DNA from: Ornithinimicrobium pekingense DSM 21552
Lineage (GTDB): Bacteria; Actinomycetota; Actinomycetes; Actinomycetales; Dermatophilaceae
NCBI RefSeq assembly: GCF_000421185.1
Contig: NZ_ATWJ01000007.1
Coordinates: 372,001 to 436,000 of the forward strand
Direction: 5' to 3'
DNA: 64,000 nucleotides
Position 1 is the stretch's first letter; each line of letters starts with the position of its first letter. A program made the translations under genes and the position numbers. Below the pieces are notes generated by a model. It was given only the letters and a program-made list of their open reading frames with translations. It was not told where the DNA came from and searched no databases. Positions 1 through 64,000 of the stretch are shown here, one piece after another.

Positions 1-1557
1 GAACTGATTGCGATCCCGGTTCGCACGTCGTCGCCGCGCCCCGTGCGTCTGGCTGTTGCCGAGAATGTCGCCGAACCGCTGGCAGAGAAGATTGCCGCAT
101 CGCCCCTGCTCCGTGTGCTTGACGACGGCGACCAGGGCGACGGCAAAGACGAGGGCGAACCGCCGGCTGTCGCGATAGTCGGCGAGGCGAAGCTCGTCAT
201 TCACGACGGAAGCGGATTGTCGATCAACCGTGACGCACTGCCGACCGACGAGGCGGGCCAGAAGACGGCCATCGCGCTCGCCGAGCGCGTCGTGAAGGCC
301 GAACGCCTTCGTCGTCTGCGTTCAGCCAGCGCAGACGGCCAGCGGGACAGGCTCATCTCCATCGAGTTCTTTCAGCACGACGACACCGGGCGGTCCCCGA
401 GGGATCTCGCGGGAGTTCGACTTTATCCCGGAGACAAGATAAGCGTCGCGATCACCAACACCACGGACACGCCCGTCTACGTCGGACTCTTCGACATCGA
501 GCTCGCCTCAAAGATTGTGCTGCTGAGCCGGGATCAGCCGTCCGGATGGCGGCTGGAACCCGGCGAAACAAAGGTGGCCGGCGGCACCGACGGCGTCGCC
601 CTGTCCTGGGACGACACGGTTCCCGATAACGAGGAGCGCCTCGAAACGCTGGTCGTCATCGCCGCGACGGAGCCGCAGGAGTTCTTGCTGCTCGAAACGG
701 CGAGGGACGTGGTCACGCGACGCGGCGTGCCCTCATCCGAGCTCGAGTCGCTCCTCACCGAGGCAGTCACGGGAACCCGCAACTGGAACGCGGGCTCATC
801 CACGACCGGCGCGCCGCCTCGCTACTCGGTCGACACCATCGATTTTTTCCTCTCGCAGGGCTCGAAGATCGATCTGCATGAGCCCGCGTTCGCGATCACA
901 GAGCTGCCGCCGCTATCCGTGCGCACCGCGCAGCCGCGAGGGTCGATCGACGCACCCTCACGCGCGGCTGTCCGGCTGGTCGCGCTCAAGGTGCAAAACA
1001 ACAAGGCGCTGTTCCGGGCGACGGTGCGCGTCGATGCGCTCGTCATGACCCTGCAGAGCGACGGCCAGGTCGTCGCCCAGCCGTTCACCTTCCGATTCCC
1101 CGGCATCCAGGACGGCGACCTGCTGCCCATGGACAAGCTGCAGCTGTACCTCGGCGACGTCAACGAGTTCGTCGACATCGCAATCTGGGTGAACCGCGAT
1201 GACACGAACGGCGTGGACCTCGCGAAGCTGTTTGAAGAGGCTGTAAATGACAACGTGACGCAGGGCGCCCTCACCGTGATCGGCGGACTGGTGCTCGCGG
1301 CACCACAGGTCGCCGTCGCCATAGGCACAGTCGCAGCCGCGGCGACCGTGATCCGGGTCGGCAACCAGCTCGTGCAGGCGGCCGTCGGCAAAGAGATCGG
1401 GCTGTACCGTACTAGCTTCCTCGCGTTCGAGGACTTCGGCGTGGGGCGCCAGCCCGCGGAGGGGCTGCGCCAGGCGCAGGGGATCGAGTTCGCGTACGAG
1501 ATCGTCGATATCTCGGGCGACGGCAGGGAAAGGCAGAGGTCGGGCGGCAAGCTATGA
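1..1557 (+). CDS. Caspase-associated (DUF4384-like) protein, C-terminal part; 5' end outside window
   Basis: The frame is open from base 1 without a stop, so the true start lies upstream. A possible internal GTG is at 43. Residues of roughly 100-230 (counted from 43) form a beta-rich module with LYPGDKISVAITNTTDTPVY, resembling the DUF4384-type domain often found C-terminal to caspase (peptidase C14) domains. The visible part has no caspase dyad; one could lie upstream. A second beta-rich stretch follows, then near residues 405-445 a Gly/Ala/Val-rich hydrophobic segment (GALTVIGGLVLAAP, then VAVAIGTVAAAATVI) that could be membrane-active. The stop overlaps the next start as ATGA, so this is the upstream gene of the caspase/CHAT operon. 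The operon link is clear. The DUF4384 assignment is a motif-level judgement and the function is unknown. Confidence 0.6.
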   Translation, partial: ELIAIPVRTSSPRPVRLAVAENVAEPLAEKIAASPLLRVLDDGDQGDGKDEGEPPAVAIVGEAKLVIHDGSGLSINRDALPTDEAGQKTAIALAERVVKAERLRRLRSASADGQRDRLISIEFFQHDDTGRSPRDLAGVRLYPGDKISVAITNTTDTPVYVGLFDIELASKIVLLSRDQPSGWRLEPGETKVAGGTDGVALSWDDTVPDNEERLETLVVIAATEPQEFLLLETARDVVTRRGVPSSELESLLTEAVTGTRNWNAGSSTTGAPPRYSVDTIDFFLSQGSKIDLHEPAFAITELPPLSVRTAQPRGSIDAPSRAAVRLVALKVQNNKALFRATVRVDALVMTLQSDGQVVAQPFTFRFPGIQDGDLLPMDKLQLYLGDVNEFVDIAIWVNRDDTNGVDLAKLFEEAVNDNVTQGALTVIGGLVLAAPQVAVAIGTVAAAATVIRVGNQLVQAAVGKEIGLYRTSFLAFEDFGVGRQPAEGLRQAQGIEFAYEIVDISGDGRERQRSGGKL

Positions 1558-4500
1558 CGAGGGCTCCGGGTCGCAAGGCACCGGATCGGGAGCGCAACGT
1601 CGGCCCGCTGCCGGTCGGCAAGCAATACGGGGCTCACGCGAACCGGTGGGCGATCCTGGTCGGCATCTCGAACTACGCGGATCCCCGCTTGAACCTGAGG
1701 TGGGCGAACCGTGACGCGCAGGAGCTGTACGAACTCATCCAAACGCCTGCGGGTGGCGGCTTCGAGTCCGAGCGCATCCAGCTGCTCATCGATGGCGAGG
1801 CGACGACCGCCGCGGTCACCAAGGCGCTGCGCAGCTTCTTGAAAAAACCCGCCCGTGAGGACGTGGTGCTGCTCTACTTCGCCTGTCACGGCACGCCCGA
1901 CGTCGACCGACCCAGCATCACGTACCTGCTGACACACGACACGGATCCCGACGACGTGTCGGGCACCGCCCTCCCGATGCGCGAGATCGACCTGTCGCTG
2001 CAGGAAAACCTGCTTGCGGAAAAGGTCGTCCTGATCGCGGACACTTGCCACAGCGCCGCGATCGGCAACCGTGTCGGGCGACGCGATGGTGGCGACGATG
2101 CCACCGCGATCAACGCCTACCTCGAGCAGGTGAGCCGGTCGAAGGGGGGAGTCGCGCTTCTCACCTCGGCCGAGTCGAACGAGACCGCCCGTGAGGGGAA
2201 GGAGTGGGGCGATGGGCACGGTGTATTCACGCACTTCCTCCTGCGTGGGCTGAAGGGCGAGGCCGATGGATACGGCCGCCCCAAGGACGGTGTGGTGAGC
2301 GTCGGCGAGCTGTTCGACTATGTGCGCGACAACGTCAAGCGAGAGACCGGCGACCAACAGCACCCCGCGATCGGGACCACCCCATTCGACCGCAACCTGC
2401 CGATGGCGATCACGGGGGGAGTGAACGCTCGTGAGCACCTCGACCTCGGTACCCGGCTCCTGACCCTCGCGCGTCGCCTGGACGAGCGCGAGCGCTACCT
2501 GGCGGCGGCAGGTCGCTTCACCGAGGCTCTCTCGCTCTCGAACATGGCACGCGCGGATCTTCCGCAGGCGGCCGTCGGACTCGGCTACGCGCTGCTCGGA
2601 GCCGGGGAGATCGCAGGGTGCCTCGCGGCCGTACAGCCGCTGGCGAGTCAGACGCCACCGCCGGCAGATGCGACCGAGGCGCTCTTGCTGCACGGTGTCG
2701 GCTCCGCCAAAGTCGGCGATCCCGACGCGGCCCGCAGCTCGCTGCGACGATTCGTCGAGCTCGATCCGGAGCACGAGTACGCCGGGTGGGCGCGAAGCTA
2801 CCTCGGCCGCCCGTCGCGGGCGGTGGGGCGACGACGGGCGCTGGTGATCGGTATCGACACCTATCTCCATGGAGGCTGGGGCAACCTCAGCGGCTGCGTG
2901 ACCGATGCCGAAATCATGGCGACCGAGCTGACACGGCTGGCCGGGTTCGACGCGGTCACCCTTACCGATTCGTACGCCACGAAGCTCGGCGTGCGGGAGG
3001 CTTTCATCGACCTCGCCGAGTGGACGGAGCCCGACGACACCGTCATCGTGCACTACAGCGGCCACGCGGTGGGGGATTCGGAGGAGGCGTCGAGCGACGC
3101 GGACGAGCTCTACCTCGTCGTCCACGACACGACCGAGGCGCAGCCCGGCATAACGGCACAGGAGCTGCACGACTGGCTCACCGCGATTCCCAGCCGCCAC
3201 AAGACGCTCATCATCGACAGCCACACGCGCCGCGCGTTCATGGACCTGGCCCAGCAAGGCGGCGACTACAACGTGCTGTTCGCCTCGGACTCCGCCCAGA
3301 TGGCCCAGGAGACCCGGATCGAACGCGATGGGTTCCTCGTGGCCGCGGGCCTCTTCACCACCGCTCTGGTGTCGCAGCTCGCCGATTCCAACCCAGAGAC
3401 GCTCACTCTGGGAGAACTCCTCGATGCCGCAATCCGAAAAATCGTCGAAGACCGAGCATCAGTGGGCTCCCTTGCGGCACAGGTCCCGGTGCTCGTCGGC
3501 GACCGTGACGAACTCGTGTTCGGCGCCATCGACCGCCACCTGTGGGCGTTCGAATTCTCGCTGCGTCGCACTTACCCCCGGGAGTCGCACGAGACTCTGC
3601 GCGCTCACCTGCGCCGGCTACCGGGTGGCCTCGACCTGTCGTTCGCGCCGCTCTCGCTGAGCTTTGGGTGCGCCTTCCTCGCGCACGGCGCGTACGACGA
3701 CGCGGTGTCGGTGCTCGCACCGCTCGCGACCAAGGAGGGTCTTCGGCGTCGAGAGGTGCTGCGGCTGCTCTCTGCAGCGCGGCTCGGCAGCGGGTCGCCA
3801 CAAGACGCGGCAGCGGACATCACGTCGCTGGCCGGGCTCGTCGATGATCCGCTGCGGGCGACCCTCGAAAAGCAGGCCGCGCACATCACCTCCGCACGAC
3901 GCTTCGCGCTGGTGGTCGGCGTCGATCGTTATCAGCACGAGAGGATGCTGCAGCCCCAGGGCGCGGTTGAAGACGCGCGTCTATTTCAGACCGCTCTCAC
4001 CGAACGGTGCGGTTTCGCCGCAGAAGACGTCGTGGTCCTCGTCGACGAAACGGCGACAAGGGCGGCGATCGTCGATACCTTCCGCGCGCTCGCGGAACGG
4101 TCGCGCACCGACTCGACCGTCTTCTACTTCGCTGGAACCGGATCGCGAACCCTCGACGGTGCTCCCACGATCGTAAGCGCGAACGGGCGCACCGGTGATG
4201 TGCCGGACATCACCCTTGCCGAGCTCGACGCGATCGCACGCAGCTGCGACGCCCAGAATCTCGTGACCATCCTCGACAGCAGGTTCACCGCGAGCTCCGA
4301 AACGGGGAGCAGGTCCGCGTTCGGGGGTACCGGAGATGGATCCGGTCTGCGTGCCCTTCTGCCGCTCAGTCCTGACGCCGTCGGGCCCCACGCCGCGGGC
4401 GTCAGCCCGGTCACGCTCATCAATGAGATGGGTCTGGGCGGTGCCGGGTCACGCAGCTATCAGGGTTCCGAGATCGAGCGTGAGCACGACGCGGTTCTGG

Positions 4501-5222
4501 GGGCGGCCGCGGGAGTCCGCGGCGACCTGACCCACGGACTGGTGCAGGCGCTCGTGGTGGCGGACACCGCGGGCATGACTTATCGCTCGTGGCGCGACCG
4601 CGCTCGCGAGGCAGGCGCGCCCGTGCAAGTCATTGCGGACGAACAGCGCCTTGAAGAGCCGATCTTCAGCAACCACCGGCTTCGCATGAGCGTGAAAGCC
4701 GTACTGCAGCAGGTGTACTTGGAACCGATCACCGAGGCGGTGAACACCCTAAAGCGCCTGATCGCGCAACGGCATGACCAGGGCGACCCCGACCCGGCGG
4801 ACCGGCTCGACCTCGGCGTCGCGCTCGCCGAAACAGCGGACTTCACCGCGGCGATCGAGGCGCTCGACAGCGCGACCTCGCGGTACCACGACCCCTCAGT
4901 CATGACGCGTGAGCGTGAACGCGATCCCCGTGCTGACGACCGCCTGAAGGAAGCTCACTACCAGTTCGGCCGCGTGCTGTACCAGAGCGGGACCGACTAC
5001 TCCAGGGCCGTGAGCGAGCTTGACCGGGCGGCGCAGCTCGACCCCGAGAACGGGCGCATCCGCTACTACCTCGGACAATCGATCCGGGAGATGGTCGAGC
5101 GCGAGACGCTCGCCAAAGCGACAGACGCCCTACATGCCTACTTGACGCTGGGCGCGCCGCTCGGCGACGAGGACAGGATCCGCGAGTTCCTCGCCGTGCG
5201 GCGCGCACGGCAGACGAAGTGA
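1554..5222 (+). CDS. Triple caspase-fold protein with TPR-like repeats: one active caspase, two pseudocaspases
   Basis: A predicted cytosolic protein of 1,222 residues with three consecutive caspase-like (peptidase C14) domains. Domain 1 (about 30-290) starts with RWAILVGISNYADP and has both catalytic residues: His112 in YFACHG and Cys165 in DTCHSA. Domain 2 (about 425-650, RRRALVIGIDTY) keeps the His (H504, YSGHAVG) but has His557 where the Cys belongs (IIDSHTRR). Domain 3 (about 775-1040, RRFALVVGVDRYQ) has lost both: Thr862 replaces His in YFAGTG, and Arg910 replaces Cys in ILDSRF. TPR-like helical stretches lie between the domains and at the C-terminus (about 1060-1222). It overlaps the upstream gene by 4 bp and is followed directly by a CHAT protease gene. 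The architecture suggests one protease held with two scaffold or sensor pseudoproteases. Substrate and trigger are unknown. Confidence 0.85.
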   Translation: MTRAPGRKAPDRERNVGPLPVGKQYGAHANRWAILVGISNYADPRLNLRWANRDAQELYELIQTPAGGGFESERIQLLIDGEATTAAVTKALRSFLKKPAREDVVLLYFACHGTPDVDRPSITYLLTHDTDPDDVSGTALPMREIDLSLQENLLAEKVVLIADTCHSAAIGNRVGRRDGGDDATAINAYLEQVSRSKGGVALLTSAESNETAREGKEWGDGHGVFTHFLLRGLKGEADGYGRPKDGVVSVGELFDYVRDNVKRETGDQQHPAIGTTPFDRNLPMAITGGVNAREHLDLGTRLLTLARRLDERERYLAAAGRFTEALSLSNMARADLPQAAVGLGYALLGAGEIAGCLAAVQPLASQTPPPADATEALLLHGVGSAKVGDPDAARSSLRRFVELDPEHEYAGWARSYLGRPSRAVGRRRALVIGIDTYLHGGWGNLSGCVTDAEIMATELTRLAGFDAVTLTDSYATKLGVREAFIDLAEWTEPDDTVIVHYSGHAVGDSEEASSDADELYLVVHDTTEAQPGITAQELHDWLTAIPSRHKTLIIDSHTRRAFMDLAQQGGDYNVLFASDSAQMAQETRIERDGFLVAAGLFTTALVSQLADSNPETLTLGELLDAAIRKIVEDRASVGSLAAQVPVLVGDRDELVFGAIDRHLWAFEFSLRRTYPRESHETLRAHLRRLPGGLDLSFAPLSLSFGCAFLAHGAYDDAVSVLAPLATKEGLRRREVLRLLSAARLGSGSPQDAAADITSLAGLVDDPLRATLEKQAAHITSARRFALVVGVDRYQHERMLQPQGAVEDARLFQTALTERCGFAAEDVVVLVDETATRAAIVDTFRALAERSRTDSTVFYFAGTGSRTLDGAPTIVSANGRTGDVPDITLAELDAIARSCDAQNLVTILDSRFTASSETGSRSAFGGTGDGSGLRALLPLSPDAVGPHAAGVSPVTLINEMGLGGAGSRSYQGSEIEREHDAVLGAAAGVRGDLTHGLVQALVVADTAGMTYRSWRDRAREAGAPVQVIADEQRLEEPIFSNHRLRMSVKAVLQQVYLEPITEAVNTLKRLIAQRHDQGDPDPADRLDLGVALAETADFTAAIEALDSATSRYHDPSVMTRERERDPRADDRLKEAHYQFGRVLYQSGTDYSRAVSELDRAAQLDPENGRIRYYLGQSIREMVERETLAKATDALHAYLTLGAPLGDEDRIREFLAVRRARQTK

Positions 5223-5233
5223 GGGGAGAACCG

Positions 5234-8200
5234 ATGGAGTCGGTGGCTTTGATGCTCCCGTTCGTGACGAGCGGGCAATGGCTGGGCGTCTCTCTCGGCT
5301 TTGACGCAGAGTCTGCCGGCGTTCCCCAAAGCGAAGCACCGTTCGTCGCTGCTGCCGCCGCGCTCGCCGCGGGCGAGCCCAAGCGCGCGCTTTCCATCCT
5401 GGATGACATTGCTGCGGCCGGTTATGACGACGGCGATCGCGCAGCGGTCGAACGCACCCTCCGGCGGCTCGCCCTCACGCTGGAGCACAACTGGTTCCCT
5501 GGCGGCGCCGCCGCGGTGCTGGATCCGGGCGAGACCGCCCAATTCGCGCTTTCCCCTTTGCAGGCGTCGTCGAGCAGCGTCGCCATCTTCGTTGACATCG
5601 TGGACTTCTTCTCGTCCCTGTCGACTCTGCGCACCGTCGCCGCGGGCACGCGACGCGGTTTCGCGGTGCCTGCGGAGCAAGACCCGGTGGTGATCGCCGA
5701 GTCCCTGGTCGGGCGCCTCCGAGAGATGCAGCCCTCGGTGGCGCTGGGCGCGGTGGCACTAGCAACGGCGGACCTTTACGTCCGCTCAGGCCGGATCTTC
5801 CAGGCCGGCATGCCGTTGGGGTTGGCGTTGGAATCGGCGGGAGCTCTCCAGGACGTCGCCGGCGTCGCGTCCTGTGCGCTGGTCCAAGGAGACTTCTCGG
5901 CGCAGCCCCTGTCGACCCCCGAGCTGCTCGGAGAAGACCTCGAAGGCTCCGCGCCGGGACCGCCGATGGCCGAGCCCGACGTCGGCTTCGCGGCACAGCG
6001 TTACCAAGAGGCTCGAGTGCGCTTCAGCGCCGCAGGCTCCGCGCGCGGCCTCGCGGCGCTGGAGCTCCGGACGGCGGGCCTGGCGGCAGCATCCGGCGAC
6101 TTCACCGCAGCGCAAGAGATGCTCAGGCGCTGCGGCGACCTGGCTGCCGACGCGGGTGACGGGGCGCTGACGCAACTCGCCCTCGTGCACGATGCGCTGA
6201 TCCGCATCGAGGCGGGCGCATCCGCCAACCTTGGGGTCGTCGCCGGGCGGATCGTAGAGTGGGGCACGACCGTCGGCAGCCGGAGCTACGTCCGCGGGCT
6301 CGCCCGCCTGTGTCATGCTCGTGCCCAGCGGTTGCGGAACGACGCCCTCCGCGCACGGCGGGCGCTTCTCCTCGCGGAGGCCCTCAACGACGGGATCGGC
6401 GCGATCACCGAACCCGCCCTCGTGCGTCGCGAACTGGCGGAGCAGTACGCGTCCGCGAACTACCGGCGCGCGGCATTCGTGCTCGGTGCGCTCGACCTGC
6501 GGGAAGCCGAGTCGGCGAGCGCGCCGACCGGGATGGAATGGATGCGGCTCGCCGACCTCGCGTTGCGGCTGTACTCCGACGCCAACGCGCTCAAGGACTC
6601 GGATGCGATCGAGCGCACGCTGCAGCACATGAAGAGGGTGCTCGAACTCGAGCCTGCGGAGGATCCGGCCACAGCAATGTTCCGCCTGATGCTCCAGCGG
6701 TCCACGGAGGAATCCGCCGTTCTGGCCGAGCTGTATCGCGGAGTCGAGGCGCGCGCCGCCGGCGACGACGAAGCCGCGGAGACCCACTTCGAGGAGGCGT
6801 TGACCCGGAGCGGTGCGTTGGGCGCCGACGGTGCGCTCGTACGTGCTGTCGTCCTCGGCACCGCGCGCCGCACCTCCGCCGCGCGCGACCTCGTCGAAGA
6901 CCTGGTGGCGGCCGGACGGCTCTCGCCCGACCTCGCGGCGAACTTCTTCTCCCGCCTCGGGGCGTACCACCTCGCCGAACAGCAGCTCGACCAGTTCGAG
7001 GCGATCGCCCTGGAGCCTCCATCGAATGAACGACCGTGGGAACGCCCGGCCCTGCGCGCCGAGATCCTCGCGGGCAGTGGCCGTGCGCGCGAGGCGGTGG
7101 GCGTCGCGGAAACTGCGCTGGCGTCGTTCGAGGAGCATCTGGCCAACCTGTCGCGCGATGTGCTTCGGACGATGGCGAGCGACAGCCCGGTCGCGGCCGG
7201 CCTCTACACGACGGCCGTGCGCGCGCACTCCGACCTCGCACAAGAAGCGAATGCCGTCGCCCACGTCGGCGCCAGCTTTGTGCTATCCGATCGCAGCCGG
7301 GGTGTGGCGCTGACCGACCTCATCGACCTTGATCGTGCTGCTGGCGACGATCGCACAACGGTCAGGGCGGTCAGGGCCTGGCTGAAAGCCGGGGCCTCAT
7401 TGGCTCAGACGATCGAAGTGGTCGGACGGGACGACTCGAGCAGCGGCGATACCGACGTCCGGGCGCGGATTCGGGCGGCCGAGTGGGAGCTCGACAACTC
7501 CGAAGCTGCCCTCGCGGCCACAGCACCGGCGCTCCTCGCCGGGCGTCGCCGCCTTCCCGCCTCGCGATCGATGGCGGAGACGCGCGAGCAGCTGGATCCC
7601 GACACCGTGCTCATCCAGTACCACGCATACGACGACCGGCTGGTCCTATGGGCGATCACTGCAGACTCGGCCAGGGTCTTCAGTCGTGAGAGCATCACGC
7701 CGGTGCTGGGATCCCAGGTGCGTCGATACCACCGCGGGATCTCCGATCCCGGCTCGCCTGAGTCCGTCCGCAGCGAGTTGGCGGACCCCCTCGCTGCGTT
7801 GCTCCTCGCTCCTGTCGCCGACGAGCTGTCGGCGCATCGCCGTGTGGTGTTCGTGCCGCACGGCCCGCTCGCGGTGTTGCCATTTCACGTGCTGCCCTTC
7901 GCCGGCTCCGACCTTGCCGCAACGCACGAGGTGTCGTATCTGCCCGCGGTCAGCGCCGCGCGCCCAACGGCCCCCCGGCGGATCGGTCACGACGCGCGTA
8001 CGCTCATTGTCGGAGATCCCGACTACGGCCCGGCCAGCCCGTTCCGACCGTTGCCCGGAGCCAGAATTGAAGCGATGGCCGTTGGTGGCCTGCGGAAGAC
8101 CGCGCCACTGATCGGCGCTGCCGCAAACCATGCCGACGTGCTTCGCGAGCTTGAAGAGGCCGACGTCGTGCACTTCGCCACGCACGGTGTGCTCGTTGAG

Positions 8201-8686
8201 GGTTCACCCTTCAGCGCGGAGCTCGCGCTGGCGCAGGGAGTCGGGCTGACCGTTCCGGACCTCATGGGTCTCGACACGTCGATCTCGCTGGCGGTGCTGA
8301 GCGCCTGCGACAGCGGCCGTGGGCGGTCAACGGCGGCAGGCGACGTCATTGGGCTGACACGCTCCCTTATTGCGGCCGGCGCTGCCGAGATGGTGGTTTC
8401 GCTGTGGCCCGTCGATGACATGGCGGCGTGCCTGACGATGGTGCGGTTCCACGCTGCACTCCTCGCTGACGAGAGCCCTGCTCGCGCCTTGCGCACCGCG
8501 ACCGGCGCTACCCGGACGTTGTCTAAGTCGGCCGCGGTCGAGGCCTACCAAGACTTGACCGCCGGTGGCGCTGCAGTCGACACCATACGGACCGCGCGCA
8601 ACGTCACGCTTTCGCACGCCAGCGCGCCAAACACGGACCTCAGCCACCCGTTCTACTGGGCACCCTTCGTTCACGTCGGTCTCTGA
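5234..8686 (+). CDS. TPR-rich CHAT-domain protease
   Basis: A protein of 1,150 residues. The N-terminal 700 or so residues are Ala/Leu/Glu-rich helical repeats of TPR type. The C-terminal 350 residues are a CHAT (caspase HetF-associated with TPRs) domain, with catalytic His984 in HFATHG and Cys1025 in LSACDSG, the downstream block AAEMVVSLWPVDD, and the terminal HPFYWAPFVHVG that closes many CHAT domains. CHAT proteins are cysteine proteases used in several bacterial defence and cell-death systems. ATG 5234 is preferred over an in-frame GTG at 5219 because GGGGAG sits about 6 nt before it. The gap to the triple-caspase gene is 11 bp, so they are probably co-transcribed. The catalytic assignment is strong and the biological role is inferred. 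Confidence 0.88.
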   Translation: MESVALMLPFVTSGQWLGVSLGFDAESAGVPQSEAPFVAAAAALAAGEPKRALSILDDIAAAGYDDGDRAAVERTLRRLALTLEHNWFPGGAAAVLDPGETAQFALSPLQASSSSVAIFVDIVDFFSSLSTLRTVAAGTRRGFAVPAEQDPVVIAESLVGRLREMQPSVALGAVALATADLYVRSGRIFQAGMPLGLALESAGALQDVAGVASCALVQGDFSAQPLSTPELLGEDLEGSAPGPPMAEPDVGFAAQRYQEARVRFSAAGSARGLAALELRTAGLAAASGDFTAAQEMLRRCGDLAADAGDGALTQLALVHDALIRIEAGASANLGVVAGRIVEWGTTVGSRSYVRGLARLCHARAQRLRNDALRARRALLLAEALNDGIGAITEPALVRRELAEQYASANYRRAAFVLGALDLREAESASAPTGMEWMRLADLALRLYSDANALKDSDAIERTLQHMKRVLELEPAEDPATAMFRLMLQRSTEESAVLAELYRGVEARAAGDDEAAETHFEEALTRSGALGADGALVRAVVLGTARRTSAARDLVEDLVAAGRLSPDLAANFFSRLGAYHLAEQQLDQFEAIALEPPSNERPWERPALRAEILAGSGRAREAVGVAETALASFEEHLANLSRDVLRTMASDSPVAAGLYTTAVRAHSDLAQEANAVAHVGASFVLSDRSRGVALTDLIDLDRAAGDDRTTVRAVRAWLKAGASLAQTIEVVGRDDSSSGDTDVRARIRAAEWELDNSEAALAATAPALLAGRRRLPASRSMAETREQLDPDTVLIQYHAYDDRLVLWAITADSARVFSRESITPVLGSQVRRYHRGISDPGSPESVRSELADPLAALLLAPVADELSAHRRVVFVPHGPLAVLPFHVLPFAGSDLAATHEVSYLPAVSAARPTAPRRIGHDARTLIVGDPDYGPASPFRPLPGARIEAMAVGGLRKTAPLIGAAANHADVLRELEEADVVHFATHGVLVEGSPFSAELALAQGVGLTVPDLMGLDTSISLAVLSACDSGRGRSTAAGDVIGLTRSLIAAGAAEMVVSLWPVDDMAACLTMVRFHAALLADESPARALRTATGATRTLSKSAAVEAYQDLTAGGAAVDTIRTARNVTLSHASAPNTDLSHPFYWAPFVHVGL

Positions 8687-9113
8687 CTCAGCAGTCAGAA
8701 AACCGGAGCGCCGAGTCTCACCGCCACCCACCCATGTTCAGCGGACAGTGTCCAAGCCTGCGTCGGAGTCTTGACAGTCGTGTGCTGGCGGTGCCGTACT
8801 GGCACCAGGTGATCTCACTGGTTGCCCTATGGGTGCGGGTCCAGGGGTGTCGCGTGTGGAGGGTGCCGTGACGGTGGTCGACGATCGTCGGGTTCGGCTT
8901 CGGGTGACGCACACTCAGGGATTGAGCGTCGCGATCGAGCAGCCGAGCGTGCGCGTGCCGTTGGGTCGTCGGCACGTGCAGGTGCACGTCATCGACGGGC
9001 CGTCACTGCAACTGCGTGGACGGTTGTGTACCGAAACTCATCCGCAACACACTGAACAGGCTCCGTGCCAACGAGTGGTCTTCGGGGCGGCCAACGGAGA
9101 ACCCTCCTGGGTC
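8687..9113 (+). other. Region between the CHAT gene and the IS3 element; no convincing gene
   Basis: A small open frame on the plus strand (8829-9116) encodes a valine- and arginine-rich peptide of 95 residues that runs into the left inverted repeat. I do not recognise it. It may be a remnant interrupted by the insertion. No RNA gene or terminator was seen. Confidence 0.4.
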
Positions 9114-9139
9114 TGAGCCCTCCCGGGATGTCCGGAGAC
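9114..9139 (+). repeat. Left terminal inverted repeat of the IS3 element
   Basis: It reads TGAGCCCTCCCGGGATGTCC followed by GGAGAC. It matches the reverse complement of the right end except for one base (C versus A at position 5). Confidence 0.9.
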
Positions 9140-9164
9140 CTGATCCGTTGGGAGGATGCAGGTC

Positions 9165-9488
9165 ATGGCACGACCGTCGAAGTACAACCAGGAGTTCCGC
9201 GAGCGGGCGGTCCGGCTGGTGCTGGAGCAGCGTGAGGAGTACGCCTCGGAGTTCGAGGCGATCAAGTCGATCGCGGCCAAGCTGGGTGTTGGCTCAGCCG
9301 AGACGTTGCGCAAGTGGGTCCGCCGCGCAGAGATCGACTCCGGCGCCCGGCCCGGGCTGACGTCCGCCGAGCACGAGCAGATCATGGCGCTGAAGCGGGA
9401 GAACGCCGAGCTGCGCCGCGCGAACGAGATGTTGAAGGCCGCAGCGGCTTTCTTCGGGGCCGAGCTCGACCGGCCCGGGCGCAAGTGA
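9165..9488 (+). CDS. IS3-family transposase OrfA (helix-turn-helix, leucine zipper)
   Basis: A protein of 107 residues from ATG 9165 (MARPSKY), with an in-frame ATG at 9156 as alternative; GGAGG lies just upstream. The N-terminal half is the transposase_8 helix-turn-helix (FRERAVRLVLEQ ... IAAKLGVGSAETLRKWVRRAE). The C-terminal part is the heptad helix (IMALKRENAELRRANEMLKAAAAFF) through which OrfA multimerises. Its stop overlaps the GTG that can start orfB (GTGA at 9485-9488). Confidence 0.92.
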   Translation: MARPSKYNQEFRERAVRLVLEQREEYASEFEAIKSIAAKLGVGSAETLRKWVRRAEIDSGARPGLTSAEHEQIMALKRENAELRRANEMLKAAAAFFGAELDRPGRK

Positions 9489-10480
9489 TCGCCTTTATCA
9501 CCGAGCACAAGGACCACCGCGTGGGCGACGGGCTGCGGTGGGGCGTCGAGCCCTTGTGCGCCGTGCTGACCGAGCACGGCATCCCGATCAGTCCCTCGAC
9601 CTACTACGAGTGGGTGACGCGCAAGCCCTCGGCACGGGCGCTGCGTGACGAGCAGGTCACCGAGCTCATCCGGGCCGAGCGGGCCTCCTCGAAGCTGGTC
9701 GCCGGCCTCGGGTCCCCCAAGATGTGGTTGCGGCTGCGCGGCAAGGGTCACGACGTGGCCCGTTGCACCGTCGAGCGGCTCTACCGGGCCAACGGCTGGG
9801 AAGGCGCCCGGTACGGACGCAAGCCGCGCACCAAGATCCCGGACGAGCGGGCGGCCCGGGCGGCGGACCTGGTCAACCGCGACTTCGACCCGGTCGCGCC
9901 GAACCGGCTGTGGGTAGCGGACTTCACCTACGTGCCGACCTGGCTGGGCATGGTCTACGTCGCGTTCGTGATCGACGCGTTCTCCCGGCGGGTGATCGGC
10001 TGGCGCGCGGCCACGTCGATGAGCACGCCGCTGGTGCTGGACGCCCTGGAGCACGCGCTGTTCACCCGCGCCCAGGAGGGCGTCACCGACCTGACCGGGC
10101 TCGTGGCGCACTCGGACGCGGGCTCGCAATACACCTCGATCGCCTTCACCAGCAGGTTGCTCGAGGCTGGCGTCGACGCCTCGGTCGGGTCCGTCGGGGA
10201 CGCCTACGACAACGCCCTGGCGGAGAGCACGATCGGCTCGTTCAAGACCGAGCAGATCAACCGCAACGGTCCGTGGCGGGACGTCAACCACGTCGAGGTC
10301 GCCACCTTCGAGTGGGTGGACTTCTTCAACACCCAGCGCCCGCACGAGTCCCTCGACGACCTCACCCCGGCAGTCGTCGAGCAGATCCACTACGCTCACC
10401 GAACCCCCTCACCCGGGCTGGGTGAGACACATAACCGAGTCTCCGGACATCCCGGGAGGTCTCAATTTGCCATTACGTGA
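9485..10480 (+). CDS. IS3-family transposase OrfB (DDE integrase)
   Basis: The catalytic DDE transposase carries the rve integrase core: first Asp in WVADFTYV, second in AHSDAGSQYTS, Glu in LAESTIGSFKTE, and the usual C-terminal FFNTQRPHESLDDLTP. It may start by reinitiation at GTG 9485, which overlaps the orfA stop, or be made as an OrfAB fusion by -1 frameshifting. No classic A-rich slippery heptamer was seen, so reinitiation looks more likely. The frame runs through the right inverted repeat and stops 16 bp outside the element at 10480. The last five codons are therefore supplied by flanking DNA. Confidence 0.9.
   Translation: MIAFITEHKDHRVGDGLRWGVEPLCAVLTEHGIPISPSTYYEWVTRKPSARALRDEQVTELIRAERASSKLVAGLGSPKMWLRLRGKGHDVARCTVERLYRANGWEGARYGRKPRTKIPDERAARAADLVNRDFDPVAPNRLWVADFTYVPTWLGMVYVAFVIDAFSRRVIGWRAATSMSTPLVLDALEHALFTRAQEGVTDLTGLVAHSDAGSQYTSIAFTSRLLEAGVDASVGSVGDAYDNALAESTIGSFKTEQINRNGPWRDVNHVEVATFEWVDFFNTQRPHESLDDLTPAVVEQIHYAHRTPSPGLGETHNRVSGHPGRSQFAIT
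10439..10464 (-). repeat. Right terminal inverted repeat of the IS3 element
   Basis: It reads GTCTCCGGACATCCCGGGAG followed by GTCTCA on the plus strand. Its reverse complement matches the left end with one mismatch. Confidence 0.9.
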
Positions 10481-11467
10481 CGACTCCGAGGTTTCGATAA
10501 GCGATGACACCGTGCAGAAGTGAGCAGAAGCACCCACTGGACCTGTCACAAAACTGGCACACGCCGCGGGGTAGCCGCATCGCCGCTGGTCAGAAGCGTG
10601 GCGGTGCGTTTCCCGCCGCCTCCACGATCGTATCTCACGCTGTGCAGTGCCCCTTGAGTAGGGCCGAGATCCGCGCAACGGCGCGGATGTAGCCATGTGT
10701 CTAGGTCAGCGGTGGCTGACGCAGAATCGACGAAGATGTCCGGTTCCACCTGACGCACCTGGCACACAGCTGTCACGAGATGCTGGGCTTCGGCCAGTGG
10801 GTAACCTGCGCGCCAAAGAACACGGCGGACCGCCGTGCAAGGCACTGCCGGTATGGCTCGCACCAACGGCAGGGTGCCCTCGCCCACCCACGGCGGCAGC
10901 TGCGGTTTCCAGAGGGCGGCGGATGCTGGCGGTGGGGGATTAGCCCCCTTGAGGCGGCGGGCGGGTGCCGCTCGTCGCTCCAGGTCACTGTCGCAAGGGC
11001 GCCAAAGCGCAGCGTCTCCCACTCGTGGTCGATCACCTCGTCGTGGCGGCCGCCATCGCGCCGCGGATGACTGCTGCCTGGGGGTCGTGACATCACGACT
11101 CCGCCGACGATTGCGCAGTCATCAGGGATATGTCGGTGATCGGCGCGCGCCGAGGTGCGGTACATCGCTGTACCGCCGAGAGTCGGAAGAGCCGCTATGG
11201 CCCTGGCGCAGGCCGGGTCACCGAAGCGGTCCGAGGTCGCTCGTGGCGGCGACACGCACTTCGTGCTCGACCTCCAGGGCTCACGTGAACCCTGGAGGTC
11301 GGACGGACCGGGCGAGTCGCGACCGATAGAGCCCGGAAGCACGCGGATCTGCGGCACCAGGCGTGTGAAAGCTGGAGCTGAGGGGTGTTCGTTGGGGGAC
11401 CCGATGAGCTGAACAGCATCCCAGCCTGATGACCGTTCGCCCCCGACCCTAGGGTGGCAAAGTCCCG
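10465..11467. other. About 1 kb without a recognisable gene
   Basis: Open frames exist on both strands but none has a convincing start, codon pattern or motif I recognise. The region may be decayed coding sequence next to the insertion element. The one structured feature is the long palindrome at 11269-11300. Confidence 0.5.
11269..11300. repeat. 32-bp near-perfect palindrome
   Basis: Arms GACCTCCAGGG and CCCTGGAGGTC (11 bp each) flank a centre that is itself a palindrome (TCACGTGA). Only one position pair (C/A) breaks the symmetry. There is no T-tract, so it is not a typical intrinsic terminator. It could be a cruciform, a processed hairpin, or a protein or recombinase site. Confidence 0.6.
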
Positions 11468-12022
11468 CTACGACGAAGATGCGAGCCCGCGCAGGCCTGT
11501 GATCGCTTCGGCTGTAGTCATGACGCGGGCGAACTCCCCGTCCAGGCTTGCGAGGGCAGTCCGGTGCATCGTCTCGGCGTCGAAGCCGGCCCGGGCGTGG
11601 GTCGCAGTGGCGTCTGCGACGAACCATGTCTCAAACCCGAGGTTGCTGGCCATTCGGGCCGTCGTTGAGCAGCAGTGGTCGGTTGTCAGGCCGACGATGA
11701 CGACGTGGTCGGCCTCTGCGTTCCGCAGATGCTTCTGGAGGCCGGTGCCGATGAACGCGCTGTTGACCCGCTTGTCGAGGACCATCTCGCCCGGTAACGG
11801 TCGGGCTTCTGGCTTGAACTCGAATGCTGCTGTGCCGCGGCGGAAAAGCCCGGCGGGCGAGGCGCTTTCGTGGCGCACGTGTACGACGGGTGCGCCGAGC
11901 TCCCGCCATACGGCCAAGAGCTCACCAACGTGGGTCTCGGCATCAGGGTTGTTGCGTTCACCCCACGCGGAGTCGTCGAAAGCCTGCTGCACGTCGATCA
12001 CGAGCAGGGTTGGAAGCGGCAC
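11468..12022 (-). CDS. Isochorismatase-family cysteine hydrolase
   Basis: A protein of 184 residues from GTG 12022 (VPLPTLLVIDVQQAF). The family's catalytic triad is visible: Asp in LLVIDVQ, Lys in VLDKRVNSAF and Cys in GLTTDHCCSTT. The family includes isochorismatase, nicotinamidase and N-carbamoylsarcosine amidase, and the exact substrate cannot be read from sequence. The open frame extends further upstream, but that part is low-complexity and has no family similarity, so the start was placed at the conserved beta strand. It stands alone, transcribed away from the LuxR region. It differs from the nicotinamidase gene at 58062. Confidence 0.85.
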   Translation of the reverse strand: MPLPTLLVIDVQQAFDDSAWGERNNPDAETHVGELLAVWRELGAPVVHVRHESASPAGLFRRGTAAFEFKPEARPLPGEMVLDKRVNSAFIGTGLQKHLRNAEADHVVIVGLTTDHCCSTTARMASNLGFETWFVADATATHARAGFDAETMHRTALASLDGEFARVMTTAEAITGLRGLASSS

Positions 12023-12186
12023 GTCCCTGATCGTACGTGGCGGCAGCACCAAGCAGTCGCGTTCTCGTTCATGGGCGGCTGTGTTCAGTTCTTCTCCGTG
12101 TGGCGGTAGGGGCGCGCCAGCAGGGTGTGGCGTGTTTTCGCCGAAGGAGCCGCGTGGGAGTTTGGTTCTGGGCGTGGGCGGGCGAA

Positions 12187-12211
12187 CCCGGCGGTCCTGC
12201 CGGCGCGAACG
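12187..12211 (+). promoter_or_regulatory. Putative LuxR-regulon operator, copy 1
   Basis: It reads CCCGGCGGTCCTGCCGG followed by CGCGAACG. It is an imperfect palindrome with a conserved CGCGAMC tail, matching copies at 15224 and 18962. It lies about 70 bp upstream of the small ORF at 12281. Confidence 0.6.
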
Positions 12212-12280
12212 ACGGTTGGTGCGGGCGACCGTAAGAGGACGGCCGGAACCCTCCGGGCGTGTGCCCATCAAGGAGTGACC

Positions 12281-12427
12281 ATGCACGTTCTGGACCACCT
12301 GGCCCTGCAGCACGCCGAGCACGAGCGGCTCGTACTGGAGACCCACCGTTCCCGTCAGGCCGGGCGCGGCGGGCGAGGTCAGCCTCAAAATCGCCCGCGC
12401 ATGATCACCTTGAAGTTGTGGCGCTGA
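12281..12427 (+). CDS. Short ORF with strong ribosome binding site, possibly a truncated gene
   Basis: A 48-residue frame starts with MHVLDHLALQHAEHERLVLE behind AAGGAG five bases before the ATG. It follows operator copy 1, the same layout as the HMA and GNAT genes behind copies 2 and 3. The last third (GRGGRGQPQNRPRMITLKLW) looks like non-coding sequence, and the frame runs 23 bp into the 3' end of the convergent LuxR gene. It is probably a real start whose 3' part has been lost or shortened. I do not recognise a family. Confidence 0.45.
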   Translation: MHVLDHLALQHAEHERLVLETHRSRQAGRGGRGQPQNRPRMITLKLWR

Positions 12428-15179
12428 CCGGGTCGTCGGCGACCGCTGTCTTCTGGCTCGAGAAGACGTGAGCGAGCTCGGCCCGGGAGGTGAGGCCGAG
12501 CTTGGCGAACACGTTCCGCAAATGGAAGTCGACGGTTCGCGGGCTCACGAACAGCGTGGTGGCCACGTCACGTGTCGGCATGCCCCGCGCCACGAGAGTG
12601 GCGACCCGCAGCTCGGTCGGGGTGAGGTGGACGCCTGGGTGATCGCCCGAGGAGCGCGCGCGGGCTCGTTCGCCGGTGCCACGCAGCTCGCCGGCGGCCA
12701 GCTCGGCCCAGCGGCGGGCACCGATGTCCTCGAACGTGTGCAGCGCTGTGCGCAGGTGCGGTCGGGCGTCGACCCGGCGTCGTGCTCGGCGCAGCCATTG
12801 ACCGTAGGCCAGGTGGGTGCGGGCAGCGTCCACGCGGCGTGGGGACTGCTCGTGCAGGGAGAGCGCCCGGGCGAAGTGTGCCTCCACCTCACCGGGGCTG
12901 TCTGACAGCAGGGCTCGTGCGTGCTCCGTCACGGCACCGGCCCAGGGTGAGCCGGTGCCGGTCGCGAAGCGGGCCAGGTGGAATAGCCATTTTTCGGCGA
13001 GGTCACGCCGGTCGGCGTTGATAGCCGTCTCGATGCGTTCCAGGGCGACCAGGCGCTCGGCGAAGCCGTGGCCCATCTGCTCGTAGTGGTGGAGTGCCGC
13101 GGCGGGTGTGTCCGCCAGGACGGCCCGGGCCCACGACACCTGGTCGATAACCGAGGCCCCGGTGGACCCGAGGGGCCCGGTCGCGACCACTTGCTCCAGC
13201 TCACGGAGCCGGAGGTCTGCGTCGTCCTCGCCTCGCAGGGCACCGACGAGTGCCACCCAGGCCCGGGGCATCGCCTCCAGTGCCGGTCGACCTGTGGCCT
13301 GGGCGAGGTCGAGAGCTTCCCGGGCGCCCGCGGCGAGCATGCCCCATCGGCCCAGGGCGAGGTCCAGACCACCCCGTCGAGTCAGGGCGTAGAGGGTCAT
13401 GATGAGCGATCCCTGCTCCCGTGCCCGCTCCAGCAGATGCTCATGCAGGGGAAGGGCGACGTCGTCGACCGCCAGGTGCATCGCGGCGAGGGCCAGGTTG
13501 GGCAGCGGCCCGTCCAGGGACGCCTCGATGTCGCCGGCGTCGGACCCGGCGGACCTGACCGCCTCGACCGCCTCGCCCCACTCCTGCCGGGAGATGTGCA
13601 CGAAGGCCTTCAGGACGTCGGCGATGCACTGTTGCTGCGGGTCGTCGGGTGTGCCGACGAGAGCCAGCGGGTCGGTGTAGGGCTCGACGTGCCCCATGGC
13701 CTGCAGGGACGCGGCGAACATCGCCATCCGCCTGGCTCGGGCGGGGTCGTGGACGGCGACGGCGGCCGCCTCGTCGAGCAGACCGCGGTGTGCCAGGCCC
13801 ACGGATCCGGTGTTCCATTCCACCCGTGCGCGCAGCAGCGCGGCGTCGGCCCGCTCGAGCGGGTCAGGCAGGGACAGGAGCGCGCCCTCGACCAGGCTGG
13901 CCGCACGGTCGGGGCGTCCGGCGGTCCACGCCTCGGCTGCCGCCCGGTGCAGGCGCCGTCCGCGTTGGGTCGGGTCCAGCGTCAGCTCGGCGGCACGTTC
14001 CCAGGCGGCGCAGGCGGCTTCGTGACCACCGACGGCGACCGAGCGTTTCGCCGCGGCCTCCAGCTCGGCCACGACTGTCTCGTCGGGGCGGTCGGCCGCA
14101 GCGGCGAGGTGCCAGGCGCGGCGGTCCGCGTCCTGCGGGGGGAGCTGGGCGGCCAGGGCAGCGTGGGCCTGGCGGCGTTCGGTCGTCGTCGCGCCGGTGT
14201 AGACGGCCGAGCGCACCAGGGGGTGGCGAAGCTCGACCCGGGGGCCGTCCCGGTGGAGCAGTCCGGAGCGCTCGACGGCGTCGAAGGCCGCGTCGTCGGC
14301 TCCGAGGCGGCGGGCCGTGTCACGGATGAGCGTGAGGTCTCCGGAGTCGTCCGTGGCCGCGACGAGCAGGACGGTGCGGGCTGGGGGGTCCAGGAGGCGG
14401 TAGCGGCTCAGGAAGGCTGACTCCACGCCGTGGGTCAGCGGTAGGGGACTGGGGACGGGTGCGCCACCGCCCAGCACGTCTGCGCCGAGGCTTGAGGCCA
14501 ACTCGGCCAGGGCGAGGGCGTTGCCGGCCGTCGCGGTGTGCAGGTGGTCGGCCACGCCGGGCTCGACCGGGACGCCGGACAGGCGCTCGAGCAGCGAGCG
14601 CGTCTGATCTCGAGTGAGGCCGCCCACGTCCACCGAGGGCAAGTCCTCGGGCTCGGCAAGGTCGTCCTTGCGTGCGGCCAGCAGCACGACCAGGCGCTCA
14701 CCCGGTGTGCGGCGAGCGAGGAACAGCAGCGCCTCCCGGGAGGCGGTGTCCACCCAGTGCAGGTCGTCCACCACGATGAGCGTCGGTGCCGCGGTCGCTG
14801 CCTCGGACAGCAAGGTCAGGACTCCCAGGTACACCAGGAACCGGTCTGCGGTGCCGGGGCCGGACTCCTCGGTGAGGCCGAGCGCGTGGCGCAGCGCCTG
14901 GCCCTGGCGGGCCGGCACGGTATGCAGCTCGCGCAGCAGCGGGCGCAGCAGCCGGTGCAGGGCGGCGAAGGCCAACGGTGACTCTGACTCAACCCCCCGC
15001 ACCCTGAGCACGCGCATGTCCGCGGCCAGGCTCACCGCGTGCTCCAGCAGCACGCTCTTGCCTGCCCCCGGCTCCCCGCGCAGCAGCAGTGCGGCGCCCT
15101 CGCCGACCCGGGCAGCCTCCAGCGCCGCGGCGAGTCTTTTCTGCTCGGCGCCCCGTCCGACGATCACGCGTCGAAGCAT
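12405..15179 (-). CDS. LAL-type (large ATP-binding) LuxR-family transcriptional regulator
   Basis: A protein of 924 residues. The N-terminal AAA/STAND ATPase has Walker A GEPGAGKS near residues 35-42 and Walker B LIVVDDLHWVD near 125-135. A long helical, TPR-like middle follows. The C-terminal LuxR helix-turn-helix reads LTPTELRVATLVARGMPTRD then VSPRTVDFHLRNVFAKLGL. LAL (MalT-like) regulators bind ATP and an inducer, oligomerise and activate transcription. The start was placed at MLRRVIVGRGAE because the open sequence further upstream overlaps the divergent HMA gene and has no domain. It is transcribed away from the HMA/ABC/GNAT/MFS genes, with operator copy 2 about 45 bp before its start. 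It probably controls them and itself, but its ligand is unknown. Confidence 0.9.
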   Translation of the reverse strand: MLRRVIVGRGAEQKRLAAALEAARVGEGAALLLRGEPGAGKSVLLEHAVSLAADMRVLRVRGVESESPLAFAALHRLLRPLLRELHTVPARQGQALRHALGLTEESGPGTADRFLVYLGVLTLLSEAATAAPTLIVVDDLHWVDTASREALLFLARRTPGERLVVLLAARKDDLAEPEDLPSVDVGGLTRDQTRSLLERLSGVPVEPGVADHLHTATAGNALALAELASSLGADVLGGGAPVPSPLPLTHGVESAFLSRYRLLDPPARTVLLVAATDDSGDLTLIRDTARRLGADDAAFDAVERSGLLHRDGPRVELRHPLVRSAVYTGATTTERRQAHAALAAQLPPQDADRRAWHLAAAADRPDETVVAELEAAAKRSVAVGGHEAACAAWERAAELTLDPTQRGRRLHRAAAEAWTAGRPDRAASLVEGALLSLPDPLERADAALLRARVEWNTGSVGLAHRGLLDEAAAVAVHDPARARRMAMFAASLQAMGHVEPYTDPLALVGTPDDPQQQCIADVLKAFVHISRQEWGEAVEAVRSAGSDAGDIEASLDGPLPNLALAAMHLAVDDVALPLHEHLLERAREQGSLIMTLYALTRRGGLDLALGRWGMLAAGAREALDLAQATGRPALEAMPRAWVALVGALRGEDDADLRLRELEQVVATGPLGSTGASVIDQVSWARAVLADTPAAALHHYEQMGHGFAERLVALERIETAINADRRDLAEKWLFHLARFATGTGSPWAGAVTEHARALLSDSPGEVEAHFARALSLHEQSPRRVDAARTHLAYGQWLRRARRRVDARPHLRTALHTFEDIGARRWAELAAGELRGTGERARARSSGDHPGVHLTPTELRVATLVARGMPTRDVATTLFVSPRTVDFHLRNVFAKLGLTSRAELAHVFSSQKTAVADDPVSATTSR

Positions 15180-15223
15180 AGGGGCCCGGCGTCGTGCCTG
15201 GTGGGGAAGCGGCGCTGCGTGAT

Positions 15224-15248
15224 CCCGGTGGTTTTGCCGGCGCGACCC
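15224..15248 (+). promoter_or_regulatory. Putative LuxR-regulon operator, copy 2
   Basis: It reads CCCGGTGGTTTTGCCGG followed by CGCGACCC, in the divergent region between the LAL regulator and the HMA/ABC operon. Its position would suit autoregulation together with activation of the exporter genes. Confidence 0.65.
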
Positions 15249-15311
15249 CGGCAGCGGGCCGAGCACTCTCGAGAGACCAGCACCACCGCCTACCTCGAGG
15301 AGCAACCAGTG

Positions 15312-15548
15312 ATGTCGTCCACCCCGCGGAGCTTCGTCGGCGCCGCCACCGTCCGCGTCGCCGGTGCCGTCTGCGGCCACTGCCTGGACGCGGTCCAGGC
15401 GTCCGTGCGTCAGGTCCCCGGCGTCCGCTCGGTGACCGTCGACCACGTCGTCGGCACGGTGACCGTCGTCGCCGACCAGCCCGTCGACCTGACCGACATC
15501 GACGCTGCGGTCTCGCACGCCGGCCACAGCACCGTCCCCGTCCGCTGA
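15312..15548 (+). CDS. Small HMA-domain (CopZ-like) metal-binding protein
   Basis: A 78-residue protein consisting of one heavy-metal-associated domain, with the metal-binding CxxC in GAVCGHCLDAV and the usual strand GVRSVTVDHVVGTVTVVA. Such domains carry Cu(I) or another soft metal to partner ATPases. No copper ATPase is nearby. The next gene, 35 bp downstream, is a MacB-like ABC ATPase, which is an unusual partner. ATG 15312 is preceded by GAGGAG 9 nt upstream; an adjacent in-frame GTG at 15309 is an alternative. The gene lies behind operator copy 2. Confidence 0.85.
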   Translation: MSSTPRSFVGAATVRVAGAVCGHCLDAVQASVRQVPGVRSVTVDHVVGTVTVVADQPVDLTDIDAAVSHAGHSTVPVR

Positions 15549-15583
15549 CCACTCCACCCATCACCACACAGAAGGCAGGAACC

Positions 15584-16381
15584 ATGACCACCACACCCAC
15601 CACCACGGCCTCCTCCATCGAGGCACCGACCATGCGGCCACCGGCAGCGACCGCCACCGGCCTGGTCAAGGTCTACGGCCGCGGCGACACCGAGGTCCGC
15701 GCCCTGGACGGCGCCTCCCTGGTCGTTCCGGCCGGACAGCTCACCGCGATCATGGGCCCCTCGGGTTCGGGCAAGTCCACGCTCATGCAGACCATGGCCG
15801 GCCTCGACCCGGTCGACCAGGGCTCCATCCGCCTGGGCGACACCGAGGTGACGACCCTGTCGGAGAAGCAGCGCACCCTGCTCCGCCGCGAACGCATCGG
15901 CTTCGTCTTCCAGAGCTTCAACCTCGTGCCCTCGCTGACGGCCCGGGAGAACATCACCCTGCCGCTGCGGCTGGCCGGACGGTCCGCCGACACCGCCTGG
16001 TTCGAGGAGCTCGTCACCATCCTGGGCCTGGGCGACCGCCTGACCCACCGCCCCACCGAGCTGTCCGGCGGCCAGCAGCAGCGGGTGGCCGTGGCACGCG
16101 CACTGGTCACCCGACCGGACATCGTCTTCGCCGACGAGCCCACCGGCAACCTCGACTCCCGCCACGGCCAGGCCCTGCTCGCCTTCCTGCAACGGGCAGC
16201 GGGCGAGCTCGGGCAGACGGTGGTCATGGTGACCCACGACCCGACCGCGGCCTCCTACGCCGACCGCGTCGTGTTCCTCGTCGACGGCCGGGTCGTCAGC
16301 GACCTGGCCGGCCCCACCGTCACGACCGTCCTGACCCGGATGGCCGAGCTCGAGCAGCCCGCCTCGCGGGCGGGGCGGTGA
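15584..16381 (+). CDS. ABC transporter ATP-binding protein (MacB/LolD type)
   Basis: A protein of 265 residues with Walker A GPSGSGKST, Q-loop FVFQSFNLVP, signature LSGGQQQRVAVARAL, Walker B DIVFADEPTGNLDS and the H-loop VMVTHD. The SGGQQQRVA and DEPTGNLDS wording is typical of the MacB/LolD/FtsE group that pairs with FtsX-like permeases. The stop overlaps the start of the permease gene by 4 bp. The start at 15584 follows GAAGGCAGGA. It probably exports an antimicrobial or peptide as a complex with the next gene. Confidence 0.93.
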   Translation: MTTTPTTTASSIEAPTMRPPAATATGLVKVYGRGDTEVRALDGASLVVPAGQLTAIMGPSGSGKSTLMQTMAGLDPVDQGSIRLGDTEVTTLSEKQRTLLRRERIGFVFQSFNLVPSLTARENITLPLRLAGRSADTAWFEELVTILGLGDRLTHRPTELSGGQQQRVAVARALVTRPDIVFADEPTGNLDSRHGQALLAFLQRAAGELGQTVVMVTHDPTAASYADRVVFLVDGRVVSDLAGPTVTTVLTRMAELEQPASRAGR

Positions 16382-18927
16382 ACAGCATGTGGCACCTGAC
16401 CCTGCGCAACCTGCTGGCCCACCGCGGCCGGTTCGCCCTGACACTTCTCGCCGTCGTGCTGTCGGTGACGTTCATCTCCGGCAGCCTGATGCTGACCGAC
16501 ACCTCCGAGCGCCTGCTGGAGGACCAGTTCCGCACCGCCAGCGCCGGCGTCGACATCACCATCCGTGACGCCGCCGCCTTCGACTCCGCCATGGGCGTCG
16601 AGGTCGAACGGGACCCGCTGGCGGCCGGCCTGCTCGATCAGGTGGCCCAGGTCCCCGGTGTGGGACAGGCCCACCCCGTGGCCGACGGGCAGGGCGTGCT
16701 CGAGGTCGGCGGTGAGGCCGTCGTGCCCGCGGGTGCCTCGCTGCTCTCGTCCTACTCACCCGAGCCGCTCGGCGCGTTCACCGTCCGCCAAGGGCGCGCG
16801 CCCGAGAACGACGGAGAGGTCGCCATCGACCTCGCCACCGCCCGCACCGCCGGCGTCGCACCGGGCGACACCGTCGCCGTCCTCACCGACCACCGAACCA
16901 TCCTGAAGGTCGTCGGCCTCGTCGGCTTCGCCGAGGCGGACGGCATGCCGGGCGCCACGGTGGCGCTCGTGCCGCTGCACGAGGCCCAGCGCATGCTCGG
17001 GACGACCGGTGGCTACTCCGAGATCCTCGTGACGACCACCGACGACGCCTCGGTGCAGGACGTGCTGGACCAGCTGAGGACGAGGCTGGGGGAGCGGTAT
17101 GCCGTGTCCTCCGCGCAGGACTCCGCGGCCGCGAGCGCCTCGGCAGCGCAGGAACAGATCGGCTCACTCACCATGGTGCTGACCGCGATGTCGGCGGCGG
17201 CGCTGCTGGTGGGGGCCATGCTCATCGCCAACACCTTCGCCATCGTCACCAACCAGCGGCGCCGCGAGATCGCGCTCCTGCGCGCCGCCGGGGCCACCAC
17301 CGGCCAGGTGAGCAGGTCCATCCTGGGCGAGGCGCTGGTCATCGGGCTGCTGGGGTCGGCCCTCGGGGTCGGCATGGGTGTGCTGGCCGCGGACGGCCTG
17401 CGCACGCTGGGCGCCGCCTTCGGGACCGACCTGCCCGACGGTCCCACCGTCCTGTCAGCCTCGACCGTGGTGATCTCCCTGCTCCTGGGCCTGGGGGTCA
17501 CCCTGGTCTCGGCGGTCGGCGCCGCCCGGCGGGTCGCCCGGGTCGCCCCCGTGGAGGCGCTGCGCGACTCCGCCGAGGCCTCCCCGGCCACCCGGGCCCG
17601 CGGCCGCAAGCGGTCCGCGCTGCGGCTGCTGCCGCTAGGGGCGGGCCTGGCCGGGACCGCGGCCGTGCTGGCGGGTGCACCCGCGCTCGTGCTCGTCCCC
17701 GCCGCCCTGGCCACCGTGGCCGGCATCGCGCTCCTGGGCCCCGCGGTCACCCCCGTGCTCGCCCAGGTCGTCGGGGCGCCGCTGGCCCGCATGGGGCTGC
17801 CCGGCCGCCTGGCCCGCCAGTCCGCAGCCCGAGCCCCCCGGCGCACCACCGCCACCGCCATGGCGTTGGCCCTGAGCCTGGCGTTGATCGCCTTCATGAC
17901 CGTGGTCGCCACCTCGCTCAAGGAGGGACTGTCCGGGACCTACCGGGAGACGGTCACGGCGGACCTGGTCATCGAGAGCTCTCGCGCCGAGATGCTCGGC
18001 GGCCTGTCCCCGCACGTGGTTCAGGAGGTGGACGGGCTGGCCGAGATCGCGACGACCTCGCGCGTGCGCTACGGGCACTGGCTCGACGGCGGCACCACCA
18101 GCGCCCTGACGGCTCTCGACCCGGACACGGTGACAGAGGTGACCGACCTGGATCTCGTGGCCGGGTCCCTGGACGCCCTTGACAGCGGAGGGGTCGTCGT
18201 CGCTCAGTCGGTCGCCGCCGAGCGCGGCCTGGCAGTGGGGGACACCGTTGAGATGACCTTCTCCTACACCGGTGACCAGCAGCTGGAGGTGGTGGGGATC
18301 CTGGAGTCGCTCGACGCCCAGGCACTGTCCACCAGCTGGTTCGTCTCGCTGGAGACCTACGCCGAGCACTTCACCGAGGACATGGACGCCAGCGTCCTGC
18401 TCCGGGTCGCCGACGGCGTCGACGTCGAGGAGGCAGCAGCCGCGGTCGAGGCCGCGCTGGTGGACCACCCGACGGCCGACGTCCGGGACCAGGCGACCGC
18501 CGCAGCCGCACGAGGAGCCACGGTGCAGCAGGTTCTCGGCCTGGTGACCGTGCTGCTCGTCCTGACGGTGATCATCGCCCTGCTGGGCATCACCAACACC
18601 CTCGCGCTGTCGGTGTCGGAACGCACCCGGGAGATCGGTCTGCTGCGGGCGGTCGGAGCGTCGCGCGCGCAGGTCGCCTGGATGATCCGTGCCGAGGCGG
18701 TCCTGGTCGCCGCCCTCGCCAGCCTCCTCGGCCTCGGGCTGGGGGTCGGGCTGGGCGCGGCCACCGTCCGGGCGCTGGGCCAGCAGGCGCCGTTGGCCGT
18801 GGCGCTGCCGACCGGACGGCTCGCCCTGGTCGTGGCCGTCGCCCTGGCGGCCGGGCTGCTCGCCGGCCTGCTACCCGCACGCAGGGCCGCCCGCATCGAC
18901 GTCCTGCGGGCGATCACCACCCATTAG
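16378..18927 (+). CDS. FtsX/MacB-type ABC transporter permease
   Basis: A protein of 849 residues. An N-terminal membrane helix (FALTLLAVVLSVTFISG) is followed by a large extracytoplasmic MacB_PCD-like region, a first FtsX three-helix block (near 260-390), two central hydrophobic helices, a second extracytoplasmic region, and a C-terminal FtsX block ending in GLLPARRAARIDVLRAI. This duplicated layout is common for Gram-positive MacB-like exporters. The GTG start overlaps the ATPase stop (GTGA); an in-frame ATG is 9 bp downstream. It forms the membrane part of the exporter. Confidence 0.92.
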   Translation: MNSMWHLTLRNLLAHRGRFALTLLAVVLSVTFISGSLMLTDTSERLLEDQFRTASAGVDITIRDAAAFDSAMGVEVERDPLAAGLLDQVAQVPGVGQAHPVADGQGVLEVGGEAVVPAGASLLSSYSPEPLGAFTVRQGRAPENDGEVAIDLATARTAGVAPGDTVAVLTDHRTILKVVGLVGFAEADGMPGATVALVPLHEAQRMLGTTGGYSEILVTTTDDASVQDVLDQLRTRLGERYAVSSAQDSAAASASAAQEQIGSLTMVLTAMSAAALLVGAMLIANTFAIVTNQRRREIALLRAAGATTGQVSRSILGEALVIGLLGSALGVGMGVLAADGLRTLGAAFGTDLPDGPTVLSASTVVISLLLGLGVTLVSAVGAARRVARVAPVEALRDSAEASPATRARGRKRSALRLLPLGAGLAGTAAVLAGAPALVLVPAALATVAGIALLGPAVTPVLAQVVGAPLARMGLPGRLARQSAARAPRRTTATAMALALSLALIAFMTVVATSLKEGLSGTYRETVTADLVIESSRAEMLGGLSPHVVQEVDGLAEIATTSRVRYGHWLDGGTTSALTALDPDTVTEVTDLDLVAGSLDALDSGGVVVAQSVAAERGLAVGDTVEMTFSYTGDQQLEVVGILESLDAQALSTSWFVSLETYAEHFTEDMDASVLLRVADGVDVEEAAAAVEAALVDHPTADVRDQATAAAARGATVQQVLGLVTVLLVLTVIIALLGITNTLALSVSERTREIGLLRAVGASRAQVAWMIRAEAVLVAALASLLGLGLGVGLGAATVRALGQQAPLAVALPTGRLALVVAVALAAGLLAGLLPARRAARIDVLRAITTH

Positions 18928-18961
18928 GACACACACCGTCCCGCCGCTGCCGGGGCGCGAC

Positions 18962-18986
18962 CCCGGTGATCTCACCGGCGCGAACG
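18962..18986 (+). promoter_or_regulatory. Putative LuxR-regulon operator, copy 3
   Basis: It reads CCCGGTGATCTCACCGG followed by CGCGAACG. CCGGTGATCTCACCGG is the most symmetric of the three copies. It lies about 65 bp upstream of the GNAT/MFS operon. Confidence 0.65.
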
Positions 18987-19052
18987 CCCGGTCGGCGGCG
19001 GGACGGTGGTTCCACGCATCCACCCTCACCGCACCACCAAGGAGACTCAGCC

Positions 19053-19580
19053 ATGTCCACCCCACCCGTCCCGATCACCGACAGCACCCAGACGTCCCTG
19101 ACGATCCGTCCCGCCATCCCGGCCGACGCGGCCACGGTGCACTCCCTCGTGCTCGACATCGCCGAGCTGGAGGGAGACCTCGAGCACGTCCACGTCACCG
19201 TCGAGGGCTGGGCCAGGATCCTGGGCCGCAGCGACGTCACCGTCCTCCTCGCCGAAGGGCACGGGCAGGTCCTCGGCTACGTCTCGGCCACCCGTCGCCT
19301 GCACCTGTGGAGCGGGCAGGACCTGCTGGCTGTCGACGACGTCTTCGTCCGCGAGCACGCGCGCGGCAGCGGGATCGGCAGGCAGCTGCTCGTCGCGATG
19401 GCGACCACCGTGGCAGCCGAGCAGCTGACCATCGCGTGGGGCATGGGACCGGAGAACACCAGCGCCCAACGCTTCTACCGCCGCCTCGGTGCCACCCTGC
19501 GGCCCAAGATCATGGCCGGGTGGACGGCCACGGCATACCTGCCCCTGGTGCGCGCGCAGACCACCCCGGAGATGCCGTGA
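19053..19580 (+). CDS. GNAT-family N-acetyltransferase
   Basis: A protein of 175 residues with an acetyl-CoA binding motif A of the form VDDVFVREHARGSGIGRQLL and a motif B helix (ENTSAQRFYRRLGA). AAGGAG lies 8 nt before ATG 19053. It overlaps the following drug exporter gene by 4 bp, so an antibiotic-modifying role is plausible. The substrate cannot be told from sequence. Operator copy 3 lies upstream. Confidence 0.88.
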   Translation: MSTPPVPITDSTQTSLTIRPAIPADAATVHSLVLDIAELEGDLEHVHVTVEGWARILGRSDVTVLLAEGHGQVLGYVSATRRLHLWSGQDLLAVDDVFVREHARGSGIGRQLLVAMATTVAAEQLTIAWGMGPENTSAQRFYRRLGATLRPKIMAGWTATAYLPLVRAQTTPEMP

Positions 19581-21031
19581 GCGCCGCTGCGGCCGCAGTC
19601 CGCCCCCGCGAGAGCCAACGTGACAACGCCCCTGCCCGGGGCCTCGGGAGCGCCCCGCTTCGTCGCCGGGCCGCGGCGGTGCTGCTCGTGTCTGCGCAGT
19701 TCGTCGTCATGCTCGACACCTCCATCGTCAATGTGGCGCTGCCCTCCATCCAGAACGACCTCGGGCTCAGCCCTGCCGGGCTGGCCTGGGTCGTCAACGC
19801 CTACGTCCTCGCCTTCGGGGCCCTGCTGCTCCTGGCGGGCCGGGCCGCCGACATCGTCGGGCGTCGCACCATGTTCATCGTTGGTGCCGCGGTGTTCACG
19901 CTCGGCAGCCTGCTCGCCGGCTCCGCCAGCGGCGAGGGGGCGCTGGTGACCGGGCGGGTCGTGCAGGGCATCGGGGCGGCGGCCCTCAGCCCGGCCGCGA
20001 TGTCCCTGCTGCTGCTCACCTTCCCGGGCACCAGTCGGGCGCGTGCGATGAGCGCCTGGGGCGCCGCCTCGACCCTGGGCGGTGCCACCGGCGTGGCGGC
20101 CGGCGGTGCGGTGGCCGAGGCCCACGGCTGGTCCTGGATCTTCTTCGCCACCGTCCCGCTGACGGTGGCCGCGGCGCTGCTCGCACCGCTGGTGCTGGAC
20201 GCCTCCCCGGGTACCGGCGCGCACCGGCGCTTCGACCTGGTCGGTTCGGCCACGATCACCGCTGCGGTGCTGGCCCTCTCGCAGGCAGCTCTGAACCTGC
20301 CGGTCCACGGCTGGTCCTCTCCGCAGGTCCTCGCTGCCCTGGCCCTCGGTCTGGGCCTGCTGGTCCTCTTCGTCCGGGTCGAGAGGTCCGTGCCCGACCC
20401 GCTCGTCCCCCTGGACATCTTCGGCGTCCGGGCGGCCTCCTCCGGCCTCGCCGTCGCGGTGCTGGGCGGCGCCGCCCGGGCCTCGACCTTCGTCCTCATC
20501 GCGCTCTACCTGCAGCAGGCGCTGCTGATGGCACCCGCTGCCGCAGGCCTCGCCATGCTGCCCACCTCGGTGACGGGGTTGGCGGTCTCCGTCCTCGTCC
20601 TGCCACGCGTCCTGCGCAGCCTCGGTCCGGAGCGCAGCATGGTGGTGGGACTGGTGTTGCTGGCCCTGGGCCAGCTGTTCCTCATGCGCGGCCCCTCCGA
20701 GATGATGTATGCCCGCGATGTGCTCCCGGGGCTGCTTCTGGTCGCCACCGGCGTCGCGCTGAGCTTTACCCCCACGACGATGGTCATCGCCGCCGCGATG
20801 CCGGCGGAACGGTCCGGGCTCGCCTCCGGGCTGGCCAGCTCCAGCACGCAGATCGGGGCATCGCTCGGCCTGGCTGTCTTCACCGCTATCGCCATGCACA
20901 CCAGCCGGCCAGGACCTGACGCGACGGGGCTCGTCTCACCCGAGGGGTTCTCCGCAGCCTTCCTGGCGGCGGCGGTCGTGGCGCTCACCACCGCCGGCAC
21001 CGCGTTCGTGTTCCTTGTCCGGCGAACCTGA
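19577..21031 (+). CDS. DHA2-family (14-TM) MFS drug exporter
   Basis: A protein of 484 residues from GTG 19577, overlapping the GNAT stop (GTGA). The N-terminal VVMLDTSIVNVALPSIQNDL is the DHA2/EmrB-QacA signature in helix 1, followed by motif A-like GRAADIVGRRTMF and motif C-like stretches. The number of hydrophobic segments fits 14 transmembrane helices. With the GNAT it forms a probable modification-plus-efflux resistance pair under the local LuxR regulator. Longer open sequence upstream belongs to another frame over the FtsX and GNAT genes. Confidence 0.92.
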   Translation: MSAAAAAVRPRESQRDNAPARGLGSAPLRRRAAAVLLVSAQFVVMLDTSIVNVALPSIQNDLGLSPAGLAWVVNAYVLAFGALLLLAGRAADIVGRRTMFIVGAAVFTLGSLLAGSASGEGALVTGRVVQGIGAAALSPAAMSLLLLTFPGTSRARAMSAWGAASTLGGATGVAAGGAVAEAHGWSWIFFATVPLTVAAALLAPLVLDASPGTGAHRRFDLVGSATITAAVLALSQAALNLPVHGWSSPQVLAALALGLGLLVLFVRVERSVPDPLVPLDIFGVRAASSGLAVAVLGGAARASTFVLIALYLQQALLMAPAAAGLAMLPTSVTGLAVSVLVLPRVLRSLGPERSMVVGLVLLALGQLFLMRGPSEMMYARDVLPGLLLVATGVALSFTPTTMVIAAAMPAERSGLASGLASSSTQIGASLGLAVFTAIAMHTSRPGPDATGLVSPEGFSAAFLAAAVVALTTAGTAFVFLVRRT

Positions 21032-21073
21032 ACCAGAGCCGACCGGGCCGAGGCTCAGAGCTTGCTGCCCGGT

Positions 21074-21091
21074 GAGCCTGGGCTCAGGCTC
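21074..21091. terminator. Possible bidirectional terminator hairpin between convergent genes
   Basis: A 7-bp stem GAGCCTG/CAGGCTC with loop GGCT lies where the plus-strand MFS gene and the minus-strand GNAT gene converge. It overlaps the last bases of the GNAT gene and has no T-tract. Confidence 0.35.
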
Positions 21092-21719
21092 GTGCCCCGC
21101 GACGCATCGCCCACACGTACGGACCTCCGCCAGGGACCTCCACCTCGCCGCTCACGCTGAACCCAGCCTGCCGGTACAGCGCGACGTTGGCTTCCGAGGA
21201 GGTCTCGAGGTAGGTGGTTACCCCCAACCGGTCGGCCAGTGCCACGACCGGCTTCAGCAGGTCGCGGGCCACGCCGAGCCGGCGATGGGCGGGATGGACA
21301 CCCATCGTGGCGACGTTCAGGTGCGGCCCGGTGGGCCGAAGGACGCCGCACGCAGCCTCGGCCTGGTTGGCGACTTCCAGACGTTCCCCGAGGACCTGCG
21401 CCTCCGCCCTGCCGACTGCGTCCCACACGTGCGCGGGGACCGGGCGGTCTGGTCGGAGCACCACGACCCCACCGACGACGGTCGCCTCGGGTTCGGGACC
21501 ACGAGCCACCCAGACGTCGCCGTGCGGCAGCGCCACGTCCGAGACCGTCAGGGCAAACAGGGCGCCCAGCCGTTCCTCGTGCTGCTCGGCCGGCACGATC
21601 CACGACGTCCAGGCATAGCCCTGGAAAGACTCTGCCAGGACCTCGACAAGGGCGGGACCGTCGGACGCCGTTGCGGGCTCGACGCGGTAGCGAAACCGAG
21701 GTGCCGACTGGCTCACCAT
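21084..21719 (-). CDS. GNAT-family N-acetyltransferase
   Basis: A protein of 211 residues. Its GNAT core has VATMGVHPAHRRLGVARDLL (motif A, acetyl-CoA pyrophosphate loop) followed by TTYLETSSEANVALYRQAGF (motif B). The layout resembles the actinobacterial GNATs annotated as puromycin-type acetyltransferases. It is transcribed convergently to the MFS exporter and is not clearly part of that operon. Confidence 0.85.
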   Translation of the reverse strand: MVSQSAPRFRYRVEPATASDGPALVEVLAESFQGYAWTSWIVPAEQHEERLGALFALTVSDVALPHGDVWVARGPEPEATVVGGVVVLRPDRPVPAHVWDAVGRAEAQVLGERLEVANQAEAACGVLRPTGPHLNVATMGVHPAHRRLGVARDLLKPVVALADRLGVTTYLETSSEANVALYRQAGFSVSGEVEVPGGGPYVWAMRRGARA

Positions 21720-22066
21720 GCGGGCGCGTCCCGACCGGGGAACACCAGATGGCCGGGCATGGCCCCGATCTTAGGACGCGCAGTTGGTCGCGAGCGACGC
21801 CCTCCTTGTGCGACCGGGCGACCGCCCCTCCTGCCGCTCGGTGCAGGGTGGGCGCGAAAGGCGACAGTGGCGACCAGGTCCATGAGCGCAGTCGGTGGAC
21901 TCGGGCACCGCGCCATGGTGCCCCAGATGCTGACCCGGGGCGTCCGGACGACGACGTCAGGACCCGAGGCAGTGTCCACTCGGGGCCGCCGTCGAGGCCT
22001 GGAGGTGCGGCACGGGCACGCGCGCCCACGCCACCCTCGGCGACTCTCGTTGGACGTTCTGAATCT
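21720..22066. other. Intergenic region, no gene seen
   Basis: About 350 bp upstream of both the minus-strand GNAT gene and the DUF2975 operon. Apart from the palindrome at its right edge I see no gene or RNA. Confidence 0.5.
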
Positions 22067-22079
22067 ATCGTTATACGAT
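22067..22079. promoter_or_regulatory. Palindromic operator upstream of the DUF2975/XRE operon
   Basis: ATCGT-TAT-ACGAT is a perfect inverted repeat in an AT-rich island, 34 bp before the DUF2975 start. The small HTH protein encoded second in the operon is the obvious candidate to bind it. Confidence 0.55.
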
Positions 22080-22113
22080 GCCTGTGCGTTGTTTTTCGAT
22101 GAGGGAGATGGCT

Positions 22114-22620
22114 ATGAGCAAGTGGGTCGTGCTGACCCTGCGGGTGGTGCTCGCGATCGCGCTGGTGGGCTCGCTGGTGGTGCAGGTTCTGATCGTCGCG
22201 CTGCTGTGGTCGAACATGGAGGACGCGGCCGAGGGGGTCGGCATCTCACTGGCGGTGATCGCCGTGCTCGGCATCCTGTGCCTGCAGGTCATCGCCGTGT
22301 GCGTGTGGCGGCTGTTGACGATGGCCGCGCGCGGCACCGTGTTCTCCCCGGCCAGCTTCCGTTATGTCGACATCGTCATCGGCGCGATCGCGGCGGGCTC
22401 GGTCCTCGTGCTCTGCGTCGCCGTGGTGGCCAGGTTCGCCAACCACGCGGTCGAGGGTGACGCCGTGGCTCCCGGGATGGTGGGGATCATCTGCGGGCTC
22501 GCACTGGTGGCCGCAGGGGTCGCCCTGCTCGTCTACGTGATGCGCACCCTGCTCGCGCAGGCGGTCGCCCTCGACGTGCAGACCCGTCAGCTGCGCTCCG
22601 AGCTCGACGAGGTGATCTGA
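22114..22620 (+). CDS. DUF2975-family membrane protein
   Basis: A protein of 168 residues with four hydrophobic segments (VVLTLRVVLAIALVGSLVV, ISLAVIAVLGILCLQVI, IVIGAIAAGSVLVLCVAVVA, GIICGLALVAAGVALLVYVM). The loop RLLTMAARGTVFSPASFRYV is typical of DUF2975 proteins. ATG 22114 is chosen among nearby in-frame ATGs because GAGGGAG lies 6 nt before it. It overlaps the next gene by one base (TGATG). DUF2975 genes are regularly paired with a small Cro/CI-like regulator. Function unknown. Confidence 0.8.
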   Translation: MSKWVVLTLRVVLAIALVGSLVVQVLIVALLWSNMEDAAEGVGISLAVIAVLGILCLQVIAVCVWRLLTMAARGTVFSPASFRYVDIVIGAIAAGSVLVLCVAVVARFANHAVEGDAVAPGMVGIICGLALVAAGVALLVYVMRTLLAQAVALDVQTRQLRSELDEVI

Positions 22621-22850
22621 TGCCGATCGTCGTGGACATCGACGTCATGCTGGCCCGGCGCAAGATGGCCGTAGGCGTGCTCGCCGACAAGATCGGCATC
22701 ACGCCGGCCAACCTCTCCGTGCTCAAGAACGGCCGTGCCAAGGCGGTACGGTTCACCACCCTGGAAGCGCTGTGCGAGGCGCTGGACTGCCAACCGGGGG
22801 ACCTGCTGCGCTGGGAGCCGGACGGCGACACCCCGCCCGGCACCGGCTGA
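22620..22850 (+). CDS. XRE (Cro/CI)-family small HTH regulator
   Basis: A protein of 76 residues made of one helix-turn-helix (LADKIGITPANLSVLKNGRAKAVRFTTLEALCEAL) and the short tail CQPGDLLRWEPD, as in the YozG-like family. It is translationally coupled to the DUF2975 gene and probably represses the operon through the palindrome at 22067. Confidence 0.88.
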   Translation: MPIVVDIDVMLARRKMAVGVLADKIGITPANLSVLKNGRAKAVRFTTLEALCEALDCQPGDLLRWEPDGDTPPGTG

Positions 22851-22859
22851 CCTGCTGCC

Positions 22860-24086
22860 ATGGCTGAGCCCTCGGTCACCGTCCACGTCGACGTCCTGGT
22901 GGTGGGCGCCGGCCTGGCAGGACTGCGCACCGCCACCCGGCTGGCGGAAGCAGGCCACGAGGTGCTGCTCGTGGAAAGCCGGGCCTCGTTGGGCGTGGGG
23001 ATCCGCACCACCGGCATCTTCGTGCACCGAACCCTTCAGGACTTCCACTTTCCCCAGCACACGCTCGGCCCCGCGATCCGGCGCGTGGTGCTCTACCCGC
23101 CGAGCCACCACCGACCCGTGGATCTTCGCAGCGAGCGGGAGGAGTTCCGCGTGGGCCAGATGGCCGAACTGTGCACCTGGGCTGGGGAGGAGGCCGAGCG
23201 GCACGGGGTCCAGATCATGCTCGGCACCGCCTACCAGGGTCGGGTGGGCCCGGCCTACCACCTGCAGGGACCGCACGGAGCGGTCCGGGTGCGGGCCCAG
23301 CTGGTGGTCGGCGCGGACGGGGCCCGCTCCCGCGTGGCCAGGGACCTCGGACTGGACACCAACCGTGCCCTGCTCGTGGGTGCTGAGGAGACCTACCCGG
23401 TGCACGACCCGACCGATCCGCCACCGACGTTCCACTGCACCCTGGACCCGCGGATCGCCCCCGGCTACCTGGCCTGGGTCGTGCACGACGGTGCCCACGT
23501 CCACGTCGGGACGGCCGGGTACCCCGCCCAGTTCCGTCACGGCCTGCGCCACAGCCTCGAGGGGTTCCGCGCCCAGGCGCCCGGGCTGTCCACCGTCACC
23601 CGCACCGGACCGGTCGAACACCGCGCCGGTCCGATCCCTGTGGGCGGGCTTCTCCGCAGGATCGGCAACCGGGACGGTCTCCTGGTCGGGGACGCCGCCG
23701 GGGCCGTGTCCCCGCTGACCGCCGGAGGCCTCGACCCGTGCCTGCGCCTGTCGGACCACGCAGCGCAGATCCTCGACGAGGCACTGAGGACGGGACGGCG
23801 CGAGACGCTGGACCGCTATGACGCCGCACCGTTGCGCCGTCGGCTCGGGGGCCGCATGGCCCTCCGGGCCGCGCTCGCCCGCACGAGCTCGCCCCGTCTG
23901 GTGGAAGCCGCCTTCGTCGTCCTTCGCACGACCCCCGGTCGCGCTGCCGCCCGCCGGATCCTGTTCTCCGACATGTCCTTCCCCATCGATGCACCGTCGG
24001 TCGGTCCAGCTCCAGCTCTGCGCGTTCCGCGGCGCCCGTGTGGGTCACCACGAGCGGGTTGGCGGGGATCTGGTGGAGGCGTGTGA
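22860..24086 (+). CDS. FAD-dependent oxidoreductase (geranylgeranyl reductase-like)
   Basis: A protein of 408 residues. The N-terminal dinucleotide-binding motif VDVLVVGAGLAGLRTATRLAEAG is followed by the family motif VVGADGARSRVARDLG and the second FAD motif GLLVGDAAGAVSPLTAGG, as in geranylgeranyl-reductase and PHBH-type flavoproteins. The substrate is unknown. The last 30 or so residues (after FSDMSFPIDAPS) are Pro/Arg/Gly-rich and unlike the family, so the original end may have been lost and replaced by read-through. It starts 9 bp after the HTH gene and may share its promoter. Confidence 0.8.
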   Translation: MAEPSVTVHVDVLVVGAGLAGLRTATRLAEAGHEVLLVESRASLGVGIRTTGIFVHRTLQDFHFPQHTLGPAIRRVVLYPPSHHRPVDLRSEREEFRVGQMAELCTWAGEEAERHGVQIMLGTAYQGRVGPAYHLQGPHGAVRVRAQLVVGADGARSRVARDLGLDTNRALLVGAEETYPVHDPTDPPPTFHCTLDPRIAPGYLAWVVHDGAHVHVGTAGYPAQFRHGLRHSLEGFRAQAPGLSTVTRTGPVEHRAGPIPVGGLLRRIGNRDGLLVGDAAGAVSPLTAGGLDPCLRLSDHAAQILDEALRTGRRETLDRYDAAPLRRRLGGRMALRAALARTSSPRLVEAAFVVLRTTPGRAAARRILFSDMSFPIDAPSVGPAPALRVPRRPCGSPRAGWRGSGGGV

Positions 24087-24126
24087 GTGTCGTGGGGACT
24101 GCGGCGATCCTGCACGCTGGGATCCT

Positions 24127-24150
24127 TTGACTTGAAGTACTTGAAGTTCC
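24127..24150 (+). promoter_or_regulatory. MerR-type promoter/operator
   Basis: TTGACT at 24127 is followed by CTTGAAGTACTTGAAG (24131-24146), centred on the palindrome AAGTACTT and ending just before the MerR start. MerR-family regulators bind such symmetric elements between the -35 and -10 boxes. The -10 box itself is weak. Confidence 0.5.
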
Positions 24151-24154
24151 TAGC

Positions 24155-24625
24155 GTGGTGCGTGTGAGGACACGAACCGCTGGGCAGGCGTACACGATCC
24201 GGGAAGCAGCCGCGCTGACCGGGCTGCCGGCCAGCACGCTGCGCTACTACGAGACGGTCGGGGTGATCGGGCCTGTCAGCCGCGGCGAGACCAGCGGCCA
24301 CCGGGTCTATGACGAGGAGGACCTGGACCAGCTGATGTGGGTGGCCTGCCTGGCTGCCACCGGTATGTCGGTGGCCGACATGCGCACCTACGTCACCAAC
24401 GGCCAGCTGGGAGTTCAGGCCGCCCAGGAGCAGATCCAGCTGCTCACCGAGCAGGAGCGTCGCCTGGCCCTGGAGGCCGAGCGCGTCGCTCTTCGCCACC
24501 GGTACGTGCGCCTGAAGATCGACTACTGGCACGCGGTTGCCGCCGGCGACTCGGCGCGCACCCAGCAACTGTCGAAGCAGGCCGCAGCACTGGCCGCTGA
24601 GCTCACCGGCACCACCCAGCAGTAG
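24155..24625 (+). CDS. MerR-family transcriptional regulator (AdhR-like)
   Basis: A protein of 156 residues with a winged helix-turn-helix (YTIREAAALTGLPASTLRYYETVGVIGP ... HRVYDEEDLDQL) and a C-terminal coiled coil (AQEQIQLLTEQERRLALEAERVAL). No cysteine cluster for metal sensing is visible. Adjacent GTG codons at 24155, 24158 and 24164 leave the start uncertain, and the promoter is so close that translation may be leaderless. An alcohol dehydrogenase follows 147 bp downstream, which suggests aldehyde or electrophile sensing. Confidence 0.88.
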   Translation: MVRVRTRTAGQAYTIREAAALTGLPASTLRYYETVGVIGPVSRGETSGHRVYDEEDLDQLMWVACLAATGMSVADMRTYVTNGQLGVQAAQEQIQLLTEQERRLALEAERVALRHRYVRLKIDYWHAVAAGDSARTQQLSKQAAALAAELTGTTQQ

Positions 24626-24772
24626 CTCGATCCTCCCTCCGGCCCGAGGCCTGCTCCGCTGCCTTGGTCGACGTCCACGACGGCGACCACGAACGCACCC
24701 GCGACGGTGGCCTCAGCCTGCCCGGCCGTCCCCACAACCCCGCACGACCCGACGAGACGAAGGAAGATCATC

Positions 24773-25813
24773 ATGCGCGTCAACGCCTACGCCGCACCCG
24801 CCGCCGGACAGCCCCTGGCCTCCACCACCATCGAGCGCCGCGACGTCGGACCTCACGACGTCCTCATCCAGATCCAGTACGCCGGCATCTGCCACTCCGA
24901 CATCCACACCGTCAACGGCGACTGGGGTCCCCAGCCCTTCCCCCTCGTCCCCGGCCACGAGATCGTCGGCGTCGTCAGCGAGGTCGGCTCCCAGGTCACC
25001 CGCCACGGTGTCGGGGACCGCGTCGGCGTCGGCTGCATGGTCAACTCCTGCCGGGAGTGCACCAACTGCCGCAACGGTGACGAGCAGTACTGCACCCAAG
25101 GCTCGGTGCCCACCTACGCCGGGACCGACCGTGACGGCACCACCACCCAGGGCGGCTACGCCACCCACGTCGTCGTGGACGCCGACTTCGTCCTGTCCGT
25201 GCCCGAGAGCATCGACCCGGCGGCCGCGGCGCCGCTGCTGTGCGCCGGGATCACCACCTACGCCCCGCTGCGCCGCTGGGGCGCCGGACCGGGCCAGAAG
25301 GTCGCCGTCGTCGGCCTCGGCGGGCTGGGCCACATGGCCGTCCAGATCGCCCACGCCCTGGGGGCCGAGGTCACCGTGCTGTCGCAGTCGCTGAAGAAGC
25401 AGGAGGACGGGCTGCGGCTGGGCGCCGACCACTACCACGCCACCAACGACCCGGCCACGTTCGAGGAGCTCGCCAGCAGCTTCGACCTCATCCTCAACAC
25501 CGTCAGCGCCAGCATCGACCTCGACGCCTACCTGGGCCTGCTCGCCGTGGACGGCACCCTCGTCAACGTCGGCGCACCCGCCGACCCGCTCAGCGTGAAC
25601 GTCTTCTCCCTGATCGGCGGCCGCCGCTCCTTCGCCGGGTCCATGATCGGCGGCATCGCCCTGACCCAGGAGATGCTCGACTTCTGCGCCGAGCACCGCA
25701 TCGGCGCCGAGGTCGAGATCATCCCGGCAGACCGGATCAACGACGCCTACGAGCGCGTGCTGGCCTCCGACGTGCGCTACCGCTTCGTGATCGACACCGA
25801 CACCCTGACGTGA
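24773..25813 (+). CDS. Zinc-dependent NAD(P) alcohol dehydrogenase (cinnamyl-alcohol/YahK type)
   Basis: A protein of 346 residues. Catalytic zinc ligands are Cys40 (GICHSDIH) with His62-Glu63 (PGHE). Structural zinc ligands are Cys93, Cys96, Cys99 and Cys107. The Rossmann motif is [14 protein letters not shown]. This is the medium-chain dehydrogenase group that reduces aldehydes with NADPH. ATG 24773 follows AAGGAAG. It lies downstream of a MerR regulator and probably forms an aldehyde-detoxification unit with it. Confidence 0.92.
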
Positions 25814-25879
25814 ACCACCGGCAACGCCCGCCCCACCACACCGGGCGCGGGCGCTGCCACCTGAACCGAGAGGACGCCC

Positions 25880-26458
25880 ATGGACCTGGAGGACCTTCTC
25901 CGTGCACTGAGGGCCGGCGAGACGATCACCGGAGGCTCCCCGTTGCACGAGGTCATGCACCGGACCAGCCAAGAAGCCCTGCGCATCACGGCAGAACTCA
26001 ACAACAGCTACCACGGCCCCGCAAGGGTTCGGGAGCTGCTAGGACTGCTCACCGGCACATCGATCGACGAGTCAGTGACGCTCTTCCCACCCTTTCGCAC
26101 CGACTTCGGCAGGAACATCACGCTCGGCCGGCGGGTCTTCATCAACTCCGGCTGCGTCTTCCAGGACCAGGGCGGGGTGAAGATCGGCGACGACTGCCTC
26201 ATCGGACACAACACCGTGCTGGCAACGCTCAACCACGACCTCGATCCCAGCCGCCGCGCCGACATGCACCCCACTCCCATCGTCATCGAAGACAACGTCT
26301 GGATCGGGTCCAACGTCACCGTCCTGGCAGGAGTGCGGATCGGCGCCAACGCCGTCGTCGCGGCAGCCTCAGTAGTCACCAGAGACGTGCCCCCGGACAC
26401 CGTGGTCGCCGGAACACCGGCACGAGTAGTCCGGTCCATCACCGCTCAGGACAACTGA
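25880..26458 (+). CDS. Hexapeptide-repeat sugar O-acetyltransferase (LacA/NodL/Maa type)
   Basis: A protein of 192 residues. The N-terminal helical maltose-acetyltransferase-like region is followed by a left-handed beta-helix (FGRNITLGRRVFINSGCVF ... IVIEDNVWIGSNVTVLAGVRIGANAVVAAASVVTRDVP). The catalytic His lies in LATLNHDLDPS. The closing VVAGTPARVVRSI is typical of the family. It starts 66 bp after the dehydrogenase with GAGAGGA upstream. The acceptor sugar is unknown. Confidence 0.9.
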   Translation: MDLEDLLRALRAGETITGGSPLHEVMHRTSQEALRITAELNNSYHGPARVRELLGLLTGTSIDESVTLFPPFRTDFGRNITLGRRVFINSGCVFQDQGGVKIGDDCLIGHNTVLATLNHDLDPSRRADMHPTPIVIEDNVWIGSNVTVLAGVRIGANAVVAAASVVTRDVPPDTVVAGTPARVVRSITAQDN

Positions 26459-26889
26459 CGGCCGCGAGTTTCAGCTTGACCATTGCCACGCCCGCGAGTC
26501 GATGAGCCCAGCCCCAGCAGGAGGAGAGAATCGGACCGGGCCCGCGACGCAGCCACTGCGTTTCCCCGGGAGTGACCCAGGGCAGCCGTCCTGACGCTCC
26601 TACCGCTGTGTCCTTCAGGCTGGTGAGTCGTCACCCCCGGCGAACGTCACGTTCATCCACGAGAAATCCACGACTGCCAGGTGCCTGAGCAGGCCCTCGA
26701 GGGAGAGCGCGCTTCCTAGCAGCATCGTCTCTCCCTCAGCTACCACAGGCGGCGGGGCGCGTTCCGTAGGATCCAGGATCGTCGTCACCGCTCGGCCGTA
26801 GGGGGAGATCCATGCGGATCCTCGCCGCCGCATACAGTCGCGGCAGCGGCATATCCATGAGCGTGTGCTGGTGTCTGCCCGCGGCTTGG
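26459..26889. other. Intergenic region, no gene seen
   Basis: About 430 bp between the acetyltransferase and the ECF-type promoter. The open frames present lack starts and family similarity. Confidence 0.5.
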
Positions 26890-26919
26890 TTGTCGGATCG
26901 GTGACGGGCCGCTCGTCGT
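26890..26919 (+). promoter_or_regulatory. ECF42-type promoter in front of the first YCII gene
   Basis: TTGTCGGATC, 13 bp, then TCGTCGT. The same two boxes with the same 13-bp spacing recur at 28656, before the second YCII gene. TGTCG(G/A) at -35 with CGTC at -10 resembles the promoter class described for ECF42 sigma factors. Confidence 0.7.
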
Positions 26920-26977
26920 CCTGTCGGACCCGCCTTCCGACCGGTGGGTTCTCCCACGACAAGAGAGGGTGTCTTCC

Positions 26978-27334
26978 ATGAGGTATCTGATGCTGGTCTG
27001 TCGCGACGTCGATGACTCTCCCGCCCCGCCCACGCAGGCCGACCGTGACGGCGCGCCCGACGTCGGCCGGTGGTGGCAGGAGGTGAGCGACGCCGGCAAG
27101 TATGTGACGGGCGACCGGTTGCGTCCGGCCGCGGAGGCGATGACCGTGCGTGTGCGTGGGGGCGAGGTGCTGGTCACGCAGGGGCCGTTCACCGAGACCA
27201 GCGAGGTCGTGGCCGGGTTCGACGTCCTGGAGTGCGCCTCCATGCAGGAGGCCGTCGACATCGCCTCGGGGCACGCGATGGCCCATGCCGGCGCCATCGA
27301 GATCCGGGCGATGTGGCCCTTCGAGGGTGAGTAG
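26978..27334 (+). CDS. YCII/DGPF-domain protein
   Basis: A protein of 118 residues starting MRYLMLVCRDVDDS, with VLVTQGPFTETSEVVAGFDVLECASMQEAVDIAS, the YCII (DGPF) signature. GAGAGGG lies before ATG 26978. It overlaps the sigma factor start by 8 bp. DGPF proteins are the standard partners of ECF42 sigma factors. Their biochemical role is not settled. Confidence 0.9.
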   Translation: MRYLMLVCRDVDDSPAPPTQADRDGAPDVGRWWQEVSDAGKYVTGDRLRPAAEAMTVRVRGGEVLVTQGPFTETSEVVAGFDVLECASMQEAVDIASGHAMAHAGAIEIRAMWPFEGE

Positions 27335-28595
27335 ACCACGGCCCACGGTGGGCGCGGGCCTTGAGTCCTCGCTCGAGGCGGCCGTGCGGACCCAGTGGTC
27401 GGTCATCGTCGCGGGACTGCTGCGCACGACCGGTGACTGGGACCTTGCCGAGGACTGCGCGCAGGACGCGACCGAGCGGGCGCTGCTGACATGGCCCCGG
27501 GACGGGGTCCCGGACAACCCCGCCGCCTGGCTGACGTCGGTGGCTCGGCGGCGCGCCCTGGACCTGCTGCGCCGGCGGAGTACCGAGTCCAGAGCGCTGC
27601 AGGCGTGGACGGCCATGACCGAGGCCACCGCTCCAACGTTCGATTTCGGTGGCGGGTATGCCGACGACCGGTTGCGGCTGCTGTTCACGTGCTGCCACCC
27701 CGACCTCGCTCTTCGTGACCGGGTGGCGCTGACGCTGCGGACCCTGTGCGGCCTGTCCACCCGTGACGTGGCACGCCTCATGCTGGTCAGCGAGCCGGCG
27801 ATGAGCCAGCGTCTGCTGCGGGTGCGCAAGCAGATCCTGCGGCAGGGGCTGGTGATGAGCGTCCCACCGGCGGACCAGGTGCAGGACCGCGTCGCAGCCG
27901 TGCTGGCGGTGATCTACCTGCTCTTCACCGAGGGGTACTCCGCGACCGAGGGCACCGGGGTGCGCGACGAGCTGGCCGAGGAGGCGCTCGCCCTGGCCCA
28001 ACTGGCCACGTGGCTGCTTCCCGGGCACGGGGAGGCGCACGCCCTGCGGGCCCTGATCCTGCTGCAGCACGCCCGCCGGCCGGCCAGGACGGCCTCGGAC
28101 GGCACGCTGGTGCCGTTGGAGGAGCAGGACCGCACGCGCTGGGACTCGCCGTTGCTGGCCGCCGGTATGGAGTCGCTGCGCCGGGCACGCGCGGCACCGG
28201 ACTCCACGGACGGGCTGGTCGGCATCTACCGTCCCCAGGCCGAGATCGCCGCTCTGCACAGCACCGCCCCCACACCGGCGGAGACCGACTGGGAAGGGAT
28301 CGTCGCCTGGTACGACCTGCTCCTGGACGCCACCGCCTCGCCCGTCGTGGCGATGAACCGGGCCGTGGCCATCGGCCTGCGCGACGGACCGGTGGCCGGT
28401 CTGGCCGTTCTCGAGGAGGTGGTCGATCAGCACCGTTTGGACGGCGCCCCGGAGGTTCCGGCGATCCGCGCCGACCTCCTGCGCCGTGCCGGGGACCGGG
28501 CGGCTGCGCACGAGGCCTACCAGACCGCGCACGATGCCGCCCGCACCGAGGCCGTGCGCGGTTACCTGCGACGCCGCGCCGCCGAGCTGGGCTGA
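27327..28595 (+). CDS. ECF RNA polymerase sigma factor, ECF42-like with C-terminal TPR extension
   Basis: A protein of 422 residues. Region 2 is around DWDLAEDCAQDATERALLTWPRDGVPDNPAAWLTSVARRRALDLLRRR and region 4 around LRTLCGLSTRDVARLMLVSEPAMSQRLLRVRKQI. A long helical C-terminal extension follows (ILLQHARRPARTASDGTLVPL, then LEEVVDQHRLDGAPEVPAIRADLLRRAGDRAAAHEAYQTA), as in the DUF6596/TPR part of ECF42. No anti-sigma gene is adjacent, consistent with control by the C-terminal domain. The start is uncertain: GTG 27327 overlaps the YCII gene, and 27348 is possible. Confidence 0.9.
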   Translation: MSRPRPTVGAGLESSLEAAVRTQWSVIVAGLLRTTGDWDLAEDCAQDATERALLTWPRDGVPDNPAAWLTSVARRRALDLLRRRSTESRALQAWTAMTEATAPTFDFGGGYADDRLRLLFTCCHPDLALRDRVALTLRTLCGLSTRDVARLMLVSEPAMSQRLLRVRKQILRQGLVMSVPPADQVQDRVAAVLAVIYLLFTEGYSATEGTGVRDELAEEALALAQLATWLLPGHGEAHALRALILLQHARRPARTASDGTLVPLEEQDRTRWDSPLLAAGMESLRRARAAPDSTDGLVGIYRPQAEIAALHSTAPTPAETDWEGIVAWYDLLLDATASPVVAMNRAVAIGLRDGPVAGLAVLEEVVDQHRLDGAPEVPAIRADLLRRAGDRAAAHEAYQTAHDAARTEAVRGYLRRRAAELG

Positions 28596-28655
28596 CGACG
28601 CACTATCGCGCGACGGCGACCCTGGGACGGCTCGGACCTCCGAGCCGGTCCGCTT

Positions 28656-28685
28656 TTGTCGGATCCGTTGCACGTTGTTCGTCGT
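28656..28685 (+). promoter_or_regulatory. ECF42-type promoter in front of the second YCII gene
   Basis: TTGTCGGATC, 13 bp, then TCGTCGT, ending 57 bp before the start codon, against 58 bp for the first copy. It is probably read by the adjacent sigma factor. Confidence 0.7.
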
Positions 28686-28742
28686 GTCGGTGGGCGAGCC
28701 ACCCGGCTCACGTCCGAACGCGAGGAGAAGGAGAAGGTCCGA

Positions 28743-29102
28743 ATGGTGAGGTTCATGCTGCTGATCAACGGCGACCGCCAGGCGTGGGCGGACATGTCGC
28801 CCGAGGAGGAGGCCCGCATCACCGAGGGGCACCGGGCCTTCCTTGCGGTAGCCGGGGCGGCCGTCCTGGACGGAGGTGAGTTGGACGCGCCCGAACGGGC
28901 GGCCTCGGTCAGGTCACGTCACGGCGTGGCCCCGCAGGTCACCGAGGGTCCGTTCACGGGGAGCGCTGAGGCGGTAGGCGGTTACTACATCCTCGAAGCG
29001 GCCGATCTCGACGAGGCGGTCCGTCTGGCTTCGCTGCTGCCGGAGACGAGCGCGCCCTACCGTGCCGGCGTGGAGGTCCGGCAGCTGCTCAACGGAGTGT
29101 GA
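28743..29102 (+). CDS. YCII/DGPF-domain protein
   Basis: A protein of 119 residues from ATG 28743, preceded by a purine-rich AGGAGAAGGAGAAGG. It shows the signature QVTEGPFTGSAEAVGGYYILEAADLDEAVRLAS. It is the second family member in this sigma-factor cluster. Confidence 0.9.
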   Translation: MVRFMLLINGDRQAWADMSPEEEARITEGHRAFLAVAGAAVLDGGELDAPERAASVRSRHGVAPQVTEGPFTGSAEAVGGYYILEAADLDEAVRLASLLPETSAPYRAGVEVRQLLNGV

Positions 29103-29191
29103 AGGCCCTCCCAGCCGGCCACGACCACCACGGCGGGCACGGCGCCCGTGGGATACGTTCGTTTCCCCACCGCAGCACCCAGGAGGCTCGC

Positions 29192-29544
29192 ATGGCGCAG
29201 TCGCAGTCCTGATCTACGACGTCGACTCCGCTCACGTACCCGGCTCGACCGCCAAGACCTCGCCTGAGGTTGCCAGGTGCGACGAGCACGCCCAGACCCT
29301 GGCCTCCACCGCGGTCATGACGGCCGCATGGGCCTTCACCCCTCGAACCATGGCCACATCAGTCCGCGCCGAGGGCATCACGCCCGGCCCGTTCCACGAC
29401 AGCCGTCAGGTGGTGGCCGGGATCTACTTCCTCGAAGCTCGCGACCTCGACACCGCGCTAGCCATGGCCTCGACCAACCCGATCCTCCACCAGGGTGGAG
29501 GCCTCGAGGTCCGCCCGATCCACAGCGGTGGCCCGACGGCTTAA
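29192..29544 (+). pseudogene. Third YCII/DGPF gene, frameshifted at codon 4
   Basis: ATG 29192 follows AGGAGG, but the frame reads MAQSQS then TGA. One frame over, from about 29201, the sequence continues as AVLIYDVDSAHVPGS ... GITPGPFHDSRQVVAGIYFLEARDLDTALAMAS, a complete YCII domain ending at 29544. A single lost base after ATGGCGCAGT would restore MAQYAVLIY, the usual family start. This is either a real 1-bp deletion or a sequencing error. Confidence 0.75.
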
Positions 29545-29625
29545 CGCGAGCCAGTCCCGGCGACCGGTTGACCAAGACCCACGCGCCCAGCCGGGAATAT
29601 CGAGGAGGGCATCCACCTTGGTCCC

Positions 29626-30879
29626 GTGGTGAGATCAGCCTCCGTCGCAGCACCACCCGCATCCCTCCGGCCCCGCACCGAACCCTCCCCGCTGGGCCGG
29701 CTGCTGCTGTTCGGGGCGCTCGTCGCGATCGGCCCGCTGACGATCGACATGTACCTCGCTGCCTTCCCGGCCGTCGTGGACGACCTGTCCACGACCGAGG
29801 CCACGGTGCAGCTGACCCTGACCGCGACCCTGGTCGGGCTCGCCACCGGCCAGCTCCTGATCGGGGCGTTGTCGGACTCCTTCGGCCGGCGCCGACCGTT
29901 GATCGCGTCGCTGATCCTCTACGTCCTGGTCTCGGCGGCGATCGCGGTCTCCTCCTCGATCGAGGTGCTGCTGCTCCTGCGCTTGGTGCAGGGCCTGGCC
30001 GGTGCGGCCGGGATGGTGCTGTCCCAGGCCATGGTCCGCGACCTCTACAGCGGCTCCCGGATGGCGACCTTCATCTCCCGGCTCTTCCTCGTGGTCGGCG
30101 TGGCTCCGATCCTGGCGCCCACGCTGGGCGCACAGTTCCTGATCTTCGGCAGCTGGCGGACCATCTTCTGGGCGCTAGGAGCCTTCGGGCTGCTGCTGGC
30201 GGTGCTGGCGGTCGTCTTCGTCAAGGAGACCCTGCCCCCGGAGCGACGGAGCCACTTCGGTCCGCGGACCCTGTGGGCCAGCTACCGGGTGCTGCTCTCG
30301 GACCGGCGCTACGTCGGTCTGGTCCTGACCGCGTGCACCGCGATGGGCTGCCTGTTCGCCTACATCTCCAGCGCGACCTTCGTCTTCCAGGGGCTGTACG
30401 GGATGACCACCCAGCAGTACGCCCTGGTCTTCGCCGCCGGCGCAGGGGCGCTGACCGTCACCAGCCAGGTCAACGGGTCTCTGGTGCGCACGGTGCACCC
30501 GGCCGCGGTGCTGCGGGTGGCGCTGCCCTCGATGCTGGGCATCGCCCTGGCCCTGCTCGCCGCCGCGCTGGTGGATCTCAGCGTATGGGCCATCGTCGGC
30601 GGCATTGTCCTGCTGATGGGCTCGGTGGGCTTCGTCATGCCGAACAGCCCGAGCATCGCGCTGGCCGACCACGGGGAGCGGGCCGGAGCGGCTGCCGCCC
30701 TGCTCGGGGCGGCAAACTTCGTCTTCGGCGCGCTCATCTCCCCGGTCAGCGGGCTGTTCGGGGTCGACTCGGCGGTGCCGATGGCGGCCATCATGGTCGT
30801 CTGCGCCGCGGCGTCGTGGTTCTTCTACACCGTGCTGGCCCGCCCGCACCACATCCTGCGGGACATGCCCTGGGAGTAA
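29626..30879 (+). CDS. Bcr/CflA-family MFS drug exporter
   Basis: A protein of 417 residues with about 12 hydrophobic segments. GPLTIDMYLAAFPAVVDDL in helix 1 is the Bcr/CflA signature, followed by motif A GALSDSFGRRRPLI and the conserved RLVQGLAGAAGMVLSQAMVRDLY. GTG 29626 starts the protein. It lies downstream of the YCII genes but 80 bp apart and need not share their promoter. Likely a drug or metabolite exporter. Confidence 0.92.
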   Translation: MVRSASVAAPPASLRPRTEPSPLGRLLLFGALVAIGPLTIDMYLAAFPAVVDDLSTTEATVQLTLTATLVGLATGQLLIGALSDSFGRRRPLIASLILYVLVSAAIAVSSSIEVLLLLRLVQGLAGAAGMVLSQAMVRDLYSGSRMATFISRLFLVVGVAPILAPTLGAQFLIFGSWRTIFWALGAFGLLLAVLAVVFVKETLPPERRSHFGPRTLWASYRVLLSDRRYVGLVLTACTAMGCLFAYISSATFVFQGLYGMTTQQYALVFAAGAGALTVTSQVNGSLVRTVHPAAVLRVALPSMLGIALALLAAALVDLSVWAIVGGIVLLMGSVGFVMPNSPSIALADHGERAGAAAALLGAANFVFGALISPVSGLFGVDSAVPMAAIMVVCAAASWFFYTVLARPHHILRDMPWE

Positions 30880-30967
30880 GCCCCCACCGGCGGGCGGGTG
30901 GGACCACGTGCCGGTGGCCTCAGCCTGATCACCTCGCGAGCGCGAAAAAGCGTGTGATCAGCCATCG

Positions 30968-31288
30968 ATGGTCGTAGTCGGTCTGGTCGTCGACCTCACC
31001 CCGATCGATCCGCTCCCGCCGTACGTCTGGTACCAAGACATGGCCGACCGGGTGAGCGATGAGTCCGCGGGACGCCGACTCACGCGAGCCATCGCAGGCA
31101 AAGGCGCCTTCCGGCGGTTCACGAACGCGCTGTACGAGGAGTTCCCCGAGCTCCTACCGGCCTGGCACGCCTTCCGAGAGGCCCGAGCCAACAGGCGAGC
31201 CGTCGAGTGGCTCGCGGATGAAGGCCTCGTCCCCGAGGACGACGCCGACCGGTACCGAGAGGACCACCCCGACCCCGACGTGCCCTGA
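30968..31288 (+). CDS. UPF0158-family protein, probably N-terminally truncated
   Basis: A protein of 106 residues. It carries the family core WYQDMADRVSDESAGRRLTRAIAGKGAFRRFTNALYEE followed by WHAFREARANRRAVEWLADEGL. Full-length UPF0158 proteins have about 40-50 more residues at the N-terminus, and no matching coding sequence is visible upstream of ATG 30968. It is therefore probably a shortened or decayed copy. Function unknown. Confidence 0.65.
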   Translation: MVVVGLVVDLTPIDPLPPYVWYQDMADRVSDESAGRRLTRAIAGKGAFRRFTNALYEEFPELLPAWHAFREARANRRAVEWLADEGLVPEDDADRYREDHPDPDVP

Positions 31289-31344
31289 CCACGGAGGTCG
31301 CTCAGCGCCCAGGACACGCACTCAGTTGCCGCGGGTCGCCCGCT

Positions 31345-31566
31345 TGTCAGATCCAGAAGTGGGCTGACCAGGCCGAGGCCGGGTATGACGTCGAGGAGCT
31401 CAAACGCCGCGGGCGAGGACGCCCCGGGCGCGGAGCCGAGCCGATGCAGGTGATCGCCGTGCGCCTCACGGCCGAGAAGATCTCGGCGCTGGACGCGTTC
31501 GCAGCGCGGGAGCACCTGTCACGCTCGGAGGCGATCCGACGAGCGCCTGCCGGCTACGCCGCGTGA
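31345..31566 (+). pseudogene. Ribbon-helix-helix (antitoxin-like) gene remnant
   Basis: This frame reads KWADQAEAGYDVEELKRRGRGRPG and then MQVIAVRLTAEKISALDAFAAREHLSRSEAIRRA, ending at TGA 31564. It is a C-terminal RHH domain with the RGRP linker typical of actinobacterial antitoxin-like proteins. No start codon or N-terminal part is visible upstream. ATG 31444 could yield a 40-residue RHH peptide. An overlapping GTG at 31562 opens a short frame (KVHLLETDVLIF) that might be a toxin remnant. The rest of 31289-31832 holds nothing recognisable. Confidence 0.5.
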
Positions 31567-31832
31567 AGGTCCACCTTCTGGAGACCGATGTGCTGATCTT
31601 CCGTAGCCAGCGAGGAGAGGGTCATGCACGCGATGCCGCCTCGTCGTCAGTACTGGGAACTTCTGCCCTGATCAACAAGCGGCTCTGCCGTCGGTCGCAA
31701 GGTGCGGGTTCGTGATCTCAACCCCCGGGGTCTCGGGACGGTAGTCTGCTCGAGTGGCCTTACCTGGCGGTGTCGGACTCTTGGTGCGGCTGGTAGGACG
31801 ATTGTTGCCGGTGCCCACTTTGGGGAGGGGGC

Positions 31833-33716
31833 GTGCCTGAGTACATCGCTCCCGGCGTGTACGTGGAGGAGATCAGTTCCGGGTCGCGGGCGGTCGAGAG
31901 CGTCGCGACGAGCACCGTTGGGATGGTTGGCGCCACCCAGTACGGACCCGTTCCCTATCCGGCCGACGTGTCCTTCCCGGTTGCCGGGGGTGGCGTGGTC
32001 CCTGCCCGTGCTCGGCTGCAGGGTGGACCTCATCTGGTGAGGAGTCTGGCCGAGTACGAGCGGCTCTACGGTGGGCTCGACATCCACGGGCAGCCGTGCC
32101 AGCTGGCGCTGGCCGCGCGTGGCTTCTTCGCCAACGGCGGAGACCGCTTGTTCGTGCAGCGCGTCTACCGATACCCGTTGACGAGCCCCGCCCAGGGAAG
32201 TACGGACGTCGCAGCGTCCTTCGCGAGCCTGGACCTGCTGACCGGCCCCACTGCACCGGTGCTGCAGTGGCGGGCACGCTGGCCCGGTTCGGTGGGGGAA
32301 CGCATCAGGGTGGTGGTCCGACTGAGACGCAGCGAGAACATCCTGGTCGACGGACACCTCACCGATGTCACGGCCGGCGCGGTCGTCGAGACAACCCCCC
32401 TCGCGCGTGGTCGTTCCTCCCCGATTCCGGACACGAGGGCACCGGTCCTGGGCAACGTCCGCCTCGTCGCCCGCAACGGCGCTGGCGAGCTCGGTTACGG
32501 TGACGGCGCCGGAGGCTTCACCCCGGTCGACCCCGGCGAGGCGGCGTTCCACCTGACCCTCGACGTCGAGGTCCACCTCGATGACCGAGTCGACACCCGC
32601 ACCGGCATCGAGCTCGGCCGCGACCACCCCCGTTCCATCTTCACGGCCTTCTCCCTGGAGGATCCTGCGGACAGGGACTGTCTCGTCTGGCTGCACCAGC
32701 CGCCACCCACCAGCGCGGCACCCAGCGTCGGTGAGCTGCTGGCCGCTCTTCTCACGCTGCGGGACGGCGCCTACCTGAGTGGGGGCGGTGATGGCGACCC
32801 GCCCACCGGTGGCGACCTCCGGGGTAGGCCCGTGGACCCTGATGATGACCTGCTGCCCCCGCTCGGCCTGGGCGCCATGGAGACCGAGGGCGAGATCGCC
32901 CTCATGGCGATGCCGGACACCGTCAACCTGTCACGGTCTGCCCAGTCCGATGCCGTGGCAGGCCTGATCAGCCACTGCGAGCGGATGCGCCACCGATTCG
33001 CCATCGTGGACCCTCCCAAGGACTGTTCCCATTCTGAGGTGCTGGCCTTCCGGGAAGAGTTCGACACCTCACATGCCGCCCTGTACTACCCGTGGCTGCA
33101 GATCGTCGACCCCATCCTCGTCTCCTCCCCCGGGACCTCGCCGCCTGCTCTCGACCTGCCCCCGTCGGGATACGTCGCAGGTGTCTACGCCCGCACGGAC
33201 AGGGACCGTGGCGTCCACAAGGCACCGGCCAACCAGAACCTGCTAGGCGTCACCGGGTTCGTCAGCACGCTCACGGACACCCATGGGGAAGCGCTCAATC
33301 CCGTCGGCGTCAACGTCCTGCGCTCCATTGACGGACTGGGGGCCAGGGTGTGGGGAGCACGCACCATGTCCTCAAACCCGGAGTTGAAGTACGTCAACGT
33401 CCGCCGCCTGCTCACCTACATCCAAGCCTCCGTCGAGCAGTCCACCCACTGGGTCCTTTTCGAACCCAACAACGAGCGGTTGTGGGGCTACATCCGGCAG
33501 AGCGTCGAAGGCTTCCTTATGGCCCTCTGGCGCTCCCGGGCGTTAGCGGGCCCAGACTCTCAGCAGGCGTACTTCGTGCGCTGCGACCGCACGACCATGA
33601 CGCAGGACGACCTGGACAACGACCGACTCGTCTGCCTCATCGGGGTTGCCCCGGTCAAGCCCGCCGAGTTCATCATCTTCCGAATGCAGCAGCGAACCGC
33701 AGCCGCACCCCCCTGA
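31833..33716 (+). CDS. Contractile tail sheath protein (phage tail / extracellular contractile injection system type)
   Basis: A protein of 627 residues. The N-terminus PEYIAPGVYVEEISSGSRAV followed by TSTVGMVGATQYGP is the classic sheath start. The C-terminal sheath domain (about 490-620) includes VNVRRLLTYIQASVEQSTHWVLFEPN, then LWGYIRQSVEGFLMALWRSRAL and AYFVRCDRTTMTQDDLDNDRLVCLIGVAPVKPAEFIIF. The middle probably holds the surface insertion domains. GTG 31833 follows GGGGAGGGGG. No tube, baseplate, spike, ATPase or cap gene lies in the window, so the gene is isolated although its frame is intact. It may be an orphan eCIS component or an island remnant. Confidence 0.92.
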   Translation: MPEYIAPGVYVEEISSGSRAVESVATSTVGMVGATQYGPVPYPADVSFPVAGGGVVPARARLQGGPHLVRSLAEYERLYGGLDIHGQPCQLALAARGFFANGGDRLFVQRVYRYPLTSPAQGSTDVAASFASLDLLTGPTAPVLQWRARWPGSVGERIRVVVRLRRSENILVDGHLTDVTAGAVVETTPLARGRSSPIPDTRAPVLGNVRLVARNGAGELGYGDGAGGFTPVDPGEAAFHLTLDVEVHLDDRVDTRTGIELGRDHPRSIFTAFSLEDPADRDCLVWLHQPPPTSAAPSVGELLAALLTLRDGAYLSGGGDGDPPTGGDLRGRPVDPDDDLLPPLGLGAMETEGEIALMAMPDTVNLSRSAQSDAVAGLISHCERMRHRFAIVDPPKDCSHSEVLAFREEFDTSHAALYYPWLQIVDPILVSSPGTSPPALDLPPSGYVAGVYARTDRDRGVHKAPANQNLLGVTGFVSTLTDTHGEALNPVGVNVLRSIDGLGARVWGARTMSSNPELKYVNVRRLLTYIQASVEQSTHWVLFEPNNERLWGYIRQSVEGFLMALWRSRALAGPDSQQAYFVRCDRTTMTQDDLDNDRLVCLIGVAPVKPAEFIIFRMQQRTAAAPP

Positions 33717-33971
33717 TCCTGATGCGAGCACCGAGAAGACCACGAGCGTGAGCTCGATGCCGAAGAAGGTGACGAAGAGACCTCGCGCAGCGAGGCCGCC
33801 CAGGCCGAGGAGCTGGCCGAGCACCGCGTCCACTCGGAAGCACAAGGCACCCACCGTCTGCATCGGCAACATTCGCAACGGCACCCGCCCCAAGAGGGCG
33901 CTGTGCCGTAGAGGGGTCGTCGGCGTGATCGTTCTCACGCTGCAGAGGGCTCCGGGCCTGCACCTTCGCAG
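33717..33971. other. Intergenic region, no gene supported
   Basis: The minus strand can encode a hydrophobic stretch (AVLGQLLGLGGLAARGLFVTFFGIELTLVVFSVLA) overlapping the end of the sheath gene. No start signal or family supports it. It might be a membrane-protein remnant. Confidence 0.35.
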
Positions 33972-33984
33972 TATCATATTGATA
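33972..33984. promoter_or_regulatory. Palindromic operator upstream of the permease
   Basis: TATCA-TAT-TGATA is a perfect 5-bp inverted repeat in an AT-rich patch 35 bp before the permease start. It resembles operators of small metal-responsive (ArsR/SmtB-type) repressors but differs from the ArsR sites near 38150. Confidence 0.5.
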
Positions 33985-34019
33985 AGTGTCCATGCGACTT
34001 GGCAAGGTGGTGAGCGTCG

Positions 34020-35069
34020 GTGGCCCTTTTCGACATCCGCCCGGTCAGCACCACCCCGCCCGCGCAGGTCGCCGCGGCACTGGGCGCTGGCGTCGTGGCG
34101 TGGGTGGGTGCGTACTGGCTCAACGAACGGGTCTGGGACCGGGCCTTCGAGGGTCTGGGGATCGACCGGGGGACGCCGCTGGGGGGTGCGGTGCACTTCT
34201 TCCTCTACGACACCGCCAAGGTGCTGCTGCTCCTGGTGGGGATGATCTTCCTCATCGGGATGCTGCGCACCACCATCCGTCCCGAGACCGTGCGCACCTA
34301 CCTGCTGGACAAGCCGTTGCCGGTCGCTCTCGGTCTGGCCGCCCTGTTCGGGGCGATCACCCCGTTCTGCTCCTGTTCCTCGATCCCGTTGTTCATCGGC
34401 TTCGTCGCGGCCGGGGTGCCGCTTGCCGTGACGCTGACCTTCCTCATCGCGTCCCCGCTGGTCAACGAGGTCGCCGTCGTCATGCTCGGCGAGTCGTTCG
34501 GGTGGGGCCTGACCGCGGCATACGTCACCGCAGGACTGGGCCTGGCCATGGGTCTGGGCGCGGTCTTCGCGCGGATGGACCTGGACGACCAGGTGGCTGA
34601 CTTCGTCCGCAGCACCCCCACCTCACTTCTGCACGTCGGCGGGGCGAGGCCGACCCTGGCCGACCGGGTCCAGGCGGCCCGGCAGGAGACGGCCGAGATC
34701 GCGCGCCGGGTCTGGAAGTGGGTCATCCTGGGTGTGGCCGTCGGCGCGGGCATCCACGGGTGGGTGCCGGCGGAGACGCTGGCCACCTATGCCGGGCCGG
34801 ACAACCCGCTCGCCGTCCTGGTCGTCACCGTCGTCGCGGTGCCGCTGTACTCCAACGCCGCCGGAGTCATCCCGGTCGCCGAGGCCCTGTGGGTCAAGGG
34901 CATGGCGACCGGGACCGTCCTGTCCTTCATGATGGCCACCGTCGCCCTGTCGGTGCCGGAGTTCGTCCTCCTCAAGCAGGTCCTCAAGACTCGCCTCCTG
35001 GCCCTCTACTTCGGTTCGGTCGCCGCCGGGATCATGGCGATCGGCTTCGCGTTCAACCTCCTTGCCTGA
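34020..35069 (+). CDS. Permease of the DUF318/ArsP type
   Basis: A membrane protein of 349 residues with about 8-10 hydrophobic segments. The hallmark ITPFCSCSSIPLFIGFVAAGVPLAVTLTFLIASPLVNEVA contains the vicinal cysteines (CSC) of ArsP-like permeases, which export trivalent organoarsenicals. The second half repeats the pattern (VPLYSNAAGVIPVAEAL). GTG 34020 is the likely start. A small thioredoxin gene follows 20 bp downstream, a common pairing. An arsenic role is inferred from the neighbouring ars genes. Confidence 0.85.
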   Translation: MALFDIRPVSTTPPAQVAAALGAGVVAWVGAYWLNERVWDRAFEGLGIDRGTPLGGAVHFFLYDTAKVLLLLVGMIFLIGMLRTTIRPETVRTYLLDKPLPVALGLAALFGAITPFCSCSSIPLFIGFVAAGVPLAVTLTFLIASPLVNEVAVVMLGESFGWGLTAAYVTAGLGLAMGLGAVFARMDLDDQVADFVRSTPTSLLHVGGARPTLADRVQAARQETAEIARRVWKWVILGVAVGAGIHGWVPAETLATYAGPDNPLAVLVVTVVAVPLYSNAAGVIPVAEALWVKGMATGTVLSFMMATVALSVPEFVLLKQVLKTRLLALYFGSVAAGIMAIGFAFNLLA

Positions 35070-35089
35070 CCTCGAAAGGAAGCGCCGCC

Positions 35090-35323
35090 ATGCATATCAA
35101 GATCCTCGGCCCCGGTTGCCGCAACTGCGAGGCGCTGGAGAGGGAGACCCGCGCCGCGCTCGACCAGCTCGGCGTACAGGCCAGCATCGAGAAGGTCACC
35201 GCCTACCCCGACATCGCCGCATACGGGGTCATGTCCACCCCGGGGCTGGTCGTCGACGAGGACGTGCTGGTCTACGGACGCGTCCCCAGGCGCGACGAGA
35301 TCGCCCAGCTCCTGAGCCCCTGA
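35090..35323 (+). CDS. Small redox-active thioredoxin-fold protein
   Basis: A protein of 77 residues, MHIKILGPGCRNCEAL, with a CxxC at Cys10/Cys13, then IEKVTAYPDIAAYGVMSTPGLVVDEDVLVYGRVP, the cis-Pro loop of thioredoxin-like domains. GAAAGGA lies upstream of ATG 35090. It is usually co-encoded with DUF318 permeases and may reduce the permease or its substrate. Its 3' end overlaps the convergent MFS gene by 52 bp. Confidence 0.9.
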   Translation: MHIKILGPGCRNCEALERETRAALDQLGVQASIEKVTAYPDIAAYGVMSTPGLVVDEDVLVYGRVPRRDEIAQLLSP

Positions 35324-36654
35324 CGCGCCGGCTTCGCCAGTCCGGAGAGCGCTGGCCGTGCGTCGTCCTGGGCGCTGACGGGTGTGCGGGAGCGGCCTGC
35401 TGAGGCGAGGGCGAGGGCGGCGGCCACGGCACAGGCCGCCACGGCGGCGAACATCGGCGCGTAGCCGGCGACCGAGATGATGCTGCCTGCGGTGACCGGG
35501 GCGGCGACCCGTCCCACGGTCGCGACGAGAACTTGTCGTCCGGAGGTGGAGGCGAAGGCGCGGCGGGGGACGAGCTCCCCGAGCAGGGCGGCGCGCGCGA
35601 TGGTCATCACCCCGAACCCGGACCCGAACAGCAGCACGAACAGCACCACGCCCCCGGTGCCGGGCACGGTCAGAAGTACCAGGACGCCCAGGGCCTGGCC
35701 GCCGACGATCAGGGAGGCGGTCGCCGCGAGGCCGAGGCGCTGTGCGACGCCGGTGAAGACCAGTCGGCCGGTGACGGACATGACCCCGAGCGAACCGGCG
35801 GCCGTGGCGGCTCGCATCCCGGACATGCCCGCCTGGACCAGGTATCCGACGAGGTGGACCGCGACCACGGTGACGGCGATGGTGTGCATGAGGTGGGCGA
35901 ACGTCAGCCGTCGCACCGCAACCGCCACGACGGGGCCGGCGGGGGACGAGGACCCGTCGTGGCCTCCGGTGGGCTCGGAGACGTGCTCAGGGCAGCGCAG
36001 GGTCCCGTCGGGGCTGAGGCCGTGGTCCGCCGGGGCACGCCGGAGAACCACGGCGTGCGGGATGGCGCAGGCACCGACCAGGCCCGCGAGGACCAGAAGG
36101 GCCCCGCGCCAGCCCAGGCGGTCCACCAGTGCCTGGGCGAGCGGGAGGAAGATCGTGGAGGAGAACCCTGCCACCACGGTCATGGTCAGCAGGGCGGCAC
36201 GGCGGCGCCGGTGGAACCAGGTGTTGATCACGGCGAACGCCGGCTCGTAGAGCACCAGGGCGCTGGCTACACCGATGACCACGAACGCGGCGTACAGCTG
36301 CGGCACGGTGCGGGCCTGGGACCAGGCCAGCACACCGGCCCCTGCCACGATGCTGCCGCCGGTCATGACCATCCGGGCGCCGTGCCGGTCGACGTAGCGG
36401 CCGACCGCAGGGGCGGCTGCCCCGCTGACGGCGATGCCGAGGGAGAGCGCCCCGGAGATGACGGCCGTGCTGGCACCGAGCTCGGCGCGCATGGGCGCGA
36501 CCATCACGGCGAAGCAGTAGTAGAGCGCGGCGTAGCTGACCGTCTCGGTCACTGCCAGAACCCGCACCACGCGCCAGCCGGGGAACGCGGTGCGCCGCCG
36601 CTGCCGGGGAGCGGCGGCGCGTGGCAGGGCAGACGTCACGCGCCGGTGCAGCAC
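35272..36654 (-). CDS. MFS transporter of the ars region
   Basis: A protein of 460 residues with about 12 hydrophobic segments, starting after a basic N-terminus (MLHRRVTSALPRAA). Motif A-like GRYVDRHGARMVM follows, and the C-terminal half ends in a hydrophilic tail. It overlaps the upstream flavoprotein gene by 19 bp on the same strand, so the two form an operon divergent from arsR. Its substrate is unknown; an arsenical or metabolite exporter role follows from context only. Confidence 0.85.
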   Translation of the reverse strand: MLHRRVTSALPRAAAPRQRRRTAFPGWRVVRVLAVTETVSYAALYYCFAVMVAPMRAELGASTAVISGALSLGIAVSGAAAPAVGRYVDRHGARMVMTGGSIVAGAGVLAWSQARTVPQLYAAFVVIGVASALVLYEPAFAVINTWFHRRRRAALLTMTVVAGFSSTIFLPLAQALVDRLGWRGALLVLAGLVGACAIPHAVVLRRAPADHGLSPDGTLRCPEHVSEPTGGHDGSSSPAGPVVAVAVRRLTFAHLMHTIAVTVVAVHLVGYLVQAGMSGMRAATAAGSLGVMSVTGRLVFTGVAQRLGLAATASLIVGGQALGVLVLLTVPGTGGVVLFVLLFGSGFGVMTIARAALLGELVPRRAFASTSGRQVLVATVGRVAAPVTAGSIISVAGYAPMFAAVAACAVAAALALASAGRSRTPVSAQDDARPALSGLAKPARQGLRSWAISSRLGTRP

Positions 36655-38102
36655 CGGCCCGATCCGCCAGGGCTGGTGGTCACGAGCTCGGCCAGCAGGC
36701 CTCCACCACCGGCGCCGGTGGCGAAGCCGAGTGCCGGAACCCCGGCCGGTCGTTCGCGGTGCGCCTCGATCGGCACGTGCAGGTCCGAGGCCCCGGTCGA
36801 GGTTCCGCAGCAGCCGCCGGTGGCAGCGGTGTCCTGGCCCTTGTCGTCGACCGAGCAGACCCCGGTCTCGGGCAGGACGAGCTGGACCTCGTCGGCCGCC
36901 GCGAGGTCACCGGCGAGTGCCGCGACCACCGAGCGGACCTGCTCGTTGCCGGTGGTGATGAGGAAGGTGGGGGCGCGGCCGTAGGACTTCATCCCGACGA
37001 TGTACAGGCCGTCGTCGGGCTGGGCCAGGTCGTTGTGGCCGTGGGGTGGCACCGTGCCGCAGGAGTGGTACTGCGGGTCGACCAGCGGTGCGAGCCGGGT
37101 CGGGGCCTCCAGCGCCGGGTGCAGGTCCAGCTGGGTCTCGGCGAGCATGGCCAGGTCGGGCCGGAACCCGGTCGCCGCCGCGAGGTTGTGGATGCCCTCG
37201 AGGCTGAGCGGACCCTGGGCCGTCTGCCCCCGGACCGTCAGGGTGTCCTGCCCAGCCTCCAGCGCGGTGATCGAGAAGCCCGTGACCAGCTGCACGGCTC
37301 CGGAGTCCACGAGCGCGTGCAGGTCGGTGCCCAGCTGCCCGCGGGCGGGCAGCTGGTCGGCCGCCCCACCGCCGTAGACCTTCGCCGGCGACCCGCCGCG
37401 GACGGCCCAGACGATCTCGGTCCCGGGCTCCTGCTCGGCCAGGCGGGCCAGGTTCAGCAGCGTGTTGGCGGCGGAGTGCCCGGCGCCGACGACCAGTGTG
37501 CGGCGGCCGGCGAAGCGGGACCGGTCCCGGCCGAGGACGTCCGGCAGCGGTCCCACCAGGAAGTCTGCGGCCTCGTCCTCGCCGAGCGCGGGGAGACCCG
37601 ACGCGCCGAGAGGGTTGGGCTGGCCCCAGGTGCCGGAGGCGTCGATGACGGCACGGGCGTGCAGCTCTTCCACGGTTCCGTCACCGTCGCGCACGCGCAG
37701 CACGAACGGCCGGTCCGCCCGACCGATGCTGCGGGTCTTGTCCATCCCCGCCCGGGAGACGGCCAGCACCCGCGTCCCCATGCGCACCCGGGCGGCGAAC
37801 AGCTGGCCGAGCGGGCGCAGGTAGTGCTCGACCAGCTCCGCACCGGAGGGCGGGACCGGGGTGGAGGGGCGGGCCCAGCCGGTCGGCGCGAGCAGCTTCT
37901 CCGCCGTGGCGTCGACGATGTACTGCCACGGGGTGAAGGTGCGGATGTGGCCCCACTCGGAGACGGCGGCACCGACCTCGCCCCCGGCCTCGAGGACCAT
38001 GAACGGCAGTCCCCGGTCTGCCAGGTGTGCGGCGGCGGCCAGCCCCACCGGTCCGGCGCCGATGACGATGACGGGAAGGTCCTCACGAGTCGCGGTTGTC
38101 AT
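36636..38102 (-). CDS. Flavin-dependent monooxygenase-like protein of the ars cluster (ArsO-like)
   Basis: A protein of 488 residues with FAD motif VIVIGAGPVGLAAAAHLADRG, NADPH-type motif RRTLVVGAGHSAANTLLNLARLA, and DASGTWGQPN, resembling the ATG motif of flavoprotein monooxygenases. The C-terminal third has several cysteine clusters (GVCSVDD, GGCCGTST, RCCTGA) not needed for flavin chemistry, which could bind As(III). ATG 38102 follows AGGAGG on the minus strand. It is transcribed divergently from arsR, with ArsR-like operators between them. ArsO-like flavoproteins occur in many actinobacterial ars operons but their reaction is not well defined. Confidence 0.85.
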   Translation of the reverse strand: MTTATREDLPVIVIGAGPVGLAAAAHLADRGLPFMVLEAGGEVGAAVSEWGHIRTFTPWQYIVDATAEKLLAPTGWARPSTPVPPSGAELVEHYLRPLGQLFAARVRMGTRVLAVSRAGMDKTRSIGRADRPFVLRVRDGDGTVEELHARAVIDASGTWGQPNPLGASGLPALGEDEAADFLVGPLPDVLGRDRSRFAGRRTLVVGAGHSAANTLLNLARLAEQEPGTEIVWAVRGGSPAKVYGGGAADQLPARGQLGTDLHALVDSGAVQLVTGFSITALEAGQDTLTVRGQTAQGPLSLEGIHNLAAATGFRPDLAMLAETQLDLHPALEAPTRLAPLVDPQYHSCGTVPPHGHNDLAQPDDGLYIVGMKSYGRAPTFLITTGNEQVRSVVAALAGDLAAADEVQLVLPETGVCSVDDKGQDTAATGGCCGTSTGASDLHVPIEAHRERPAGVPALGFATGAGGGGLLAELVTTSPGGSGRCCTGA

Positions 38103-38147
38103 GATGATGTGCTGCCTCCTGGCGGCTCCGCCGGTCGATGCCTTAGT

Positions 38148-38200
38148 ATCGACGTTTGTCGATGGAGTGCATCGTGCACCCAATATCGATCGGTGTCAAT
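38148..38200. promoter_or_regulatory. Two ArsR-type operators in the divergent ars promoter region
   Basis: Site 1 (38148-38163) is ATCGAC-GTTT-GTCGAT, a perfect inverted repeat with a 4-bp spacer. Site 2 (38185-38200) is ATCGAT-CGGT-GTCAAT with the same spacing. They lie between the flavoprotein/MFS operon and arsR, so one repressor could control both directions. Confidence 0.75.
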
Positions 38201-38215
38201 AGAGGAGCGTGAGCC

Positions 38216-38584
38216 ATGTCTGTTCCCATCTCGGTCTCGCCCGTCGTCCCCGCCCAGCCGCAGGTGGCGCAGTGCTGCGCGCCGCTGCAGACGACGACGC
38301 TGGGCGCTCAGGAGGCCGCTGAGCTCGCCGCCCGGTTCGCGGCACTGGGCGACCCCGTGCGCCTGCGCCTTCTGAGCCTGCTGGCGACCAGCACCCACGG
38401 TGCCGTGTGCGCCTGCGACCTGGTCGAGCCGGTCGGCAAGAGCCAGCCCACGGTCAGCCACCACCTCAAGATCCTGCGCGAGGCGGGGCTGGTCACCAGC
38501 GAGCGGCGAGGCACCAACGTCTGGTATGCCGCCGTCCCGGCAGCCATCGAGTCCCTGCGCCAGACGCTGGCCGCAGGATCCTGA
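38216..38584 (+). CDS. arsR: ArsR-family As(III)-responsive repressor
   Basis: A protein of 122 residues with a winged helix-turn-helix (FAALGDPVRLRLLSLLA ... VGKSQPTVSHHLKILREAGLVTSERRGTNVWYAA). Cys20-Cys21 near the N-terminus and Cys65/Cys67 (GAVCACDLV) match the arrangement known from Corynebacterium glutamicum ArsR, where an N-terminal Cys pair and a Cys of the partner subunit bind As(III). GAGGAG lies upstream. It probably represses itself, acr3 and the divergent operon through the ATCGAY-N4-GTCRAT sites. Confidence 0.93.
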   Translation: MSVPISVSPVVPAQPQVAQCCAPLQTTTLGAQEAAELAARFAALGDPVRLRLLSLLATSTHGAVCACDLVEPVGKSQPTVSHHLKILREAGLVTSERRGTNVWYAAVPAAIESLRQTLAAGS

Positions 38585-38633
38585 CCGGGCGCCGGTGCCG
38601 GGCGCCGCGCGGGGAGCCAGGCACCCACGTCAG

Positions 38634-38649
38634 ATTGACATTCGTCTAT
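38634..38649. promoter_or_regulatory. Third ArsR-type operator, upstream of acr3
   Basis: ATTGAC-ATTC-GTCTAT has the same arms and spacing as the two sites near arsR, with two mismatches. It lies 50 bp before the acr3 start and suggests acr3 has its own controlled promoter. Confidence 0.65.
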
Positions 38650-38698
38650 GTGGAAGCCACGATGGCCGCATCGATCTTCGTCCAGAGATTGGATCACG

Positions 38699-39808
38699 AT
38701 GAGCAGGGCCACTCCCACGGCGCGCAACGAGGTCGCGAACCCGCCCGCCGCCCACCTGTCCACCACCGACAAGTACCTGCCCGTGTGGATCGGCGCGGCG
38801 ATGCTGGTGGGGCTGCTGCTGGGCCGGCTGGTCCCGGGGCTGGACTCCTGGCTGGGGGCGGTGGAGGTCGACGGCGTCTCACTGCCGATCGCCCTGGGCC
38901 TGCTGGTCATGATGTACCCGGTGCTGGCCAAGGTCCGCTACGACCGGCTCGACTCCGTGGTCGCCGACCGCCGGATGCTGCTCAGCTCCCTGGTGCTCAA
39001 CTGGGTCGTCGGTCCGGCGCTGATGTTCGCCCTGGCCTGGATCTTCCTGGCCGACCTGCCGGAGTACCGCACCGGGCTGATCATCGTCGGGCTGGCCCGG
39101 TGCATCGCGATGGTGATCATCTGGAACGACCTGGCCTGCGGCGACCGTGAGGCGGCCGCCGTGCTGGTGGCGCTCAACTCGGTCTTCCAGGTGATCGCCT
39201 TCGCCGGTCTGGGCTGGTTCTACCTGTCCGTGCTGCCCGGCTGGCTGGGCCTGGACCAGGCCGCGCTCGATGTCTCCGCCTGGCAGATCGCGAAGTCGGT
39301 GCTGATCTTCCTCGGGATCCCGCTGCTGGCAGGCTTCCTGTCGCGGGTGTGGGGGGAGAGGGTCAAGGGTCGCACCTGGTACGAGGAGCGCTTCATCCCT
39401 GTGGTCAGCCCGTGGGCGCTGCGCGGGCTGCTCTTCACGATCGTCCTGCTCTTCGCCCTGCAGGGGGACCGGATCACCTCCCAGCCGCTGGACGTGGCCC
39501 GCATGGCGGTGCCGCTGCTGCTCTACTTCGGCCTCATGTGGGGCGTCGGCTTCGCCCTCGGCAAGGCCCTGGGTATGTCGTACGCGCGCACCACCACCCT
39601 CGCGTTCACCGCGGCCGGCAACAACTTCGAGCTGGCCATCGCCGTCGCCATCGCCACCTTCGGGGTCACCTCCGGCCAGGCCCTCGCCGGGGTCGTCGGA
39701 CCGCTCATCGAGGTGCCCGTCCTGGTCGGCCTGGTCTACGTCTCCCTGGCCCTGCGCGACCGCTTCTTCTCCTCGGAGGTCCCCGCCGATGTCCGCTCCC
39801 ACCCCTGA
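38699..39808 (+). CDS. acr3: ACR3-family arsenite efflux permease
   Basis: A protein of 369 residues with about 10 hydrophobic segments. IIVGLARCIAMVIIWNDLACGD contains the conserved Cys of transmembrane helix 4 needed for As(III) transport. GNNFELAIAVAIATFGVTSGQALAGVVGPLIEVPVLVGLVYV contains the conserved Glu near helix 10. ATG 38699 (MSRATPT) is chosen; the ribosome binding site is weak. It overlaps arsC by 20 bp. It exports arsenite produced by the downstream reductases. Confidence 0.95.
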   Translation: MSRATPTARNEVANPPAAHLSTTDKYLPVWIGAAMLVGLLLGRLVPGLDSWLGAVEVDGVSLPIALGLLVMMYPVLAKVRYDRLDSVVADRRMLLSSLVLNWVVGPALMFALAWIFLADLPEYRTGLIIVGLARCIAMVIIWNDLACGDREAAAVLVALNSVFQVIAFAGLGWFYLSVLPGWLGLDQAALDVSAWQIAKSVLIFLGIPLLAGFLSRVWGERVKGRTWYEERFIPVVSPWALRGLLFTIVLLFALQGDRITSQPLDVARMAVPLLLYFGLMWGVGFALGKALGMSYARTTTLAFTAAGNNFELAIAVAIATFGVTSGQALAGVVGPLIEVPVLVGLVYVSLALRDRFFSSEVPADVRSHP

Positions 39809-40436
39809 GGCAGCCACGGGCGCCGGCGCGCACACCGACGCCGTGTCCCAGATCGTCGAGGACCTGGGCTACGCCTTCGAGAGCACGTTCACCGGTCAGG
39901 AGGTGCGCCGCGCGGTCGAGGTCGCCTGGTCCGAGCTCGCCGCGGTCTCGCGCATCCCGACCTACCTGCCGGTGCTGACCGCTCGCCTGGCCCGCCAGCG
40001 GCTCACCGCCGCCGCGCAGGCCGATGGCCGGATGGTCAAGACCGTGCCCGAGCTGCTGTTCGTGTGCGTCCACAACGCCGGCCGCTCCCAGATGGCCGCC
40101 GCCCTCGCCGCGCACCTGGCGCCGGGCAGGGTGCACGTACGCTCCGCCGGCTCGGCACCCATCGGCCAGATCAACCCCGTCGTGGTGCAGGTGCTCGCCG
40201 AGCGCGGGATCGACCTGCGTGAGGCGTTTCCCAAGCCCCTGGCCGACGACGTGGTCCACGCCGCCGACGTCATCGTCACCATGGGTTGCGGCGACGCCTG
40301 CCCCGTCCTGCCCGGGAAACGGTACGAGGACTGGGACGTGCCCGACCCGGCCGGACGGCCGGTCGAGGTCGTCCGTGACATCCGCGACCAGCTCCAGGCC
40401 CGCGTCACCGCCCTGCTGCGCGAGCTCGACCTGTGA
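39789..40436 (+). CDS. arsC: Arsenate reductase (LMW-phosphatase fold) with N-terminal helical extension
   Basis: A protein of 215 residues. Residues 1-80 are a helical extension (VSQIVEDLGYAFESTFTGQEVRRAV). Then comes the LMW-PTP-like domain with active-site loop CVHNAGRS (Cys93, Arg99), the MGCGDACPVLPGKRYEDWDVPDP block, and Asp in the DP motif. This is the actinobacterial arsenate reductase type, in C. glutamicum ArsC1/ArsC2 dependent on mycothiol and mycoredoxin. It is translationally coupled to acr3 and overlaps the next gene by 4 bp. Confidence 0.92.
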   Translation: MSAPTPEAATGAGAHTDAVSQIVEDLGYAFESTFTGQEVRRAVEVAWSELAAVSRIPTYLPVLTARLARQRLTAAAQADGRMVKTVPELLFVCVHNAGRSQMAAALAAHLAPGRVHVRSAGSAPIGQINPVVVQVLAERGIDLREAFPKPLADDVVHAADVIVTMGCGDACPVLPGKRYEDWDVPDPAGRPVEVVRDIRDQLQARVTALLRELDL

Positions 40437-40894
40437 CACCTCCTGCCCACGTCCCGTCCGGAGAGGCCGCCCCCGTGCCCGAGGTCCCCACGGTGCTGTT
40501 CGTCTGCGTCAAGAACGGCGGCAAGTCGCAGATGGCCGCCGCCCTCATGCGGCAGCGCCACCCAGGTGGGGTCCGGGTGCTGTCCGCGGGCACCAGGCCC
40601 GGAGCGGCGCTGAACGCCGAGTCGGTCGCGGCGCTGGAGGAGGTCGGCGCGAGCACCGCGGGCGAGCACCCCAAGCCGGTCGACCCCGCACTGGCCCAGG
40701 AGGCCGACCTCGTCGTCCTCCTGGGTGAGGAGGTCGAGCTCGAGACCGGCCCCACACCGGTCCAGCGGTGGGTCACCGACGAGCCGTCCCGCCGCGGGGT
40801 CGAGGGAGCCGACCGTATGCGGCTGGTGCGCGACGACATCGCCGCCCGGGTCGCCGCCCTGGGCGAGCAGCTGGGGCTGCGGCCGCAGGCATGA
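40433..40894 (+). CDS. Divergent ArsC-like protein (CX5K variant)
   Basis: A protein of 153 residues of the LMW-phosphatase fold. The active loop is CVKNGGKS, with Cys25 but Lys31 in place of the usual Arg. The characteristic MGCGD...CP block of the neighbouring ArsCs is replaced by VVLLGEEVELETG. It resembles the C. glutamicum ArsC1'-type monomeric reductase. It may be slower or act on another substrate. Overlaps at both ends (GTGA and ATGA) place it firmly in the ars operon. Confidence 0.8.
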   Translation: MTPPAHVPSGEAAPVPEVPTVLFVCVKNGGKSQMAAALMRQRHPGGVRVLSAGTRPGAALNAESVAALEEVGASTAGEHPKPVDPALAQEADLVVLLGEEVELETGPTPVQRWVTDEPSRRGVEGADRMRLVRDDIAARVAALGEQLGLRPQA

Positions 40895-41964
40895 CCGACC
40901 GCTCTGGGCGGCACGTCCGTGCACTGGTCGTCGGCGGCGGTCAGGCCGGGCTGGCGACCGCGTTCTACCTGCGCCGCCGGGGCGTCGAGCACGTCGTGCT
41001 CGACGACCAGGCCCGCCCCGGCGGGGCGTGGCTGCACACCTGGGACTCCCTGCGCCTCTTCTCACCGGCCGCCTACTCCTCCCTGCCCGGATGGCCCATG
41101 CCTCCGACGGCCAGTGACGACTACCCGGATGCTGCGCACGTGGTCGACTACCTCACGCGCTACGAGCAGCGCTACGACATACCGGTCCGACGAGGGGAGC
41201 GGGTCACCGCGGTCGAGCACGCCCAGCACGGCTTCACGGTGACGACCTCCCGTGGCACCTGGCAGGCCGAGGCCGTCCTGAACGCCACCGGCACCTGGTC
41301 CCGACCCTTCGTCCCCACCTGGCCCGGCGCCGAGGCGTTCGGCGGCGACCAGGTGCACTCCGCCCGCTACCGGTCGCCAGAGCGCTACGCCGGGCAGCGC
41401 GTGGTCGTCGTCGGCGGGGGCAACTCCGGAGCCCAGCTCGCGGCCGACCTGGCCCCCCACGCGCACGTGACCTGGTGCACCCTGCGCCCGCCGCGCTTCC
41501 TGCCCGACGACGTCGACGGCCGCGAGCTCTTCCGGGTGGCCACCCTGCGGGCCCGTGGCCAGGGCGAGGGCGTCGGCGGGCTCGGCGACATCGTCGCGGT
41601 GCCGCCGGTCCGTGCTGCCCGCGACGCCGGGCAGCTGCGGCGCACGCCGATGTTCGAGCGGTTCACCACCGGCGGCGTCGCCTGGGCCGACGGCACCACC
41701 CGGGAGGTCGACACGGTCATCTGGTGCACCGGTTTCCGGCCCGCGCTGGGTCACCTGTCCACGCTGCGGCTGCGCCGCACGAACGGGGTCCCGGCCACCG
41801 ACGGGCCGGTGGCAGAGGTCGACCCCCGCCTCGCCTTCGTGGGCTACGGCGACTGGTGCGGCCTGGCCTCGGCCACCCTGATCGGCGTCGGCCAGTGGGC
41901 TCGCCAGGCCGTCCACCGCGCCTTCCCCGAGGACCACGACACCACCCACCGACCGAGAGGCTGA
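40891..41964 (+). CDS. Second ars-cluster flavoprotein (ArsO-like NAD(P)/FAD oxidoreductase)
   Basis: A protein of 357 residues with FAD motif ALVVGGGQAGLATAFYLRRRG, then GGAWLHTWDSLRLFSPAAYSSLPGWPMP, NADPH motif RVVVVGGGNSGAQLAADLA, and VIWCTGFRPALGHL. This is the single-component flavin monooxygenase-like family found in actinobacterial ars operons. ATG 40891 overlaps the upstream stop (ATGA). It is clearly related in fold to the flavoprotein at 36636 but shorter, lacking the Cys-rich C-terminus. Confidence 0.9.
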   Translation: MTDRSGRHVRALVVGGGQAGLATAFYLRRRGVEHVVLDDQARPGGAWLHTWDSLRLFSPAAYSSLPGWPMPPTASDDYPDAAHVVDYLTRYEQRYDIPVRRGERVTAVEHAQHGFTVTTSRGTWQAEAVLNATGTWSRPFVPTWPGAEAFGGDQVHSARYRSPERYAGQRVVVVGGGNSGAQLAADLAPHAHVTWCTLRPPRFLPDDVDGRELFRVATLRARGQGEGVGGLGDIVAVPPVRAARDAGQLRRTPMFERFTTGGVAWADGTTREVDTVIWCTGFRPALGHLSTLRLRRTNGVPATDGPVAEVDPRLAFVGYGDWCGLASATLIGVGQWARQAVHRAFPEDHDTTHRPRG

Positions 41965-41968
41965 ACCC

Positions 41969-42379
41969 ATGTCCAACGCGCCCACCGTCCTGTTCGTCTG
42001 CGTCCACAACGCCGGCCGCTCACAGATGGCCGCCGCCTACCTGCAGCACCTGTCCGGCGGTGCCGTGGAGGTCCTCTCCGCCGGCTCCGCCCCCGCTGAC
42101 CAGGTCAACCCCGCCGCGGTCGCCGCCATGGCCGAGGACGGCATCGACCTGTCCGCCGGGCAGCCCAAGCTGCTCACCGACGCCGCCGTCCGCTCCTCCG
42201 ACGTCGTCATCACCATGGGCTGCGGCGACACCTGCCCGATCTACCCGGGCAAGCGCTACGAGGACTGGGAGCTGGAGGACCCGGCGGGCCAGGGCCTCGA
42301 GGGCGTGCGCCCGATCCGCGACGAGATCCGCCGACGGGTGGGCGAGCTCCTCGACTCGCTCGGCGTCGATCGTGCATGA
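41969..42379 (+). CDS. arsC: Arsenate reductase (LMW-phosphatase fold)
   Basis: A protein of 136 residues. The active loop is CVHNAGRS (Cys11, Arg17), followed by ITMGCGDTCPIYPGKRYEDWELEDPAG. It matches the catalytic part of the reductase at 39789 without the N-terminal extension. It starts 4 bp after the flavoprotein gene and is the last gene of the ars operon. Confidence 0.93.
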   Translation: MSNAPTVLFVCVHNAGRSQMAAAYLQHLSGGAVEVLSAGSAPADQVNPAAVAAMAEDGIDLSAGQPKLLTDAAVRSSDVVITMGCGDTCPIYPGKRYEDWELEDPAGQGLEGVRPIRDEIRRRVGELLDSLGVDRA

Positions 42380-42475
42380 AACGGTCGGCTCACCCTGCGG
42401 GCGCCCCGTCGGCCGAGAGGCACGAGGTAGCGGGCCGGCCTCGACCGGATCCTGGGCCTGGCGCTCGCCTGGATC

Positions 42476-43894
42476 TCAACCGGAGGTCCGGGGCGGCGCG
42501 TCCGGGGCCTGCGGGTCGTCCTCATCCCCGGGCGCGGCGTCGGGTCGAGGACCGGGGGCGGCCGGCCGCGACAGTCCGGGCAGCAGCGTCTGGCCCTCAC
42601 GCAGGGCCTCCATGGCGCCCGGGTGCTGACCGATGAGCGCGCGGCCCTTGTTGCGGTAGCGCCACAGCTGGAAGGCCCCCAGCGCCCAGAACGGGAACTG
42701 CACGGCCATGGCCACCCGGAAGTCGGCGGAGGTGTAGGTCGACGGGCCACCCGGTGCGCGGTAGTCCAGGATCAGCCCGATCAGGCCGATCGTCATCAAC
42801 GAGGCGACGAACCCGCCGATGTTGATCATCCCGTTGGCGCGCCCGTAGCGCTCCGAGGGGTGGAAGGTGCGCGCCAGGTCGAAGCTGACCATCGACCCGG
42901 GCCCCCCGACCGCCGTGACCATCACCATGACGACCAGCAGCCAGAGCGGCGCCGGGCCCGGCCACAGCAGCACCACCGCCCAGACGGTGGCGATCGCGGC
43001 CACCAGCACCAGGACCAGGGTGGAGCGGTGGTAGGGCATGCGGCTCGTCAGCGAGCCGACCACCGGGCCCGCCGCCATCGCGGTGACGACCATGACGATG
43101 AGCAGCCCGCTCGCGCTCGTCGACGTCAGGCCCTCGGCGATGAGGAACGGGTAGCCCCACAGCATGGTGAACACCGTCGGGCCGAACTGGGACGAGAAGT
43201 GGACCCACAGGCCCAGGCGGGTGCCGGGGTTGCCCCATACCTCGGCCATGCTCCTGGCCAGGGCCCGGACCTTGATGCGCTCGACGACCTCCCCGGTGTA
43301 GGGGGAGTCCCGCACCAGCAGCAGGAGGGCGACGCCGAGGACGACACCGACCCCGGCGGCCACGCCGTAGGACCACCCCCACCCGAACCGTGACAGGGCG
43401 GCCGCCAGGGGAGTGGCGGCCGCGACGGCCCCGAGCTGTCCGACCATGCTGGTCAGCTGGGTCACCATCGGTGCCTGCTTGACGTGGAACCACAGCGCGA
43501 TCAGGCGCAGCAGGCTGGTGAAGACCATCGCGTCGCCGATGCCCAGCAGGACACGTGCCGCGACGCCCGCCTCGAAGGTGCCGGCCAGGGCGAACCAGAA
43601 CTGACCGGCGGTCATCAGCGACAGCCCGACGAACATGAGTCGCTTCGAGCCGTAGCGGTCGATCAGGACGCCGACCGGGATCTGCATCGCGGCGTAGACG
43701 GCCAGCTGCAGCACCGTGAACGTGGACAGCTGGCCCGCGGTGATGTCGAAACGTTCTGCGGCGATGATGCCCGCGACGGACAGCGATGTGCGGTGGAAGA
43801 CCGCGAGGGTGTAGATCGACAGGCCGACCAGCCAGATCACCCAGGCGCGTCGTCTCCCGATGTTGTGCACCTGACGCCGCAGCTCAGCGCCCAT
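42476..43894 (-). CDS. MFS transporter
   Basis: A protein of 472 residues from ATG 43894 (MGAELRRQVHNIG); an in-frame upstream start is possible. About 12 hydrophobic segments are visible. LAVFHRTSLSVAGIIAAERFDITAGQLSTF in helix 1 and GVLIDRYGSKRLMFVG (motif A) are typical. The C-terminal 50 residues are acidic and Pro-rich. The substrate is unknown. It is convergent with the ars operon and marks the start of the core-looking part of the window. Confidence 0.88.
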   Translation of the reverse strand: MGAELRRQVHNIGRRRAWVIWLVGLSIYTLAVFHRTSLSVAGIIAAERFDITAGQLSTFTVLQLAVYAAMQIPVGVLIDRYGSKRLMFVGLSLMTAGQFWFALAGTFEAGVAARVLLGIGDAMVFTSLLRLIALWFHVKQAPMVTQLTSMVGQLGAVAAATPLAAALSRFGWGWSYGVAAGVGVVLGVALLLLVRDSPYTGEVVERIKVRALARSMAEVWGNPGTRLGLWVHFSSQFGPTVFTMLWGYPFLIAEGLTSTSASGLLIVMVVTAMAAGPVVGSLTSRMPYHRSTLVLVLVAAIATVWAVVLLWPGPAPLWLLVVMVMVTAVGGPGSMVSFDLARTFHPSERYGRANGMINIGGFVASLMTIGLIGLILDYRAPGGPSTYTSADFRVAMAVQFPFWALGAFQLWRYRNKGRALIGQHPGAMEALREGQTLLPGLSRPAAPGPRPDAAPGDEDDPQAPDAPPRTSG

Positions 43895-44037
43895 CAACCC
43901 CGCCCATCTGTGTCCTTCCTCTGGCGCGTGACCGGTCGGCCGCCGTACGACCATGCGCGGTCCGTACGGCGGTCACCGTACCGAACGACGGCCCCGGTAC
44001 CGGCGGGACGGCGGGGCGGTTGCGCCGAGGGCCGGGA

Positions 44038-44424
44038 TCAGGCCGTGCCGGACGGGTCGTCCTGGGCCGACTGCGCGGCGACCTTCGCGCGGACCTCGTC
44101 CATGTCGAGGTCCTTGATCTGGGAGATGACGGACTCCAGGTCACGCGCAGGAAGGGCGCCGGCCTGACGGAAGACGAGCATCCCGTCCTTGAAGGCCATG
44201 AGCGTGGGGATGGAGGTGATCTGGGCGCCCGCTGCCAGCGCCTGCTGGGACTCGGTGTCCACCTTGGCGAAGACCACGTCCTCGTGCTGCTCGGCGGCCT
44301 TGTCGTAGACGGGCGCGAACATCTTGCACGGACCGCACCAGTCGGCCCACCAGTCGACCAGCACGATGTCGTTGCCGGTGACGGTCTCCTCGAAGTTCTC
44401 CACGGTCAGCTCACGTGTGCTCAT
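44038..44424 (-). CDS. trxA: Thioredoxin
   Basis: A protein of 128 residues with active site WADWCGPCK (Cys30/Cys33) and the cis-Pro loop ITSIPTLMAFKDG. The C-terminus is extended by about 20 residues beyond the usual 105-110. It is a cytosolic disulfide reductase. It is transcribed divergently from the malic enzyme gene. Confidence 0.93.
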   Translation of the reverse strand: MSTRELTVENFEETVTGNDIVLVDWWADWCGPCKMFAPVYDKAAEQHEDVVFAKVDTESQQALAAGAQITSIPTLMAFKDGMLVFRQAGALPARDLESVISQIKDLDMDEVRAKVAAQSAQDDPSGTA

Positions 44425-44499
44425 GGTCCTCTCAACGTCTCGCCCCCGGGATTCCTTCCGCCGACGGGGTGGCGTGGGTCATGCAGGACAATGAGGCGC

Positions 44500-45918
44500 A
44501 TGAGTCCCGTGCCCTCCGTCTCCAACTCCATCACCGTGCGCCTCGAGCTGCCCGCCCGGGTCACCGCGGTGAGCGAGATCACCACCGCGGTCGCCGACGT
44601 GGGTGGCATGGTGACCGCCGTCGACATCAGCGAGTCGGGAACGGAGCGGCTCCAGGCCGACCTCACCATCGCCACGCACGGCACGGACCACGCGGCCGAG
44701 GTGGTCGAGGCCATCAGCACGGTGGACGGGACGGAGATCGGGCGGGTCAGCGACCGCACCTTCCTGGCCCACCTCGGCGGCAAGCTGGAGGTCACCTCAC
44801 GCCTGCCCATCCGCAACCGGGACGACCTGTCCCTGGTGTACACGCCCGGCGTCGCCAAGATCTGTCAGGCCATCGCCGAGAACCCGGCCGACGCCCGGAG
44901 CCTGACCATCAAGCGCAACACGGTGGCGGTCGTCACGGACGGCACCGCGGTGCTCGGGCTGGGCAACATCGGACCGCTCGCCGCCCTGCCGGTCATGGAG
45001 GGCAAGGCGGCCCTCTTCAAGCGGTTCGCCGACATCGACGCCTTCCCGATCTGCCTGGATGCGCACGACGCCGACGAGATCGTGCGCATCGTCAAGGCGC
45101 TGGCGCCAGGCTTCGCCGGGATCAACCTGGAGGACATCTCCGCGCCGCGCTGCTTCTACATCGAGGCCCGCCTGCGCAAGGAGCTGGACATACCGGTCTT
45201 CCACGACGACCAGCACGGCACCGCGATCGTCGCCCTCGCCGCGCTGAAGAACGCCTTGCGGGTCGTCGGCAAGGAGCTGGCCGAGGTCAAGATCGTCATG
45301 TCGGGCGCCGGGGCCGCAGGTTCGGCCATCATCCGGCTGCTGCTGCGGGCCGGCGCCCGGGACGTGGTCGTCGCCGACGTCGACGGGGTGGTCCACGCGC
45401 GCCGGCCGGACGTGGTGCGGGGGGACAACGGCAACCTGGCCTGGATCGCCAGCCAGACGAACCTGGCCCTCGAGACCGGCACGCTCAAGGACGCGCTGGT
45501 CGGTGCCGACGTCTTCATCGGCGTGTCGGCCGGCAACATCCTCACCGGTGACGACATCGCCACCATGAACGAGGACGCGGTCGTCTTCGCGATGGCCAAC
45601 CCGGTGCCGGAGGTCGACCCGGTCGAGGCCGGACGGCACGCGACCGTGGTGGCGACCGGCCGGAGCGACTTCGCCAACCAGATCAACAACGTCCTCGTCT
45701 TCCCCGGGGTCTTCCGCGGGCTGCTCGACGCCCGCAGCCCCCACATCGACGACGACATGCTGCTGGCGGCCGCCTCCGCGCTGGCGGACGTCGTCCACGC
45801 CGACGAGCTCAACCCCACGTACATCATCCCGAGCGTCTTCAACCCCGAGGCCACCACCGCGGTCGCCCGGGCGGTGGAGTCCGCGGCGCGGGCGCGCGCC
45901 GCGGAGGCCGCGTCCTGA
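44500..45918 (+). CDS. NAD(P)-dependent malic enzyme with N-terminal ACT domain
   Basis: A protein of 472 residues. Residues 1-85 form an ACT-like regulatory domain (ITVRLELPARVTAVSEITTAVADVGGMVTAVDI). The catalytic part has VYTPGVAKICQAIAENP, DGTAVLGLGNIGP, GINLEDISAPRCF, PVFHDDQHGTAIV and the dinucleotide motif VMSGAGAAGSAI. It decarboxylates malate to pyruvate. The ACT domain suggests allosteric control by a small ligand. ATG 44500 or in-frame ATG 44491 may be the start. Confidence 0.93.
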   Translation: MSPVPSVSNSITVRLELPARVTAVSEITTAVADVGGMVTAVDISESGTERLQADLTIATHGTDHAAEVVEAISTVDGTEIGRVSDRTFLAHLGGKLEVTSRLPIRNRDDLSLVYTPGVAKICQAIAENPADARSLTIKRNTVAVVTDGTAVLGLGNIGPLAALPVMEGKAALFKRFADIDAFPICLDAHDADEIVRIVKALAPGFAGINLEDISAPRCFYIEARLRKELDIPVFHDDQHGTAIVALAALKNALRVVGKELAEVKIVMSGAGAAGSAIIRLLLRAGARDVVVADVDGVVHARRPDVVRGDNGNLAWIASQTNLALETGTLKDALVGADVFIGVSAGNILTGDDIATMNEDAVVFAMANPVPEVDPVEAGRHATVVATGRSDFANQINNVLVFPGVFRGLLDARSPHIDDDMLLAAASALADVVHADELNPTYIIPSVFNPEATTAVARAVESAARARAAEAAS

Positions 45919-45983
45919 GCCGGCCGGCCCCGGGTCCGGCCCCCTCGCCCGTCGGACCCGGACCAGGACCCGGTCTGGACCCG

Positions 45984-46328
45984 GTGCGGATGATCGGCTG
46001 GCTCGTGCTCGTCGTGACGCTCGTCGTGCAGGCCGTCGGCCTCTACTCGCCGACCGTCCCGGGGCCGCAGGACGGGCCGCCGGGACTGGACAAGGTGGGC
46101 CACCTGGTGGCGTTCGCGGTGCCGGCGGCCGTGGCCGCTCTGCTGGGTGCCCGCTGGGTCGTGGTGGCCCTGGTGGTGCACGCGGTGGTGAGCGAACCTC
46201 TCCAGTCGCAGCTCGCCCCGTTGCGCCAGCCGGACGTGCTCGACGCGCTCGCGGACCTCGCGGGGATCGCGGTCGGGGTGGCGGTTGCCCGTGCGCTCAG
46301 GCGCCGGTCGGTCATCATGGGGGGATGA
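45984..46328 (+). CDS. VanZ-like small membrane protein
   Basis: A protein of 114 residues with three or four hydrophobic segments. LDKVGHLVAFAVPAAVAALLGA and VVSEPLQSQLAPLRQPDVLDALADLAGIAVGV match the VanZ-like pattern (DKxxH...F and E...Q...R..D..D...N/G). The start is uncertain (GTG 45984). It lies between malic enzyme and yqgE on the same strand. Function unknown. Confidence 0.75.
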   Translation: MRMIGWLVLVVTLVVQAVGLYSPTVPGPQDGPPGLDKVGHLVAFAVPAAVAALLGARWVVVALVVHAVVSEPLQSQLAPLRQPDVLDALADLAGIAVGVAVARALRRRSVIMGG

Positions 46329-46347
46329 CGTCGGCGGAGGAGGTCGC

Positions 46348-46908
46348 ATGGACGACGACCTGACCGGCCGGTTGCTGGTGGCGACGCCGCTGACGGGTGA
46401 CACCTTCGCCCGGACGGTGATCCTGGTGCTGCATCACGGGGACGACGGCGCGCACGGGCTCGTCCTCAACAAACCCCTGGAGGCGTCGGTGGACGTGGTC
46501 CTGCCGGAGTGGCAGCCCTTCGTGACCGCGCCGGGGGTGCTCTTCCAGGGCGGTCCCGTCGGGATGGACACCGCGATGGGTCTGGTGAGCGTGCCGGGGC
46601 ACGAGAGCGGCGACTCGCCGCTGGGGACCCAGCTGCTCTTCGGCGGCATCGGTCTGGTCGACCTCGACGCCCCTGCGCCGCTGGTCGTGCCCGAGCTCGG
46701 GGCCTTTCGCATCTTCGTCGGCTATGCCGGGTGGACCGTGGGTCAGCTGGAGGGCGAGATCGCGCAGGGAGCCTGGTACGTGGTGGCCCGCGAGCCGCGC
46801 GACCCCTTCCACGAGAACGCCGAGGACCTGTGGCGCGAGGTGCTGCTGCGTCAGCGCAACAGCCTGTCGCTGGTGACGACCGCGACCGACCACCCCGAGC
46901 TCAACTGA
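46348..46908 (+). CDS. YqgE/AlgH family protein
   Basis: A protein of 186 residues with the family blocks GRLLVATPLTGDTFARTVILVLHH, GAHGLVLNKPL, VLFQGGPV and FVGYAGWTVGQLEGEIAQGAWYVV. ATG 46348 follows GGAGGAGG. A widespread cytosolic protein of unsettled function. Confidence 0.93.
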   Translation: MDDDLTGRLLVATPLTGDTFARTVILVLHHGDDGAHGLVLNKPLEASVDVVLPEWQPFVTAPGVLFQGGPVGMDTAMGLVSVPGHESGDSPLGTQLLFGGIGLVDLDAPAPLVVPELGAFRIFVGYAGWTVGQLEGEIAQGAWYVVAREPRDPFHENAEDLWREVLLRQRNSLSLVTTATDHPELN

Positions 46909-46936
46909 CCTCTGCCCCGGCCGGGGAGCCCGCGCC

Positions 46937-46942
46937 TACACT
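46937..46942 (+). promoter_or_regulatory. -10 element of an apparently leaderless promoter (DUF3039 gene)
   Basis: TACACT lies 7 nt upstream of ATG 46950, so transcription probably starts at the initiation codon. No good -35 box was seen. Confidence 0.45.
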
Positions 46943-46949
46943 GGAGGGC

Positions 46950-47303
46950 ATGTCGACCGTCCGCATGTCCGACCAGCCGCTCGACGCGCCGGAGGCGCCC
47001 AGCGCCCCGCAGACCCAGACCGCGTTGCTGGAGCGCACGGACACGCGGGCCGAGCCGGACCTGTCCGAGCCCGGCGACCACGAACGGTTCTCGCACTACG
47101 TGCGCAAGGAGAAGATCCTCGAGAGCGCCATGTCCGGGAACCCGGTGATCGCCCTGTGCGGGAAGGTCTGGGTGCCCGGGCGGGACCCGCAGAAGTTCCC
47201 GGTGTGCCCGATGTGCAAGGAGATCTACGAGGGCCTGCGGGAGCCGCAGGACGGGGGCGACGGCGGCGGTTCCGCCGGCGGTGGTGGCGGCGGGTCCGAC
47301 TGA
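46950..47303 (+). CDS. DUF3039-family protein
   Basis: A protein of 117 residues. GDHERFSHYVRKEKILESAMSGNPVIALCGKVWVPGRDPQKFPVCPMCKEIYEGL is the actinobacterial DUF3039 core, with three cysteines (one in ALCGK, two in VCPMC) that could bind zinc. The tail is Gly-rich. Function unknown. It precedes the helicase gene on the same strand. Confidence 0.9.
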   Translation: MSTVRMSDQPLDAPEAPSAPQTQTALLERTDTRAEPDLSEPGDHERFSHYVRKEKILESAMSGNPVIALCGKVWVPGRDPQKFPVCPMCKEIYEGLREPQDGGDGGGSAGGGGGGSD

Positions 47304-47412
47304 CGCGGTGCCGTAGGTACGGCCGCCACGCCATACCACGGCTGGTCGGGCGCTGCGGCGCGTCGCGCACCCGGGTGAGTCGCCCTCGGCAGCGACCTAG
47401 ACTGGGCCGGCC

Positions 47413-49164
47413 ATGTCGACGTCTGCTGCCTCGCACCTTCCTCCCGCCTACCCCGGACGCGCAGCGTGGGGCACCGCCGGCAAGCTGCGTGCCTGGCAGG
47501 CCGCAGCACTCGACCGCTACCTGACCGAGCGGCCCCGGGACTTCCTGGCGGTGGCCACACCCGGTGCGGGCAAGACCACCTTCGCCCTGCGGGTCGCCAC
47601 CGAGCTGCTCGACCGGGGCGAGGTCCAACGGGTCACGGTCGTCGCCCCCACCGAGCACCTGAAGGTGCAGTGGGCGGAGGCCGCCGCCAAGGTCGGCATC
47701 CGGATCGACCCCAGGTTCGCCAACGCGCAGGGCCGCCACGGCCGTGACTTCGACGGCATCGCCGTCACCTACGCCGGGGTCGCGAGCAAGCCGCTCCTGC
47801 ACCGGGCGCGCACCGAGGCCGCCCGCACCCTGGTGATCCTCGACGAGGTTCACCACGGTGGTGACGCGCTCTCCTGGGGGGAGGCGATCCGGGACGCCTT
47901 CGAGCCCGCGACACGGCGGCTGTCGCTCACCGGGACACCCTTCCGCTCCGACACCGCGGCCATCCCGTTCGTGCGCTACGAGATGGACCACGAGGGGGTC
48001 CTGCGCTCCTCCGCCGACTACACCTACGGCTACGCCGACGCCCTCCGGGACGGCGTCGTGCGGCCCGTGCTCTTCCTGTCCTACGGCGGGACGATGCGCT
48101 GGCGGACGAAGGTCGGGGACGAGCTGGAGGTCCGGCTCGGGGAGCCCCTCACCAAGGACGTGACCAAGCAGGCCTGGCGCACGGCGCTCGACCCCGCCGG
48201 TGACTGGGCGCCGGCCGTCCTGCGAGCGGCGGACAAGCGGTTGACCGAGGTCCGCCGCCACGTCGACGACGCCGGTGGCCTGGTCATCGCGACCGACCAG
48301 GCCTCGGCCCGCGCCTATGCCCGGCAGCTGCACGACATCACCGGCGAGAAGCCCACGGTGGTGCTCTCGGACGACGCCGGCGCCTCAGGTCGCATCGAGG
48401 AGTTCGCAGCAGGCACCTCCCGCTGGATGGTCGCGGTCCGCATGGTCTCCGAGGGGGTCGACGTGCCCCGGCTCTGCGTGGGCGTCTACGCGACCTCGAC
48501 CTCGACCCCGCTCTTCTTCGCCCAGGCCGTCGGTCGCTTCGTGCGCGCCCGGCGCCGCGGCGAGACCGCGTCGGTGTTCCTGCCCAACGTCGCCCACCTC
48601 CTCGCGCACGCCGGTTCCATGGAGCAGGAGCGCGACCACGCGCTCAACAAGAAGGCCACCGTCGACGACGAGTCGGTGTGGTCCGAGGAGGAGGGCCTCC
48701 TCGCCGCGGCCAACGCCACCGAGAGCGCCTCGGGCGAGCTGGACGGCGCCTTCGAGGCGCTGCACTCGGCGGCAGAGTTCGACCACGTCCTCTTCGACGC
48801 GGAGCAGTTCGGGCTGGGCGGGATGCCCGGCTCGGAGGACGAGGAGGACTTCCTCGGTCTCCCGGGGCTCCTGGAGCCCGACCAGGTGGCCCACGTCCTG
48901 CGCGAGCGGCAGAAGAAGCAGGTCGGCCGCGGTGGCGGTCGTGAGCGCGCCGAGGCGGTGTCCGCTCACCGGGCCCTCGCCGAGCACCGCAAGGAGCTGA
49001 ACAAGCTCGTGTCGGCCTACGCCCAGAAGAAGGGACAGCCGCACGCGGTCGTGCACGCCGAGCTGCGCCGCGTCTGCGGGGGGCCCGAGCTCGCCACCGC
49101 CAGCGCCGAGCAGGTCCAGGCTCGCATCGAGAGGATCCGCAACTGGTTCGTCGGTCGACGCTGA
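47413..49164 (+). CDS. DEAD/DEAH-box (superfamily 2) helicase
   Basis: A protein of 583 residues. Q-like motif LRAWQAAALDRYL, Walker A VATPGAGKTT, motif II LVILDEVHHGG, motif III SLTGTPFRSD, and the C-terminal RecA domain with VSEGVDVPRL and FFAQAVGRFVRARR. The C-terminal 150 residues form a charged helical domain. The architecture is that of the actinobacterial restriction-type ATP-dependent helicases. ATG 47413 lies 9 nt after TAGACT, so the mRNA is leaderless or nearly so. Confidence 0.92.
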   Translation: MSTSAASHLPPAYPGRAAWGTAGKLRAWQAAALDRYLTERPRDFLAVATPGAGKTTFALRVATELLDRGEVQRVTVVAPTEHLKVQWAEAAAKVGIRIDPRFANAQGRHGRDFDGIAVTYAGVASKPLLHRARTEAARTLVILDEVHHGGDALSWGEAIRDAFEPATRRLSLTGTPFRSDTAAIPFVRYEMDHEGVLRSSADYTYGYADALRDGVVRPVLFLSYGGTMRWRTKVGDELEVRLGEPLTKDVTKQAWRTALDPAGDWAPAVLRAADKRLTEVRRHVDDAGGLVIATDQASARAYARQLHDITGEKPTVVLSDDAGASGRIEEFAAGTSRWMVAVRMVSEGVDVPRLCVGVYATSTSTPLFFAQAVGRFVRARRRGETASVFLPNVAHLLAHAGSMEQERDHALNKKATVDDESVWSEEEGLLAAANATESASGELDGAFEALHSAAEFDHVLFDAEQFGLGGMPGSEDEEDFLGLPGLLEPDQVAHVLRERQKKQVGRGGGRERAEAVSAHRALAEHRKELNKLVSAYAQKKGQPHAVVHAELRRVCGGPELATASAEQVQARIERIRNWFVGRR

Positions 49165-49237
49165 GCACCCGCCCCCGGGCGCCCCGACGGATCCTCTGCC
49201 GGCCCACCCCCTGCCGCCGGGTGAGATGCTGCGGGGC

Positions 49238-49915
49238 ATGACCGCGCCGCAGCACCCGCGCCCGGAGACCGCGCAGACGCTCGACCGGGGGCTGCAGGTG
49301 CTGCTGGAGCTCGGCCGACCCGGGGGAGCGGGCGGGCTCACCGTCAGCGAGCTGGCCGTGCGCCTCGAGGTGAGCCGCGCCGTCGTCTACCGGCTGGTCA
49401 CCACGCTCGAGCACCGCGCCTTCGTCAGCCGCTCCGAGGACGGTCGTTACCGCCTGGGTCTGGGGGTCGCCCGGTTGCAGTATGCCGTCCGCCCGGTCCT
49501 GGTCGACGTCGCCCGCCCGGTGCTGCAGGAGCTCGCCGACCGGACGGGCGCGACGGCGCACCTCACGGTCGCCGAGGGGGACCAGGCGGTCGCGCTGCTG
49601 GTCACCGAGCCGAGCTGGACCGACCTTCACGTCGCCTACCGCGTCGGGAGCCGGCACCCCCTCGAACGTGGGGCGGCGGGCCGGGCGATCCTCGAGGGTC
49701 GGCACGGCCACCCCGACCGGGCCACGACGACGACGGGTGAGCTGCAGCTGGGCGCCCACGGCGTGGCCGCGGCCGTGCCCGCCGTCCCGGGTCTCGAGGC
49801 GTCGGTCGGGGTGGTCACCATGGGACCGCCACCGCCCGTGGAGGAGCTGGTGCTGGCGGCCGCGAGAAGCCTGGGGAGTCGTCTGACCGGGGGCCCGGCC
49901 GACTCGGTAGGGTGA
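49238..49915 (+). CDS. IclR-family transcriptional regulator
   Basis: A protein of 225 residues. The N-terminal winged helix-turn-helix is QTLDRGLQVLLELGRPGGAGGLTVSELAVRLEVSRAVVYRLVTTLEHRAFV. The C-terminal effector domain starts around LVDVARPVLQELADRTGATAHLTVAEGDQAVAL. ATG 49238 or in-frame ATG 49226 may be the start. The stop overlaps the next GTG (GTGA). Target genes are not evident. Confidence 0.88.
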   Translation: MTAPQHPRPETAQTLDRGLQVLLELGRPGGAGGLTVSELAVRLEVSRAVVYRLVTTLEHRAFVSRSEDGRYRLGLGVARLQYAVRPVLVDVARPVLQELADRTGATAHLTVAEGDQAVALLVTEPSWTDLHVAYRVGSRHPLERGAAGRAILEGRHGHPDRATTTTGELQLGAHGVAAAVPAVPGLEASVGVVTMGPPPPVEELVLAAARSLGSRLTGGPADSVG

Positions 49916-51654
49916 CGCACCACCAGCCCGCGCAGCCCCCGCCGGGCGATTCTGCGACGGAGGCCCGTGTGTCCCAGCAGGCAGCCGGCTCGTTGAGCCG
50001 CTACGCCGACCTCGTCCGCCTGCTCCTGCGCTACGGCAGGTCCGACCTGGTGACGGGCAGCGGGCTCGGCGACGTCGAGCTCGGCACCCCCGCCGGTGCG
50101 GAGGGCGACCCCGCCACCGCCGAGTCGTTCGCCGCCGACCTCGAACGGATGGGCCCGACGTGGGTCAAGCTGGGGCAGCTGCTCTCCACCCGGCACGACC
50201 TGCTGCCCCCGGCCTACACGGAGGCGCTCGCGCGGCTCCAGGACCACGTGGAGCCCTTCGACGGGGACCTGGCGGTGGCCATCGTCGAGGAGGAGCTGGG
50301 CGCCCGCCTGCGCCACCTGTTCGAGGAGTTCGAGTGCACCCCCGTCGCGGCGGCCTCCCTCGGGCAGGTGCACCGCGCGCGGACGCGCAGCGGCAAGGAG
50401 GTCGTCGTCAAGGTGCAGCGGCCCGGGGTGCGCGAGACGGTCGCCGGGGACATGGAGGTCCTGGCACGCCTGGCGGCCACGGCCGACCGGCACACCGAGC
50501 TGGGGCGCCGCTTCGGCGCGGCCGACCTCCTCGAGCAGTTCCGTCGCTCGCTGACCGGTGAGCTGGACTACGTGCAGGAAGCGCGCAACCTGCAGCTCTT
50601 CGGCGAGCTCACCGCAGGCGACGAGCATCTCTTCGTGCCCCAGCCCCTGCCGGACTACACCACCGGACGGGTGCTGACCATGGAGCGGGTCTCCGGCCGC
50701 AAGGTGACGGACATCGGCGAGCTGGGGATGCTCTCCGTGGACGGGGAGGCGATCAGCGAGGAGCTCTTCCGCGCCTACCTGCGGATGATCCTGGACGAGG
50801 GCGTGCTGCACGCCGACCCGCACCCGGGCAACATGATGCTCACGGACGACGGCCGGCTGGCCCTGATCGACCTGGGGATGGTGGCCACCGTGCCCCGCCG
50901 GGTGCAGAACCACGTCGTCAAGCTGCTGCTGGCCATCTCGGACGGCGACGGCGAGGAGGCGGCCCGCGTGCTCGCGGAGATGGGCCATCCTTTGGAGGAC
51001 CACGACGCGGCCCGCTTCCGGGACGACGTGAGCCACCTGGTCTCCGCGGCCGTGGCGGCCGGTGGCGACCTGGACGCCGGCAGCATCATGGTCGAGCTCT
51101 CCCGCCTCTCGGGCGCGCACGGGCTGCGGCCGCCGCCGGAGATGGCGATGATCGGCAAGGCGCTGCTCAACCTGGACCAGGCGACGATGCACCTGCATCC
51201 CGGGTTCTCCCCGTCGGAGGCCGTGCGGCGCAACGTGGACCAGATCCTGCGCGGTGGCCTGCGCACGGAGCCGGGCTCGGTCATGGCGGCAGCGATGGAG
51301 GCCAAGGAGTTCGCGGCACAGCTGCCACGGCGCGCCAACCGGTTGCTGGACGCCCTCGGCGACGGCGAGCTGACGCTGCGGGTCAACGCCTTCGACGAGG
51401 AGCGGCTGCTGCGTGTCGCCCAGCACCTGGCGACGCGTCTCGTGGTCGGCCTCGTGCTCTCGGCGATCATCATCGGCGCCGCCCTGACGATGCGGGTGGA
51501 GAGCAGCGTCACCCTCTTCGGCTACCCGGCCGTCTCGATGGTCTTCTTCCTGCTCGCCGCCGTCGGGGGCCTCGTCCTCGTCGGATCGGTCGTCGTCACC
51601 GACCGTCGCGACGCCCGTCGCCGGACCGAGCGCCCCGGTGGCGGCCTGCGCTGA
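49912..51654 (+). CDS. ABC1/UbiB (AarF) atypical kinase-like membrane protein
   Basis: A protein of 580 residues. The KxGQ-type motif (GPTWVKLGQLLSTRHDLLPPAY), the Ala-rich loop VAAASLGQVHRARTRSGKEVVVKVQRPG, HADPHPGNMMLTDDGRLALIDLGM (catalytic and metal loops) and two C-terminal transmembrane helices define the UbiB family. The usual role is support of quinone or lipid metabolism. The N-terminal 50 residues are poorly conserved, so the start could be GTG 49969. Confidence 0.92.
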   Translation: MTHHQPAQPPPGDSATEARVSQQAAGSLSRYADLVRLLLRYGRSDLVTGSGLGDVELGTPAGAEGDPATAESFAADLERMGPTWVKLGQLLSTRHDLLPPAYTEALARLQDHVEPFDGDLAVAIVEEELGARLRHLFEEFECTPVAAASLGQVHRARTRSGKEVVVKVQRPGVRETVAGDMEVLARLAATADRHTELGRRFGAADLLEQFRRSLTGELDYVQEARNLQLFGELTAGDEHLFVPQPLPDYTTGRVLTMERVSGRKVTDIGELGMLSVDGEAISEELFRAYLRMILDEGVLHADPHPGNMMLTDDGRLALIDLGMVATVPRRVQNHVVKLLLAISDGDGEEAARVLAEMGHPLEDHDAARFRDDVSHLVSAAVAAGGDLDAGSIMVELSRLSGAHGLRPPPEMAMIGKALLNLDQATMHLHPGFSPSEAVRRNVDQILRGGLRTEPGSVMAAAMEAKEFAAQLPRRANRLLDALGDGELTLRVNAFDEERLLRVAQHLATRLVVGLVLSAIIIGAALTMRVESSVTLFGYPAVSMVFFLLAAVGGLVLVGSVVVTDRRDARRRTERPGGGLR

Positions 51655-51660
51655 CCCGGC

Positions 51661-52122
51661 TCAGCCCACCAGCGGGCGGGTGCGGAACGGGATGGGCGTC
51701 GAGAGGCAGATGACGGTGGCCGACCTGGCGACCAGCGGGTGGCCGTCGATGAGGTCGATCACGCGCTGCAGGTCGCCGTTGTCCCGGGCGACGACGCGCA
51801 GCATCACGTCCCCGGACCCGGTGATCGTGTGCGCCTCGAGCACCTCGGGGATGTCGCGCAGGTGCTCCATCACCTGTCCGTCGCGCGTGCCCTGTCGGAT
51901 CTCGAGCGTGGAGAACGCCATCACCGGGAAACCGAGCCCGGCGGGGTCGACCTGGGGGGCAAAGCTGCGGATGACTCCCCGGGCCACCAGCTTGTCCAGC
52001 CGGCTCTGCACCGTGCCGCGCGCGACGCCGAGAGCGCGGGAGGCACCCAGGACCCCGACGTGCGGGTCCTCGTCGAGCAGGTGCAGGAGCTTGGCGTCCA
52101 GATCGTCGATCGTGACAGTCAT
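51661..52122 (-). CDS. Lrp/AsnC-family regulator of the tyrosine catabolic genes
   Basis: A protein of 153 residues. HTH: IDDLDAKLLHLLDEDPHVGVLGASRALGVARGTVQSRLDKLVARGVI. C-terminal RAM ligand-binding domain: LEAHTITGSGDVMLRVVARDNGDLQRVIDLI. ATG 52122 (MTVTIDDLD) is the natural family start. It is divergent from hppD, with a palindrome covering its start codon, so it probably senses an aromatic amino acid and controls hppD and itself. Confidence 0.9.
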   Translation of the reverse strand: MTVTIDDLDAKLLHLLDEDPHVGVLGASRALGVARGTVQSRLDKLVARGVIRSFAPQVDPAGLGFPVMAFSTLEIRQGTRDGQVMEHLRDIPEVLEAHTITGSGDVMLRVVARDNGDLQRVIDLIDGHPLVARSATVICLSTPIPFRTRPLVG

Positions 52123-52136
52123 GCACACAGTGTGCA
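52122..52136. promoter_or_regulatory. Palindromic operator between lrp and hppD
   Basis: TGCACAC-A-GTGTGCA is a perfect 7-bp inverted repeat immediately upstream of the lrp start codon. A related half-site TGTGTGCA occurs at 52162-52169, 62 bp before hppD. This is the expected form for an Lrp/AsnC site. Confidence 0.65.
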
Positions 52137-52175
52137 ACGGAGCAGGCAAGACATAGGTCAATGTGTGCAGTCTGA

Positions 52176-53450
<1,275 letters not shown>

Positions 53451-53599
53451 GCACCGAGCGGCCCCGTGCTGAGGGCGGCGTGCCCGGGCCCGGCCCGGGC
53501 GCGCCGCCCGTTCGTGGGCACGAGGTGCTCCGCCCGGTCGGCGCGTCGCCGGCGGAGGGGCGTCGTGGCGCCGGGCCCCTGACGTGGGAAGGTGGTGCC

Positions 53600-54442
53600 A
53601 TGAGTCAGCAAGCAGGGTGGTACGACGATCCGCAGGCACCCGACAACCTCCGTTACTGGGACGGGGTGCAGTGGACCAACCACACCAGCCCCAAGCAGAA
53701 GCCGAACCTCGAGCAGGCGGGCCGGGCGATCCGGGCCGAGGAGGGCTGGGGGGCGGCGGCCCCGGGGCAGCAGACGGGCCAGCACGGGCAGCAGGGGTAC
53801 GGGCAGCAGGGTCGCGGCTGGCAGGGGCAGGGCCAGGAGCCGGCCAACCCCTACGCCGGCGGCACCCAGGCGCCCTACCAGGGTCAGTGGCAGCCGATGC
53901 CGGGAGCCGGGCAGCAGCTGCAGGCCACCCGGGCCACCACGCCCGACGGTCAGCCCTTGGCGGGCTGGTGGCACCGCGTCGGCGCGCGGCTCGTCGACGG
54001 GCTGCTGCTGGCCGTGATCGGCTCGTTCGTCGCCAACCTGGTCGTCCCCGGGGTCTGGGGCGACTACATGGACTGGGTGCTGAACGCGACGGAGCCGGGG
54101 GCGGCGGCCGGCGCGGGCTCGCTGGAGCCTCCGGCCGACCTCGTCGGACGGCTCTCCACCTGGTCCGCCGTGGTCGGCGCTGTGGGCCTGGTCTACGAGA
54201 TCGTGCTGGTGAGGCTCCTGGGCGGGACCCTCGGCAAGCTGGCCACGGGGCTGCGCGTCAGGCTGCGTGAGGAGCCGGGCAACGTCGGCTGGGGCACCTC
54301 GATCCTGCGGGCGCTCGTCTACCAGCTGTGCGGGCTCTTCGCCCCCGCCTACGTCCTCAACGTGCTGTGGCCGCTCTGGGACGACAAGCGGCAGGCGCTG
54401 CACGACAAGGCTGCCCGGACCAACGTCGTCCGCAAGCGCTGA
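53600..54442 (+). CDS. DUF2510/RDD-domain membrane protein
   Basis: A protein of 280 residues. Residues 3-30 are a DUF2510 motif (AGWYDDPQAPDNLRYWDGVQWTNHT). A Gln/Gly-rich low-complexity linker follows (GQQTGQHGQQGYGQQGRG). From about 120 there is an RDD domain (LAGWWHRVGARLVDGLLLAVIG ... GGTLGKLATGLRVR ... DKRQALHDKAART) with three hydrophobic segments. Function unknown. It sits between hppD and fahA without an obvious metabolic link. Confidence 0.9.
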   Translation: MSQQAGWYDDPQAPDNLRYWDGVQWTNHTSPKQKPNLEQAGRAIRAEEGWGAAAPGQQTGQHGQQGYGQQGRGWQGQGQEPANPYAGGTQAPYQGQWQPMPGAGQQLQATRATTPDGQPLAGWWHRVGARLVDGLLLAVIGSFVANLVVPGVWGDYMDWVLNATEPGAAAGAGSLEPPADLVGRLSTWSAVVGAVGLVYEIVLVRLLGGTLGKLATGLRVRLREEPGNVGWGTSILRALVYQLCGLFAPAYVLNVLWPLWDDKRQALHDKAARTNVVRKR

Positions 54443-54470
54443 CGGACCGCGGCAGCACCACGCCCGGCGG

Positions 54471-55682
54471 TCAGGCCGCCGGGCGCACCGTGCCGCGGAC
54501 CTCGGCCAGGCCGACCGTCGTCCCGTCGGGCCCGGGGGCCGAGGCGGTGATCGTGACGGTGTCCCCGTCCTGGAGGAACGTGCGCGTCGTGCCGTCGGGC
54601 AGGCGCAGCGGCCGAGCCCCGGACCAGGTGAGCTCGAGCAGGCTTCCACGGGTCTGGCTCTCCGGTCCTGACACGGTGCCGGAGGCGAAGATGTCGCCGC
54701 TGCGCACGCTCGCGCCGTTGACCGTGAGGTGGGCGAGCATCTGCGTGGGCGACCAGTACATGGTCCGGTAGGGCGGTCGGGACACCACGGCGTCGCCGAG
54801 GTGCACCTCCATGGTGATGTCCAGCCCGAAGAGCGCCCGGCCGGACCCACGCAGGTAGGGCAGCGGCTCGGGGTCCTGGACGGGCAGCGGCACCCGGGCG
54901 CGCTCCAGCGCCGCCATCGGGGTGATCCACGCCGCGATCGACGTGGCGAACGACTTGCCGAGGAAGGGACCGAGCGGGACGTACTCCCACGCCTGGAGGT
55001 CACGTGCGGACCAGTCGTTGAGCAGCGCGACGCCGAAGAGGTGGTCCTCCGCGGTGTCGACGTCCACCCGCGACCCGACGTGCGTGCTGCCCCCGACGAC
55101 GAACGCGAGCTCGGCCTCGATGTCCAGGCGGGTGCTCGGGCCGAACACGGGGGCCGGGTCGTCCTTGCCCTTGCGCTGGCCGGTCGGTCGGACGATGTCG
55201 GTGCCGCTGACGACCACGGTGGAGGACCGGCCGTGGTAGCCGATGGGCAGGTGCTTCCAGTTGGGCGTGAGCGCCTCGCCGTCCGGGCGGAAGATTCGCC
55301 CGACGTTGGAGGCGTGGTGCTCGCTGGCGTAGAAGTCGACGTAGTCGCGGACCTCGAGGGGCAGGTGCGTGGTCATCGTCCCGAGCGGGTGCAGGTGCCG
55401 CCGCAGCTCTGCCTGCCCCTCCTCGTCCGCGATCATGGTCTGCAGCCAGGCGCGCACGGCGCCCCAGGTCGTCGGGCCCGCCTCGAGGAAGGCGTTGAGG
55501 GTCGGGCGTGACAGCACCGCAGCCCACTCGGTGCCGGCCGCGGCCCCCCGCAGGTCGATCACGTGGTCGCCGAGGCGGACGGCCAGGCGCACGTCGCCAC
55601 CCTCCTGCGGGCTGACCGCGCCGTAGGGCAGGTGGTGCGGGCCGAAGGGGTGGTCGGCGGGCAGGTCGAAGGGTGCGGTCAC
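54471..55682 (-). CDS. fahA: Fumarylacetoacetase
   Basis: A protein of 403 residues from GTG 55682 (VTAPFDLPADHPFGPHHLPYG). Family motifs: YVDFYASEHHASNVGRIFRP, LPIGYHGRSSTVV, DIEAELAFVVGGST, VALLNDWSARDLQAWEYVPLGPFLGKSFATS and the C-terminal SGTVSGPESQTRGSLLEL. It splits fumarylacetoacetate to fumarate and acetoacetate, the last step of homogentisate catabolism. It follows the unknown gene at 55727 by 44 bp on the same strand and is probably co-transcribed. Confidence 0.95.
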   Translation of the reverse strand: MTAPFDLPADHPFGPHHLPYGAVSPQEGGDVRLAVRLGDHVIDLRGAAAGTEWAAVLSRPTLNAFLEAGPTTWGAVRAWLQTMIADEEGQAELRRHLHPLGTMTTHLPLEVRDYVDFYASEHHASNVGRIFRPDGEALTPNWKHLPIGYHGRSSTVVVSGTDIVRPTGQRKGKDDPAPVFGPSTRLDIEAELAFVVGGSTHVGSRVDVDTAEDHLFGVALLNDWSARDLQAWEYVPLGPFLGKSFATSIAAWITPMAALERARVPLPVQDPEPLPYLRGSGRALFGLDITMEVHLGDAVVSRPPYRTMYWSPTQMLAHLTVNGASVRSGDIFASGTVSGPESQTRGSLLELTWSGARPLRLPDGTTRTFLQDGDTVTITASAPGPDGTTVGLAEVRGTVRPAA

Positions 55683-55726
55683 GACGGGCTCCTCGGTGTC
55701 GGGGTGGCCGATGGTGCGGGCCTGGG

Positions 55727-56629
55727 TCAGGGGGTCAGCAGCGTGAGGTCGACGAGCTCGCCCACGGGGTCCATGACACCGCAGCATCCGAAGGAGAGGA
55801 AGCGGGCACGGAGCTGGTCGACGTCGCGCTCCGACAGGCCCCGGACGAGCGAGGTCAGGGCCGCGGTCTCACGCAGCTCCAGCGTCGCGATCAGGTCGCG
55901 CAGGGTGGCGCCCTGCTCGAGGTGGTGCGCGGCGACCACCACGTTGAGCACGCCGTGCTGCTCCTCGGGGGACGGGTCGGCGGTGAGCTCGGTGTGCGCC
56001 ACGGCGTGGTGCAGGCCGCCCGTGAGCTTGAACGGCAGGTCCCGGTCGCGCGCACCGTGCATGAACTCGGCCAGCTCGCGGGGTGTCGGGACCGGAGCCG
56101 TCGGCGTGGACTGGGTGCGCAGCTTGGCGACCACCCGTTCCGTGCCCCGCGAGGCGCCCGCCGCCAGGTCGTCGAGCGCGTCGTGCTGGTGGCCCAGGTC
56201 CCGGGTGACCTCCACCGCCACGCGGGCGCCCAGCCCGAGAGCCTCCCGCCACGCGCCGGCGGTGTCGTGGGGCAGCTCGACGGACACGACGCGCAGGTGC
56301 GGGCTGGCTCGCAGGGCTGCGACGGCGGCCCGCAGGTCGCGGAGCGAGGTGCCGGCTCTCGCCACGACACCGACGGCGACGGGCGCCGGCCGCAGCCCCG
56401 CCGCGGTCTCGTGGTCGGTCACGGGCGGGTGGGCGGCGGCCGCCTCGACCAGGACGTCCGCGCCGGCCGCACCGATGAGCAACGGCCCGAGCACGTCGCC
56501 GTACCGTCCCGAGCGCATCGCCAGGTGCTCGGCCCACGCCACCGGGACCGGGGCGTTCCCCGGCGGGAAGACCGCAGCGTCGTCCACGAGCCGGTCGAAG
56601 AGCGACCGCGGCGCTGGCAGCGTTGACAT
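55727..56629 (-). CDS. Unknown protein of the homogentisate cluster
   Basis: A protein of 300 residues from ATG 56629 (MSTLPAPRSLFDRLVDDAAV). I do not recognise a named family. Alternating beta and alpha segments with short Gly-rich turns (VSVELPHDTAGAW, VVAKLRTQ, PFKLTGGLHHAVAH, HGVLNVVVAAHHLEQG, RFLSFGCCGVMDPVGEL) suggest a barrel-like enzyme. It lies between fahA (same strand, 44 bp) and the divergent hmgA. No maleylacetoacetate isomerase gene is visible in the cluster, so a role in that step, or as an accessory protein, is possible but unproven. Confidence 0.6.
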   Translation of the reverse strand: MSTLPAPRSLFDRLVDDAAVFPPGNAPVPVAWAEHLAMRSGRYGDVLGPLLIGAAGADVLVEAAAAHPPVTDHETAAGLRPAPVAVGVVARAGTSLRDLRAAVAALRASPHLRVVSVELPHDTAGAWREALGLGARVAVEVTRDLGHQHDALDDLAAGASRGTERVVAKLRTQSTPTAPVPTPRELAEFMHGARDRDLPFKLTGGLHHAVAHTELTADPSPEEQHGVLNVVVAAHHLEQGATLRDLIATLELRETAALTSLVRGLSERDVDQLRARFLSFGCCGVMDPVGELVDLTLLTP

Positions 56630-56732
56630 GCGTGGCACGGTACTGCATCGTGACGGGCAGAAGGACGCAGGTGTCCGCATACCGGACGCCGCGTCGTGCC
56701 GTCGCCGTCCCCCCGCCACGATCGGAGCGCCC

Positions 56733-58052
56733 ATGGCCCACTACCGATGCCTCGGCCACGTGCCGCCGAAGCGCCACACCCAGCACCGCGACGAGCGGGG
56801 AGACCTCTACTCCGAGGAGCTGATGGGTGAGGAGGGCTTCTCCTCCGACTCCTCCCTGCTCTACCACCGCAACATCCCCTCGGCCATCGTGGACGCCCGG
56901 GTCTGGGACCTCGGGGACATGACGACAGTGGCCAACCACCCCCTGCTCCCGCGCCACCTGCGGCTGCACGACCTGTTCGTGCAGTCCCACGGCGAGGACG
57001 GCACCCCCGTGCTGGAGAAGGGCGTCGACGTCGTCACCGGGCGCCGGCTGGTGCTGGGCAACGGCGACGTGCGCCTGCTCTACGTCGTTGCCGACGCCCC
57101 GAGCCCGTTCTACCGCAACGGGATCGGCGACGAGTGCGTCTACGTCGAGCGCGGCGGAGCCCGGGTGGAGACGGTCTTCGGCGCCTTCGAGGTGGGGCAG
57201 GGCGACTACATCGTGATCCCGAGGGCGACCACCCACCGGTGGATCCCGAAGGTCGAGGGCGACGAGGGTTACGTCGAGCCGCTGCGGGCCTACTGCATCG
57301 AGGCCAACAGCCACGTCGGCCCGCCGAAGCGCTACCTGTCGCGCTTCGGCCAGCTGCTGGAGCACGCCCCCTACTGCGAACGCGACCTGCGCGGACCGTC
57401 CGGCCCGCTGCTGGCCGAGGACGTCGGTGCCGACCGCGGCGAGCACACCGAGGTCTACATCAAGCACCGCGGCAGCGGTGAGCACAGCACCGGCGGGATG
57501 GTCGGCACCGTCTACACCTACCCGTACCACCCCCTCGACGTGGTCGGCTGGGACGGCTGCCTCTACCCCTACGTCCTCAACATCTGCGACTTCGAGCCGA
57601 TCACCGGGCGGGTGCACCAGCCGCCGCCGGTCCACCAGGTCTTCGAGGGCTCCAACTTCGTGGTCTGCAACTTCGTGCCGCGCAAGGTCGACTACCACCC
57701 GCTGGCGATCCCGGTGCCCTACTACCACTCCAACGTCGACTCCGACGAGATCATGTTCTACGTCGACGGCGACTACGAGGCGCGCAAGGGCTCGGGCATC
57801 GGGAAGGGCTCGATCTCGGTGCACCCCGGCGGCCACGCCCACGGTCCGCAGCCCGGCGCGACGGAGAAGTCGATCGGGGTGGAGTACTTCGACGAGACCG
57901 CGGTCATGGTCGACACCTTCCGGCCGCTCGAGCTCGGGGAAGCGGGCCGCGCGGTGGACGACGGGGTGTATGCCGCGTCCTGGGGCCGGGGGCTGGCTGC
58001 AACCTCCTCGGAGGGCCGGCCCGGGGAGGACGAGGTCTTCTCGACCAGCTGA
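56733..58052 (+). CDS. hmgA: Homogentisate 1,2-dioxygenase
   Basis: A protein of 439 residues with a bicupin fold. GNGDVRLLYVVADAPSPFYRN, GQGDYIVIPRATTHRW, and the iron-binding C-terminal region PVPYYHSNVDSDEIMFYVDGDYEARKGSGIGKGSISVHPGGHAHGP show the His-rich metal centre. It opens homogentisate to maleylacetoacetate. ATG 56733 (MAHYRCLG) is chosen; the frame stays open far upstream but without family similarity. It is divergent from the unknown/fahA operon. Confidence 0.95.
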   Translation: MAHYRCLGHVPPKRHTQHRDERGDLYSEELMGEEGFSSDSSLLYHRNIPSAIVDARVWDLGDMTTVANHPLLPRHLRLHDLFVQSHGEDGTPVLEKGVDVVTGRRLVLGNGDVRLLYVVADAPSPFYRNGIGDECVYVERGGARVETVFGAFEVGQGDYIVIPRATTHRWIPKVEGDEGYVEPLRAYCIEANSHVGPPKRYLSRFGQLLEHAPYCERDLRGPSGPLLAEDVGADRGEHTEVYIKHRGSGEHSTGGMVGTVYTYPYHPLDVVGWDGCLYPYVLNICDFEPITGRVHQPPPVHQVFEGSNFVVCNFVPRKVDYHPLAIPVPYYHSNVDSDEIMFYVDGDYEARKGSGIGKGSISVHPGGHAHGPQPGATEKSIGVEYFDETAVMVDTFRPLELGEAGRAVDDGVYAASWGRGLAATSSEGRPGEDEVFSTS

Positions 58053-58061
58053 GGGCGCCGG

Positions 58062-58637
58062 TCAGCTCCGGAGGATGACGCCGGCGGCCTGCAGCTCCTC
58101 CAGGGCCGCCTGCGTCGTCTCCGGGGCCACGCCCGCGACCAGGTCGAGCAGGACGGTGGTGCCGAAGCCCTCGCGCACGGCGTCGAGCGCGGTGGCGCGC
58201 ACGCAGTGGTCCGTGGCGATCCCGACGACGTCGACCTCGCGCACCTCCCGCTCGCGCAGCCACGCGGCCAGCCCCGTGCGCCGCCCGTGCTCCTCGGTCG
58301 TGCCCTCGAACCCGCTGTAGGCGGCCTCGCGCTCGCCCTTGCGGAAGACGGCCCGGACGTGGTCCAGCGCCGGACGCAGCTCCTCGCTGAACTCGGCACC
58401 GGGAGTGCCGGCGGCGCAGTGCACGGGCCAGGAGGTGCGGTAGTCCGGCTCGTCGGACCAGTGCTCGCCGGGGTCGACGTGCCAGTCCGCCGTGGCGACG
58501 ACGGTGGAGTACTCCTGACCGTGTTCGCGCAGGTGCTCGCCGATGCCGGTCGCGACGGCCCTGCCGCCGTCCACCGCGAGCGAGCCACCCTCGCAGAAGT
58601 CGTTCTGCACGTCCACGATGATCAGCGCCCTGCTCAT
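58062..58637 (-). CDS. pncA: Nicotinamidase
   Basis: A protein of 191 residues. Catalytic Asp9 (IIVDVQNDFCEGG), Lys in AVFRKGEREAAYSGFEG and Cys in GIATDHCVRATALDA form the triad. The metal ligands lie in TADWHVDPGEHW. It converts nicotinamide to nicotinate, feeding the next gene's product (pncB, same strand, 48 bp upstream). Convergent with hmgA. Confidence 0.95.
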   Translation of the reverse strand: MSRALIIVDVQNDFCEGGSLAVDGGRAVATGIGEHLREHGQEYSTVVATADWHVDPGEHWSDEPDYRTSWPVHCAAGTPGAEFSEELRPALDHVRAVFRKGEREAAYSGFEGTTEEHGRRTGLAAWLREREVREVDVVGIATDHCVRATALDAVREGFGTTVLLDLVAGVAPETTQAALEELQAAGVILRS

Positions 58638-58685
58638 GTCCCGAGCCTAGGCCCTCGGCCGTGCCGGGCGCCCCCCGCGTGCTCT

Positions 58686-59996
58686 TCAGCTCCAGTCGTC
58701 GAGGTAGGTGGTGGGGATCGCCGGGTCGCCGTGGGAGAGACGCAGCGCCCGCTGGGGAAGCTCTGCGCGGGCCGCGGCGTGGTGCTCGCGGGCGGTGCGG
58801 ACGTCGGTCGGTGCCACGACCTCACCGCGGCTGACGAGGGGGACGAGGAGGTCGCGGTCGTCGCCGTCGTCGGAGGGTCGCTCGTCGATGCCGATGATCT
58901 CGGCCTGGGCCAGCCCGTCCGCCCCTCGGCGGCGGAGGGCGAACTTCCGGCCGCCCACGGAGGCCTTGTCCGTGCTCGCCTTGGCCACCCCCTCCATGAC
59001 GCCGGCGTCGCTCTCGCGGCTCACGAGCTTGTAGACCATGCCGGCCGCCGGGTGCCCGGAGCCGGTCACCACGCTGGTGCCCACGCCGTAGCTGTCCACG
59101 GGCGCCGACTGCAGCGCGGCGATGGCGTGCTCGTCCAGGTCGGAGGTGACCACGATCCTGGTGCCGGTCGCGCCCAGCGCGTCCAGCTGGGCCCGGACCC
59201 CGTGCGCCTGGCCGAGGAGGTCCCCGGAGTCCAGCCGCACCGCCCCCAGAGCAGGACCGGCCAGCTCCACGGCCAGCCGGACCGCTGCGGTCACGTCGTA
59301 GGTGTCCACCAGCAGCGTGGTCCCCGCCCCCAGGCTGGCGAGCTGGTTGGCGAAGGCGTCGCGCTCGTCGTCGTGCAGGAGGGTGTAGGAGTGTGCCGCG
59401 GTGCCCGCCGTGGGGATGCCGTGCCGGCGCCCGGCCTCGAGGTTGGAGGTCGAGGCGAACCCGGCCACGTAGGCGGCCCGCGCCGCGGCGACCGCAGACT
59501 CCTCGTGCGTGCGCCGCGACCCCATCTCGATGCAGGGCCGCTCACCGGCCGCCGCCGTCATGCGGGAGGCCGCGGACGCGACCGCCGAGTCGTGGTTGAG
59601 GATGGAGAGCACGAGGGTCTCGAGCACCACGCCCTCGGCGAAGGTGGACTCGACCACGAGCAGGGGCGACCCCGGGAAGTAGACCTCGCCCTCGGCATAC
59701 CCCCAGATGTCGCCCGTGAAGCGGTAGTCGGCGAGCCAGTCCAGCGTCCGGCCGTCGACCACGTCGCGCTCGCGCAGCCAGGCCAGCTCGGCGTCGCCGA
59801 AGCGGAAGTCGGGCAGGGCCTGCAGGATCCGGCCGGTGCCGGCGACGACGCCGTAGCGCCGGCCGTCGGGCAGGCGTCGGGCGAAGGCCTCGAAGACGCA
59901 GGGGCGGTCGGCGTGCCCGCTCTCCAGGGCGGCCTCGATCATCGTCAGCTCGTAGTGGTCCGTCAGCAGGGCGGTGCTCGGGTTCACGGTCCTCAC
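58686..59996 (-). CDS. pncB: Nicotinate phosphoribosyltransferase
   Basis: A protein of 436 residues. LLTDHYELTMIEAAL at the N-terminus, VFEAFARRLPDGRRYGVVAG, PCIEMGSRRTHEESAVAAARAAYVAGFASTSNLEAGRRHGIPTAGTAAHS and AVRLDSGDLLGQAHGVRAQLD are standard blocks. It makes nicotinate mononucleotide from nicotinate and PRPP in NAD salvage, with pncA downstream. Confidence 0.95.
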   Translation of the reverse strand: MRTVNPSTALLTDHYELTMIEAALESGHADRPCVFEAFARRLPDGRRYGVVAGTGRILQALPDFRFGDAELAWLRERDVVDGRTLDWLADYRFTGDIWGYAEGEVYFPGSPLLVVESTFAEGVVLETLVLSILNHDSAVASAASRMTAAAGERPCIEMGSRRTHEESAVAAARAAYVAGFASTSNLEAGRRHGIPTAGTAAHSYTLLHDDERDAFANQLASLGAGTTLLVDTYDVTAAVRLAVELAGPALGAVRLDSGDLLGQAHGVRAQLDALGATGTRIVVTSDLDEHAIAALQSAPVDSYGVGTSVVTGSGHPAAGMVYKLVSRESDAGVMEGVAKASTDKASVGGRKFALRRRGADGLAQAEIIGIDERPSDDGDDRDLLVPLVSRGEVVAPTDVRTAREHHAAARAELPQRALRLSHGDPAIPTTYLDDWS

Positions 59997-60012
59997 CCTA
60001 GTTCGGCCCCCC

Positions 60013-60018
60013 TACAGT
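60013..60018 (+). promoter_or_regulatory. -10 element of an apparently leaderless clpS promoter
   Basis: TACAGT lies 7 nt before GTG 60026, the spacing of a leaderless start. No clear -35 box. Confidence 0.45.
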
Positions 60019-60025
60019 GGGAGGC

Positions 60026-60358
60026 GTGCCGACCGACACCCCGCAGCCGCCCGCACCGCCACCCGGCCCGCAGACGACGCCCGAGGAGGAGGGGCGCGTC
60101 GCGGTCCTCGACCGGCCGGAGGCCGACACCCCGTGGGTGACGCTGGTGTGGAACGACCCGGTCAACCTCATGTCCTACGTGACCTGGGTCCTCCAGACCC
60201 ACTTCGGCTACCCCCGGGCCAGGGCGGAGGCGCTGATGATGGACGTGCACACGAAGGGCCGCGCGGTCGTCTCCACCGGCACCCGGGAGAAGTGCGAGGC
60301 GGATACCGAGGCCATGCACGGCTACGGCCTGTGGGCCACCTTCCAGAAGGACGACTGA
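60026..60358 (+). CDS. clpS: ATP-dependent Clp protease adaptor ClpS
   Basis: A protein of 110 residues. A Pro-rich N-terminal extension is followed by the ClpS core: [27 protein letters not shown], then [36 protein letters not shown]. ClpS delivers N-degron substrates to ClpA/ClpC. GTG 60026 is favoured by the leaderless promoter; GTG 60017 is in frame. It is followed 2 bp later by the DUF2017 gene, a conserved actinobacterial pair. Confidence 0.93.
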
Positions 60359-60360
60359 GG

Positions 60361-60945
60361 ATGGCGACCGCGTTCCGCAGGAAGGGTGGTCGGCTCGTGG
60401 CCTCCTTCGAGGCCGACGAGATCACCGTGGTGACGCACGTGCTCGAGCTGACCCGCGCCTTCGTGGCCCCCGAGAGGCCGGAGACCGGCGACCCGTTCCT
60501 GGACCTCGTGGCAGGCCTCGGGGACGAGATAGACCCCGAGGAGCCCAGCGACCCTGCACTGGCCCGGCTGCTGCCACCCGCGTCGCGGGACGACGCCGAG
60601 CAGGCCGCCGAGTTCCGGCGGCTCACCGAGCACGGCCTGCGGCAGCGGAAGGCGGCGACGATCAGCACGGCGATCGCCGCGCTGGAGGCGGCGGTCCCGC
60701 CGCGGGTCGAGATCGACCTCGACCAGGCCCGTGCCCTCGCGGTGGCGCTGACCGACGCCCGCCTCATCCTGGGCGAGCGGCTGGGACTGCGGACCGACGA
60801 GGACTCCGACCGCCTCCATCGCCGGCTCGAGGCAGCCCTGGCCGGCCAGGAGGAGCTGGAGCCGGCGACGGTGCAGAAGATGGCCTACTACGACTTCCTC
60901 TCCTGGCTGCAGGAGTCCGTGACGTCGGCGATGCTCGACGGCTGA
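60361..60945 (+). CDS. DUF2017-family protein
   Basis: A mostly helical protein of 194 residues starting [31 protein letters not shown], with a C-terminal block [21 protein letters not shown] ... [19 protein letters not shown]. It is always found next to clpS in actinobacteria, suggesting a link to Clp proteolysis. The exact role is unknown. Confidence 0.9.
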
Positions 60946-61022
60946 GCCCCCGCCACCGGGGGGTTGACGGTCCGGGAGAGGCGCGGGCCGGCGGGTCGCC
61001 GGCCAGTAGGCTGACCCGCATC

Positions 61023-62576
61023 ATGACGACTCACCCTGCCCCCGCGTCTGCGACCGAGAACTCCGAGGCGACCGGCGCCGACGTGCGCGTCCGCTTCTGC
61101 CCGAGCCCGACCGGCACCCCGCACGTCGGGATGGCCAGGACGGCGCTGTTCAACTGGGCCTTCGCCCGCCACCACGGCGGCACCTTCGTCTTCCGCATCG
61201 AGGACACCGACGCCGCGCGCGACAGCGCCGAGTCGGCGGAGCAGCTGCTCGACGCCCTGCGGTGGCTCGGGCTGGACTACGACGAGGGCCCCGGGGTCGG
61301 CGGACCTCACGGGCCCTACCGTCAGAGCCAGCGGCGCGAGATCTACGCCGACGTGGCCACCCGGTTGGTCGAGGCGGGCCTGGTCTACGAGTCGTTCTCC
61401 ACGCCCGAGGAGGTCGAGGCCCGGCACCGGGCGGCCGGCCGTGACCCCAAGCTGGGCTACGACAACCACGACCGCGACCTCACCGAGGAGGAGCGCGCCG
61501 CCTACCGTGCGGAGGGCCGGGAGCCGGTCCTGCGTCTGCGGATGCCCGACGAGGACATCACCTTCGTCGACCTGGTCCGCGGCGAGGTGACCTTCCGGGC
61601 CGGCTCGGTGCCCGACTTCGTCGTCGTCCGCGGCAACGGCCAGCCGCTCTACACGCTCGTCAACCCGGTCGACGACGCGCTGATGCGCATCACCCACGTC
61701 ATCCGCGGGGAGGACCTGCTGTCCTCGACCCCGCGACAGATCGCCCTCTACCGTGCCCTCGTGGAGATCGGTGTCGCCGAGCGCGTGCCGGTGTTCGCCC
61801 ACCTGCCGCTGGTGCTGGGCGAGGGCAGCAAGAAGCTGTCCAAGCGCGACCCGCAGTCCGACCTCTTCCTGCACCGCGAGCGCGGCTTCGTGCGCGAGGG
61901 CATGATCAACTACCTGGCGCTCCTCGGCTGGGCCATCGGCCCGGACCGTGACATCTTCACGCCGGAGGAGCTCGTCTCCGCCTTCGACGTCCGGGCGGTC
62001 AACCCCAACCCGGCGCGGTGGGACCAGAAGAAGGCCGAGGCCATCAACGCCGACCACCTCCGGCTGCTCCCGCTGCCGGAGTTCACCTCCCGGCTGCTGC
62101 CGGTGCTGCGCGAGGCCGGGGTGCTGGGGCCGCAGAGCGGCATGGGCGAGCTGGCGCGTCTGGAGCAGGTCGCCGAGCTCATCCAGACCCGGATCCAGGT
62201 CCTCGCCGAGGCGGTCCCCCTGGTCGCCCCGTTCTACGTCCGGGGGGCCGAGCTGGAGATCGCCGACGAGGCCCGGGCCCAGCTCAAGGACGACGCCGGG
62301 GCGGTGCTCGACGCGGCGCTGGACGCCCTCGAGTCCATCTCGGGGGCCTTCCCCCAGCCGCTGGGCGGGGGAGTGGAGTGGACGGCCGCCCGGATCGAGC
62401 AGGCGCTGCGCGAGGCGCTGGTCGAGGGTATGGGGCTCAAGCCCCGCTTCGCCTTCGGCCCGCTGCGGACCGCCGTCTCCGGCCAGCGCATCAGCCCGCC
62501 CCTGTTCGAGTCCATGGAGATCCTGGGCAAGCACGAGACCCTGGAGCGGCTGCGCCGGCTGCGCGCCGAGGTCTGA
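61023..62576 (+). CDS. gltX: Glutamyl-tRNA synthetase
   Basis: A protein of 517 residues. The class I signature is [22 protein letters not shown] (HVGM as the HIGH motif) and [11 protein letters not shown] is the KMSKS motif. GDDAL-like and anticodon-binding helical regions follow. It charges tRNA-Glu and, in organisms using the GatCAB route, may also charge tRNA-Gln. A tRNA-Gln (CTG) and a tRNA-Glu (CTC) gene lie about 850-1,000 bp downstream. ATG 61023. Confidence 0.96.
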
Positions 62577-62583
62577 GCGGCCC

Positions 62584-63342
62584 ATGACCCACGTCGTGCC
62601 GCCGCCCGCCGGGCTGCGTGGGGTCCTGCTCGACGTCGACGACACGCTGCTGGGCACCCGCGAGGCGATGCACCTGGCGGCCACCCGTGCCGCGCGGCAG
62701 CTGTGGCCGGACGCCGACCCGGACCGGCTCGAGCGGGCCGGACACCGGTTCCGCGACGACCCGGGCGGACACTTCCGCGCCTTCACCCGCGGCGAGCACG
62801 ACTTCGCGACGATGCGCGCCCTGCGCGTCCGGGACCTGGGCCGGTGGTTGGGCCGGGCAGCCTCCCCGGAGGACCTCGCGCGGTGGGACGAGCTCTACGA
62901 GGATGCCTTCACGACGGCGCTTCGGGCCTTCGACGACGTCGTGAACACGCTGCAGGAGTGTCACCGGCGGGGCCTGCGGGTGGCCCTGCTGACGAACTCC
63001 TCCGGCGACTACACCCGTGCCAAGCTGACGCGGGCGGGCCTGGCTGACGTCGTGGAGCGGCTCACGGCCGGCACGGTGACGAAGGACACCCTGGGCATCG
63101 GCAAACCCGCGCCGGAGGTCTTCCACCACGGGTGCGGCCTCCTCGGGCTGGACCCGGGCCAGGTGGTCTACGTGGGTGACGAGCTCGACGTCGACACCTG
63201 TGCGGCGCTCGGTGCGGGCCTGGGCGCGGCGTGGCTGCGCCGTCCGGGCTACGAGCGGGACCCCGACGAGGTGTCGCACGCGGCCACCCACGGCCTCGTC
63301 GCGGCCGAGACGCTGCGCGAGGTGCTGGACGCACTCGGCTGA
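62584..63342 (+). CDS. HAD-superfamily hydrolase
   Basis: A protein of 252 residues. Motif I is GVLLDVDDTLLGTREAM, motif II ALLTNSSGDY, motif III the Lys in GIGKPAPEVF and motif IV VYVGDELDVDTCAALGAGLGAAWL. It is a phosphatase-like enzyme of unknown substrate. It follows gltX by 7 bp and is probably co-transcribed. Confidence 0.92.
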   Translation: MTHVVPPPAGLRGVLLDVDDTLLGTREAMHLAATRAARQLWPDADPDRLERAGHRFRDDPGGHFRAFTRGEHDFATMRALRVRDLGRWLGRAASPEDLARWDELYEDAFTTALRAFDDVVNTLQECHRRGLRVALLTNSSGDYTRAKLTRAGLADVVERLTAGTVTKDTLGIGKPAPEVFHHGCGLLGLDPGQVVYVGDELDVDTCAALGAGLGAAWLRRPGYERDPDEVSHAATHGLVAAETLREVLDALG

Positions 63343-63353
63343 CCGGGGCGGAT

Positions 63354-63382
63354 TTGGGTCCGGACCGGGGGCACGGTAAGGT
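63354..63382 (+). promoter_or_regulatory. Promoter of tRNA-Gln
   Basis: TTGGGT (63354-63359) and TAAGGT (63377-63382) are 17 bp apart. The -10 region CGGTAAGGT-T-TCTCCTCGG (63374-63392) is repeated before the tRNA-Glu gene with one difference. Confidence 0.65.
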
Positions 63383-63430
63383 TTCTCCTCGGTTCGCCGC
63401 CGAAGGGAAACCTGGAGCGGGGATACCCCT

Positions 63431-63502
63431 TGGGGTATGGTGTAATTGGCAGCACGACTGATTCTGGTTCAGTTAGTCTAGGTTCGAGTCCTGGTACCCC
63501 AG
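63431..63502 (+). tRNA. tRNA-Gln (anticodon CTG)
   Basis: Acceptor stem TGGGGTA/TACCCCA, anticodon stem ACTGA/TCAGT with loop TTCTGGT (anticodon CTG), T-loop GGTTCGAGTCC and discriminator G; 72 nt. No CCA is encoded. Confidence 0.95.
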
Positions 63503-63558
63503 CGCGAAGACGCCGCTCGCAGGAGCGACCGGCCGATTTCGTGGAGAGCATGCCGATC

Positions 63559-63577
63559 CGGTAAGGTCTCTCCTCGG
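63559..63577 (+). promoter_or_regulatory. Promoter region of tRNA-Glu
   Basis: CGGTAAGGT-C-TCTCCTCGG matches the sequence in front of tRNA-Gln except for one base. TAAGGT at 63562-63567 is the -10 box, and TTTCGT or TTCGTG near 63538 may be the -35. Confidence 0.65.
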
Positions 63578-63598
63578 CGCGACACGCGCCGGACGCAC

Positions 63599-63671
63599 GG
63601 CCCCGTTGTGTAGTGGCCTAGCACGCCGCCCTCTCAAGGCGGTAGCGCGGGTTCGAATCCCGTCGGGGCTA
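63599..63671 (+). tRNA. tRNA-Glu (anticodon CTC)
   Basis: Acceptor stem GGCCCCG/CGGGGCT (one G-T pair), anticodon stem CCGCC/GGCGG with loop CTCTCAA (anticodon CTC), T-loop GGTTCGAATCC and discriminator A; 73 nt. No CCA is encoded. Confidence 0.95.
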
Positions 63672-63680
63672 CGCCGTGAC

Positions 63681-63712
63681 AAGGCCCCCACCACGACCGT
63701 GGTGGGGGCCTT
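63681..63712. terminator. Strong intrinsic-type hairpin after tRNA-Glu
   Basis: A perfect 15-bp stem, AAGGCCCCCACCACG/CGTGGTGGGGGCCTT, with a 2-nt loop, placed 9 bp after the tRNA. The A and T ends make it usable in both directions. Confidence 0.85.
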
Positions 63713-63832
63713 GTGCTGTCCCGGGGACGGGCGGGTGCCGGGCCGGTGCGGGTGCGGCGCATCGCCATCGCCGCCTCCTCGGCCGTAGCGTGAGGAGCAC
63801 AGCAGCCGCCGCACCGACCTTCAGGAGCCAAG

Positions 63833-64000
63833 GTGAACAAGAACGACCTGATCGACGCGCTCGCCCCCCGCATGGGTGGCCGGGCCGCGGCCGCCCTCGC
63901 CGTCGAGGCCCTCGTCGACGTCGTGCTCCGACAGGTCGCGGGCGGGGGCAGCGTCTCCATCACCGGTTTCGGCACCTTCGAGCCGGTGGACCGCGCTCCG
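63833..64000 (+). CDS. HU-family DNA-binding protein, N-terminal part (runs off the window)
   Basis: The first 56 codons from GTG 63833 read VNKNDLIDALAPRMGG ... ALVDVVLRQVAGGGSVSITGFGTFEPVDRAP, the start of an HU/IHF-type nucleoid protein. AGGAG lies 5-6 nt upstream. The DNA-binding arm and any Lys-rich tail lie outside the window. Confidence 0.92.
   Translation, partial: MNKNDLIDALAPRMGGRAAAALAVEALVDVVLRQVAGGGSVSITGFGTFEPVDRAP

What the first reader, a model, noticed from the sequence alone, without database searches (positions are those of the whole stretch)
31833..33716. Orphan contractile tail sheath gene
A full-length 627-residue sheath protein is encoded without tube, baseplate, spike, ATPase or fibre genes in the surrounding 30 kb. 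An intact frame in isolation suggests either a split eCIS whose other parts are elsewhere or a sheath put to another use.
Basis: seen in the sequence. Interest (0 to 1): 0.6.

Follow-up and report, generated by a model that had tools for sequence, protein, structure and literature searches.

The report
Stranded contractile-injection sheath gene
A bacterium that already has an apparently complete gene cluster for a needle-firing particle also carries a lone, intact gene for the spring of a different such particle, sitting among wrecked mobile genes; it is most likely a stranded leftover, but a second lone spring gene in the same genome belongs to a lineage that lives without the rest of the machine in several related species.

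Summary
In detail: window 31833-33716 encodes a 627-residue contractile sheath (both Pfam sheath domains over cut-off), with no other CIS gene detected in the window. The split-eCIS reading fails: an apparently complete eCIS cluster with its own sheath lies about 37 kb upstream, and the only gp19 tube gene found in the genome belongs to it. The window sheath is of another lineage, best known from eCIS clusters in other phyla. It deviates at 6 of 67 conserved columns (working sheaths reach 7), but its flanks are debris: a truncated UPF0158 gene and a broken RHH gene pair upstream, a Mutator-family transposase fragment right after the stop, and a rearranged site. Best reading: stranded remnant of a lost eCIS, either recent or still selected. 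The more interesting by-product is a second lone sheath on contig C8, from an all-lone clade found in 17 of 31 genus genomes, 12 of which show no tube gene. These sheaths lost assembly residues, carry a P-loop-less AAA fragment or a cupin as tail, and evolve under purifying selection. The same AAA fragment also tails lone tube proteins and a hydrolase in same-family genomes. Function is untested.

The parts
31833..33716 (+). lone, full-length eCIS-type contractile sheath gene (627 aa)
   Evidence: Pfam PF04984 and PF17482 over cut-off; PDB sequence hits 9ezm, 8bky; keeps 61 of 67 columns conserved in cluster sheaths
29626..30879 (+). MFS transporter gene; left flank, DNA 92-96% identical in nine genus relatives (in two pieces in one of them)
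   Evidence: Pfam MFS_1; DNA matches; followed by other sequence in two relatives
30968..31288 (+). truncated UPF0158 gene (106 aa; 156 aa in copies L130 and L134)
   Evidence: Pfam here and on L130; copies
31348..31697 (+). broken copy of a two-gene module: CopG/RHH gene and following 80-aa gene
   Evidence: intact 82-aa and 80-aa pairs in L132 and L135; RHH_1 on the L127 copy; DNA matches in at least 12 genus genomes; toxin-antitoxin role inferred
33722..33902 (+). decayed 5' piece of a Mutator-family transposase gene; match begins 6 nt past the last base of the sheath stop
   Evidence: 434-aa copies in L126 and L128; Transposase_mut on the L126 copy; DNA matches
34020..35069 (+). ArsP-type permease gene, right neighbour, unrelated
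   Evidence: Pfam ArsP_1
11480..12056 (.). stretch with part of an isochorismatase gene that directly follows the MFS gene in two relatives: marks a rearrangement
   Evidence: L122, L125; Pfam Isochorismatase on 11468-11785

Best explanation
The gene is a stranded remnant of an extracellular contractile injection system of a lineage other than the resident one. Shown: it is a complete sheath of an eCIS lineage; in four cluster relatives looked at, two small genes precede the sheath and a tube follows; here these partners were not found, and both edges are truncated mobile or accessory genes at a rearranged site. Inferred: rearrangement or IS-associated deletion, here or before transfer, removed the rest of the cluster and left the sheath intact. 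If expressed, it would most simply make free or self-assembled sheath, with no tube of its own to drive.
For: Lineage: in a 74-row sheath tree it nests (SH-aLRT 99, 12 rows) among cluster sheaths of Pseudomonadota, Myxococcota, Thermodesulfobacteriota and same-family genomes, apart from the resident cluster sheath and the C8 sheath. In L058, L106, L109 and L056 the sheath follows genes of 189-206 aa and 245-304 aa and is followed by a tube; no trace of the second upstream gene or the tube beside this copy (best E 0.20). Flank debris. The MFS gene is followed by other sequence in 2 of 6 relatives fetched there. Apart from itself, no sheath of the 31 genus genomes matched at more than 46% identity, over about half its length at most. 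GC3 0.833 against 0.918 (SD 0.046) for 30 window genes over 600 nt.
Against: The frame is open and 61 of 67 conserved columns are kept, within the range of working sheaths. In a neutral simulation (400 runs each, substitutions only) 19% of frames stay open at 5% nucleotide change and 4% at 10%. So stranding is recent, or the gene is still under selection. The deletion is inferred; no intermediate was seen. A purine-rich stretch lies shortly before the GTG start. The promoter/terminator scan found none, but chance expectation was also near zero, so it says nothing.
Confidence: 0.6

Rival explanations
1. Accessory sheath of the resident eCIS: kept because its product replaces, mixes with, or limits the assembly of the cluster sheath, as some eCIS use several sheath paralogues.
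For: An apparently complete eCIS lies about 37 kb away; the window sheath keeps both termini and conserved core residues; solved eCIS have several sheath chains (molecule names Afp2/3/4 and Pvc2/3/4).
Against: Best local match to the resident sheath is 40% over 263 residues and it lies in another clade; in the loci with two sheaths listed these lie within one cluster, a gene or so apart; its flanks are debris.
Confidence: 0.2
2. Repurposed tubeless sheath: kept for a structural or scaffold role without any tube, as the C8-type lineage appears to be.
For: Lone sheaths recur: 28 of 74 tree rows, 6 changes between lone and cluster, at least 5 forced; lone relatives L063, L065, L069; a phage sheath protein self-assembles without partners (PMC6357053, abstract start).
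Against: Unlike the C8 lineage it shows no loss of conserved residues, no fused tail and no conservation across species; L063, L065 and L069 are much shorter (360-419 aa with script-chosen starts), and L069 has only 104 bases upstream in its contig.
Confidence: 0.15
3. Split eCIS: the other genes of this sheath's own machine are dispersed in the genome and still work together.
For: A lone spike-PAAR pair on contig C14 and a third sheath on C8.
Against: One gp19 tube and one CIS_tube found in the genome, both inside the resident cluster.
Confidence: 0.03

Closest known systems
eCIS sheath of the Candidatus Aquabacterium excrementipullorum cluster (L058)
   Same: 48% identity in A2 over full length, shared N-terminal insertion, both termini, C-terminal core
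   Different: followed by a tube, a second sheath, and spike and baseplate gene matches; here none
Halogeometricum borinquense sheath (9ezm) and Streptomyces coelicolor CIS sheath (8bky, 8bl4)
   Same: best PDB sequence hits and top Foldseek hits of a low-confidence model
   Different: those belong to working machines; the window gene has no machine of its own
Self-assembling phage polysheath (gp053 of phage FV3, PMC6357053; search listing only)
   Same: a sheath protein alone can form tubes
   Different: recombinant phage protein; not tested for this one
C8-type lone sheaths of the same genus (described here)
   Same: sheath without tube beside it
   Different: separate clade, lost conserved residues, AAA fragment or cupin tail

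Membership tests
Contractile sheath protein (Phage_sheath_1 / Phage_sheath_1C) | profile match over curated cut-off | tested here: met
   67.6 and 61.9 bits against 31.4 and 26.9
Contractile sheath protein (Phage_sheath_1 / Phage_sheath_1C) | N- and C-terminal segments for the interwoven handshake (passages of PMC8894135 and PMC6088184; assigning it to the PGVYVEE and PAEF motifs is mine) | tested here: met
   P7-Y10, E13 and P610-F613 present; V614 is I
Contractile sheath protein (Phage_sheath_1 / Phage_sheath_1C) | sheath fold | tested here: inconclusive
   AlphaFold2 model weak (pLDDT 57.6, pTM 0.58), though Foldseek ranks sheaths first
eCIS gene cluster (whole machine) | tube, spike, baseplate and AAA genes with the sheath | tested here: not met
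   none detected in the window; present in the separate C7 cluster with its own sheath
Pseudogene | disrupted frame or lost conserved residues | tested here: not met
   frame open; 6 of 67 conserved columns deviate; only the surroundings are decayed
Pseudogene | no transcription | not testable with these tools
   no expression data
Tubeless sheath lineage (C8 type) | membership of the all-lone clade | tested here: not met
   window sheath falls in a different clade

The most novel reading that the evidence does not exclude
In this actinomycete genus a contractile sheath has been domesticated as a stand-alone protein: the C8-type lineage lost assembly residues, is inherited in genomes without a detectable tube, is under purifying selection, and carries a P-loop-less AAA fragment (or a cupin) as tail. 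The same AAA fragment is found at the C-terminus of lone gp19 tube proteins in two same-family genomes and of an alpha/beta hydrolase in a third, so it may be a reusable tag derived from the eCIS ATPase. The window sheath would be a second, younger capture by the same cells.
Probability: 0.25. Interest if true: 0.65.

Novelty: new member of a known kind. Interest (0 to 1): 0.4.

Why it matters
For the window gene it corrects a natural misreading: a lone sheath here is not a scattered machine, because a cluster with its own sheath sits 37 kb away and the lone copy lies in gene debris. It also led to a recurrent, testable case of sheath genes without tubes: 12 of 20 sheath-bearing genomes in this genus show no tube gene, against 1 of 50 in a class-wide sample. 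If that lineage is functional, a force-generating shell protein has been reused for something other than injection.

Tried and rejected
Split eCIS: rejected on tube and CIS_tube counts. Orphan as the missing sheath of the resident cluster: rejected, the cluster has its own. Orphan as a member of the C8 lone clade: rejected by the tree. Remnants of the relatives' second upstream gene or tube beside the orphan: none (the first upstream gene was not tried). Promoter/terminator scan: uninformative. AlphaFold2 of the window sheath with 13 rows: low confidence, not used for residue-level claims. AAA tail searched in plasmids: 132 records matched; the annotated matches among the 30 listed are named AAA, ATPase or ATP-binding, the rest carry no annotation at the match; no fusion was looked for there.

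Control against a sheath-only bias: lone tubes also occur. In the family sample 8 of 25 tube genomes had no sheath match (one of them, G096, matches A1 only by its AAA tail). Regions around nine tube hits of these eight genomes (L140-L148) gave no tblastn hit to the three sheath queries at E 1e-2. In the class sample 8 of 57 tube genomes had no sheath match. So single CIS genes standing alone are a general pattern, not special to sheaths.

Limits of the label 'lone': it means no tblastn hit (E 1e-4) to four tube/baseplate-type queries of the resident cluster in the stretch held. 9 of the 28 lone tree rows have under 5 kb on at least one side (L069, L074, L075, L078, L079, L091, L098, L103, L117).

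Papers: searches listed no title or abstract start on tubeless sheath lineages or on sheath-AAA or sheath-cupin fusions; only open-licence PMC papers are held, no bioRxiv. Passages seen: PMC9230969, PMC8213781, PMC8894135, PMC6088184, PMC13277306. No paper was read whole.

Full report
OBSERVATION. Window 31833-33716 is an open frame of 627 codons that matches Phage_sheath_1 (residues 354-512) and Phage_sheath_1C (513-620) above the curated cut-offs, PHROG tail-sheath families and solved sheaths, best 9ezm and 8bky, which are Halogeometricum borinquense and Streptomyces coelicolor CIS sheaths (titles). It aligns end to end with cluster sheaths. tblastn with 18 proteins of the genome's own eCIS cluster plus the C8 sheath and the window sheath found nothing in the window but this locus.

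THE REST OF THE GENOME. The window is C7:372001-436000 of a 3.85-Mb, 15-contig genome; a profile search found three sheath places: this one; one in the gene C7:357893-359857, 654 aa; and one in C8:410346-411743, 465 aa, where the match is just under the family cut-off (gene coordinates). The second lies in a run of genes, C7:341373-366820, with AAA, eCIS_core, Pvc16_N, sheath, gp19 tube, CIS_tube, spike OB domain, PAAR, Baseplate_J and Tail_P2_I matches; several further genes have no Pfam match and the gp25-like one was not scanned, so 'complete' means the core set. It ends about 37 kb upstream of the lone sheath. One gp19 tube and one CIS_tube were found in the genome, both in that cluster. 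A second spike-domain hit is on C14, next to a PAAR gene and no other recognised CIS gene in the stretch read. A second, dispersed injection machine is therefore unlikely.

WHERE THE SHEATH COMES FROM. In a tree of 74 sheath rows (28 lone, 46 with other eCIS genes in the stretch held; 418 columns; quick search, SH-aLRT only) the window sheath joins L058 (Candidatus Aquabacterium excrementipullorum; 89) inside a 12-row set (99) of 8 cluster sheaths and 4 lone ones (window, L063, L065, L069). The resident cluster sheath and the C8 sheath lie elsewhere. In the four cluster relatives looked at (L058, L106, L109, L056) two genes of 189-206 and 245-304 aa precede the sheath and a tube follows. No trace of the second upstream gene or the tube was found here.

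THE SITE. DNA comparison with the 31 genomes of the genus, own included, and fetched copies shows: the MFS gene is 92-96% identical in nine relatives, up to about 30880-30959; 30985-31332 is a truncated copy of a UPF0158 gene (156 aa in L130 and L134); 31348-31697 is a broken copy of a CopG/RHH gene plus a following 80-aa gene that recurs in at least 12 genus genomes; and 33722-33902, beginning 6 nt past the sheath stop, is a decayed 5' piece of a Mutator-family transposase gene (434 aa in L126 and L128). In 2 of 6 relatives fetched at the MFS locus (L122, L125) the MFS gene is followed directly by sequence that lies at 11480-12056 in the window. The site is rearranged and full of gene debris. 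I infer that such events stranded the sheath; the event itself was not seen.

IS IT DECAYED? No. At columns conserved in at least 90% of 35 first-sheath cluster rows it deviates at 6 of 67; leave-one-out values for the cluster rows average 3.3% and reach 7 of 68. A neutral simulation leaves 19% of frames open after 5% nucleotide change and 4% after 10%, without indels. Stranding is therefore recent, or the gene is still selected. Its GC3 is about 1.9 SD below that of 30 window genes and its end branch (0.77) is longer than its sister's (0.31), compatible with foreign origin or faster change.

THE SECOND LONE SHEATH. The C8 sheath belongs to a clade of 16 rows, all lone (99; 95 with L121). tblastn of the 20 queries against about 20 kb on each side of it found only the sheath and its tail. 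With the copy in G131 that is frame-broken in this assembly (L105, not in the tree), the type is in 17 of 31 genus genomes. Of 20 genus genomes with a sheath match, 12 have no gp19 match, and all 12 carry this type; two of the 12 are 75% and 84% complete. In a class sample of 296 genomes, 50 have a sheath match and 1 of these (G376) has no tube match; queries differ (window protein in the genus, alignment A2 in the class), so the contrast is rough. In the family sample 4 of 21 sheath genomes have no tube match. C8-type rows deviate at 12-26 of 67 conserved columns; other lone rows range from 2 (L114) to 16 (L121), so loss of conserved residues is not a mark of all lone sheaths. Of the AAA-tailed rows only L101 keeps a clear PGVY-type N-terminus; of the three cupin-tailed rows L091 does, and L092 does if its longer start is used. 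Tails match AAA (PF00004, from profile position 25 or 29 on, so without the P-loop part; below the cut-off in the C8 copy, above it in L090) or Cupin_2 (L091, L104, L092). NG86 dN/dS over the sheath part is 0.32-0.44 in 11 pairs (ratios of values); over whole genes 0.37-0.42 in 4 pairs, against 0.04-0.39 for neighbouring genes: purifying, but weaker than for nearly all neighbours. Five copies (L095, L096, L098, L099, L100) stand near an Ohr-like/MarR-like gene pair (named by eye). The AlphaFold2 model (pTM 0.67) resembles S. coelicolor CIS sheaths, and a Vps4 AAA structure appears at rank 50. This fits a repurposed sheath, but no function was tested.

THE AAA TAIL ELSEWHERE. All three lack the P-loop part (profile starts 14-16) and keep the Walker B-like DEAD region; the resident AAA gene aligns with them (Walker names recalled). 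G016 also has an eCIS cluster elsewhere. Recurrence on three kinds of protein suggests a reusable module, but could also reflect repeated deletions that fuse a neighbouring gene to the ATPase gene.

CONTROL. Because I searched with sheaths, lone sheaths were bound to be noticed. Lone gp19 tubes also exist: 8 of 25 tube genomes in the family sample have no sheath match. In four genomes of one genus (L141, L142, L145, L147) a tube gene stands near a GroEL-like gene (GroEL by eye). Scattered single CIS genes are thus a general pattern in these bacteria, which favours a plain origin by loss for the window gene.

VERDICT. The window sheath is a real, intact, isolated eCIS sheath, most likely a stranded remnant (0.6). 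Accessory use with the resident eCIS (0.2) and a tubeless role (0.15) remain open; a split machine is nearly excluded (0.03). The by-product, a tubeless sheath lineage in the genus, deserves follow-up.

Noticed in passing
genome contig C8:410346-411743 (L003:1222-2619): Second lone sheath of the genome, fused to a P-loop-less AAA fragment; part of an all-lone clade in 17 of 31 genus genomes, 12 of them without a detectable tube.
   Followed up: yes
L144:9248-9940, L150:6816-7577, L151:8457-9743: The same P-loop-less AAA fragment as C-terminal tail of two lone gp19 tube proteins and of an alpha/beta hydrolase: possibly a reusable module.
   Followed up: partly
L091:6111-7571, L092:9286-10689, L104:9086-10549: Lone sheaths with a C-terminal Cupin_2 domain, over cut-off in all three.
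   Followed up: partly
genome contig C14:243947-244718 (L149:9448-10219): Lone spike-domain gene followed by a PAAR gene, no other recognised CIS gene in the stretch read.
   Followed up: partly
L141, L142, L145, L147 (genus g33): Single gp19-type tube genes near a GroEL-like gene in four genomes, without sheath matches.
   Followed up: partly
genome C7:370984-372999 (runs into the window) and window 1554-5222: Two caspase-domain (Peptidase_C14) genes between the eCIS cluster and the lone sheath; the second also has CHAT and TPR matches.
   Followed up: no
window 34020-42379: Arsenic-resistance-like neighbourhood: ArsP permease, and by eye an ArsR-like regulator, ACR3-like transporter and arsenate-reductase-like genes.
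   Followed up: no
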